Below, piece after piece: positions 1 to 32,256 of a DNA stretch of 32,256 nucleotides. This DNA comes from Oscillospiraceae bacterium (GTDB taxonomy: Bacteria; Bacillota; Clostridia; Oscillospirales; Oscillospiraceae): assembly GCA_024697625.1 (NCBI GenBank), contig JAILFJ010000072.1, positions 1 through 32,256 of the forward strand, read 5' to 3'. The notes beneath the pieces are model-generated. The model worked only from the letters and a program-made list of their open reading frames with translations. It made no database searches and was not told the DNA's origin. The first letter of the stretch is position 1. The number at the start of each line of letters is the position of its first letter. The position numbers and the translations under genes are program-made.

Positions 1-129
1 AATGTTTATGAGACTGGTAAAAAGATCACTGATGAAGAAAAGGAAAGCATAAACATCGAGTTTTTAGAACCCTTTACCCAATGGAATTACATCATCCGCC
101 CAGTTCAAAATGGCACGTTTGTTTCGTGA
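1..129 (+). CDS. C-terminal end of an ISAzo13-type (Rhodopirellula-type DDE) transposase; 5' part lies outside the window
   Basis: An open frame enters from base 1 and stops at TGA 127-129, giving 43 residues. The peptide contains the stretch KKITDEEKESINIE followed by QWNYIIRP. This resembles the end of ISAzo13-family transposases as I recall them (a SDEEM..LNI block, then EWNYTIRP near the C-terminus). Codon usage is AT-rich compared with the genes to the right, which fits a mobile element. The rest of the gene lies to the left, so I cannot say whether the copy is intact. No terminal inverted repeat could be identified after the stop. The family call rests on recalled similarity of a short tail. 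Confidence 0.6.
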   Translation, partial: NVYETGKKITDEEKESINIEFLEPFTQWNYIIRPVQNGTFVS

Positions 130-608
130 CAGACCCTTACCATAGGTCCTGCCCGAGCAAAAATGTGTACTTTCGGCCAATGGCAGCCTGTCATACGATA
201 TCATAATCATAGAAAAATCATAGCAAAAAAAGGATTCGAAAACAAGAGAGAAAGATACAGTATTTTCAACCTTGGATTGACAATGAGAGATTTCATTTTT
301 CTGGTCTTGAATTTGCCATCCCTGACTGCTATAATGACACACTCAGAAAAAGAGAAACCGTATACATAAACTACAGGGATGGACTTGACAGAAATGACGA
401 CCTCCGCCACAACCAGATTGACAGACATCGGTGTAAACCTGTCCTTTTTGCATACCCGTAACCGAAGCACGACCTTCCTAGGGTGACAGCACCCTTGATG
501 GGGCGTGCTTTTTCGCACGCGGACACACGAAGCGGCAAGACAAAACCGATGGGAGGTCTCCCGTATGAAGCGTACCAACAAAGCGGTAATTGAAAGGCGG
601 CGCGGAGC
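130..608. other. Non-coding region between the transposase tail and the HD-GYP genes
   Basis: I see no convincing gene in these 479 bases. Roughly the first 240 are AT-rich, like the transposase tail, and probably belong to the mobile element or its flank. From about 380 the composition shifts towards the chromosomal one. TTGACA occurs at 385-390 and 418-423, but neither has a good -10 hexamer at the right distance. Compact hairpins lie at 480-495, 503-520 and 551-562, and the last is close to the start of the first HD-GYP gene. Short open frames on both strands here lack ribosome binding sites and are treated as chance. Confidence 0.55.
467..520 (+). promoter_or_regulatory. Candidate structured 5' leader with two mutually exclusive stems upstream of the HD-GYP genes
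   Basis: GCACG at 467-471 can pair with CGTGC at 504-508, enclosing a perfect 6-bp hairpin (AGGGTG 480-485, ACAG loop, CACCCT 490-495). The same 3' element (GCGTGC, 503-508) can instead pair with GCACGC at 515-520 across a TTTTTC loop. The two folds exclude each other, as in switching leaders. I looked for the conserved blocks of the known c-di-GMP-I riboswitch and did not find them. This is a structural observation only; the transcription start is unknown. Confidence 0.3.
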
Positions 609-1880
609 ATGAGCTTTTATGCCGGAGCCATCCTGCTGACGGAATTGCTGATGGTGGCCATGATGTATCACGTAGCGCATTACCCGGGCTTTTCCCGAGT
701 GGAGAAGCGGTGGTATCTGTTCGTGTTCATTACGGTCTTTTTCTGCGCCGGAGCAGAGTTCGCCGCCAGGCATTTCGACGGCTGTGGGCCATCCTTCGTG
801 CTTCCGCTGACGGTCCTGACCGTGATCCAGTTCTCCCTTTCGCCGATGCTGCCCGTCTTTTTCGGCGGCGCGCTCGGAATATACCGCCCCGCCATCGTTG
901 TCGGAACGGTGTTCTGTCTGCATGCGCTGGCGGAGGTCGTTCTCGCCCCGTTCGGACTGATCTTTTATTTCGATGAAGCGGGCAAATATATACGCGGCGA
1001 GTATTACATCATCTATGAGATCACCTATATTCTCAGCCTGGTGTTTATGATCGTCAGCATGATTGCCGTAAGCAGGCGCTTCAAAAGGCGTGATCTGCCC
1101 ACGCTCATCATGGCGTTTGTTCTTACGGCCGCCTCGATCGTGCCGCTGATCCTGTTCAGGGTGTACACAGACTACATCGGGATCGGCCTGTGTGCCTCGC
1201 TCTGCTACATCTACTACAATGATCTCATTCAGGAGGATATTCAGGAAAAACTCGTTGCCAATCAGGACAGGATGTTTCAAATGCAGGAGCACACCATCTC
1301 CGCCATGTCCAGACTGATCGAAAGCCGCAATGTCGGAAGCGGCGAACACGTCTCGCGCATCAGCGAATTTGTCGGGACGCTGGCCGAAGACGCGCGGCGC
1401 GACGGCGTTTATGTCGAAACGCTGGACGACGACTTCATTTCAAAGCTGCGTATGATGGCGCCCATGCACGATATCGGAAAAATCGTCGTATCGGATCGAA
1501 TCCTGACCAAGCCGGGGAAGCTGACGGAGGAAGAATTCGAATGCTTCAAGCGTCACGCCCCGGAGGGCGGGCGCATCGTCCGGGAGGTATTGAGCGGGGT
1601 CACGGAGGAAGAATATGTTTCAATGGCGTCGGATCTCGCGACTTATCACCACGAGCGCTGGGACGGCAGGGGCTATCCGGAGGGACTGTCCGGCGAGAAT
1701 ATCCCCCTGTCCGCCCGGATCATGGCCATTGCGGACGTGTTCGACGCGCTGATTTCCGAGCGGTACTACAAGGAGGCCGTCTCAAAGGAGCAGGCATTTG
1801 ACATCATCCGTCAGGAATCCGGGACGCATTTCGACCCACATCTTGCCGAGGTCTTTCTGAACCACAGGGAGGATTTCTGA
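609..1880 (+). CDS. Membrane-anchored HD-GYP domain protein, predicted cyclic-di-GMP phosphodiesterase (first of a tandem pair)
   Basis: A protein of 423 residues. The first about 215 residues are hydrophobic with roughly six membrane segments and form an integral-membrane sensor-like region. A short linker rich in Gln and Glu follows, then an HD-GYP domain at about 225-423. The metal-binding HD pair is H287-D288 (MHDIGK). The HHERWDGRGYP motif is at 347-357 with the GYP triplet at 355-357, and the later Asp of IADVFDAL is present, so catalysis is expected. HD-GYP proteins hydrolyse c-di-GMP to pGpG or GMP. AAAGG at 593-597 is a possible ribosome binding site, with a long spacing of 11 bases. 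The paralogue starts 2 bases after this stop, so the two are surely cotranscribed. The ligand sensed by the membrane part is unknown. Confidence 0.9.
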   Translation: MSFYAGAILLTELLMVAMMYHVAHYPGFSRVEKRWYLFVFITVFFCAGAEFAARHFDGCGPSFVLPLTVLTVIQFSLSPMLPVFFGGALGIYRPAIVVGTVFCLHALAEVVLAPFGLIFYFDEAGKYIRGEYYIIYEITYILSLVFMIVSMIAVSRRFKRRDLPTLIMAFVLTAASIVPLILFRVYTDYIGIGLCASLCYIYYNDLIQEDIQEKLVANQDRMFQMQEHTISAMSRLIESRNVGSGEHVSRISEFVGTLAEDARRDGVYVETLDDDFISKLRMMAPMHDIGKIVVSDRILTKPGKLTEEEFECFKRHAPEGGRIVREVLSGVTEEEYVSMASDLATYHHERWDGRGYPEGLSGENIPLSARIMAIADVFDALISERYYKEAVSKEQAFDIIRQESGTHFDPHLAEVFLNHREDF

Positions 1881-1882
1881 CG

Positions 1883-3196
1883 ATGACATTCTATACATGC
1901 ATTACGATCCTCACCGAGCTCATCATGCTGGCAATGATGATCCACGTCTGCACGCACAGCGCTTTCACGAAGTCGCAGAAGAAATGGTTCCTGCTGACCT
2001 TCGCGGCCGTCATGTGCTGCGCTGCCGCAGAATATGCGGTTCATTGCGGCTTCTACGATCCGAAATACGCCATCCCGCTGACGGTCATCACGGTCCTGCA
2101 GTTTTCCACGTCTCCGCTTCTGGGCATTTTCTTTTCCGAAGCGCTTGGAAGAAACCGGAATAGAAATGCTGCCGTCGTCATATTCTACTGCATCAATCTG
2201 CTGGCGGAATGCGTTGCCGCCCCCTTCGGGTGGATCTTCTCCTTCGGGGCGGAAGGCTATACCCGCGGGCCGCTGTTTCTGATCTATGAAGCGTTTTACT
2301 TCGTCAGTCTCCTTTATCTGCTGATCAGCATGGTCCATGTCGGCCGTAATTTCCGCCACCGTGATCAGGGTACGATCGTGATGATCCTCATCATACTCGT
2401 CGCCGGCATTGTGCCGATGACGCTGTTCAAAATCCAGATCACTTATCTTGCCATCGCCATCAGCGCCGGCCTCAGCTATATTTACTACAACGATCTGATC
2501 CAGCAGGACATCCAGACGAAGCTGATCTCAGATCAGGAAACGATATCGCAGATGCAGGAGCGTATCATCTCCGGTCTGGCCAACCTGATCGAGAACCGCG
2601 ACCTGGAAACGGGAGAACACGTAACGCGCACAAGCGAGTTTGTCAGGATGCTGTCGGAATTCGCCAGGGCGGACGGTGTCTATCCGGAGCGTCTGAACGA
2701 CCATGCGATCTCTCTGATCTACCGCGCCGCGCCGCTGCATGACGTCGGAAAGATCGTCGTGTCTGACGATATCCTGAAAAAACCGGGAAGGCTGACGGAA
2801 GAAGAATTCGGGCAGATGAAAAGACACGCTGCCGAGGGCGGCAGGATCGTCCGGGAGGTGCTGGGCAGCGTAGCCGACAGCGATTATCTGTCGATCGCCG
2901 AGGAGATCGCCTCCTGCCATCATGAGAGATGGGACGGCAAGGGATACCCTGCCGGCCTCGCGGGGGAGGAAGTCCCGCTCTCCGCCCGGATCATGGCCAT
3001 TGCGGATGTATTTGACGCGCTGGTCTCGGAACGCTGCTATAAAAAGGCCATGCCTGCGGAAAAAGCTTTTGAGATCATCCGGGAGGAAGCCGGCACCCAT
3101 TTTGACCCCTTGCTTGTTCGCGTGTTCCTCGACCACAGTGCTGCTTTTATCAGCAGCGGTACGGCAAAGGAAGATCTGACGCCGCCGGTTCCCTGA
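1883..3196 (+). CDS. Membrane-anchored HD-GYP domain protein, predicted cyclic-di-GMP phosphodiesterase (second of a tandem pair)
   Basis: A protein of 437 residues, collinear with the upstream gene and clearly paralogous: both begin with a short polar start and a membrane segment, share the YIYYNDLIQ segment before the linker, and end in the same HD-GYP domain. The catalytic HD is H286-D287 (LHDVGK) and the GYP triplet is 354-356 within HHERWDGKGYP, so activity is expected. It differs mainly in the membrane region and in a polar C-terminal tail of about 20 residues. The ribosome binding site GGAGG lies inside the end of the upstream gene, and only two bases separate that stop from this ATG, which suggests translational coupling. 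The gene converges on the SRAP gene with a 3-base gap and no obvious terminator. Confidence 0.9.
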   Translation: MTFYTCITILTELIMLAMMIHVCTHSAFTKSQKKWFLLTFAAVMCCAAAEYAVHCGFYDPKYAIPLTVITVLQFSTSPLLGIFFSEALGRNRNRNAAVVIFYCINLLAECVAAPFGWIFSFGAEGYTRGPLFLIYEAFYFVSLLYLLISMVHVGRNFRHRDQGTIVMILIILVAGIVPMTLFKIQITYLAIAISAGLSYIYYNDLIQQDIQTKLISDQETISQMQERIISGLANLIENRDLETGEHVTRTSEFVRMLSEFARADGVYPERLNDHAISLIYRAAPLHDVGKIVVSDDILKKPGRLTEEEFGQMKRHAAEGGRIVREVLGSVADSDYLSIAEEIASCHHERWDGKGYPAGLAGEEVPLSARIMAIADVFDALVSERCYKKAMPAEKAFEIIREEAGTHFDPLLVRVFLDHSAAFISSGTAKEDLTPPVP

Positions 3197-3199
3197 AGT

Positions 3200-3877
3200 T
3201 CAGCAATGGCTGCTGTTCAGAGAGCGGGGAACGGCTGCGTGTTTTCCGCCGTCTTTTCTGTCCGTCTTCTCCGCAATCATATCGGTGAGCGCCGCGGTGA
3301 GCATCGCATGAGGATTCATGTTGGGATTGATCCAGCTGTCCACCCCATCCTTTGCGAGAATGACGGGCATGCGGTCATGGAGCTGTGCGATGCTTTCGCC
3401 GGGCTCACGGGTCAGAATCACAAAGTGAGGGTAGCCGTTTTCCATCCGATAGATGCCGCAGAGATAGGTCAGGGCCTGATTCTTCGGCATGATGGCGAAT
3501 TTTTCACCGGTCCTGATCTTTCCGCCGGCAGTCGGGATATGCTCCCATTCGTAGTACCAGGAGGCAGGGATGACGCATCGGTGCATCGCCCAGCCGTCTT
3601 TGAAGGTGCTTTTTTCTGCCGCAGTCTCGGAACGTGCATTCGCAAGCAGGCGGCTGATGCCGTCCACATGATAGCCCCACAGCATCGGAAATACGGCTTT
3701 CTGCCCGGATCTGCTGGAGGCAATCACCGGGACCAGCGAATCGGGAAAGACGGTGCCTTCGGTGATCAGCGGCCTGGCAATTTTCGCAATGTTGTTCCGG
3801 TAAAGAGAGGAACGCTTCGCCGCTTCGACAATCGGGCGGAGTTCGGGAGACTCCTCCATAAAATATCGGCAGCACAT
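3200..3877 (-). CDS. SRAP (SOS response-associated peptidase, YedK/HMCES-type) abasic-site-binding protein
   Basis: A protein of 225 residues beginning MCCRYF. SRAP proteins use Cys2 to form a thiazolidine crosslink with abasic sites in single-stranded DNA, so the start must expose Cys2. This ATG does so and has GGAGGAGG nine bases upstream; an upstream in-frame start at 3946 would bury the cysteine. Visible family residues are Cys2, N80 in NARSET, E110 in ASWYYEW and H167 in LHDRMPVIL, matching the known catalytic Cys/Asn/Glu/His set. It is the last gene of the repressor-polymerase operon; the YolD-like stop is one base before this ATG. The likely role is protecting abasic lesions during damage-induced synthesis. 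Confidence 0.9.
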   Translation of the reverse strand: MCCRYFMEESPELRPIVEAAKRSSLYRNNIAKIARPLITEGTVFPDSLVPVIASSRSGQKAVFPMLWGYHVDGISRLLANARSETAAEKSTFKDGWAMHRCVIPASWYYEWEHIPTAGGKIRTGEKFAIMPKNQALTYLCGIYRMENGYPHFVILTREPGESIAQLHDRMPVILAKDGVDSWINPNMNPHAMLTAALTDMIAEKTDRKDGGKHAAVPRSLNSSHC

Positions 3878-3878
3878 C

Positions 3879-4364
3879 TCAGATAACCTCCTCCTCAGCC
3901 GGCCGTTCTGTCCGGATGTCCAGAATGTCGGAAAACTCGACCACAAGGTCGCCGATCCAGAGGGCTTTCCGGACGTACGGGTCGATACGCTGCACCGTAC
4001 CCGTCAGAGTCCGGTACTGGCCGCCCAGTCCGTATGCCTCATGATTCTCGTCCTCACAGGGAACAAAATAGGTCAGTGTAACCGGAGCGGATCCTGCCCC
4101 GGACCTGCGCGCAGCGAGCTCCTGAAGGGCACGGTTGATCCGCTCGAGCTTCTCTTCACTGAGCTCGGCTTTTTCGACGTATACTTCCAGCTTGCTGTCT
4201 ATCGCCTCTCCAAAGCCCCGGAGCGCAGAAAAAGGGGAGAAGATTTTCGATCTCTGCCCCATCTGCATCTTCGGATGCCGAAAGGAGAAGCTGTCACCGA
4301 CGGTGTGTACCGGGCGCTGCCGGCGGATCGTGTCTCTGTATTTGTCTTCTGAATCCGGACTCAT
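3879..4364 (-). CDS. YolD-like protein accompanying the Y-family polymerase
   Basis: A protein of 161 residues. Residues about 30-60 carry the YolD-type signature: HPKMQMGQRSKIFSPFSAL followed by RGFGEAI. The segment around 60-85 is Glu- and Lys-rich and helical (EKAELSEEKLERINRALQEL). The C-terminal half is beta-rich, with GTVQRIDPYVRKALWIGD and a final FSDILDI strand. YolD-like proteins are typically encoded beside UvrX/UmuC-type polymerases in Firmicutes and are thought to act as UmuD-like partners; their biochemistry is poorly known. The start has GGAGAG about four bases upstream. The gene lies 12 bases after the polymerase stop and one base before the SRAP start, so it is within the operon. 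Confidence 0.8.
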   Translation of the reverse strand: MSPDSEDKYRDTIRRQRPVHTVGDSFSFRHPKMQMGQRSKIFSPFSALRGFGEAIDSKLEVYVEKAELSEEKLERINRALQELAARRSGAGSAPVTLTYFVPCEDENHEAYGLGGQYRTLTGTVQRIDPYVRKALWIGDLVVEFSDILDIRTERPAEEEVI

Positions 4365-4376
4365 TTTCTCTCCGTT

Positions 4377-5774
4377 CTAAGCACGGTGCCCGCCGATCTG
4401 TAAGTTGCGCTCTCTTGCCGTTGCTCCGTCAAGAAAATTTGTGCCTCTCAGAACCGCGTTGGCCCCGTATCGCTTTTTCACATCCAGCAATGCGCCCTGC
4501 AGGCGTTTTTCCTTTTCCAGCGCCGCATAATCGGTAAACAGATCCAGCTGAAACGCCTTGCCGTCAAGCTGTACATCCTCCGCACAGACTCCCAGCCGGC
4601 GAAAGAGCAGCGTGTGGTCGGATTTCACGTCGAAGGAAGAGAGGACGGCCTTTTCAATCACGCTGAAGGCGTTTGTCCTGATGCGGAGCCTGACCGTACC
4701 GGTGCTGTGGCAGGGGTGGAGCCGCCCGTAGAAATCAGGCTTCACAGGGCCGGCATAGCTCGGGTTCGCTTCCAGACTCTTCCAGTCATAGGACACCCAC
4801 CAGGTCAGGAGCTGCGTGTTCAGGTTTTTGGTAAAGAGATCCAGACACAGCAGATCCAGCATCTCCTGAAGCACGATTCTGGCCTTGCGGTACTGATACG
4901 GGCGCGGCAGCACCTGACCGGAAGAGAGACTGTTCGATGAGCTCCGGTATGCCTTGATGTCTGTCATCCGTACCGGCTCAATGCCCCAGGCGTGGTCAAT
5001 CAGAATCTCTCCGTCAATGCCGAAGGTCCGGTAAAAAAACTCCTCGTCCTGCAGGGTCTTCCCGGCGATATCCCCCATGGTAAAGAGCTGTGCGTCCATC
5101 AGCCGCCGCGCGGTGCCGGGCCCGATCTGCCAGAAGTCGGTCAGCGGTGTGTGATCCCAGAGCAGTGTGCGGTAAGACTGCTCGTCGAGCTCGGCAATAC
5201 GGACGCCGTCCTGATCCGGCGGAGTCCTTTTCGCGACAATATCCATCGCAACTTTGGCGAGATAGAGATTGGTCCCGATCCCGACCGTGGCAGTGATCCC
5301 GGTTGTCCTGAGTACTTCGCGGATCATGATCTTCGCCATCAGATGCGCGGCGCTGACACCCTGACGAGCGGCTTCCTCACGGTACCGGGAGAGGTAGTCC
5401 GTACACTCGATGAACGCCTCGTCGATACTGTAGACGTGGATGTCATCCGGAGAAACATAGTGCAGATAGATCGAGAAGATCAGCGCCGAAACCCGCTCGT
5501 ATTCCGCCATGCGGGGAGGAGCGATATAATATTGGGTCTCGGTACGGTGCAGGCGGTCGTAAAGAGCGATCGTCTGCTTTGCTTCAAAAAGCCTCGGCCG
5601 TGAGGGGACGCCGATCGCTTTGAGAGCGGGGGACACCGCGAGACAGATGGTCTGGTCGGAGCGGGTCTCGTCGGCGACCAGCAGACGGGCCTTCAGAGGA
5701 TCGAGACCGCGCGCTACGCATTCGACAGAGGCATAGTAGCTCTTGAGATCGATGCAGATACAGCTTCTGTCCAT
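4377..5774 (-). CDS. Y-family (UmuC/UvrX-type) translesion DNA polymerase
   Basis: A protein of 465 residues with the Y-family layout. The N-terminal palm begins ICIDLKSYYASVE with catalytic D9. The second acidic motif is YSIDEAFIE with D118 and E119. A helix-hairpin-helix-like thumb region (around 210-260, IGPGTARRLMD) and a C-terminal little-finger domain follow. The all-acidic catalytic set is intact. The product synthesises across lesions with low fidelity. The start follows GGAGG by five bases, 18 bases after the repressor stop, and the YolD-like and SRAP genes follow. The context makes it a UvrX-like, damage-induced polymerase rather than a housekeeping DinB. Residue 5 is Cys where many relatives have a hydrophobic residue; I do not think this matters. 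Confidence 0.92.
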   Translation of the reverse strand: MDRSCICIDLKSYYASVECVARGLDPLKARLLVADETRSDQTICLAVSPALKAIGVPSRPRLFEAKQTIALYDRLHRTETQYYIAPPRMAEYERVSALIFSIYLHYVSPDDIHVYSIDEAFIECTDYLSRYREEAARQGVSAAHLMAKIMIREVLRTTGITATVGIGTNLYLAKVAMDIVAKRTPPDQDGVRIAELDEQSYRTLLWDHTPLTDFWQIGPGTARRLMDAQLFTMGDIAGKTLQDEEFFYRTFGIDGEILIDHAWGIEPVRMTDIKAYRSSSNSLSSGQVLPRPYQYRKARIVLQEMLDLLCLDLFTKNLNTQLLTWWVSYDWKSLEANPSYAGPVKPDFYGRLHPCHSTGTVRLRIRTNAFSVIEKAVLSSFDVKSDHTLLFRRLGVCAEDVQLDGKAFQLDLFTDYAALEKEKRLQGALLDVKKRYGANAVLRGTNFLDGATARERNLQIGGHRA

Positions 5775-5792
5775 AGCTGCCTCCGCCGCAGG

Positions 5793-6653
5793 CTAACCGG
5801 CTGCGCCACGGATGGCAAAATAGGCATCGACGTCCTCTTCGCATGCAAGGTCCTCCGGAGCTGCCGTGCCAAGGACTCTGCCGATGAGATAGACAGATTC
5901 TTCTTCGCTGAAGCGCAGCACAGCGTATCTGCTGTTCAGGGAATGGAGGCCGTCCTCGCGGTATTCCTTGATGTAGGTCTCATTCCCGACGATGAATGCG
6001 CCGATTTCACCATAGTGCAGGGGAGCATGGTCGGAAAGCTTCTGGACGAGAACAAGATCCCCCGTGCGGTAGTCAGGCTCCATGCTGTCGCCGCTGACGG
6101 CAAACACATAGTCCGCACGGTCAACTGAGGGAGATGCATAGAGGTAGATCGGCCGGGCATCCTGCTCAAACTCCGTCGGATCGCCGATGCCCGCAGCCAG
6201 CGAACGCTCAAAAAACAGAAGCTTTCGGATCTCCGGACGGTTCCCGACCTTCTGGACAAAGCTCAGAGTCTCCACTGTCTTGTCTACCGCATACTGGTTT
6301 CCGGGGTTAAGGCCGCGGTAGGCGTCGATGAGCATCTTCTCGCGCTCTGACAGAAGGTCAACGGGCATGGGCTCGCCGTAGAGGTCGTAGAGCGTGATAT
6401 CCAGCGCCCTGCAGATCGCGGGAAGAAGGTTGACGTCGGGCCGCGAACGCCCCTGCTCCCAGTTGCTGGCCGCATTGGCAGTAACACCGATCAGACCGGC
6501 GAAAGCCTTCTGACCCATGCCGCTTTTCTCCCGGAAGTATTTGATCCGGTCACAGATGACAGGGAGAGAGTCCTTCCCGACAACGGCTCCTGTTGCCGCA
6601 TCCAGTACGGTGGGATCGGTTGTAACCGAGAGATTGATTTTCCTTCGGGCCAT
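5793..6653 (-). CDS. XRE/S24 (LexA/CI-type) self-cleaving repressor controlling the mutagenesis operon
   Basis: A protein of 286 residues. An N-terminal helix-turn-helix of XRE type spans about 33-95 (QKAFAGLIGVTANAASNWEQ). A linker carries the Ala-Gly autocleavage site A154-G155 in SLAAGIGD. The C-terminal S24 peptidase domain has nucleophile S190 in SGDSMEP and the Lys partner K229 in TYIKEY. Proteins of this type repress until RecA-ssDNA filaments trigger self-cleavage. It is the first gene of the operon with the polymerase, YolD-like and SRAP genes, and its promoter is overlapped by a palindrome, so autoregulation is likely. ATG is preceded by AAAGAGGTGAT. The XRE-type head differs from the winged helix of LexA, so this is probably a dedicated regulator and not the chromosomal LexA. 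Confidence 0.9.
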   Translation of the reverse strand: MARRKINLSVTTDPTVLDAATGAVVGKDSLPVICDRIKYFREKSGMGQKAFAGLIGVTANAASNWEQGRSRPDVNLLPAICRALDITLYDLYGEPMPVDLLSEREKMLIDAYRGLNPGNQYAVDKTVETLSFVQKVGNRPEIRKLLFFERSLAAGIGDPTEFEQDARPIYLYASPSVDRADYVFAVSGDSMEPDYRTGDLVLVQKLSDHAPLHYGEIGAFIVGNETYIKEYREDGLHSLNSRYAVLRFSEEESVYLIGRVLGTAAPEDLACEEDVDAYFAIRGAAG

Positions 6654-6677
6654 CGTGTATCACCTCTTTCACTGGCA

Positions 6678-6741
6678 GCATGATAACACATTATTATGCT
6701 GATGTAAAGATGAAAAATATAAAATAACGCAAAATAATGTG
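6678..6741. promoter_or_regulatory. Putative operator region: palindrome over the -10 box plus a distal inverted copy
   Basis: At 6678-6699 the imperfect palindrome GCATgATAA/TTATtATGC flanks a CACA centre and covers the -10 box. The 13-mer CACATTATTATGC at 6687-6699 recurs on the opposite strand at 6729-6741 (CACATTATTTTGC, one mismatch). The two copies therefore flank the promoter in inverted orientation, about four helical turns apart centre to centre. This fits cooperative binding by the repressor; the assignment is inference. Confidence 0.5.
6680..6708 (-). promoter_or_regulatory. Sigma-70-type promoter of the repressor-polymerase-YolD-SRAP operon
   Basis: On the minus strand, TTTACA (6703-6708) is separated by exactly 17 bases from TATCAT (6680-6685). 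This lies 26 bases before the repressor start codon and is the best promoter in the gap. Confidence 0.65.
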
Positions 6742-6794
6742 ATTTGATGAGGAGAGTCGTACCGTGTCCCTTTCCAGGCTGCCCTGAAAAGCAT

Positions 6795-6826
6795 AAAAAA
6801 TCCCCCGGCTCAGTATCGAACCGGGG
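6795..6826 (-). terminator. Rho-independent terminator of the small gene at 6836-7039
   Basis: On the minus strand, CCCCGG (6821-6826) and CCGGGG (6803-6808) form a stem around a 12-base loop, followed by one C/G-rich step and a run of six T (6795-6800). It lies just after the small gene's stop and separates it from the repressor operon. Confidence 0.8.
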
Positions 6827-6835
6827 CATGCCCGC

Positions 6836-7039
6836 TCAGTCAAAGTAGCGGCGATACAGGTTGTAGACGTGGGGTTCAAGTTCCTGGCGGACATTGATGC
6901 CGTGTGTTCTGATCGCATCGGTGATTCCGTTTCTGAGGGTGTTGTACTCTTCCGCTCTGTTCAGCCGGTAATGGGGTTCGAGTCTGGCCAGATGCTCAAT
7001 TCTGATGTTTACATCGCGAATAGCATTCTCTCGTTTCAC
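6836..7039 (-). CDS. Small charged protein of unknown function (67 residues)
   Basis: A GTG-initiated frame of 67 residues, MKRENAIRDV to the end NLYRRYFD, with GGAG seven bases upstream, a sigma-70 promoter at 7117-7145 and a terminator directly downstream. That complete transcription unit argues it is real despite its size. The peptide is rich in Arg, Glu and Asn and predicted mostly helical. It has a conserved-looking RAEEYNTLRNGI segment but no domain I recognise and no signal peptide. It is separately transcribed from the repressor operon that follows. An alternative reading frame starting at an overlapping ATG is not open. Confidence 0.7.
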   Translation of the reverse strand: MKRENAIRDVNIRIEHLARLEPHYRLNRAEEYNTLRNGITDAIRTHGINVRQELEPHVYNLYRRYFD

Positions 7040-7116
7040 TCAACATCTCCTTTTACAAATCACTCGTCACATTCCTCTGCCCTCTGCACCCTTTTATTGC
7101 ACCCTTAATGTTCTCT

Positions 7117-7145
7117 ATTTTAATCGAAAAGATATAATAAGTCAA
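7117..7145 (-). promoter_or_regulatory. Promoter of the small gene at 6836-7039
   Basis: On the minus strand, TTGACT (7140-7145), a 17-base spacer, then TAAAAT (7117-7122). The predicted start near 7110 gives a leader of about 70 bases containing the direct repeat GGGTGCA-N6-GGGTGCA. Confidence 0.65.
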
Positions 7146-7283
7146 GAAAACTTCTGCAAATATTTATGATTTTCCACAGTAATCGGTATCAGTCTGCAGT
7201 TCATGTGCCGGATGGGGCAGGCTTCGGTGACGGTGAGATCACAGCGGTGCTGTGCATCTGCCGTATTTATGCGGAGCAGGAGA

Positions 7284-7312
7284 TAGACAAGGGACGGTCC
7301 GTCTGTTAGAAT
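7284..7312 (+). promoter_or_regulatory. Promoter of the fused MFS/spermidine synthase gene, with a palindrome in the spacer
   Basis: TAGACA (7284-7289), a 17-base spacer, then TAGAAT (7307-7312); each hexamer has one mismatch to consensus. The spacer contains the palindrome GACGGTCCGTC (7293-7303), a possible repressor site. The promoter lies after the far-upstream ATG at 7252 and so argues against that start. Confidence 0.5.
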
Positions 7313-7419
7313 ACGAATATACAGAAAAAATTCGGACAGGTGATGATATGATCATTCGTACGAAAAAGCGTTCCGTATCAGGCGAACCGGATGCAAAGGG
7401 AGAGAAGGAGAGAACAGCG

Positions 7420-9027
7420 ATGAGGCCCGTTCTCCGCAGCAAGGCATATCTTTACATGACGGAGTTCTTTGCCGGAATGTCGGTGATGGCGGTGGAGCTC
7501 GGGGCAAGCAGACTTCTTGCTCCGTATTTTTCCTCTTCACAGATCGTCTGGACCATCATCATCGGGACAATCATGATTGCCATGGCCCTTGGCAATCTCT
7601 ACGGCGGACGCCGAGCCGACCGCGACCCGAATCCGGATCGCCTGTACCGCAGCATCCTCATTGCCGCGGTCTGGATCGCTCTGATCCCGGTACTCGGAAA
7701 GTACGTTATCGTGGGTGTATCCGCAATACTGATCTTCTCTGTGAACAGCGCTTACCTGGTATGGGCGGCGTTTGCGGCGTGCATGCTTATCTTTGTTTTC
7801 CCGCTCTTTCTGCTGGGAACGGTGACGCCTTCGCTGGCCAAGTACACCATGGAGAATCTGGAGGACAATGCCCGTATCGTAGGTACGCTTGGCGCAGCCA
7901 ATACCATCGGCAGCATCATCGGAACCTTTGTGCCGACCTTTGTCACCATTCCGGCAGTCGGAACCGCCGTCACTTTCCTGGTTTTTGCGGGGATCCTTCT
8001 GCTGCTGGCGCTGATCTACTTTTTCAGCGCAAAGCCGCACGGCGCCGCGCCGGCTGTCGGACTCGGGATTTTCCTGCTCAGCTGTGCGCTGGGCTGCCGG
8101 TCAGGCTTCGCATTCTGGAAGAATGACCTTCTGTACGAGGGAGAATCGGTCTATAACTATCTGCAGGTGGAGGATACGGAAGACAGCGTCATTTTTTCCA
8201 CCAATGTGCTCTTCGGCGTGCAGTCTGTCCTGCCCAAGGATGCCAGCATGACCGGGATGTACTATGACTATGCCCTTGCGGCGCCGCTGATGGCCGGAGT
8301 GCAGGAGAAGCTGACGGCAGGACAGGAATTCACAATGCTGATTCTCGGCATGGGAACGGGGACATACGGAAGCCAGTGCGCGCACTATTTCCCTTCCATG
8401 CAGATTGAGGGGGTAGAGATCGACAGCAAAATCACCTGGCTCGCACGGGAGTATTTCGGGATGCCGGAGGAGATGAAGGTATGTACCTATGACGGAAGGG
8501 CATATCTCAACACGTCTGACCGGAAGTATGACGTGATCATGGTGGACGCCTATCAGGATATCACGATTCCGTTTCATATGTCCTCCGTTGAATTCTTCCG
8601 CCTGGTCCGCAGCCATCTGAAGGAGGACGGCGTGCTGGTCGTCAACATGAATATGCGGGGTGAGCAGGAGGGAAGCATCAACCGCTGCCTCTCCGATACG
8701 ATTGCCGCGGTGTTTTCGGAGGTCTGCACGGTCGACGTGCCCGGAAGCACCAACCGGGAGCTTTTTGCGTCGGACAGTCCGGAACTGCTGCAGGTACTGG
8801 AGCGGAATATCGGAATGTACGGCAGCGGAGAGCTGGCGGACCTGATCGGCAGCGTCCAGAGAAGATTGACAGCCTATGAGGCAGGAGATTTTCTGCTGAC
8901 AGACGACTGTGCACCGGTGGAACTGCTGGGGATGCAGGTCATCGACGAACTGATCCGGGATGAGGTGTACTGGTATAAGCAGGTTTACGAAACGTACGGC
9001 ATAGAGGGCGTTCTGGGCATGCTGTAA
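7420..9027 (+). CDS. Fused MFS-type membrane / spermidine synthase-like methyltransferase-fold protein
   Basis: A protein of 535 residues from ATG 7420, preceded by AAGGAG with good spacing; ATG 7348 is the alternative. The N-terminal half (about 15-225) has roughly six to seven membrane segments and begins with the family motif FFAGMSVMAVELGASRLLAP. The C-terminal half (about 240-520) is a spermidine-synthase-like Rossmann fold with the nucleotide-binding LGMGTGTYG at 309-317, GVEID with E333 and D335, and DGRAYL. Proteins of this architecture are widespread, but their substrate is unproven. Polyamine aminopropyl transfer is only a domain-based guess, since the membrane half could make it a sensor or exporter. 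It is monocistronic between its promoter and the terminator at 9072-9127. Confidence 0.88.
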   Translation: MRPVLRSKAYLYMTEFFAGMSVMAVELGASRLLAPYFSSSQIVWTIIIGTIMIAMALGNLYGGRRADRDPNPDRLYRSILIAAVWIALIPVLGKYVIVGVSAILIFSVNSAYLVWAAFAACMLIFVFPLFLLGTVTPSLAKYTMENLEDNARIVGTLGAANTIGSIIGTFVPTFVTIPAVGTAVTFLVFAGILLLLALIYFFSAKPHGAAPAVGLGIFLLSCALGCRSGFAFWKNDLLYEGESVYNYLQVEDTEDSVIFSTNVLFGVQSVLPKDASMTGMYYDYALAAPLMAGVQEKLTAGQEFTMLILGMGTGTYGSQCAHYFPSMQIEGVEIDSKITWLAREYFGMPEEMKVCTYDGRAYLNTSDRKYDVIMVDAYQDITIPFHMSSVEFFRLVRSHLKEDGVLVVNMNMRGEQEGSINRCLSDTIAAVFSEVCTVDVPGSTNRELFASDSPELLQVLERNIGMYGSGELADLIGSVQRRLTAYEAGDFLLTDDCAPVELLGMQVIDELIRDEVYWYKQVYETYGIEGVLGML

Positions 9028-9071
9028 AGCACAGATCGTTTTGCCGAAAAACCGGAGCTCCGAAACACAGA

Positions 9072-9127
9072 CCCCGGCCGGAAATCCGGGAGATCACTCA
9101 TTTGGGCTTGCACTTCCGGGGTTTTTT
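9072..9127 (+). terminator. Probable Rho-independent terminator after the MFS/spermidine synthase gene
   Basis: CCCCGG (9072-9077) can pair with CCGGGG (9116-9121), which is followed by six T (9122-9127). The loop is long (38 bases) and holds an alternative partner, CCGG, at about 9085, so more than one fold is possible. The downstream promoter uses the same sequence. Confidence 0.5.
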
Positions 9128-9136
9128 CGCTATACT
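9108..9136 (+). promoter_or_regulatory. Promoter of the Glu/Ala/Pro-repeat secreted protein gene, embedded in the upstream terminator
   Basis: TTGCAC (9108-9113), an exact 17-base spacer, then TATACT (9131-9136). The spacer contains the 3' arm and T-run of the preceding terminator. The leader is about 50 bases, with AAGGAAG before the start codon. Confidence 0.65.
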
Positions 9137-9191
9137 GTGCGGGTAAAGACCATCTCAGGCCAAGAGATGCGGATGAGGAAGGAAGAAGAAT

Positions 9192-9857
9192 ATGAAAAAC
9201 ACAGTTGTTTTTATCCTTGTAATAGCGGTGCTTGCCAGCCTGGCCCTCTGCGGACCGATCCTGGAGAGAACGCCGAAGGCCGAGCCGGGGGCAGAGACCG
9301 AAGCCGCAGCGGAGACAGAGCCGGCGGCAGAGTCCGAACCCGCGGCAGAGGCGGAGCCGGTTACAGAGCCCGAGCCGACAGCAGATACAGAGTCGGAGGC
9401 CGAGCCCGCAGCGGAAGCGGAACCGAAGGCAGAGCAGGAAGCAGTGACCGAGTCGGAGCCTGTGCAGGAGGCCGCTGCAGTTGCGGCTGCTGCAGTGGCA
9501 GCGGAACCGGAGAATTCTGACGGGACGGATTACGGAACGTCGGAACTCTATTCCGGGGAGGACATGAAAGCGGCTGTCGCGCTGATCATGAAGGAGTTCG
9601 ACACCTGGGAGGGCTGTGAGCTGCACAGCATCCGCTACGCCGGAGACGAGTGCTGCACGAAGGAAAACATCGAATGGATGAACAGTCTGAAAGAGGGAAG
9701 CAAGTTCAGCCAGTGTGCGGAATTTCTCAGTGATTTTCATTCGCCGAAGGAGGGCGGCGGTGCTTGGAACCCGGATGAGGAGTACACCGACTGGCAGTGG
9801 TGGCTGGCCCGGACAGAGGGCGGAGACTGGGAGCTTCTGACCTGGGGCAACGGTTAA
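9192..9857 (+). CDS. Secreted or membrane-anchored protein with a Glu/Ala/Pro-rich repeat region and a Trp-rich C-terminal domain
   Basis: A protein of 221 residues. Residues 1-20 are a signal peptide or anchor (MKNTVVFILVIAVLASLALC). The cysteine at 20 follows Leu rather than Gly/Ala/Ser, so a lipobox is poor. Residues about 28-107 are low complexity with repeating EPAAE, EPEP and ETE units, strongly acidic, probably an extended wall-spanning linker. Residues about 115-221 form a compact domain with WEGCELHSIRYAGDE, two adjacent Cys, SDFHSPKEGGGAWNPDEEY and DWQWWLARTEGGDWELLTWG. I have an impression of similar domains in other Lachnospiraceae but know no function. It is transcribed from its own promoter; no terminator is visible before the aconitase X genes. 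Confidence 0.75.
   Translation: MKNTVVFILVIAVLASLALCGPILERTPKAEPGAETEAAAETEPAAESEPAAEAEPVTEPEPTADTESEAEPAAEAEPKAEQEAVTESEPVQEAAAVAAAAVAAEPENSDGTDYGTSELYSGEDMKAAVALIMKEFDTWEGCELHSIRYAGDECCTKENIEWMNSLKEGSKFSQCAEFLSDFHSPKEGGGAWNPDEEYTDWQWWLARTEGGDWELLTWGNG
9273..9512 (+). repeat. Degenerate repeats encoding the Glu/Ala/Pro linker
   Basis: Imperfect short repeats of the type GCAGAG.CCGAGCCG encode runs of Glu alternating with Ala and Pro (residues 28-107). The units differ at many positions, so this is an old or selected repeat and not a recent perfect expansion. Confidence 0.7.
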
Positions 9858-9972
9858 CAGGGCACCGGCATAACGCAGATCCTGCGGCATGCGGTTACAG
9901 AATGCGGTAAAGGACAAAGAGGAGAAGAAGTACAAAGGGAACGACAAGATGACCTGAAGGAGCGTGAAAAAA

Positions 9973-11247
9973 ATGAAGTTAAACGAGGAGCAGCAGGCTT
10001 TGCTGGACGGCAGCCGCGGCGAGGTGATGGCGAAGATCATGAAGACCCTGGTCATGTACGGGGATGCCTTCGGCGCGGAGAGGATGGTTCCCGTGACCGG
10101 GAAGTACGGGCACACCGTCATCAGCTTCGGCCTCGGCGTTATGGATCCTGTGTATGACCTGTACGACGAGATCCTGTCCGCGGGGATCCTGCCGGAGCAG
10201 AAATTCACCGCCGACCCAAAACCGCTGGACCCGAAGGTCCCCTCCGGACTGCTGGACGACCTGGTGTTCAAAAAACTGATGTACAACCGACAGGAGCGCT
10301 ACGAGGCACAGCTTAGGAAGCTGGGAATCACGAAGGATGAAGACTATACCTGCGCCTGCTATCTGGACCAGGTCGGAAATATCCCCCGGAAAGGCGAGAT
10401 TCTCTCCTGGGCGGAAAGCTCCGCGGTCGTGTATGCGAATTCGGTCCTCGGCGCGCGCTGCAACCGCAACTCCGGCATCCTGGAGCTCATGGGAAGCATC
10501 GCCGGATGCGTTCCGGAATTCGGCCTTCTGACCGATGAGGGCCGGAAGGCGGACTGGATCGTCGAAGTGAAATGCGAGAAGAAGCCGGAGGCACAGCTTC
10601 TGGGTTCCGCAATCGGCATGAAGGTGATGGAGGACGTCCCTTACATCCGCGGTCTGGACCGCTGGCTCGGCAGGGAACTCAACGACAGTGCAAAAGCGTA
10701 CCTGAAGGACTTCGGCGCGGCGACCGCTTCCAACGGAGCAGTGGGACTCTACCACGTCGAAAACCTGACTCCCGAAGCGGTGGAACAGGGCGAGAGCCTG
10801 ATCCGGGAGGGGGCGCAGGTCTATGTGATCGACGATGCGGAACTGGAAAGGGTCTATCGGAACTATCCTGTAATCTGGAAGAAGCCGGACGCTAAGCCGC
10901 AGCTTGCCTTCATCGGATGTCCGCACCTGTCTCTGCAGCAGCTGACCGACTGGGCAGGAGCCGTGCTGAAGGGACTGGAGAAAAACGGACGGAAGAAGGT
11001 TGCGGTTCCGACGGTGTTCACAGCGCCGGTGCAGGTGATCCGTGAGTTCGAGAAGAGCATCTACGCATGGCCGCTGAGGCACAGCGGCGTTGTGCTGAGC
11101 TCAATCTGCCCGCTGATGTATATGAACAACCCGCTCTGCAAGTCCAAGGCAGTTCTTACCAGCTCCAACAAACTGAGAACCTATACCAGCGCAAAGTACT
11201 GTACCGATGCAGAAATACTGGAGATCATCACGGGAGGTGCGAAATGA
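9973..11247 (+). CDS. Aconitase X catalytic (large) subunit
   Basis: A protein of 424 residues matching the AcnX/DUF521 large subunit. Near the N-terminus is AFGAERMVPVTGKYGHTV. The cofactor-region cysteines include C163 (GARCNRNSGI), C316 (IGCPHLS) and C379 (SSICPLMYMNN), with ARCNRNSG and the terminal TSSNKLRTYT typical of the family. AcnX enzymes are Fe-S dehydratases. Bacterial members act on cis-3-hydroxy-L-proline and an archaeal member on phosphomevalonate; which applies here cannot be read from sequence. The ATG at 9973 has AAGGAG ten bases upstream, whereas the in-frame GTG at 9964 would leave one base. The stop overlaps the small-subunit start by 4 bp (ATGA). Confidence 0.9.
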   Translation: MKLNEEQQALLDGSRGEVMAKIMKTLVMYGDAFGAERMVPVTGKYGHTVISFGLGVMDPVYDLYDEILSAGILPEQKFTADPKPLDPKVPSGLLDDLVFKKLMYNRQERYEAQLRKLGITKDEDYTCACYLDQVGNIPRKGEILSWAESSAVVYANSVLGARCNRNSGILELMGSIAGCVPEFGLLTDEGRKADWIVEVKCEKKPEAQLLGSAIGMKVMEDVPYIRGLDRWLGRELNDSAKAYLKDFGAATASNGAVGLYHVENLTPEAVEQGESLIREGAQVYVIDDAELERVYRNYPVIWKKPDAKPQLAFIGCPHLSLQQLTDWAGAVLKGLEKNGRKKVAVPTVFTAPVQVIREFEKSIYAWPLRHSGVVLSSICPLMYMNNPLCKSKAVLTSSNKLRTYTSAKYCTDAEILEIITGGAK

Positions 11248-11705
11248 AAAGCTTTCAGGGACGCGTGATTGTGCCCGGTACCGCATCGGCCGAGGCGCTG
11301 GTGAGTCACGGCGGATTCAACACACTGGCCAGCTATCAGATGGCCCTGCAGTTCGGGGATCTGAAAGCGATGGGGAAGGACACCGAGGTTCAGTGCGGAG
11401 ATCAGAACAACCCCAATATCTATAAAAAACCGATGATGGGAAAAGCCCTCTGTCTGCCGCAGACGATCGGCTCGACCACGGGCGGAATGGTGCTCTTTAC
11501 GGCCTGTGCACTGGGAAAGCAGCCTGCCTGCATGCTGTTCTCCAAACCGATCGACTCGCTTGCAGCCTCCGGCGCGATCCTGGGCGATGTGTGGACCGAT
11601 GCTGTGATGCCCGTGGTGGACAGCCTGGGTGAAGAGTTTCTGGAGTATGTGCAGACCGGCATGACTGTGACCGTCAGAGACGGCGGTGTCGTCGAGGTTG
11701 CGTAA
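11244..11705 (+). CDS. Aconitase X swivel-domain (small) subunit
   Basis: A protein of 153 residues of the DUF126/AcnX small-subunit type. It starts MKSFQGRVIVPGTASAEALVS, has the conserved QCGDQNNPNIY segment, and carries S77 in LPQTIGSTTGG, the position of the presumed catalytic serine in this family. It folds as the swivel domain that closes over the large subunit's active site. GGGAGG precedes the ATG, which overlaps the large-subunit stop by 4 bp, giving stoichiometric coupling. The gene ends just before a long perfect hairpin. An upstream reading from 11067 would overlap the large subunit by 180 bases and is rejected. Confidence 0.9.
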   Translation: MKSFQGRVIVPGTASAEALVSHGGFNTLASYQMALQFGDLKAMGKDTEVQCGDQNNPNIYKKPMMGKALCLPQTIGSTTGGMVLFTACALGKQPACMLFSKPIDSLAASGAILGDVWTDAVMPVVDSLGEEFLEYVQTGMTVTVRDGGVVEVA

Positions 11706-11720
11706 AATACAGTATGATAA

Positions 11721-11761
11721 ATGACCATGAGGGACGGCGGAGAGCCGTCCCTCATGGTCAT
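11721..11761. terminator. Long perfect hairpin, probably a bidirectional terminator between convergent genes
   Basis: A perfect 18-bp stem (ATGACCATGAGGGACGGC at 11721-11738, complement at 11744-11761) with a GGAGA loop. It sits between the ends of aconitase X (plus) and the DMT transporter (minus). Neither side has a long T-run, so efficiency is uncertain, but the position is typical. Confidence 0.7.
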
Positions 11762-11797
11762 TATGTAAGCCGTCATGATGTAAACCGAAGCATTCTG

Positions 11798-12733
11798 TCA
11801 GACAGGCCGGCCGCGGCTTTCGCGGGGTTCCGACGGCGGCATGAGATGGGTAAGCAAAACAGCGGCAAACATCAGCGCTGCACCGATCAGCTCACGTACC
11901 GTGAGACGCTCGTGAAGAACAAGCCAGCCCGCGAACGCGCTGAAAACGCTCTCCAGACTCATGACCAGACTGGCGACGCTGGGGTTGACCCCGTCCTGAC
12001 CAATGATCTGCAGCGTATAGGCAATGCCGCTGGAAAAAACGCCTGCATAGAGTATGGAGGGGAGCGCCGAAACAAACGCCCCGGAGTCGGGATGCTCGGT
12101 CAGGAGCATCAGGACGGTGCTGAGCAGCGCCACCACCAGAAACTGAACACGCGAGAGGCGTACCGCATCCACGAGAGGACTGTAACGGTCAAGCAGCAGA
12201 ATCTGAACGGCAAAGAACAGGGTGCAGAGGAGAACCCAGGCGTCTCCGTACGCCAGAGAAAAGCGGTCTGCCTTCATACAGAGCAGATACAGCCCGATGA
12301 GAGCCAGCAGAACACCGACCCAGACCCGCGGAGAGGGCTGTCTGCGGAGGAAGATACTCAGGACCGGCACAAGGACAACATAGAGCGAGGTAATAAACCC
12401 GGCCTTGGAGGCGCTCGTGTAGCCGATGCCGATCTGCTGGGCAGCGCTGGCGGCACCCAGCATCATGCCGCAGAGGATACCGCCTTTCAGAAGCAGGAGT
12501 CGATCGGGTCCGCTTCGGGGCTTCCGGTCCGCCATGCCGCGGCGCGCGTACAGACGGTCCATCAGCGGGATAACAGGGGTCAGAAACAGGACGGCGATCC
12601 AGCTGCGCATGGCGAGAAAGGTGAACGGTCCGACAAGCTCCGCGCCCGTACGCTGCGCGACAAAGGTGGTCCCCCACAGGAAGGCAGTCAGCAGGAGAAG
12701 AAACGTATGAAAATTCTGTCTTCTGTGATTCAC
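11798..12733 (-). CDS. DMT superfamily (EamA-type) transporter
   Basis: A protein of 311 residues with about ten hydrophobic segments in two EamA repeats. The N-terminus reads FLLLLTAFLWGTTFVAQRTG, which is characteristic of the family. The second repeat ends near residue 290 and a short Arg-rich tail follows. These proteins are drug/metabolite exporters or amino-acid carriers; the substrate cannot be told. Translation starts at GTG (12733-12731), overlapping the TGA of the DUF6273 gene by 4 bp, so it is the fourth, translationally coupled gene of the VWA-MoxR operon. Its presence in that operon is unexplained and may be positional only. Confidence 0.85.
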   Translation of the reverse strand: MNHRRQNFHTFLLLLTAFLWGTTFVAQRTGAELVGPFTFLAMRSWIAVLFLTPVIPLMDRLYARRGMADRKPRSGPDRLLLLKGGILCGMMLGAASAAQQIGIGYTSASKAGFITSLYVVLVPVLSIFLRRQPSPRVWVGVLLALIGLYLLCMKADRFSLAYGDAWVLLCTLFFAVQILLLDRYSPLVDAVRLSRVQFLVVALLSTVLMLLTEHPDSGAFVSALPSILYAGVFSSGIAYTLQIIGQDGVNPSVASLVMSLESVFSAFAGWLVLHERLTVRELIGAALMFAAVLLTHLMPPSEPRESRGRPV

Positions 12734-13923
12734 TTCTCAGCACTCCCCGGCGGATTCTGCCTGCAGCGGTCTGCCCTGATCCACATGGCGGGACGGACCG
12801 CATAAACGTCCGTATCCACAAAGCTGCCGATCCGGACAACGGCTCCATCAGGGGTGACTGAGGCTGCAAAGCTGTTGTCAAAGCCCGGCGTGCGGAGCCA
12901 CCACCAGAAGCCCGATGAACGGGAGATATCATCCGCAAGCATGCCGGAGGCTTCCTCCACGCTCAGCAGAAAGAGCCGGTCCTGCGACTGCTCTCCGCCC
13001 CGGGAACCGAAAACGGGATTATCCGGTGTGCTGACGGCAGTGGGCAGAATCCGCTCCTGTTCCTCCGGAGTAAAGCTGAGCGGAAGAAAGACGGTGTTGA
13101 GCCATCTGCGCAGAGCACAGCTCTCCCAGGTGACCTCCAGCAGATCCGGATGATAGGGCAGCACGGCGACAGAGCCTTCGCAGAGCAGAAGCAGGCGGTC
13201 CTCCTTCCGGCACAGCACCCGCCAGCGGAGCGGCGTCTCGGCAGAGCCCTGCTTTCCTGTGATGCGGCCGAGGAGGATCCCTTCGCCCTGTGCCTGCTCA
13301 GGGGATCCGCTCTCGGTGAATATGCGCCGGATGCGGGGGAGGGGATCGAGGGCGTAGAACGCCGCAACGTTTACACCGACAACCGGCTTCCCGCCGATAG
13401 CGGCAGGAATCTCATAGACACGCTGCACTGTCCTGATACCGCAGATACATACGCCGCTTCTGACATAGCGCAGCCGGAACAGCTTACGCAGGTATGCCGC
13501 GTCCGGCTCCGTAAGCCCAAGCTCGAGATCCAGCTGCCGCTGCTCAAAGGCATCGAATTCGTCAGAATGGTAGTGTGCAGCGCGGTATTCCAGCAGCCAG
13601 GCTCTGGCATCCGGACTGGAGAATTCCGACGCAAGCGCAAACAGCTCTGCGAACAGCTCCAGACTGAGACGCCTTCCCGGTATCAGGACAGGAAGAGCCT
13701 CGGCCCGATCCGACCGGACTGCCTCCCGCAACAGCGCGGTCCGGTGTCTGGAAAGGGAGCGGGCGGAGAGACTGCCGGACAGTGCCTTCTCCAGCAGCAC
13801 GGGTACATGGTCCTCCGGCCGATTCTCCTCCAGTTCATCCTCGCTGACGGAAAAGCAGTGATTCACTGCCACGCCGCCGAGCGGCAAAAGAAACTGTACT
13901 GGCTTCTCCTGCTTCCTGCTCAT
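12730..13923 (-). CDS. Protein with C-terminal DUF6273 domain, third gene of the VWA-MoxR operon
   Basis: A protein of 397 residues. The N-terminal about 140 residues are helical and Leu/Ala/Arg-rich (VPVLLEKALSGSLSARSL, AEALPVLIPGRRLSLELFAE), possibly helical repeats. The middle, around 160-215, holds an IPAAIGGKPVVGVNVAAF segment like the BspA-type leucine-rich elements. The C-terminal about 150 residues match DUF6273: ALRRWLNTVFLP, NPVFGSRGGE, LFLLSVEEA, WWWLRTPGFDN and AVRPAMWI. The WLR...RPAMW pattern recalls C-type-lectin/FGE-like folds; that is an inference. The start ATG overlaps the MoxR stop by 4 bp. No signal peptide is visible, so it should act inside the cell with the ATPase and VWA proteins. 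Confidence 0.75.
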   Translation of the reverse strand: MSRKQEKPVQFLLPLGGVAVNHCFSVSEDELEENRPEDHVPVLLEKALSGSLSARSLSRHRTALLREAVRSDRAEALPVLIPGRRLSLELFAELFALASEFSSPDARAWLLEYRAAHYHSDEFDAFEQRQLDLELGLTEPDAAYLRKLFRLRYVRSGVCICGIRTVQRVYEIPAAIGGKPVVGVNVAAFYALDPLPRIRRIFTESGSPEQAQGEGILLGRITGKQGSAETPLRWRVLCRKEDRLLLLCEGSVAVLPYHPDLLEVTWESCALRRWLNTVFLPLSFTPEEQERILPTAVSTPDNPVFGSRGGEQSQDRLFLLSVEEASGMLADDISRSSGFWWWLRTPGFDNSFAASVTPDGAVVRIGSFVDTDVYAVRPAMWIRADRCRQNPPGSAEK

Positions 13924-15404
13924 GAATCCCCGTCCTCAAGCGCATCAAGCTCACGCAGAATCGTCTGCTGCCTCTCGTAGACAAGCAGTGCCTGATTGTG
14001 CCGATAATAGCCCTCGCTGCCGTAGCGGGCAATAAAGCGGGCGCTGTGGCTGTCGGCGGTGAGCTCGGTGACCAGAATCAGCAGTTCCTGGCCCTCGCCA
14101 AAGGCCCGCTCGCAGAAGGTGAAGGTGTTTTCCAGTGCCTCTCCGGTCTGTGCGGCGGCTTTCCGAACAAGCTCACGGCGGGCAGCAATGGTGTCCCGCA
14201 GGGCCGCTGTCATATCACCCGAAGAGCCCGCCGATTCGAGCGCCTGCTCCAGTGCGGCAACCGTCCGGCGTTCGGCAAGCTGATGGCTGCGGGAACTCTT
14301 CCCGGCGTGTCTGTCGGCAGAGAGAGATTCCTTTTTTCTCCCGATCAGAGCGGAGAGTGCGTCTGCGCTCTCGCCGCGCAGCTCTTTGGCGGCGGCCAGC
14401 AGACTGTCATTGACCTGCTCATCCGCCGCGATGGCAGAAAACTTCTCCGACAGCCCGGAGAGCAGCAGCCCGAGAAGGCCCAGCTTCTCGTCAAATCTGG
14501 CACTGCGGGCCCGGTCGAGGATCTCTTCGTCCGCCTCGCCGGCGAAGATGCGGTCGATCCGGTAATCGGACCTGTATTTATTGAAGAGGTCGTAATAGAG
14601 TGAAAAGCTCCTGGCGATCTCTCTGTTCTGCAGATACTGAATGACAAGCTCGGCGTCCACCGGCAGGCCGTGTTTTTCATAGAGGCGCAGCATGTCACTC
14701 AGGTCCGACCATCCGCGGGCGGTAACAAAGGTTTTTCCGTCCACGCCTGACTCTACCCGATAGAAATCGCTCTCCCGGATATCCAGGTATGAGCGGATTG
14801 CGGGGTGCACCAGGGTTTCGGCAGCGTACTCCTTCCAGGCTTTGTAATCCGGCTCGACGTCGATGCGCTTAAGCCGGTCCCAGGTCACGATGTCGAATTC
14901 GCGGACGGAGTTGTTGTACTCGGGAGGGTTGCCCGCTGTAACGACGATCCAGCCGTCCGGTACCCGGTGGCGGCCGAAAATCTTGAACTGCAGAAACTGC
15001 AGCATGGCCGGAGCCAGCGTCTCGCTGACACAGTTGATCTCATCGAGAAAGAGGATGCCTTCCCGAACACCGGTCTCCTCCATCAGGTCATAGACTGAGG
15101 CGATGATCTCGCTCATCGTGTATTCCGACACGCTGACTTCTTTCCCGCCGTAATTCTTCCTGGCGATATAGGGCAGGCCGATGGCGCTCTGCCGCGTGTG
15201 GTGCGTCATGGAATAGCTCACAAGCCCGACGCCCAGCTCCTGAGCAATCTGTTCCATGATTGCGGTTTTGCCGATGCCCGGGGGCCCCATCAGAAAGATC
15301 GGGCGCTGCCGTTCCGGCGGGATCTCGTATTCTCCGTACTCGTCCCTGGAAAAATAGGCGGTCATGGCGTTTTTGACCTGCAGCTTTGCCTGTCTGATGT
15401 TCAT
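13920..15404 (-). CDS. MoxR-family AAA+ ATPase
   Basis: A protein of 494 residues. The AAA+ core (about 20-260) has Walker A GPPGIGKTAI with K46, Walker B LFLDEIN with D121-E122, and a sensor-1-like VVTAGNPPEYNNS. A winged/lid region follows, then a long helical C-terminal extension (about 300-494) rich in Ala, Glu and Arg. MoxR ATPases work with VWA proteins as chaperones that insert cofactors or remodel targets. Here the VWA gene is immediately upstream, with a 4-bp overlap, and the DUF6273 gene immediately downstream, also 4 bp. The client is unknown. An older annotation might call it an ATPase of the dynein-related AAA_5 type; the two names describe the same core. Confidence 0.9.
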   Translation of the reverse strand: MNIRQAKLQVKNAMTAYFSRDEYGEYEIPPERQRPIFLMGPPGIGKTAIMEQIAQELGVGLVSYSMTHHTRQSAIGLPYIARKNYGGKEVSVSEYTMSEIIASVYDLMEETGVREGILFLDEINCVSETLAPAMLQFLQFKIFGRHRVPDGWIVVTAGNPPEYNNSVREFDIVTWDRLKRIDVEPDYKAWKEYAAETLVHPAIRSYLDIRESDFYRVESGVDGKTFVTARGWSDLSDMLRLYEKHGLPVDAELVIQYLQNREIARSFSLYYDLFNKYRSDYRIDRIFAGEADEEILDRARSARFDEKLGLLGLLLSGLSEKFSAIAADEQVNDSLLAAAKELRGESADALSALIGRKKESLSADRHAGKSSRSHQLAERRTVAALEQALESAGSSGDMTAALRDTIAARRELVRKAAAQTGEALENTFTFCERAFGEGQELLILVTELTADSHSARFIARYGSEGYYRHNQALLVYERQQTILRELDALEDGDS

Positions 15405-16759
15405 ACGTCCTCCAGTATTTCCTCCGGCTCCAGCGTGAGCCTGATCGCCCAGGGCGGAACCTCGTATTGATTGCCCTCGTTTTCCAAAAAAACAAAAGCG
15501 GTATCATAGCCGGGAGCCTTCTGCGGAAAGATTCCGCACCCGTCCGTAAAGTACAGAAGCCCCCTGAGCTGCGGCAGCTCTCCGGCCTGCCGCTGCCTCT
15601 CGATATAGTCAAAAACCGGCCGGAAATCCGTGCCGCCGAAGCCCTTCAGCGTGAGGCCTTTCAGCGCCGCATCAAGATCGCTTGTGCTGCTGATGCGCAC
15701 TTCGTCCTGAATCTGCAGATCGCACTGCAGAATGCGGACGTCTACCCGGCTGAAAAAGCTCTCGGAAGCTTTCAGTATGTTGAAGGTCTTTTGCAGAAAG
15801 GCGTGTACCAGCTCTTCCGAAATCGAGCCCGAGGTGTCCACGGCAATCACAAAAGAGCGAATTCGCAGATCTTCGCGATATTCCAGAGGCTCAATCAGCG
15901 GCATGTTGCCGTACAGCTGCAGCCCGTAGGTGTAGTAAATCCAGTCAAACTCCGCCGGGTCGAGCTGCATCACCTCGCCCCTCACGGCAAATTTCCTGAG
16001 GAAGGCGGCGTAGTCCCGCTTCTCCCGGTTCAGCCTCCGGAGCGCCCGACGCAGTCCGGCGGCGGCATCGCCCGCCTCTCGGGAAATGGTCTCCAGATCT
16101 GCCTCGATGCTGTCAGCCACGCTGCGCCATTCCTGCTCGGTTTCCATGGGCGGGGCGTTCGGCTCGGGGAGATCGGGCGAGTCCTCATTGCGCTCGTTCT
16201 GCCGGTCTCTGTTATTGTCTGAGGAAAACCATGCCCGGTGATCGTCGGCGCGGAACAGCTCCTCCAGGCGCAGGCGCTCCTCTTCCGGCAGGGGACTGTC
16301 AAGGAAGAAGCGGTAGAGCTTCTCGGCTGTAAACGGCTTTACGCGGTTCCGGAATGCTTCCAGCACGGCCTGCTGCTCTTCCTGCCGTCTGACGGCAGCT
16401 GAACGGAGATTCAGATCCGCAATCAGATCCTCCACGACCATGTCACAGGCCAGGGACCAGCTTTGCTGCTCCACCGGCGTGTGCAGATACATATGCCGGA
16501 ACACACAGTGCAGTACGCAGTGCAGATAGTCCCGCGCGGGGTTCGCCCGCTCTTCCTTATACCGGAGAAGCACATACATCGGCGAATAGGAGAAAGACTT
16601 CCCGTCGGTCCAGAGCGAACCCTTGGGCATCGGCGTAAAGCTCAGGCGGCACAGCGCATTCTCCATGAAACGCAGGTGCAGCAGCAGCGAGGCATGTGCA
16701 AGCTGCAGGATTTCTCCCGCCAGAAGATCGGCCTTCAGTTTTTTTGTCTGTTCATCCAT
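15401..16759 (-). CDS. VWA-like / DUF2201 putative metallopeptidase-related protein
   Basis: A protein of 452 residues. The N-terminal domain (about 10-130) is of the DUF2201 putative metallopeptidase type, with H80, H84, H89 and H93 in LHCVLHCVFRHMYLH and ACDMVVEDLI at 105-112. The usual HExxH Glu is Cys81 here, so proteolysis is doubtful. A charged linker (about 175-215) follows. The C-terminal VWA domain (about 300-445) has an intact MIDAS start, D308-T-S310-G-S312, and a later FTDGCG. VWA proteins bring the client to MoxR ATPases. It is the first gene of the four-gene operon, 65 bases from a predicted transcription start; the ribosome binding site is weak (AGGGC). Confidence 0.88.
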   Translation of the reverse strand: MDEQTKKLKADLLAGEILQLAHASLLLHLRFMENALCRLSFTPMPKGSLWTDGKSFSYSPMYVLLRYKEERANPARDYLHCVLHCVFRHMYLHTPVEQQSWSLACDMVVEDLIADLNLRSAAVRRQEEQQAVLEAFRNRVKPFTAEKLYRFFLDSPLPEEERLRLEELFRADDHRAWFSSDNNRDRQNERNEDSPDLPEPNAPPMETEQEWRSVADSIEADLETISREAGDAAAGLRRALRRLNREKRDYAAFLRKFAVRGEVMQLDPAEFDWIYYTYGLQLYGNMPLIEPLEYREDLRIRSFVIAVDTSGSISEELVHAFLQKTFNILKASESFFSRVDVRILQCDLQIQDEVRISSTSDLDAALKGLTLKGFGGTDFRPVFDYIERQRQAGELPQLRGLLYFTDGCGIFPQKAPGYDTAFVFLENEGNQYEVPPWAIRLTLEPEEILEDV

Positions 16760-16829
16760 GCCCTGTGCGTCCTATGCCGGCAGAAAAGTGAATATCCCGT
16801 CAGGACAGCCGGCGGTGCTGTATACCGTC

Positions 16830-16858
16830 AGAATATCATATGTTCAGATACAACTCAA
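16830..16858 (-). promoter_or_regulatory. Promoter of the VWA-MoxR-DUF6273-DMT operon
   Basis: On the minus strand, TTGAGT (16853-16858), a 17-base spacer, then TATTCT (16830-16835). It lies between the end of the tocopherol-cyclase-like gene and the VWA start codon. No terminator separates the two genes, so read-through is also possible. Confidence 0.55.
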
Positions 16859-16889
16859 GAAGAAAGGTGAGGAGAAGCGCTCAGGGGAT

Positions 16890-18026
16890 TCATTCAGGGT
16901 CATATTCTCCGTATTCGCAGCCGATGTGGGTGACGTCCGCTTCATCTACCAGAGCCAGCGCGCCGTCTTTTTTGTCATACAGCTTTACTGTGCCCCAGCC
17001 GTTGCCGCCGTTCCACAGACGGTTGTGACGCTTGCTGCCGTCCGGTGCTTCGTAATTCACCAGCAGCATGTCCGACTTCCGGCAGAAGACCTCTGTCTCC
17101 ATCACCGCATGGATATTCTCCTGGCGTACGTTCCAATGAACCAGATCGTCGAGTTCTTCAAAGGAGAAGTCGGTCTTTACCTTCAGATGCAGCTTGGAGA
17201 AATTGAAATCGTACTCCTTGCCCTCATAGTAAAATACCCCCAGCAGGCGGCGATCCAATGGTACAAAGTAGATCTTCGGTCTGCCGCCGCCGATATCGAA
17301 TACACTGTTCATGAGCTGCTTTCCCGTCACCCTGCTGACAAGGTGACTGGAAGACAGCCATACCCAGGGGCTGGTGAAATCCCGGCCCCAGTTTTTGTCT
17401 GCGTAGCCGTAGCTTTTCTCCGGGGTAACCGTGTACTTTTTGCCGTTGAAAGTGATCTCGCCGCGGAAGGCGCTCTTCATACCCTCGGCGTGCCAGTACA
17501 TGGCAAAGGCTTCAGCATCCCGCAGTGGCTTGCTTGCGCCGTAGCCCACGTTGAATGCGATCTGTTTGTCGATGGTCAGATCCCAGAACATTTCGCCAGC
17601 ATCGCACATCCATTCCGGATGCGCGGCCGCTTCCTCCGCTGTGACGGAAACGCTGCCCTTCAGAGCCGTTTCGCTGGCGAGGCAGTCGGCGGCCTCCACC
17701 CGATATGGCGCGGCCCAGTTCAGGTCAACATCCTTCCAGGCAAAAAAACGATGCAGCTGGCAGTGGACCGGACCCCAGGTGCCGGCTTTCACCATCAGAT
17801 AGGAGGGCTGCCTGCCAGCCGCCCTGTTCTCAGGCAACTGGCCGAGGACAGGCGTATCCCCGCCCAGGGAGGGATTGCAGACAAAGAACTCAATAAAGAA
17901 CGGCTTATCTTCACCGGTCACCGCATCCTGGGCTGTGAAGGAGTGCCACCACCAGTCGTAGCCGTGATGGGACAGCAGACCGTGGAGCATACATGCGTCC
18001 CGATTGACGTCGTGATGATTGAACAT
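16890..18026 (-). CDS. Tocopherol cyclase-like / lipocalin-like beta-barrel family protein
   Basis: A protein of 378 residues, rich in Trp, Tyr and aromatic-Gly patterns. The start region has SHHGYDWWWHSFTAQD, the middle PEKSYGYADKNWGRDFTSPWVWL, and the end RLWNGGNGWGTV. Those blocks match the bacterial tocopherol-cyclase-like family (PF14249 type), which folds as two lipocalin-like barrels. Anaerobic Firmicutes do not make tocopherol, so the real ligand is probably another lipid or isoprenoid; that is unknown. No signal peptide. AGGAAT precedes the ATG, and a perfect consensus promoter lies 83 bases upstream, so expression should be strong unless repressed at the adjacent inverted repeat. 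No other gene belongs clearly to the unit. Confidence 0.75.
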   Translation of the reverse strand: MFNHHDVNRDACMLHGLLSHHGYDWWWHSFTAQDAVTGEDKPFFIEFFVCNPSLGGDTPVLGQLPENRAAGRQPSYLMVKAGTWGPVHCQLHRFFAWKDVDLNWAAPYRVEAADCLASETALKGSVSVTAEEAAAHPEWMCDAGEMFWDLTIDKQIAFNVGYGASKPLRDAEAFAMYWHAEGMKSAFRGEITFNGKKYTVTPEKSYGYADKNWGRDFTSPWVWLSSSHLVSRVTGKQLMNSVFDIGGGRPKIYFVPLDRRLLGVFYYEGKEYDFNFSKLHLKVKTDFSFEELDDLVHWNVRQENIHAVMETEVFCRKSDMLLVNYEAPDGSKRHNRLWNGGNGWGTVKLYDKKDGALALVDEADVTHIGCEYGEYDPE

Positions 18027-18078
18027 TTGATGATTCCTGCCTTTTATGTAAAAATGTGAGCGGTGTCAGGATATTCTC

Positions 18079-18094
18079 TGATCTTTTTTGATCA
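18079..18094. promoter_or_regulatory. Inverted repeat just after the transcription start, possible operator
   Basis: TGATC-TTTTTT-GATCA at 18079-18094 lies about 8-24 bases downstream of the predicted start from the perfect promoter at 18109-18137. Position and symmetry fit a repressor site; nothing identifies the protein. Confidence 0.35.
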
Positions 18095-18108
18095 TCTCGG
18101 TCGTTGAT

Positions 18109-18137
18109 ATTATACAGATGAAACACCTGACTGTCAA
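18109..18137 (-). promoter_or_regulatory. Perfect consensus sigma-70 promoter of the tocopherol-cyclase-like gene
   Basis: On the minus strand, TTGACA (18132-18137), exactly 17 bases, then TATAAT (18109-18114). Both hexamers match consensus fully, the only such site I found in the window. Confidence 0.85.
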
Positions 18138-18238
18138 AACCGCCGTCTGGAAGCATCCGGAAGCCGGGGCGCCGTCCGCCGGGAGAGACTGGCTGCAGCC
18201 CGGGAGTATAATAAGGGAACAGGTCTCCGATTCCTGCG

Positions 18239-18925
18239 CTACCGCAGCTTCAGCGTCCTCAGATATGCCTTCCGATCATCTGGGATTCTGTAACTCTCTA
18301 TGCTTTTCTGAATCGCTTTGTTGTGTACCCAGGCATCCAGCCTCTTTTCTTCCAGATACGGCAGCACCAGTTCATACTGCTTGGCCAGCGCGGTAGCGAA
18401 ATACCACGCGATCATCATATTGACGTAGTATTCCTCCGACCTGACCTTTGCCACCAGATCGGCGTATTCCGGTTCAAAGCGCTCCTCCAGAAAATGCTGC
18501 ATCAGCATCCCGATTGCGAACCGGACCGTGTATACCCTGTCCGATCGGATCCACGTCTGAATGTAAGGGAGCAGCCTCTCCGGTTCCTTTTTAAATGCTT
18601 TTGGTGAAAGTTGATCACAGGTAGCCCAATTGTCAATAAAGGGCAGGAATGCGTCAACCTCCGCTGCGCACCTGTCGAAATCCTTCTCCAGCGAGATCAC
18701 AAAAGCGTGCAGCTGATCCTCGTCAAAGTACCGATGCGGAAGGCAGGAAAGAAACGCGTTTATATCAGGGGTTTTGCACAGGTTTTTGGCAAAGGCGCGA
18801 AGGGCCGGTGTCCTGACGCCTATGATTCTGTCGGCGGCTACGGTTGGCAGGATTTTTGCCTGCAGACGGGCATAGTCCTCATCCCGCATCCGAAACAGCT
18901 CCGATACGATTTCATCCCGGTTCAT
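18239..18925 (-). CDS. DNA alkylation repair protein (AlkD-like, HEAT repeats)
   Basis: A protein of 228 residues, entirely helical, with the AlkD-family layout. It has IIGVRTPALRAFAK near residue 35, a central FIDNWATCDQLSPKAF block with the conserved Asp that contacts DNA, EYYVNMMIAWYFATAL, and the terminal HNKAIQKSIESYRI. AlkD-type enzymes excise cationic alkylated purines such as 3-methyladenine by a non-flipping mechanism. Length is normal for the family. GAGGAAA stands seven bases before the ATG. The short UvrA paralogue ends 35 bases away on the same strand, upstream in transcription, so the two probably form a small DNA-damage operon. Confidence 0.88.
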   Translation of the reverse strand: MNRDEIVSELFRMRDEDYARLQAKILPTVAADRIIGVRTPALRAFAKNLCKTPDINAFLSCLPHRYFDEDQLHAFVISLEKDFDRCAAEVDAFLPFIDNWATCDQLSPKAFKKEPERLLPYIQTWIRSDRVYTVRFAIGMLMQHFLEERFEPEYADLVAKVRSEEYYVNMMIAWYFATALAKQYELVLPYLEEKRLDAWVHNKAIQKSIESYRIPDDRKAYLRTLKLR

Positions 18926-18960
18926 CTATGCTTTCCTCGCTTTCTCTTCCGTATCACGCG

Positions 18961-21462
18961 TCACAGATACCGCCCTGTGACGCTCTGGCTGCTGCTTCGG
19001 ATCTCTTCCGGTGTACCGCAGGCGACAATCCTCCCGCCGTCTCTGCCACCCCCGGGCCCCATATCCACAACGTAATCCGCTGAACGGATCACGTCGAGAT
19101 CGTGCTCGATGACGATGACGGTGGCGCCCTGATCGATCAGATGCCGGAATACGTCCATCAGGGTCTTTACGTCCAGCGGATGCAGCCCGATGGTGGGTTC
19201 GTCGAAAACGAACACCGTATCCGACTGGCCTTTTCCCATTTCGCTTGCCAGCTTGAGCCGCTGCGCCTCACCACCGGAAAGACCGGGTGTCTCCTCGCCA
19301 AGTGTGAGATAACCCAGCCCCAAATCGTGGAGCACCGTGAGACGGCTCTGCACGGTTCTGAGATCTCCGCATTCCTTCCTTGCCTCATCAACGCTGAAAG
19401 ACATCAGCTCCGGCAGCGAAACACCGCATCCGTCCTTTTTGAAGCGTTTCACGTTCCAGGCGTCTTTCCCATAGCGCGAGCCGCCGCAGTCCGGACACGG
19501 GATGTCCACGTCCGGCAGAAACTGCACGTCCAGACTGATCTGCCCCGTGCCGTCGCAGGTGGGGCAGCGGAGCGAGCCGGTGTTATAGGAAAAATCGCCG
19601 GCTTTAACGCCCTTTGCTTTCGCGTCCGGCGTTTTTGCATAGACTTTCCGCAGCTCGTCGTGGACGTTGGCATAGGTGGCGACGGTGGACCGCACGTTGA
19701 TCCCGATGGGAGTCGCGTCAATCAGCTTCACCTGTGTGATGCCCTCCGCCCGGACGGACTTTACGTGAGGCGGCAGCGTCTTCCCTGCAATGTCTGCCTC
19801 CAGCGCCGGGATCAGACTCTCAAGTACCATGGTCGTTTTCCCGGAGCCGGATACTCCCGTCACGACCGACAGTCTCCCCTTTGGGAAAGAGACGGTCAGC
19901 GGCTTTACCGTGTGAATTTCGGACGTGTCCATTCTGATTTCGCCGAGAGAGAAGAGTTCGTCACGGTCCGTCCTGCTCCGAAGGACCTCTCTGTATTCCT
20001 TTGACAGATACGGCCCGATCATGGAAGAGGGATTGCTGACGGCCTCTTCCACCGTGCCCCGGGTAAGGATTCTTCCACCGCCGGCTCCCGCCTTGGGGCC
20101 GAGCTCAATCAGCCAGTCGGCATGGGCGAGTACCTGGGTGTCATGATCGACCAGGACTACGGAATTCCCATCGGCAACCAGATCGTCCATCACGCCGGTC
20201 AAGCCCTCAATGTTGGAGGGATGCAGACCGATGGACGGCTCGTCCAGCACATACAGAACGCCCGTGGTGCGGTTTCTCACTGCGCGGGCAAGCTGTGTCC
20301 GCTGACGCTCGCCGGTGGAAAGCGTGGAGGACGCGCGGTCAAGGGAGAGGTAAGACAGCCCGAGATCCACAAGCCGCTTCGCCGTATGGTGGAAGGCTTC
20401 ACAGATGCTCTCCGCCATGGGACGCATCTCTTCCGGAAGAGATGCGGGTACGCCGTTGACCCACTCGATCAGCTCCGACAGCGTCAGCGTACATACATGG
20501 TCGAGCGAAACACCGCGCAGCCGCAGAGATCGGGCCCGTTCGGACAGCCGCGTGCCGCCGCACTCCGGACAGACATCCTCTTTCAGAAACTTATCGACCC
20601 GCTTCATACCATTCTCGTCCCTGACTTTGTTCAGGGCATTGAGGACAGTAGCGGTGGCGCTGTAATAGGTAAAATCCATTTCCCCGGCACTGACGCTCTC
20701 TTTGTTCCTGGGTTTGTAGAAGATGTGCTTTTTCACCATCGGCCCGTCATAGACGATCTCTTTTTCTTTTTCTGTCAGATCCCTGAAGGGGATATCCGTC
20801 CGCACTCCCATGGCACGGCAGACGTCCGTCATCAGCGACCACATCAGGCTGTTCCACGGAGCGACTGCGCCGCCGTCGATGGTGAGATTCTCGTCGGGAA
20901 CGAGCGTACGGCGATCAACGGTGCGAACCGTGCCTGTCCCTCCGCAGCATTTGCAGGCACCGCCGCTGTTGAAGGCCAGATCCTCTGCCCCGATGGGCTG
21001 TACGACTTCACCGCAGGTGGGGCACAGTACTTCCTTTTCTGCCGCAAAATCCAGTGTCGGAGGCACGTCGTGCCCGTTGGGGCAACGGTATACGGAAAGA
21101 CGGGAGAACATAAGCCGAAGACTGTTCAGAAGCTCCGTAGAGGTACCGAAGGTGCTGCGTATTCCCGGAACACCGGGCCTCTGGTGCAACGCAAGGGCTG
21201 CCGGAACATAGCGCACGTCGTCCACCTGTGCTCTGCCGGCCTGCGTCATCCGCCGTCTGGTATAGGTGGAGAGAGATTCGAGATAGCGCCTTGAGCCCTC
21301 GGCATACAGTACCCCTAACGCCAGGGAGGACTTTCCGGAGCCGGAGACACCCGCGATCCCTACGATCTGATTCAGCGGAATATCCACGTCTATGTTCTTC
21401 AGATTATGTACTTTTGCACCCCGGATCTCGATCCGGTCCGGTATGTTCGATTTCTTTGGCAT
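18961..21462 (-). CDS. UvrA-like ABC ATPase lacking the UvrB-binding region (UvrA2/drug-resistance type)
   Basis: A protein of 833 residues. The first ATPase half has Walker A GVSGSGKSS with K44, a short zinc region (CPNGH...CPTCG, then CKCCGGTG), and the ABC signature LSTGERQRTQLARA. The second half has GVSGSGKTT with K542, CPTCDGTG and CPDCGG, then LSGGEAQRLKLASEMGKG and DEPTIGLHP. Housekeeping UvrA has about 940 residues with a UvrB-binding domain after the first zinc motif; here that stretch is almost absent. This is the mark of UvrA2-like proteins tied to tolerance of DNA-binding compounds. I chose the ATG giving MPKKSNIPDRIEIRGA, with GGAG 12 bases upstream; an upstream start at 21573 would add 37 unlikely residues. 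AlkD follows downstream. Confidence 0.88.
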   Translation of the reverse strand: MPKKSNIPDRIEIRGAKVHNLKNIDVDIPLNQIVGIAGVSGSGKSSLALGVLYAEGSRRYLESLSTYTRRRMTQAGRAQVDDVRYVPAALALHQRPGVPGIRSTFGTSTELLNSLRLMFSRLSVYRCPNGHDVPPTLDFAAEKEVLCPTCGEVVQPIGAEDLAFNSGGACKCCGGTGTVRTVDRRTLVPDENLTIDGGAVAPWNSLMWSLMTDVCRAMGVRTDIPFRDLTEKEKEIVYDGPMVKKHIFYKPRNKESVSAGEMDFTYYSATATVLNALNKVRDENGMKRVDKFLKEDVCPECGGTRLSERARSLRLRGVSLDHVCTLTLSELIEWVNGVPASLPEEMRPMAESICEAFHHTAKRLVDLGLSYLSLDRASSTLSTGERQRTQLARAVRNRTTGVLYVLDEPSIGLHPSNIEGLTGVMDDLVADGNSVVLVDHDTQVLAHADWLIELGPKAGAGGGRILTRGTVEEAVSNPSSMIGPYLSKEYREVLRSRTDRDELFSLGEIRMDTSEIHTVKPLTVSFPKGRLSVVTGVSGSGKTTMVLESLIPALEADIAGKTLPPHVKSVRAEGITQVKLIDATPIGINVRSTVATYANVHDELRKVYAKTPDAKAKGVKAGDFSYNTGSLRCPTCDGTGQISLDVQFLPDVDIPCPDCGGSRYGKDAWNVKRFKKDGCGVSLPELMSFSVDEARKECGDLRTVQSRLTVLHDLGLGYLTLGEETPGLSGGEAQRLKLASEMGKGQSDTVFVFDEPTIGLHPLDVKTLMDVFRHLIDQGATVIVIEHDLDVIRSADYVVDMGPGGGRDGGRIVACGTPEEIRSSSQSVTGRYL

Positions 21463-21922
21463 AAAGGGTCCGTTCTCCCATTCCTCAAGATTTTGCATCA
21501 TGGTGTGCCGCTGTATGCGTCTGTATTCTGAATTCAAAACACGCATGGAGCGGCATGGACTCCATTCTACCACAGTTCCGAAGGAAATTCTTCTCCTTTT
21601 TTACACTTTACACTTTTCCGGAAATATTTACCACAACGTCAGCAAGGGACGGAATGCTCTGAAACACCTGAAAAATAAGCATCTGCGGGAGAAAACGACA
21701 GCGAAACCCTGTTAAATAGGAGATAAAGGGTCCTGGCCAAACGGTTGGCAAAATTCTCGCTGGGAGCTGCACCGGATCAGACGCGGTAGACTGCCATTTG
21801 GAAGATTAAAAGAACAAAGGCAGGTAATCTCTGTCAAAATTACCTGCCTTTTATGTCTGTTTTGTACCAAACGGCGTCCAGAGAAGGGTATTTGCACCGA
21901 AAGGTGTCCGCAGCTTATCCCT
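21463..21922. other. Intergenic region between the GH3 operon and the UvrA-like gene
   Basis: The region contains the leader of the UvrA-like gene on the right edge of that gene and, further right, the terminator of the GH3 operon (21816-21851). A weak minus-strand -10 candidate (TAGAAT) lies near 21570, without a convincing -35. About 21600-21780 is AT-richer; open frames there have no ribosome binding site and no recognisable product. Confidence 0.5.
21816..21851 (-). terminator. Terminator of the esterase-deacetylase-GH3 operon
   Basis: A perfect 13-bp stem, AAAGGCAGGTAAT (21816-21828) with ATTACCTGCCTTT (21839-21851) around a 10-base loop. On the minus strand it is followed by the T-rich run GTTCTTTT. 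It lies 72 bases after the GH3 stop and could act in both directions. Confidence 0.8.
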
Positions 21923-24358
21923 TTACTCCAAGACCTCTTCCAGCACCCGGCCGCAGCTTTGGCGGAGCGTATCAAGAGAGAGGCGGCCGCCTCTGTATGC
22001 GTTCAACAGTGCCTTTACAACCTTCTTGCCGCCGGGCATGATGAGATCGACGCCTGCGTTGAGGCAGCCCGCTTCATCCGCCCGGTCTTCCCCGGTGGAG
22101 AGCCAATCGGTCATCACGATGCCGTCAAAGCCCCACTCGCCGCGCAGGATGTCTGTGCAGAGCTCCCGGCTGTTGGCGCAGTAGATGCCGTTGATCCTGT
22201 TGTAGGCAGACATGACCGCCCTGGGCGCACTCTCCCGAACAACGATCTCAAAACCCCGCAGATAGATCTCCCGCAGCGTGCGCTCGTCCAGATCGGAGGA
22301 GACATAGTAGCGGTTTTCCTCCTGGTTGTTGGCGGCAAAGTGCTTGATGGTCACGTAATTACCGGGTGTGGTCTGCACCCCGCGGGTCACGGCGGCGGCC
22401 AGCCTGCCGGAGAGCAGCGGATCCTCGCTGTAGTACTCATAGTTGCGCCCGCAGAGAGGATTGCGCACGATGTTCAGCGCCGGAGCCAGCCACCAGGTGA
22501 CGCCGTATTCCGTCATCTCTGCGCTGACAGCCCGGCCGATCTCCTCGGCCAGGGGCGCGTTCCAGCTCTGGGCCACAGCGGCCGCCACGGGGAAGCCGGT
22601 CACGAACTGGTACAGCAGCTGCTCCTTTTCGGGATTGCCCAACAGCAGCTTCGTCAGCCATCCGGGGAGGAACTCATAGAGGGAGATAGCAGCGTCCACT
22701 GCCTTGATCCTGCCCTTTCTGTCGATGGTGGAGCGGCGCTGGATGCGCAGCCCGGCCGGGCCGTCGCAGAGCTCCCGGTTGGAGATACCCCGGTCGAGAT
22801 AATCCGTGGTCATGTGGCCCACCGCGCCGGGAACGCGAAAGCCCCTGTTCTCGCCGAAGAGTCCCGTACCCGCACAGAACTTGACCATGTCTTCGGCGGT
22901 GAAGCTGTCGAGAAAAGCCTTTGTCTTCTCCGACAGGGCTTCTTTTTTCGGTTCATAACTGTATTCCACCGTTTGGAACAGAGAGGGGTCGATCGTCAGG
23001 ATGGGCAGACCTTCGGGCAGCGTCTCCGTGGGAAGCTTGTTCCCGTTGAGCTGCTGAAGCTGTTCTTTTGCAGCGCAGAGATTCCTGTGGCGGCTGAGCA
23101 CGACTCGCTCCGACAGTGTCAGCTTTGCTGCGGGAACGGTGTCGCGGGAGGAATCGCCCACGCGGAGGATATAGTTCCCGGCTGCCAGATAGGTCTCCGC
23201 GGCCTTTTCATCGTAGCTGGAGAGCGCCGCAAGCGGAAAACGCAGGGTCAGCTTTTCGCCCTCTCCCGGGGCGAGCAACCGTGTCTTGCCGAAGGCGGCG
23301 AGGCGCTGGTACTCCCTGTCCTGCCCGGCCTGGGGGCAGCTGACGTAAACCTGTACGATATCTTTTCCGCTGCAAGCCCCGGTATTCGTGACCGCAACGG
23401 AAAGCTGCACATTTATCCCAATACGCTCAACGGCCTTTGTTTCAAGTACAAAATCTGTATAGCTTTTGCCGTAACCGAAGGCATAGCGCGGTTCGACGCC
23501 GAAGCTGTCAAAGTACCGATAGCCTACATAGATGCCCTCGCGGTAGGGGGCGTGATCAGCGTCAGACGCATAGGGGCCAAACTCATCGCCAAAGGGGATA
23601 TCCTCATAGCGCTTCGGCCAGGTCACGGCCAGCTTGCCGGAGGGAACACGCTGCCCGGTCAGCACTGCGGCCAGGGCGCTGCCGCCCTCCATGCCCGGCT
23701 GATTCATATAGACCAGGGCATTGATGCCTCCGATCCCGTCCAGCGGAGAGAGGTCGATCACAGCCCCGGTGTTCAGCACCAGAATGAAACGCTCATAGCG
23801 CCCGGCGCAGAGGCGGATGTTCAGGATCTCCGTCTCAGTCAGGCGGAAGCTGCCCGCCTCATCCTTTCGGTCGTGTCCCTCGCCGGACTGGCGGGAGAGA
23901 ATGTAGACGCAGGTGTCGGTGCCGCTTGTCTCGACCTCCTGTTCGGTGATCGCGTCCCCGCTGGGATAGCGGTACTCCGCAGCCATAAGCTCGGCCAGAA
24001 GGTGGGCCGAGAGGCGGCGCAGCTTTTTGCGGTTCTCCCGAATAAAGGCCTCCTTGCCCTGCTTCCACGCAATGTCATAACGCTCGATCCAGTCCTTCGT
24101 GGTGACGGTAAAACCGGCGTTTTCCAGCCCTTCCAGGGCATTCACCGCATGACGGACGTTGACCTCCCCACTGCCGCTGCCGCCCTGGATGGTGTAGGCC
24201 GCCCCGGCGCCGAAGAGCGCCAGCTTACCCGGCTTTAAGGGCAGCGCGCCGTCGTTTTCCAGCAGGACGATGCCCTCGGCAGCCGCTTCAAAGGCCAGCG
24301 CTTTGTTCTTCAATTCCCGTTCGGTGACGGTATCGTAAAAGCTTGCTTTCGTCTGCAT
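21923..24358 (-). CDS. Glycoside hydrolase family 3 enzyme with swapped domain order
   Basis: A protein of 811 residues with no signal peptide, so cytoplasmic. The domains run in reverse of the usual GH3 order. The alpha/beta sandwich comes first (about 1-290, LLENDGALPLKPGKLALFG and NQPGMEGGSALAAVLTGQ), then an Fn3-like domain (about 305-420, VAVTNTGACSGKDIVQVYVS), then the TIM-barrel domain (about 480-800). The barrel has KHFAANNQE and the catalytic nucleophile D751 in GIVMTDW. Swapped GH3 beta-glucosidases are known from ruminal Clostridia. Substrate is probably a beta-linked gluco- or xylo-oligosaccharide; sequence cannot settle it. It is the last gene of the operon, three bases after the truncated ORF, with AAGGAAG as ribosome binding site. 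Confidence 0.9.
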   Translation of the reverse strand: MQTKASFYDTVTERELKNKALAFEAAAEGIVLLENDGALPLKPGKLALFGAGAAYTIQGGSGSGEVNVRHAVNALEGLENAGFTVTTKDWIERYDIAWKQGKEAFIRENRKKLRRLSAHLLAELMAAEYRYPSGDAITEQEVETSGTDTCVYILSRQSGEGHDRKDEAGSFRLTETEILNIRLCAGRYERFILVLNTGAVIDLSPLDGIGGINALVYMNQPGMEGGSALAAVLTGQRVPSGKLAVTWPKRYEDIPFGDEFGPYASDADHAPYREGIYVGYRYFDSFGVEPRYAFGYGKSYTDFVLETKAVERIGINVQLSVAVTNTGACSGKDIVQVYVSCPQAGQDREYQRLAAFGKTRLLAPGEGEKLTLRFPLAALSSYDEKAAETYLAAGNYILRVGDSSRDTVPAAKLTLSERVVLSRHRNLCAAKEQLQQLNGNKLPTETLPEGLPILTIDPSLFQTVEYSYEPKKEALSEKTKAFLDSFTAEDMVKFCAGTGLFGENRGFRVPGAVGHMTTDYLDRGISNRELCDGPAGLRIQRRSTIDRKGRIKAVDAAISLYEFLPGWLTKLLLGNPEKEQLLYQFVTGFPVAAAVAQSWNAPLAEEIGRAVSAEMTEYGVTWWLAPALNIVRNPLCGRNYEYYSEDPLLSGRLAAAVTRGVQTTPGNYVTIKHFAANNQEENRYYVSSDLDERTLREIYLRGFEIVVRESAPRAVMSAYNRINGIYCANSRELCTDILRGEWGFDGIVMTDWLSTGEDRADEAGCLNAGVDLIMPGGKKVVKALLNAYRGGRLSLDTLRQSCGRVLEEVLE

Positions 24359-24361
24359 GCT

Positions 24362-24562
24362 TCATGCTTCCTTTCCTGTGAGCTTTCCCAGATCAAAGGC
24401 ATCGGCCGGTATCTGCCGCCCCTGGCAGCGGATGCGCAGGTTATCCCCGGAGACTGGCGCAGAAAGGGTAAACACAACGGTCTTGTTCCGGCCGAAGGCT
24501 TTCCCCTTGAGGAAAGAGCGGGTCATGGCCTGGTGCCAGATCATGCCCCAATGCTGTTCCAT
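24362..24562 (-). CDS. Short ORF, probable remnant of an SGNH/GDSL esterase N-terminal domain
   Basis: A frame of 66 residues with GGAGG eight bases before its ATG, two bases after the deacetylase stop and three bases before the GH3 start. The sequence WHQAMTRSFLKGKAFGRNKTVVF then LRIRCQGRQIP resembles the first 50-60 residues of Lachnospiraceae GDSL esterases (a start, then LRLRFSN). The part that would carry the GDS motif is missing. Most likely it is a leftover of an internally deleted gene, still translated for coupling to GH3. A genuine small protein cannot be excluded. Confidence 0.55.
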   Translation of the reverse strand: MEQHWGMIWHQAMTRSFLKGKAFGRNKTVVFTLSAPVSGDNLRIRCQGRQIPADAFDLGKLTGKEA

Positions 24563-24564
24563 CT

Positions 24565-25323
24565 TCAGCCCTCCTCGTGCCTCCGGAAGGCTTCCCCGAT
24601 GGAACAGGCTATCACATCGTCGTGCTTCGCCACTGTCTCGCAGATGCGCTTGAACTTGTTCCAGTTGCTCTCTTTGGTGCCGAAGTCAAACTCGTAGCCG
24701 TGGGCGAACATCAGGAAAAAGGCGTCCTCCTGTTCCGCGTCCAGATGGAAGAAGGCGTCCAGGCGCTCAAAGATATTCTTCGAGAGGTGCCATCCTCCCA
24801 GGGGCGTGACCAGCGGATCGGCCGGGAAAGAAAAACCTTTGCTGCTTGTGGCCACCCTCGCATATCTTATACCCGTGGTCTTCAGTGCGTCCCGGCTCTG
24901 CTTTGCGCCGATCCCGTAGGGGTAGGCAAAGCCAACTACCGGCTGGCCGAACAGCTCGGACAGGGCCTTAACGTCCCCGCCGATCTCCGCGCGGCGCTCA
25001 TTCTCTGTGCACCTGACCAGATTCACATGGCGGCAGGTGTGGGAGGCAATCTCAAAGCCCTTGTAGACCTGTACCACTTCGTCCGCCGGAATCCGAAAAT
25101 GCGGCACATAGGGCAGCAGATGGCGCGCCTTCGCCTCGTATTTCGCGGCGGGCATCTCCGTCATGCCAAGATTGCCGATCCGCCCCTCCCAGGTTTTCTC
25201 CCCGAACAGACCGGAATTGAGATGGAAGGTGGCGCCGAGGCGGTATTCTTTCAGAATCTCGATGATCTTCCTGTCCTGCTCCAGCCCGTCGTCAAAGCTC
25301 CAGGCAAAGTATTTCTTTCCCAT
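24565..25323 (-). CDS. NodB-type polysaccharide deacetylase family protein
   Basis: A protein of 252 residues from ATG 25323. The catalytic and metal residues of the carbohydrate esterase 4 fold are present: SFDDG with D11-D12 and SHTCRH with H95 and H99; a later FAYPYG is the third motif. There is no signal peptide, so it acts in the cytoplasm on small substrates, not on peptidoglycan. ATG has AAGGAGG with seven bases spacing, while the in-frame GTG just upstream has only four, so ATG is preferred. It overlaps the alpha/beta hydrolase stop by one base. In the esterase/GH3 operon it probably removes N- or O-acetyl groups from imported sugars. Confidence 0.88.
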   Translation of the reverse strand: MGKKYFAWSFDDGLEQDRKIIEILKEYRLGATFHLNSGLFGEKTWEGRIGNLGMTEMPAAKYEAKARHLLPYVPHFRIPADEVVQVYKGFEIASHTCRHVNLVRCTENERRAEIGGDVKALSELFGQPVVGFAYPYGIGAKQSRDALKTTGIRYARVATSSKGFSFPADPLVTPLGGWHLSKNIFERLDAFFHLDAEQEDAFFLMFAHGYEFDFGTKESNWNKFKRICETVAKHDDVIACSIGEAFRRHEEG

Positions 25324-26213
25324 CACAAGACCTCCTTGAAAAACGCGTCCATTTTCGTAAAGACCTCCCGACTCTCCGGGTACATGGGGTACATGACCGA
25401 GAACACATGCACCAGCTTGCGCTCCCTGCCCTTGGGGAAGCTCAGCAGCGTGTGGGCAAAGCCCTTTTCTGTCAGCAGCCGGTCGAACTTCAACGTATCC
25501 TTGCCGATCAGATCCTCTGCGCTGGAGACCAGAAACAGGGGCGGCAGTATGGCATCGCCCAGGAGCCTGGCCGGGTCAAGCAGATATTTCTCATGGGGTC
25601 TGCCCCTGTCGCTCTTGTCCGTGACCACATTGTTGATGGCGCACATCAGGTCGCGGCGCTGGGTGTCCAGCATAATGGAGACGAAGCCCGCCGCCCGGAA
25701 GGGGATGCCCGCGCCCTCGATGCCGAATGTCTCCTGCAGTTTCTTGCTGCCGTTGATGCTGAGCGCAAACAGGCTCAGCAACGCGCCTGCAGAGTCGCCC
25801 GTAAGAACGCAGCGATCCAGGTTCAGATGATACTCCGCCGCGTGGGCTTTCAGATAGCGCAGCGCCGCCATGCAGTCGTCGATCTGATGCCAGAGCGTGG
25901 TCTCGGGGATGCGGCGGTAGCTGAGACTGACCACCCGGTAACCAAGCCGCGCCCACTCGTAGTTGAAGTTGACATTGACCTCCTTGTAGCTAGCAAAGAG
26001 CCCGCCGCCGTGAATGTTGATGAGCACCGACGCATCGGCCGAGAGATCGGGCAGCTCATAGATGTCGAAGAGATGGCCCTGCCCGCCGTCGTTCAGATAG
26101 GACAGATCCCGGACGATATGCAGGTCGCTCAGGTCCTGCACCTGTTTGGCAAGCCGCTTGGCATCACCGGTTTCAAAGATGTGCCGCCAGAGCAAAACGC
26201 CGAGTTTTGACAT
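25323..26213 (-). CDS. Alpha/beta hydrolase (hormone-sensitive-lipase-like esterase)
   Basis: A protein of 296 residues. The oxyanion-hole motif HGGG is at 68-71. The nucleophile is S141 in TGDSAG, the acid D234 in SSAEDL and the histidine H269 in LVHVFSV, an intact HSL-type triad. No signal peptide. I chose the ATG (MSKLGV) with GGAGG ten bases upstream; an upstream in-frame start would begin inside the SGNH gene's end. It hydrolyses carboxyl esters such as acetyl or acyl groups on sugars. It sits between the membrane SGNH hydrolase and the NodB deacetylase, and its stop overlaps the next start. Confidence 0.88.
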   Translation of the reverse strand: MSKLGVLLWRHIFETGDAKRLAKQVQDLSDLHIVRDLSYLNDGGQGHLFDIYELPDLSADASVLINIHGGGLFASYKEVNVNFNYEWARLGYRVVSLSYRRIPETTLWHQIDDCMAALRYLKAHAAEYHLNLDRCVLTGDSAGALLSLFALSINGSKKLQETFGIEGAGIPFRAAGFVSIMLDTQRRDLMCAINNVVTDKSDRGRPHEKYLLDPARLLGDAILPPLFLVSSAEDLIGKDTLKFDRLLTEKGFAHTLLSFPKGRERKLVHVFSVMYPMYPESREVFTKMDAFFKEVL

Positions 26214-26217
26214 GGTC

Positions 26218-27033
26218 TTACGCCTCCTTCTCACTCAGGATTTCAATCAGATCCGCTTCCATTTTGGGGAACCACCATTCATAGTAACCCGCTTTTGTGG
26301 GATGAATGGGATCGTACATATAAAAGGCATAGGTCTCTGCGTCGATGGCATTGAAGGCCTCGTCCGTGTAGAGGTCAATCACACCGATGCCCCACTTGTC
26401 CCGCAGCTCAAACAGACGCTCCACCATGGCATCATATTCCGCACTGTCATAGTACGAGCCAGTGTAGAACACCACCGGGCAGCACCAGGTATCCTGACTA
26501 TAGCGGATGATCCACTCCATGGCCCCGGTGACCGTCTGGGTGTCGAGGGAGGCAAGATCTGTACTGTCGCTGATTTCTCCGATCGGCAACTTCATGGTAG
26601 CGTCGTTCGTGGAGAGCTGCACGACGACGCAATCGATCGGTGTGTTCGTATCGATCTGCCTTAAACGCCTGACGTAACTGTCCCCGTTTCCGAAAGCGAT
26701 GGCTGCCAAGGCAGAGGCCTTGTCCACCAGCGTTGTGCCGCTTTTGGCCTCCTTGATAGCCATGACGCCATCCAGTGTCTGAAACAGCTCCACAAAGGAC
26801 TGCCTCTCCGCCGCGGCTCCCTCGGTCACGCTGCTGCCGAGAAAGAGGATGGTTTTCCCGGCAAGCGGGGAATTCACATGCTTTTCCAGGCTGCCGATGT
26901 CGTATTCCGTCTGATTGCCGGGCGCCTCCGCGCGCTTTTTCGCTTCGATCGCCACGTAGATCTTCAACGCCGCATAGAACAGAAGCAATACAACCAGCAG
27001 GATCAAAAAAATGCGAATGATGCGTTTTTTCAT
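26218..27033 (-). CDS. Membrane-anchored SGNH/GDSL hydrolase
   Basis: A protein of 271 residues with one N-terminal membrane segment (about 5-29, IIRIFLILLVVLLLFYAALK). The catalytic domain is then outside the cell. Block I is FLGSSVTEG with S68 as the nucleophile; the usual Asp of GDS is Ser67. Block III is STND with N143, and block V is DPIHPT with D241 and H244. SGNH enzymes are acetyl- or acyl-esterases on glycans. It is the promoter-proximal gene of the operon and is divergent from the AraC gene. GGGGGG precedes the ATG at a usable distance. Confidence 0.85.
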   Translation of the reverse strand: MKKRIIRIFLILLVVLLLFYAALKIYVAIEAKKRAEAPGNQTEYDIGSLEKHVNSPLAGKTILFLGSSVTEGAAAERQSFVELFQTLDGVMAIKEAKSGTTLVDKASALAAIAFGNGDSYVRRLRQIDTNTPIDCVVVQLSTNDATMKLPIGEISDSTDLASLDTQTVTGAMEWIIRYSQDTWCCPVVFYTGSYYDSAEYDAMVERLFELRDKWGIGVIDLYTDEAFNAIDAETYAFYMYDPIHPTKAGYYEWWFPKMEADLIEILSEKEA

Positions 27034-27077
27034 GGAGATCCCCCCCTTATATGATTCTTGATTTCAGTATAGAAAAA

Positions 27078-27107
27078 AGCAGAATGATTTGATATAATCA
27101 TTCTGCT
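27078..27107. promoter_or_regulatory. Perfect inverted repeat between the divergent esterase operon and AraC gene
   Basis: AGCAGAATGAT (27078-27088), an 8-base centre, then ATCATTCTGCT (27097-27107). On the minus strand the stem is followed by a T-run (27073-27078), so it could also act as a terminator or attenuator ahead of the esterase operon. On the plus strand the centre holds a TATAAT-like sequence. Either operator or attenuator would fit. Confidence 0.55.
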
Positions 27108-27152
27108 GATTGTATTGTAAAATTGCTCTTTTTTCAGGGAGATGACAATCCA

Positions 27153-27869
27153 ATGTCCGAAACCGTCCATCAAAAGCTGCTCGACTCCGAAGAGAGCTAT
27201 CTCAACACTACCTTCTGGGATGTCCATCCCCTGTTTCTGCTGGTGCAAAACGGGGAGACGGCCCAACTCAAGAATCAGTTGCATGTTCAGCTGGAAAAGT
27301 TCCCGGCCGGGCGTATCACCAGGGATGAGCGCAAGCAGCTGGAGTACCTGACGGTCAGCCTGGTCAACACCTTCATGATTGCGGCCATCCAGGGAGGCGT
27401 ATACCCGCCGGAGGCCAATGCCGTGGCGGATCAGGCTCTGCGCCGCTTAAGCCAGCACAAGAGCGTGACGGAGATTCCGACACTTGTCAGCGAGGCTGCG
27501 CTCCGGTTCAGCGAGATGGTGAAGCTCACAAGAGACCGGGACACAGGCAACGTCCATGTGGAGAAGGCCAGACATTATTTATCCGACCATCTGACCCAGG
27601 AGATCCGCACCGAAGATATTGCCAAAGCCGTGGGCCTCAGCCCTTATCATCTCAGCCGCCTGTTCAAGACACACACCGGGATGACCATGCGGGAATATCT
27701 GATCCGGGAACGTGTAGAAGCTGCCAAGCAACTCCTGGCCGCCACGGACCGGACGATCCCGCAGATCGCATCCCTGCTGCGCTTCTGTGACCAGAGTTAT
27801 TTCACCATGGTATTCCGTAAGCATACCGGCCAAACCCCGGGGGAATATCGAAATAAGAATATAAGATAG
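27153..27869 (+). CDS. AraC-family transcriptional regulator
   Basis: A protein of 238 residues from ATG 27153 with GGGAG upstream. The last about 100 residues are a two-motif AraC DNA-binding domain: EDIAKAVGLSPYHLSRLFKTH, then REYLIRERVEAAKQLL, and CDQSYFTMVFRKHTGQTPGEYR. The first about 135 residues form an unrecognised helical effector or dimerisation domain. AraC proteins of this kind usually activate neighbouring sugar genes. It is divergent from the SGNH-hydrolase/GH3 operon and separated from it by the inverted repeat at 27078-27107, its likely target. It converges on wecB. Confidence 0.9.
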   Translation: MSETVHQKLLDSEESYLNTTFWDVHPLFLLVQNGETAQLKNQLHVQLEKFPAGRITRDERKQLEYLTVSLVNTFMIAAIQGGVYPPEANAVADQALRRLSQHKSVTEIPTLVSEAALRFSEMVKLTRDRDTGNVHVEKARHYLSDHLTQEIRTEDIAKAVGLSPYHLSRLFKTHTGMTMREYLIRERVEAAKQLLAATDRTIPQIASLLRFCDQSYFTMVFRKHTGQTPGEYRNKNIR

Positions 27870-27936
27870 CTGTTCATTTCTCTTTGAACTCTGGGCGGCG
27901 TCCTTTTTTACAGCCCCGAGCCGTTTTGCAGTTCAG

Positions 27937-27957
27937 CGCGGCAGCGTGGCTGCTGCG
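27937..27957. terminator. Weak candidate hairpin between the convergent AraC and wecB genes
   Basis: CGCGGCAGC/GCTGCTGCG forms a 9-bp stem (one G-T pair) with a 3-base loop. No T-run follows on either strand, so its role as terminator is uncertain. Confidence 0.3.
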
Positions 27958-27983
27958 CCATAGATTCATTGCGATGATCATTA

Positions 27984-29108
27984 TTACACGACGAAGGGAG
28001 AATACGGCTTTCCCTCGAGAATATCCGCGATTCGTTCACAGGCATGTCCATCGCCGTAAGGGTTGCAGGCTTGGCTCATTTTTAAGTATTCGTGCTTGTT
28101 TTCAAGCAGAAGCGTGAAAGAGCGATAGATCGTTTCCTCATCCGTACCGGTCAGGCGGAGCGTTCCGGCTTCAATGCCTTCCGGACGTTCGGTCGTATCC
28201 CGCATTACCAACACAGGAACCCCAAAAGAGGGGCACTCCTCCTGTATACCGCCGGAATCCGTCAGACAGAGGAATGACCTGGCTTCAAAATTATGGCAAT
28301 CAAAAACGCTGATCGGTTCAATCAGATGAATTCGGTCGCAGCCAGAAAGCTCTTCTTCCGCAGTACGAAGCACAAGAGGATTCATATGAACCGGGTACAG
28401 AGCCTTACAATCCGAATGCTCTTCAAGCACACGCCGAATGGCCCGGAACATGTGCCGCATGGGAACGCCGAGGTTCTCCCTTCGATGGGCGGTAATGAAT
28501 ATCAGCCTGTCCCCTCCGACCCAATCCAGCTCCGGGTGGGTATAGTCCTTCCTGACCGTATGCTTCATCGCGTCTATCACGGTATTGCCGGTAATATAGA
28601 TGTTCTCAGGTCTTCTGCCCTCCCTGATGAGGTTGGAGGCGGATAACGGCGTTGGAGAAAAATGATACTGGCTGATAATTCCTGTAGCTTCCCGGTTGAA
28701 CTCTTCCGGGTAGGGAGAATCGATATTGTAGGTTCTCAGCTCTGCCTCCACATGGCCCACAGGAATCCGCAGATAGAAGCAGGAAAGAGCAGCGGCAAAT
28801 GACGTTGTCGTATCCCCATGTACCAGAACGACATCGGGGCGCTCGCTTTCCAGTACGCTCTTCAATCTGTCCAGAATACCTGCCGTAATATCAAACAGAG
28901 ACTGGCGCTCTTTCATGATGCTGAGATCGTAATCAGGAACTACACCGAAGACAGAAAGGGCCTGGTCAAGCATCTGCCGGTGCTGTCCGGTCACACAGAC
29001 CGTTACTTTAAGAGCGTCTCTTTTCCTGAGTTCCAATACCAGGGGGCACATTTTGATCGCTTCGGGACGCGTTCCAAAGACGCACAAAATTTTCTTTCTT
29101 CCCGACAT
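27984..29108 (-). CDS. wecB: UDP-N-acetylglucosamine 2-epimerase, non-hydrolysing
   Basis: A protein of 374 residues. It interconverts UDP-GlcNAc and UDP-ManNAc. The family blocks are clear: FGTRPEAIK at the start, VHGDTT with D99, the HVEA.LRT block, TAHRREN, and TDSGGIQEE followed by RDTTERPEG. One deviation is Glu123 where almost all homologues have Gly (HVEAELRT rather than HVEAGLRT); the codon is GAG, one base from GGG. It follows the NfrB-like synthase on the same strand after 109 bases, so it very likely supplies its sugar donor. The upstream gap holds a small CGTAC/GTACG hairpin. GGAG is 12 bases before the ATG. Confidence 0.92.
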   Translation of the reverse strand: MSGRKKILCVFGTRPEAIKMCPLVLELRKRDALKVTVCVTGQHRQMLDQALSVFGVVPDYDLSIMKERQSLFDITAGILDRLKSVLESERPDVVLVHGDTTTSFAAALSCFYLRIPVGHVEAELRTYNIDSPYPEEFNREATGIISQYHFSPTPLSASNLIREGRRPENIYITGNTVIDAMKHTVRKDYTHPELDWVGGDRLIFITAHRRENLGVPMRHMFRAIRRVLEEHSDCKALYPVHMNPLVLRTAEEELSGCDRIHLIEPISVFDCHNFEARSFLCLTDSGGIQEECPSFGVPVLVMRDTTERPEGIEAGTLRLTGTDEETIYRSFTLLLENKHEYLKMSQACNPYGDGHACERIADILEGKPYSPFVV

Positions 29109-29217
29109 AGCTGCGCTTCTCTCCTTCCTGCCTTCATTTCAATTCGGACAACGTACCTTCCGTACGCCTGTATTCGGGCAATGCCCGCCGCCGGAACCGC
29201 CTTTTCCGAGTCTTTGA

Positions 29218-31308
29218 TTATTTCTCACCGGAGACGGCTTCCGACGGACATGGATAAGCAAGCCCCATGATTTCGCGGATCTCCTCCTCTGGACGGCTGT
29301 TGAAGCCGGCATAGATGCCAATCAAAACAGCCTGCTCATAGCTGATGAGACCCGCATGATACATCTGCAGAGAAGAAAGATGCCTGTGAGGGGCAGCTTC
29401 TTTTTCCGTGCCCGTTATCGCGGCTTGCAGAGCTTCTTCAAGGAAGCGCGTAGTTATGTACATCCGGCATATGCTGCAGCCGCTCATCTCCATAAATTCT
29501 TGCAGATTTTGATCCGTTGTCGAATCGCACACGCCGATGAACCACTGATTATTGTCAAATGACAACGGCAGTATTTTGAGCATTTGCAGTTTCTTGATGT
29601 CAAACTGCTTCAGTGCATCTTCATAGTCCAACTTTGCAGCGACCTGATCGGGTATGTACTGTATGTGCTTCACATGCCCCAAGGCCCGTATCATCTGTTC
29701 TTCCGTGATGATTCTTCTTTCGATCAGGTAATCGACGATATGCTGTCCGTGCGCTTTATCCATATGCTGCAGCACGTCATATAACTGCTTTGGCGTCACA
29801 TTTCCCTGTGCAATCAGGGTATCTCCAAGCATTCTGCGATATACGCGGAGCTGATCCTTAGTCAGGAAGGTGTGATCTGTCTTTGCCCATTTGACGGTTT
29901 TTGCTGCGCTGTCGCGATGCGCTTTGTCAGAACGGCTTGCAGCTGTCGGACGTCCGGTTAACCTCTGCCGGATGGCACAAACGGTTGCTGTAAAATTGAT
30001 GATATTGCCATAGATCAGGCGAATAGGAAAGAGCGGCGGCAGCAGGCAGCCGAAGAACACGCTGCGAAAACCGTATACACGATACAAGGCATAGGCGCGA
30101 AATGCCTGACGAAACACAGTGATCACGAAAACGATCAGCGCCAAGGCCGGCACCGGAGATCCCGGCAGATACAGCGGCTCAAAGTGGAAAAGCATCGCAA
30201 TGATACAGTAAACGGAGGCTAAATATCCAAACAGAGGTATGAGATTCAGAACCTTTGCCTTCAAATCTTTATAGAACGAATACCGTCCTGCAAGGGATAT
30301 GCCTCTTGACCGGAATACATCCCGGAGATGGACAGATTGCATTGTAACCCCATAGGTCCATCTGGTTTTCTGCCGAACCGCCGCACGGAAGGTAGATGGG
30401 AAAAGGGCTCTGGTGGTGATAAAATCTGCGCGGATTTTGCCGTTTTTCATCACGCGGGGAAGACGGTTCAGTACATAGTGGAGGGGAATGCCCTTTTTGT
30501 ACAGGTTCAGGGAGAGAAGATAGTCCTCTGTCAGGCTCTCCGACGGCAGAACATCTTCGTCCCCGAATTGTTCAATACACTTTCTGGACAAGGTAAAACC
30601 TGTCCCGGCACAGGGAACAAAGGCATTCAAATTCTTACGCTGTACCAGCGTAATATAATGGTTTTCTGCAAATTCATCCGCATAGGTCGTGGTCGTTAGC
30701 TGCCGAAAGAAATTGCTGAAGCGCGGCATTTCGATGATCGGAAATACGGGGAATTGAAGCGCGTCATGATAATCGATCAGGTAATTTGCGGAAAGCAGCT
30801 CATAGCTATGAATCACATCCTCAGAATCATGGACGGTCAGGGATGCGAAATGGATATGATGCTCCTGCTCAAAATATCGAATCTGCCTGATCACATGATT
30901 AATATTCTGCGCCTTGGTCGTAGGGCCATCCTTGCAGTTGATCACTGCGTGCACATTGGGATAAATCGCACTGGCCGCGTTCACAGCCGCAATCGTATCC
31001 GGGTCATTTGGATATACGCCGATAAACACATGATACATGGATTTGGGATAGTCTGTTGTGTTTAGAAAATTTGTGATCATATCCCCGATGACATTTGCTT
31101 CTTGCCAGCTTGCAATGGCGACCGCCAACATCTTTGGCGGCGTATTTCGCAATGTGTCAAAGGAAAGAACGTCATCTTTGGCTTCTTTCCTGTGCAGCAA
31201 AGCGCTGACAGATGCGCATATGACCCATATTGCATCGTCAAACCCGCAGATCAGGTAGGTCAGTATCAGTATAAATCCAAGAACACGAATGATGTCTTCC
31301 AAATTCAC
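29218..31308 (-). CDS. NfrB-like membrane glycosyltransferase (GT2) with C-terminal MshEN domain
   Basis: A protein of 696 residues. One N-terminal membrane segment (about 6-35) is followed by a GT2 catalytic domain with the acidic motif HDSED (D161, E163, D164), GTGFTLSR, catalytic TED 260-262 and QKTRW 313-317. Several further membrane segments follow (about 345-445). Residues about 480-545 match the MshEN/T2SSE_N c-di-GMP-binding module: RMLGDTLIAQGNVTPKQL with L494-G495, then a second repeat GQHIVDYLIERRIITEEQM. The second repeat has His-Ile-Val where Arg-Leu-Gly is typical. E. coli NfrB has the same architecture and is reported to polymerise a ManNAc-based glycan under c-di-GMP control. 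GTG start with GGAG eight bases upstream; wecB follows. Confidence 0.88.
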   Translation of the reverse strand: MNLEDIIRVLGFILILTYLICGFDDAIWVICASVSALLHRKEAKDDVLSFDTLRNTPPKMLAVAIASWQEANVIGDMITNFLNTTDYPKSMYHVFIGVYPNDPDTIAAVNAASAIYPNVHAVINCKDGPTTKAQNINHVIRQIRYFEQEHHIHFASLTVHDSEDVIHSYELLSANYLIDYHDALQFPVFPIIEMPRFSNFFRQLTTTTYADEFAENHYITLVQRKNLNAFVPCAGTGFTLSRKCIEQFGDEDVLPSESLTEDYLLSLNLYKKGIPLHYVLNRLPRVMKNGKIRADFITTRALFPSTFRAAVRQKTRWTYGVTMQSVHLRDVFRSRGISLAGRYSFYKDLKAKVLNLIPLFGYLASVYCIIAMLFHFEPLYLPGSPVPALALIVFVITVFRQAFRAYALYRVYGFRSVFFGCLLPPLFPIRLIYGNIINFTATVCAIRQRLTGRPTAASRSDKAHRDSAAKTVKWAKTDHTFLTKDQLRVYRRMLGDTLIAQGNVTPKQLYDVLQHMDKAHGQHIVDYLIERRIITEEQMIRALGHVKHIQYIPDQVAAKLDYEDALKQFDIKKLQMLKILPLSFDNNQWFIGVCDSTTDQNLQEFMEMSGCSICRMYITTRFLEEALQAAITGTEKEAAPHRHLSSLQMYHAGLISYEQAVLIGIYAGFNSRPEEEIREIMGLAYPCPSEAVSGEK

Positions 31309-31320
31309 GGCTGCTTCTCC

Positions 31321-31509
31321 TTACTGATTATTCCATACTCTGCCCGAGTACATCCCCACAAAGGTTCTGTTGACGATCTGATCGCGGCGGTTTCTGATAC
31401 GGTTCACATTTGAAAAAGACACACCGAACTTTTCCGCAGGCGCCGTCTGTATCCTGCTGTTTGCAAGCATTCGTGTCTTCAAATCAAATTCTACATTATA
31501 TTGAAGCAT
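31321..31509 (-). CDS. Small basic ORF, possible helix-turn-helix protein, upstream of the NfrB-like gene
   Basis: A frame of 62 residues with GAGGGGG seven bases before its ATG, ending 12 bases before the NfrB-like start, so it is probably first in the operon. The middle reads APAEKFGVSFSNVNRIRNRRDQI, which has helix-turn-helix spacing (as in regulators and resolvase-type domains). There is no other known domain. It may be a small regulator or just a coupled leader peptide. Confidence 0.5.
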   Translation of the reverse strand: MLQYNVEFDLKTRMLANSRIQTAPAEKFGVSFSNVNRIRNRRDQIVNRTFVGMYSGRVWNNQ

Positions 31510-31664
31510 ATGACTTCCCCCTCAGAACATCAGCCTACTAAGCAAAGTAATATATCACGAGTTACTGCAGATTTCCACCTTCAAAATACAAAAGAAGTCG
31601 AAAAGATGGAATAAAAGAGTGCAGATTGCGGTAGCTATGACAATGCAATGGGACAACCTGAAGT

Positions 31665-31684
31665 GGCGTTTCTCGAGATACGCC
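31665..31684. repeat. Near-perfect 20-base palindrome
   Basis: GGCGTttctcgagatACGCC reads almost identically on both strands (18 of 20 positions), centred on CTCGAG. It lies about 155 bases upstream of the small HTH-like ORF and could be a regulator site. Confidence 0.45.
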
Positions 31685-31696
31685 AAAAGTGTAGAT

Positions 31697-31775
31697 GGTG
31701 GGTGCAAATCCAGATGAGGCGTATAAGTAGAAAAAGCAAGAATGCGAGATGGGCAGATGCAAGATTGCACCCACC
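31697..31775. repeat. 11-bp inverted repeat with a 57-base interior
   Basis: GGTGGGTGCAA (31697-31707) is exactly complementary to TTGCACCCACC (31765-31775). It could form a large stem-loop or mark the ends of a small inserted piece. Nothing inside it is recognisable. Confidence 0.5.
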
Positions 31776-31821
31776 TGTCTCGCTTTGCCCTTGTTTCAAC
31801 GGTTTTCCCGGGCAAATACGC

Positions 31822-31859
31822 AAAAAAGTACACAGACTATTGGATCATAGTCTGTGTAC
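31822..31859 (-). terminator. Strong Rho-independent terminator after the tRNA-Ser-like gene
   Basis: A perfect 13-bp stem, GTACACAGACTAT (31828-31840) with ATAGTCTGTGTAC (31847-31859) around a 6-base loop. On the minus strand it is followed by six T (31822-31827). It lies five bases after the encoded CCA. Confidence 0.9.
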
Positions 31860-31864
31860 CAATG

Positions 31865-31941
31865 TGGCGGAGGGTGCAGGATTCGAACCCGCGTGGAGTT
31901 GCCCCCTAACGATTTTCAAGACCGATCGGCCAAGACCCGCC
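31865..31941 (-). tRNA. tRNA-Ser(UGA)-like gene missing its D arm, probably degenerate
   Basis: Read on the minus strand, the 3' part is normal. It has an anticodon loop CTTGAAA (anticodon TGA at 31918-31916), a long variable arm typical of tRNA-Ser (31908-31893), T stem-loop GCGGG-TTCGAAT-CCTGC, acceptor 3' strand ACCCTCC, discriminator G and encoded CCA (31867-31865). Upstream, GGCGGGT (31941-31935) pairs with the acceptor except one C-T mismatch. Only nine bases then remain before the anticodon stem, where about 22-25 are expected, so the D arm is absent. The anticodon stem also has a mismatch at its base. A full tRNA-Ser has about 90 bases; this has 77 including CCA. Confidence 0.6.
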
Positions 31942-32085
31942 TGCGTGGTTTTGACGGAAGATAGCGCCAAATGGTGCAGCGGGAAAAAGCAAGTAATTTC
32001 AATGCTTTTCGCCGCCAAAAGCCCGCAAAGCCGCAGCTTTTCTCAGGTCACGTTTTTTCCGGAATCGGGGAAAAATCTAAGGTGT

Positions 32086-32106
32086 ATCTAAGATTCGATC
32101 TTAGAT
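32086..32106. repeat. Perfect AT-rich inverted repeat
   Basis: ATCTAAGAT (32086-32094), a 3-base loop, then ATCTTAGAT (32098-32106). It lies 61 bases after the partial minus-strand gene at the right edge and may be its terminator, though the following bases (minus strand) are not T-rich. The surrounding 31942-32167 shows no gene. Confidence 0.4.
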
Positions 32107-32167
32107 ATTGTTTAGACACAGTAATTTCCATTTTTAGGTAGGCAGCAATTCCACTGCCATTTGTGTA

Positions 32168-32256
32168 TTAAGTTGCTCGAACAAATTCAGGATCGATTTC
32201 TTGCAATTGCAAATCTGCCAAGTGTCTTTTCTCTTGTGAATCTTGATCATCCTGGC
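32168..32256 (-). CDS. C-terminal end of an unidentified protein entering from the right edge
   Basis: A minus-strand frame is open from the window edge to TAA (32170-32168), giving 29 residues rich in Gln, Asp and Glu that end LQEIDPEFVRAT. Its AT-rich codons differ from the chromosomal genes. I do not recognise it; a mobile-element protein would fit the surroundings. The frame could also be open by chance over this short length. Confidence 0.35.
   Translation of the reverse strand, partial: QDDQDSQEKRHLADLQLQEIDPEFVRAT

Follow-up and report, generated by a model that had tools for sequence, protein, structure and literature searches.

The closest described relatives of the locus analyzed here belong to the enterobacterial NfrB system. 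NfrB reportedly synthesizes a glycan that serves as a phage receptor, and the Escherichia coli system is said to have a genetic need for WecB; the NCBI product name of E. coli NfrB (b0569) is 'cyclic di-3',5'-guanylate-activated glycosyltransferase'. In E. coli, nfrA and ybcH adjoin nfrB, and wecB lies elsewhere, as an earlier sequence-only reading of our locus had stated (nfrB at 0.59 Mb and wecB at 3.97 Mb of the 4.64-Mb circle).

The window, that is, the whole stretch of 32,256 nt analyzed here, comes from an Oscillospiraceae bacterium of the class Clostridia and contains an nfrB-type gene followed by wecB. The relevant features are:

27984..29108, minus strand: wecB, non-hydrolysing UDP-GlcNAc 2-epimerase (UDP-ManNAc supply); 374 aa, ATG start, SD-like GGAG 12 bases upstream
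29218..31308, minus strand: nfrB-type GT2 synthase gene; 696 aa, GTG start, AAGGAG 8 bases upstream
29389..29859, minus strand: MshEN-type domain of the synthase, residues 484-640; motif 1 RRMLGDTLIAQG roughly retained, motif 2 GQHIVDYLIERR without R-L-G
31321..31509, minus strand: 62-aa ORF with an SD-like sequence, ending 12 bases before nfrB
31549..31577, minus strand: promoter-like site, TGGAAA-17-TATATT, with TG before the second hexamer
31860-31827, minus strand: terminator-like hairpin after the tRNA-like half gene
31924-31865, minus strand: 3' half of a tRNA-Ser(TGA)-like gene

An nfrB-Type Synthase Gene Adjoins wecB

Both genes lie where the sequence-only reading had placed them, separated by 109 bases. 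The synthase carries the GT2 motifs read from its sequence, YPND at residue 99, HDSED at 160, TED at 260 and QKTRW at 313, whose letters are invariant in an alignment with eight relatives except for S in HDSED and T in QKTRW, and it matches PF13641 (GT2) with an E-value of 3e-39. Its alignment with E. coli NfrB spans 628 aa at 29% identity (E 3e-70) and extends into the C-terminal domain; the GT2, membrane and MshEN parts of both proteins are homologous and in the same order, which places it in a broadly defined NfrB family. The NCBIfam model NF008411, which matches all nine sequences of our NfrB alignment A1 (best E 2.9e-109), covers residues 8-586 of the synthase at 275.9 bits, below the NfrB equivalog cut-off of 1170 bits.

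The identification of wecB is sound, with 472 bits for TIGR00236 against a cut-off of 210. Its product shares 187 identical aligned residues with E. coli WecB (b3786) and keeps those aligned with D95, E117, E131 and H213 of the latter, which we take to be catalytic. WecC is the usual partner of WecB, and no WecC relative was found at E 1e-10 in 88 loci plus the window; UDP-ManNAc itself is therefore the likely product.

The 62-aa ORF upstream of nfrB, which had been described as HTH-like and as part of the unit, matched nothing in Pfam up to E 1 or in NCBIfam up to E 0.01. Relatives of it were sought in 15 related loci, in as much as 900 bases ahead of nfrB; L055 has no upstream sequence, L054 and L108 have frames that start inside nfrB, and the sole match had an E-value of 1.4. 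Lacking a family match or a relative, it was dropped as a candidate regulator and its place in the unit is without support; it is either a leader peptide or no gene. Promoter-like sites such as that preceding it are no commoner than in shuffled sequences (four found, 5.3 expected). A c-di-GMP riboswitch was also considered and rejected, no Rfam family reaching its gathering score within the window.

wecB Is Recurrently Linked to nfrB

We examined linkage in 80 NfrB loci, out of 368 relatives counted. A wecB gene lies within 1 kb of nfrB in 18 of them (145 kb of flank). The interval of 1-3 kb (245 kb) adds none, and that of 3-10 kb, with about four times more flank (625 kb), adds one locus; chance does not explain the adjacency of the two genes. 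The remaining 62 loci, some of which stop at contig ends, have no wecB inside 1 kb. Homologues lacking a conserved pair, which the sequence-only reading had named as a refuting result, are thus the majority (62 of 80), yet where wecB is near it almost always adjoins nfrB. wecB is likewise the top cluster of neighbors within 1.5 kb of nfrB (16/84 loci, window counted), followed by an ABC-ATPase-like cluster (4/84), and no other partner in this clustering rivals wecB in frequency. In a WOR-3 locus (L121), a BcsB-family gene comes after nfrB.

The arrangement of the linked wecB varies, being downstream, upstream or on the opposite strand, and the same two genes adjoin in related bacteria of several phyla. 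On a 74-row NfrB tree, linkage within 300 bases (14 rows) entails 11 changes and a looser definition (17 rows) 13, of which the well-supported, starred branches alone force seven and nine, respectively; these changes may be gains or losses. Of the 71 inner branches, 20 are open, and with shuffled labels the number of changes rises only slightly (averages of 13.1 and 15.6).

The two genes also co-occur in genomes. A wecB over the cut-off is present in 54 of 57 NfrB genomes, which are the best matches to the window and mostly MAGs of unknown completeness, versus 281/387 genomes of a class sample that excludes its four NfrB carriers and is not taxonomically matched to the 57 (Fisher p 1e-4). The exceptions are the nearest NfrB relative (L045), which is unlinked and whose MAG shows no wecB, and two other genomes, one scoring 209 against 210 bits and one with none. 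GGDEF domains occur in 56 of the same 57 genomes and in 263/387 of the class sample (p 5e-8), with a limit of E 1e-3 in the former and 1e-20 in the latter, which all 56 also pass.

The proposal that donor synthesis sits beside polymerization is thus supported beyond the window, since linkage recurs in varied arrangements and the genes co-occur. As far as sequence comparisons can tell, linkage and co-occurrence support a need of NfrB systems for WecB, and the donor used by the synthase would probably be UDP-ManNAc.

The C-Terminal Domain and Its Putative Response to c-di-GMP

The C-terminal module had been read as MshEN-type. This agrees with NCBIfam NF053729 ('c-di-GMP_motif, MshE-related'), which matches residues 494-544 and, at 41.2 bits, passes its cut-off of 38, but not with Pfam MshEN (PF05157), which remains below its gathering cut-off (17.4 vs 23.1 bits). 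The profile of nine NfrB sequences matches solved MshE (5htl, E 6e-10) as well as the N-domains of PilB and PilF, the same profile giving 6e-14 for 5tsg, 5e-7 for 8pdk and 3e-17 for the best PilF match, 6f8l; the C-terminus of the window synthase alone matches MshE only with E 0.065. In the AF2 model, the ten-residue blocks of the domain have values of 64 for the first, 58 for the last and 74-95 in between.

MshEN domains presumably share two R-L-G...Q ligand motifs, the pattern seen in the aligned MshE row. In an alignment with MshE and E. coli NfrB, the window domain does not show both: L-G-D and the inner G persist in motif 1, where M replaces both R and the closing Q, and motif 2 (GQHIVDYLIERR) has H-I-V in place of R-L-G and V in place of the closing Q. 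The genome itself encodes 19 GGDEF domains over the cut-off, and in 7 of 83 loci an ORF with a GGDEF-type motif lies no more than 1.3 kb from nfrB.

The c-di-GMP control advanced by the sequence-only reading is therefore plausible for the family, in view of the GGDEF domains in nearly all NfrB genomes, and NfrB-type proteins are probably regulated in this way; the case is weak for the window protein because its second ligand motif is eroded, and whether this synthase would still respond is doubtful. An alternative is that the ManNAc polymer is made but the domain no longer binds c-di-GMP, being a structural remnant or the receiver of another ligand, with output set via transcription or donor supply. 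Motif 2, which in close relatives is GEQIGEYL or similar, and the low scores against Pfam MshEN and MshE point in this direction. Against it, NF053729 is still over its cut-off, the genome is rich in GGDEF domains, and E. coli NfrB, named by NCBI as c-di-GMP-activated, likewise deviates from the MshE pattern in its motif 1 (RPLG), so that we hold this alternative to be rather unlikely.

Fold and Probable Processivity of the Synthase

The synthase combines the acidic motifs, QxxRW and membrane helices of processive GT2 synthases, and about four such helices are predicted. A Foldseek search with the synthase retrieved BcsA and hyaluronan synthases as the best solved folds, with BcsA in the top five places and a hyaluronan synthase next; mannosyltransferase 6yv7 was also among the matches. 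The enzyme is fairly likely to both make and export the chain. A non-processive transferase adding single sugars onto lipid or protein would fit the few predicted membrane segments (BcsA has more) and the match to 6yv7, but is improbable given the QxxRW and TED motifs, the ranking of the folds and the BcsB-family gene of the WOR-3 locus.

Origin of the Pair

The window NfrB falls in a 12-row clade (support 100) together with nine Lachnospiraceae and two unplaced Clostridia, grouping with Lachnospiraceae-type copies rather than with its own family, and 101 other genus genomes gave no comparable match; nfrB was therefore probably acquired. The GC content is 0.485 for nfrB and 0.516 for wecB, versus 0.573. 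The closest relatives of the window WecB are four Lachnospiraceae WecBs linked to nfrB (support 89), and one WecB of the own genus (G029) belongs to the same starred set of six rows (support 98); since genus and nfrB-linked WecBs are intermixed on the tree, a foreign origin of wecB is a candidate only. The pair probably reached this genome by horizontal transfer, the putative donor being Lachnospiraceae-like.

Contamination was considered as a source of the MAG contig. The contig is genus-like because its 12.8-16.8 kb part has 72-82% DNA identity to two genomes of the genus, and a chimeric join ahead of the nfrB part may exist. The tRNA-like half gene and hairpin (31827..31924) are a possible edge of an integrated element. 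At a limit of E 1e-20, 27 plasmid records matched, every one with less than 60% identity and several chromosome-sized, with ten organism names, Gram-negative, among the matches listed; no phage record matched at this limit and viral contigs yielded one distant partial match.

That wecB serves another pathway, such as ManNAc for the wall teichoic acid linkage unit, with its adjacency to nfrB incidental, is very unlikely. In favor of this reading, the gene is the single wecB match in its MAG, so any other need for ManNAc would depend on it, wecB is located elsewhere in most NfrB loci, and genus WecBs are close to that of the window. Against it, tight linkage recurs in different arrangements and phyla, and a close wecB (E <1e-100) occurs in only 31 of 102 genus genomes (own included; many are incomplete MAGs), so that no core need is apparent.

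Discussion

Our comparisons moderately favor a view of nfrB and wecB as a cassette of two genes that directs the synthesis of a ManNAc-based surface polysaccharide. In this view, WecB would convert UDP-GlcNAc to UDP-ManNAc, which the NfrB-type membrane synthase, with its processive-type QxxRW, would use at the cytoplasmic face, moving the growing chain through a single membrane; in a presumably monoderm host, an outer-membrane porin would be unnecessary. The MshEN-type domain would be the regulatory part and, in the family, c-di-GMP would most likely turn the synthase on.

More tentatively, nfrB-wecB may be a portable minimal monoderm exopolysaccharide module, comprising donor enzyme, polymerase-exporter and second-messenger receiver, that moves between families of Clostridia and has on many occasions been assembled or rearranged, in Bacillota, Actinomycetota, Kiritimatiellota and other phyla, its receiver domain being retuned or lost in some hosts, including that of the window. 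An enterobacterial curiosity would so become a two-gene system of wider occurrence, accessible to tests in which no outer membrane is involved, and the repeated presence of wecB close to nfrB argues independently for UDP-ManNAc as the donor of the family. Should a ManNAc polymer be what the pair makes, its carriers, which by their record titles include rumen and gut Clostridia, would have a surface glycan on which c-di-GMP control could act and which would be a candidate phage receptor.

Like E. coli NfrB, the window synthase has an N-terminal helix, a GT2 core, further helices and a C-terminal MshEN-type domain, and both share YPND, HD(S/A)ED, TED and QKxRW. The window differs in its clostridial host, in its degenerate second motif and in its neighbors: wecB adjoins the synthase gene in place of nfrA and ybcH, of which it contains no relatives. 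This agrees with the earlier remark that no outer-membrane partner is nearby, no NfrA relative being found at E 1e-3 within the 88 loci and the window. Also, E. coli WecB has WecC beside it, unlike that of the window. The MshEN domains of MshE, PilB and PilF (5htl, 5tsg, 8pdk) match the NfrB profile, but here the domain is fused to a synthase and has lost the second R-L-G. With BcsA and viral hyaluronan synthase, the protein shares QxxRW and the synthase fold (Foldseek E 3e-11 to 9e-8), although TM-scores to the query are only 0.32-0.41, and it carries an MshEN-type domain where BcsA has PilZ.

Gene unit and identity of its products

The window carries, on its minus strand, three open reading frames in a row:

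31509–31321, minus strand: 62-aa ORF, first of the unit
31308–29218, minus strand: synthase gene (nfrB-type, 696 aa), second
29108–27984, minus strand: wecB, third

The spacers measure 12 bases (62-aa ORF to synthase) and 109 bases (synthase to wecB), and SD-like sequences precede all three. No terminator-like site was found on the minus strand between the synthase gene and wecB, which makes it plausible that the two are co-transcribed. Upstream of the 62-aa ORF is a promoter-like site, but shuffled sequence yields such sites at least as often. A convergent AraC-type regulator gene (27123–27869, plus strand) separates wecB from a minus-strand stretch (24565–27033) of genes that Pfam assigns to polysaccharide deacetylases, alpha/beta-hydrolase esterases and GDSL lipases. 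Elsewhere, two adjoining genes (609–1880 and 1883–3196, plus strand) encode paralogous membrane proteins that resemble HD-GYP in sequence and are thus possible c-di-GMP phosphodiesterases.

The sequence-only reading had assigned both products correctly. The synthase matches Pfam GT2 (3e-39) and contains YPND, HDSED, TED and QKTRW, with all letters invariant in the alignment with eight relatives except the S of HDSED and the T of QKTRW. The NCBIfam NfrB model covers residues 8–586 with 276 bits, below its equivalog cut-off of 1170; identity to Escherichia coli NfrB is 29% over 628 residues, with the C-terminal domain partly covered. An AlphaFold2 model from nine sequences (mean pLDDT 78, pTM 0.79) has a mixed alpha/beta core preceded by one long N-terminal helix and followed by three others, with the C-terminal domain standing apart. 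Its top Foldseek matches are BcsA and then viral hyaluronan synthase, NfrB being absent among the best 50 shown. WecB scores 472 bits against TIGR00236 (cut-off 210) and conserves the positions aligned with D95, E117, E131 and H213 of the E. coli enzyme, which have a catalytic role; it is the only wecB match in its own genome, a MAG of 89% completeness.

Recurrent linkage of nfrB and wecB

A genome_contigs scan with the alignment gave 368 relatives, and we examined the 80 most window-like. Among these best 80 of 368, 18 loci have wecB no more than 1 kb from nfrB (16 of them within 300 bases; the copy in locus L108 is partial). At 1–3 kb no further locus has it, the lone count there being a second piece of locus L123, and at 3–10 kb one does, although this bin holds four times the sequence of the first. 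In an extra set of eight loci, five were already among the 80, and one of the remaining three (L044) has wecB 1.5 kb off. Neighbour clustering over 84 loci likewise ranked the wecB cluster first, with 16 loci, window included, within 1.5 kb against four for the runner-up. The pairing of donor gene and synthase has more support than when it was first proposed, and tight linkage recurs; against it, 62 of the 80 loci lack wecB within 1 kb.

Linked pairs were seen in Bacillota, Actinomycetota (L091, L106) and Kiritimatiellota (L124), and the relative arrangement of the two genes varies from locus to locus. On an NfrB tree of 74 rows (L055, L106 and L108 left out), linkage within 300 bases (14 rows) requires 11 changes, gains or losses alike, and 13 if three looser cases (L044, L119, L123) are added; 7 or 9 of these, respectively, are forced by the well-supported (starred) branches by themselves. 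Since shuffled labels need on average 13.1 and 15.6 changes, linkage is slightly clustered on the tree and no more than that. A search of 88 loci and the window for WecC relatives gave none. The linkage pattern as a whole is consistent with selection for UDP-ManNAc supply. In L108, from Butyrivibrio, nfrB is broken across two frames and wecB is N-terminally short, through decay or poor assembly.

Other neighbours were also seen. In L121 (candidate division WOR-3; 10001–17183), nfrB, a BcsB-family gene, genes for 396-aa and 526-aa products and the start of wecB are consecutive, in what looks like a fuller exopolysaccharide operon; the 526-aa product clusters with a DUF2334 protein. Three Acidobacteria/Aminicenantes-type loci (L118, L119, L123) have a 255–259-aa protein after nfrB, which by eye could be an outer-membrane barrel replacing NfrA; a Pfam scan of the L118 member gave no match. 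Two further clusters, of three loci each, lie immediately downstream of nfrB (L067/L069/L070 and L080/L082/L083); their scanned members, from L067 and L083, matched DUF2334 and PMT_2, respectively, and are possible modification partners.

Second-messenger context and the C-terminal domain

In a comparison not matched for taxonomy or completeness, the NfrB genomes searched (57 of 81 listed) exceeded the class sample both in wecB over cut-off (54/57 versus 285/391, or 281/387 without four NfrB carriers, p 1e-4) and in GGDEF domains (56/57 versus 267/391, or 263/387 without carriers, p 5e-8). The genomes without wecB over cut-off are those of L045, L089 and L061 (209 bits versus 210); L045 is the nearest relative of the window NfrB on the tree, yet its genome is among them. 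The genome without GGDEF is that of L082, and the window's own genome has 20 GGDEF matches, 19 above cut-off. By motif pattern, 7 of 83 loci (L044, L050, L053, L057, L064, L099, L102) have an ORF with a GGDEF-type motif no more than 1.3 kb from nfrB, and 10 more hits lie at 2.7–9.4 kb; the two nearby ORFs checked with Pfam (L044, L053) are both GGDEF.

The C-terminal MshEN-type module noted earlier is recognised by one model and not another: the domain passes the NCBIfam MshE-related c-di-GMP model (41.2 bits, cut-off 38), matched at E ≤1e-3 by all nine alignment members, but does not reach the Pfam MshEN cut-off. A nine-sequence profile matches the solved MshE and PilB/PilF domains, and the receiver domain is thus present. 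Its motif 1, RRMLGDTLIAQG, resembles RPLGQILLENQ of E. coli NfrB, with an Arg two positions ahead of LG. In motif 2, GQHIVDYLIERR, the R-L-G present in E. coli NfrB and MshE is gone; most of the nearest relatives retain at least the Gly (e.g., GEQIGEYL). The closing Gln is missing from both motifs of the window protein. This erosion makes c-di-GMP binding by the window protein doubtful and speaks against the proposal of c-di-GMP control.

Origin of the pair

Within the genus, 101 further genomes, often incomplete MAGs, gave 20 weak matches (best E 1e-7), all confined to the MshEN part or to a GT fragment; at E 1e-20, NfrB was found in 4 of 399 other genomes of the family and 3 of 390 others of the class. 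The window NfrB falls in a 12-row clade (support 100) with nine Lachnospiraceae and two unplaced Clostridia, apart from the copies found in its own family (for example L083, from Sporobacter termitidis). The window WecB is nearest to four nfrB-linked WecBs of Lachnospiraceae (support 89; 78% identity to that of L053). The GC content is 0.485 in nfrB, 0.516 in wecB and 0.573 in the first 27 kb of the window. Two features lie ahead of the unit:

31924–31865, minus strand: tRNA-Ser(TGA)-like gene, 3′ half, with 79% identity to the complete tRNA-Ser(tga) gene of contig C179 in the same genome
31860–31827, minus strand: terminator-like site after this 3′ half

A tRNA 3′ half is a frequent trace of site-specific integration, and this one is possibly what is left of an attachment site bordering an element that would lie past the contig end. 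Together, genomic distribution, trees, GC content and tRNA remnant indicate that nfrB was likely acquired, in a direction that we infer, and make joint transfer with wecB plausible. Alternatively, wecB could be native, because a WecB from the same genus (genome G029) joins at the next set (support 98).

A donor-linked NfrB system

Most likely, WecB would produce UDP-ManNAc, which the synthase would polymerise and thread outward across the single membrane; at family level, this activity would be gated by the MshEN-type domain. The scheme draws on E. coli genetics, in which NfrB requires WecB, is activated by c-di-GMP and serves as receptor for phage N4; NCBI product names accord with part of this background. 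The finding as a whole is real, with a stronger gene pair and a weaker case for c-di-GMP control of the window protein than the sequence-only reading had it. Compared with the E. coli namesake, the window pair represents a new, donor-linked form of the NfrB system, outside Proteobacteria.
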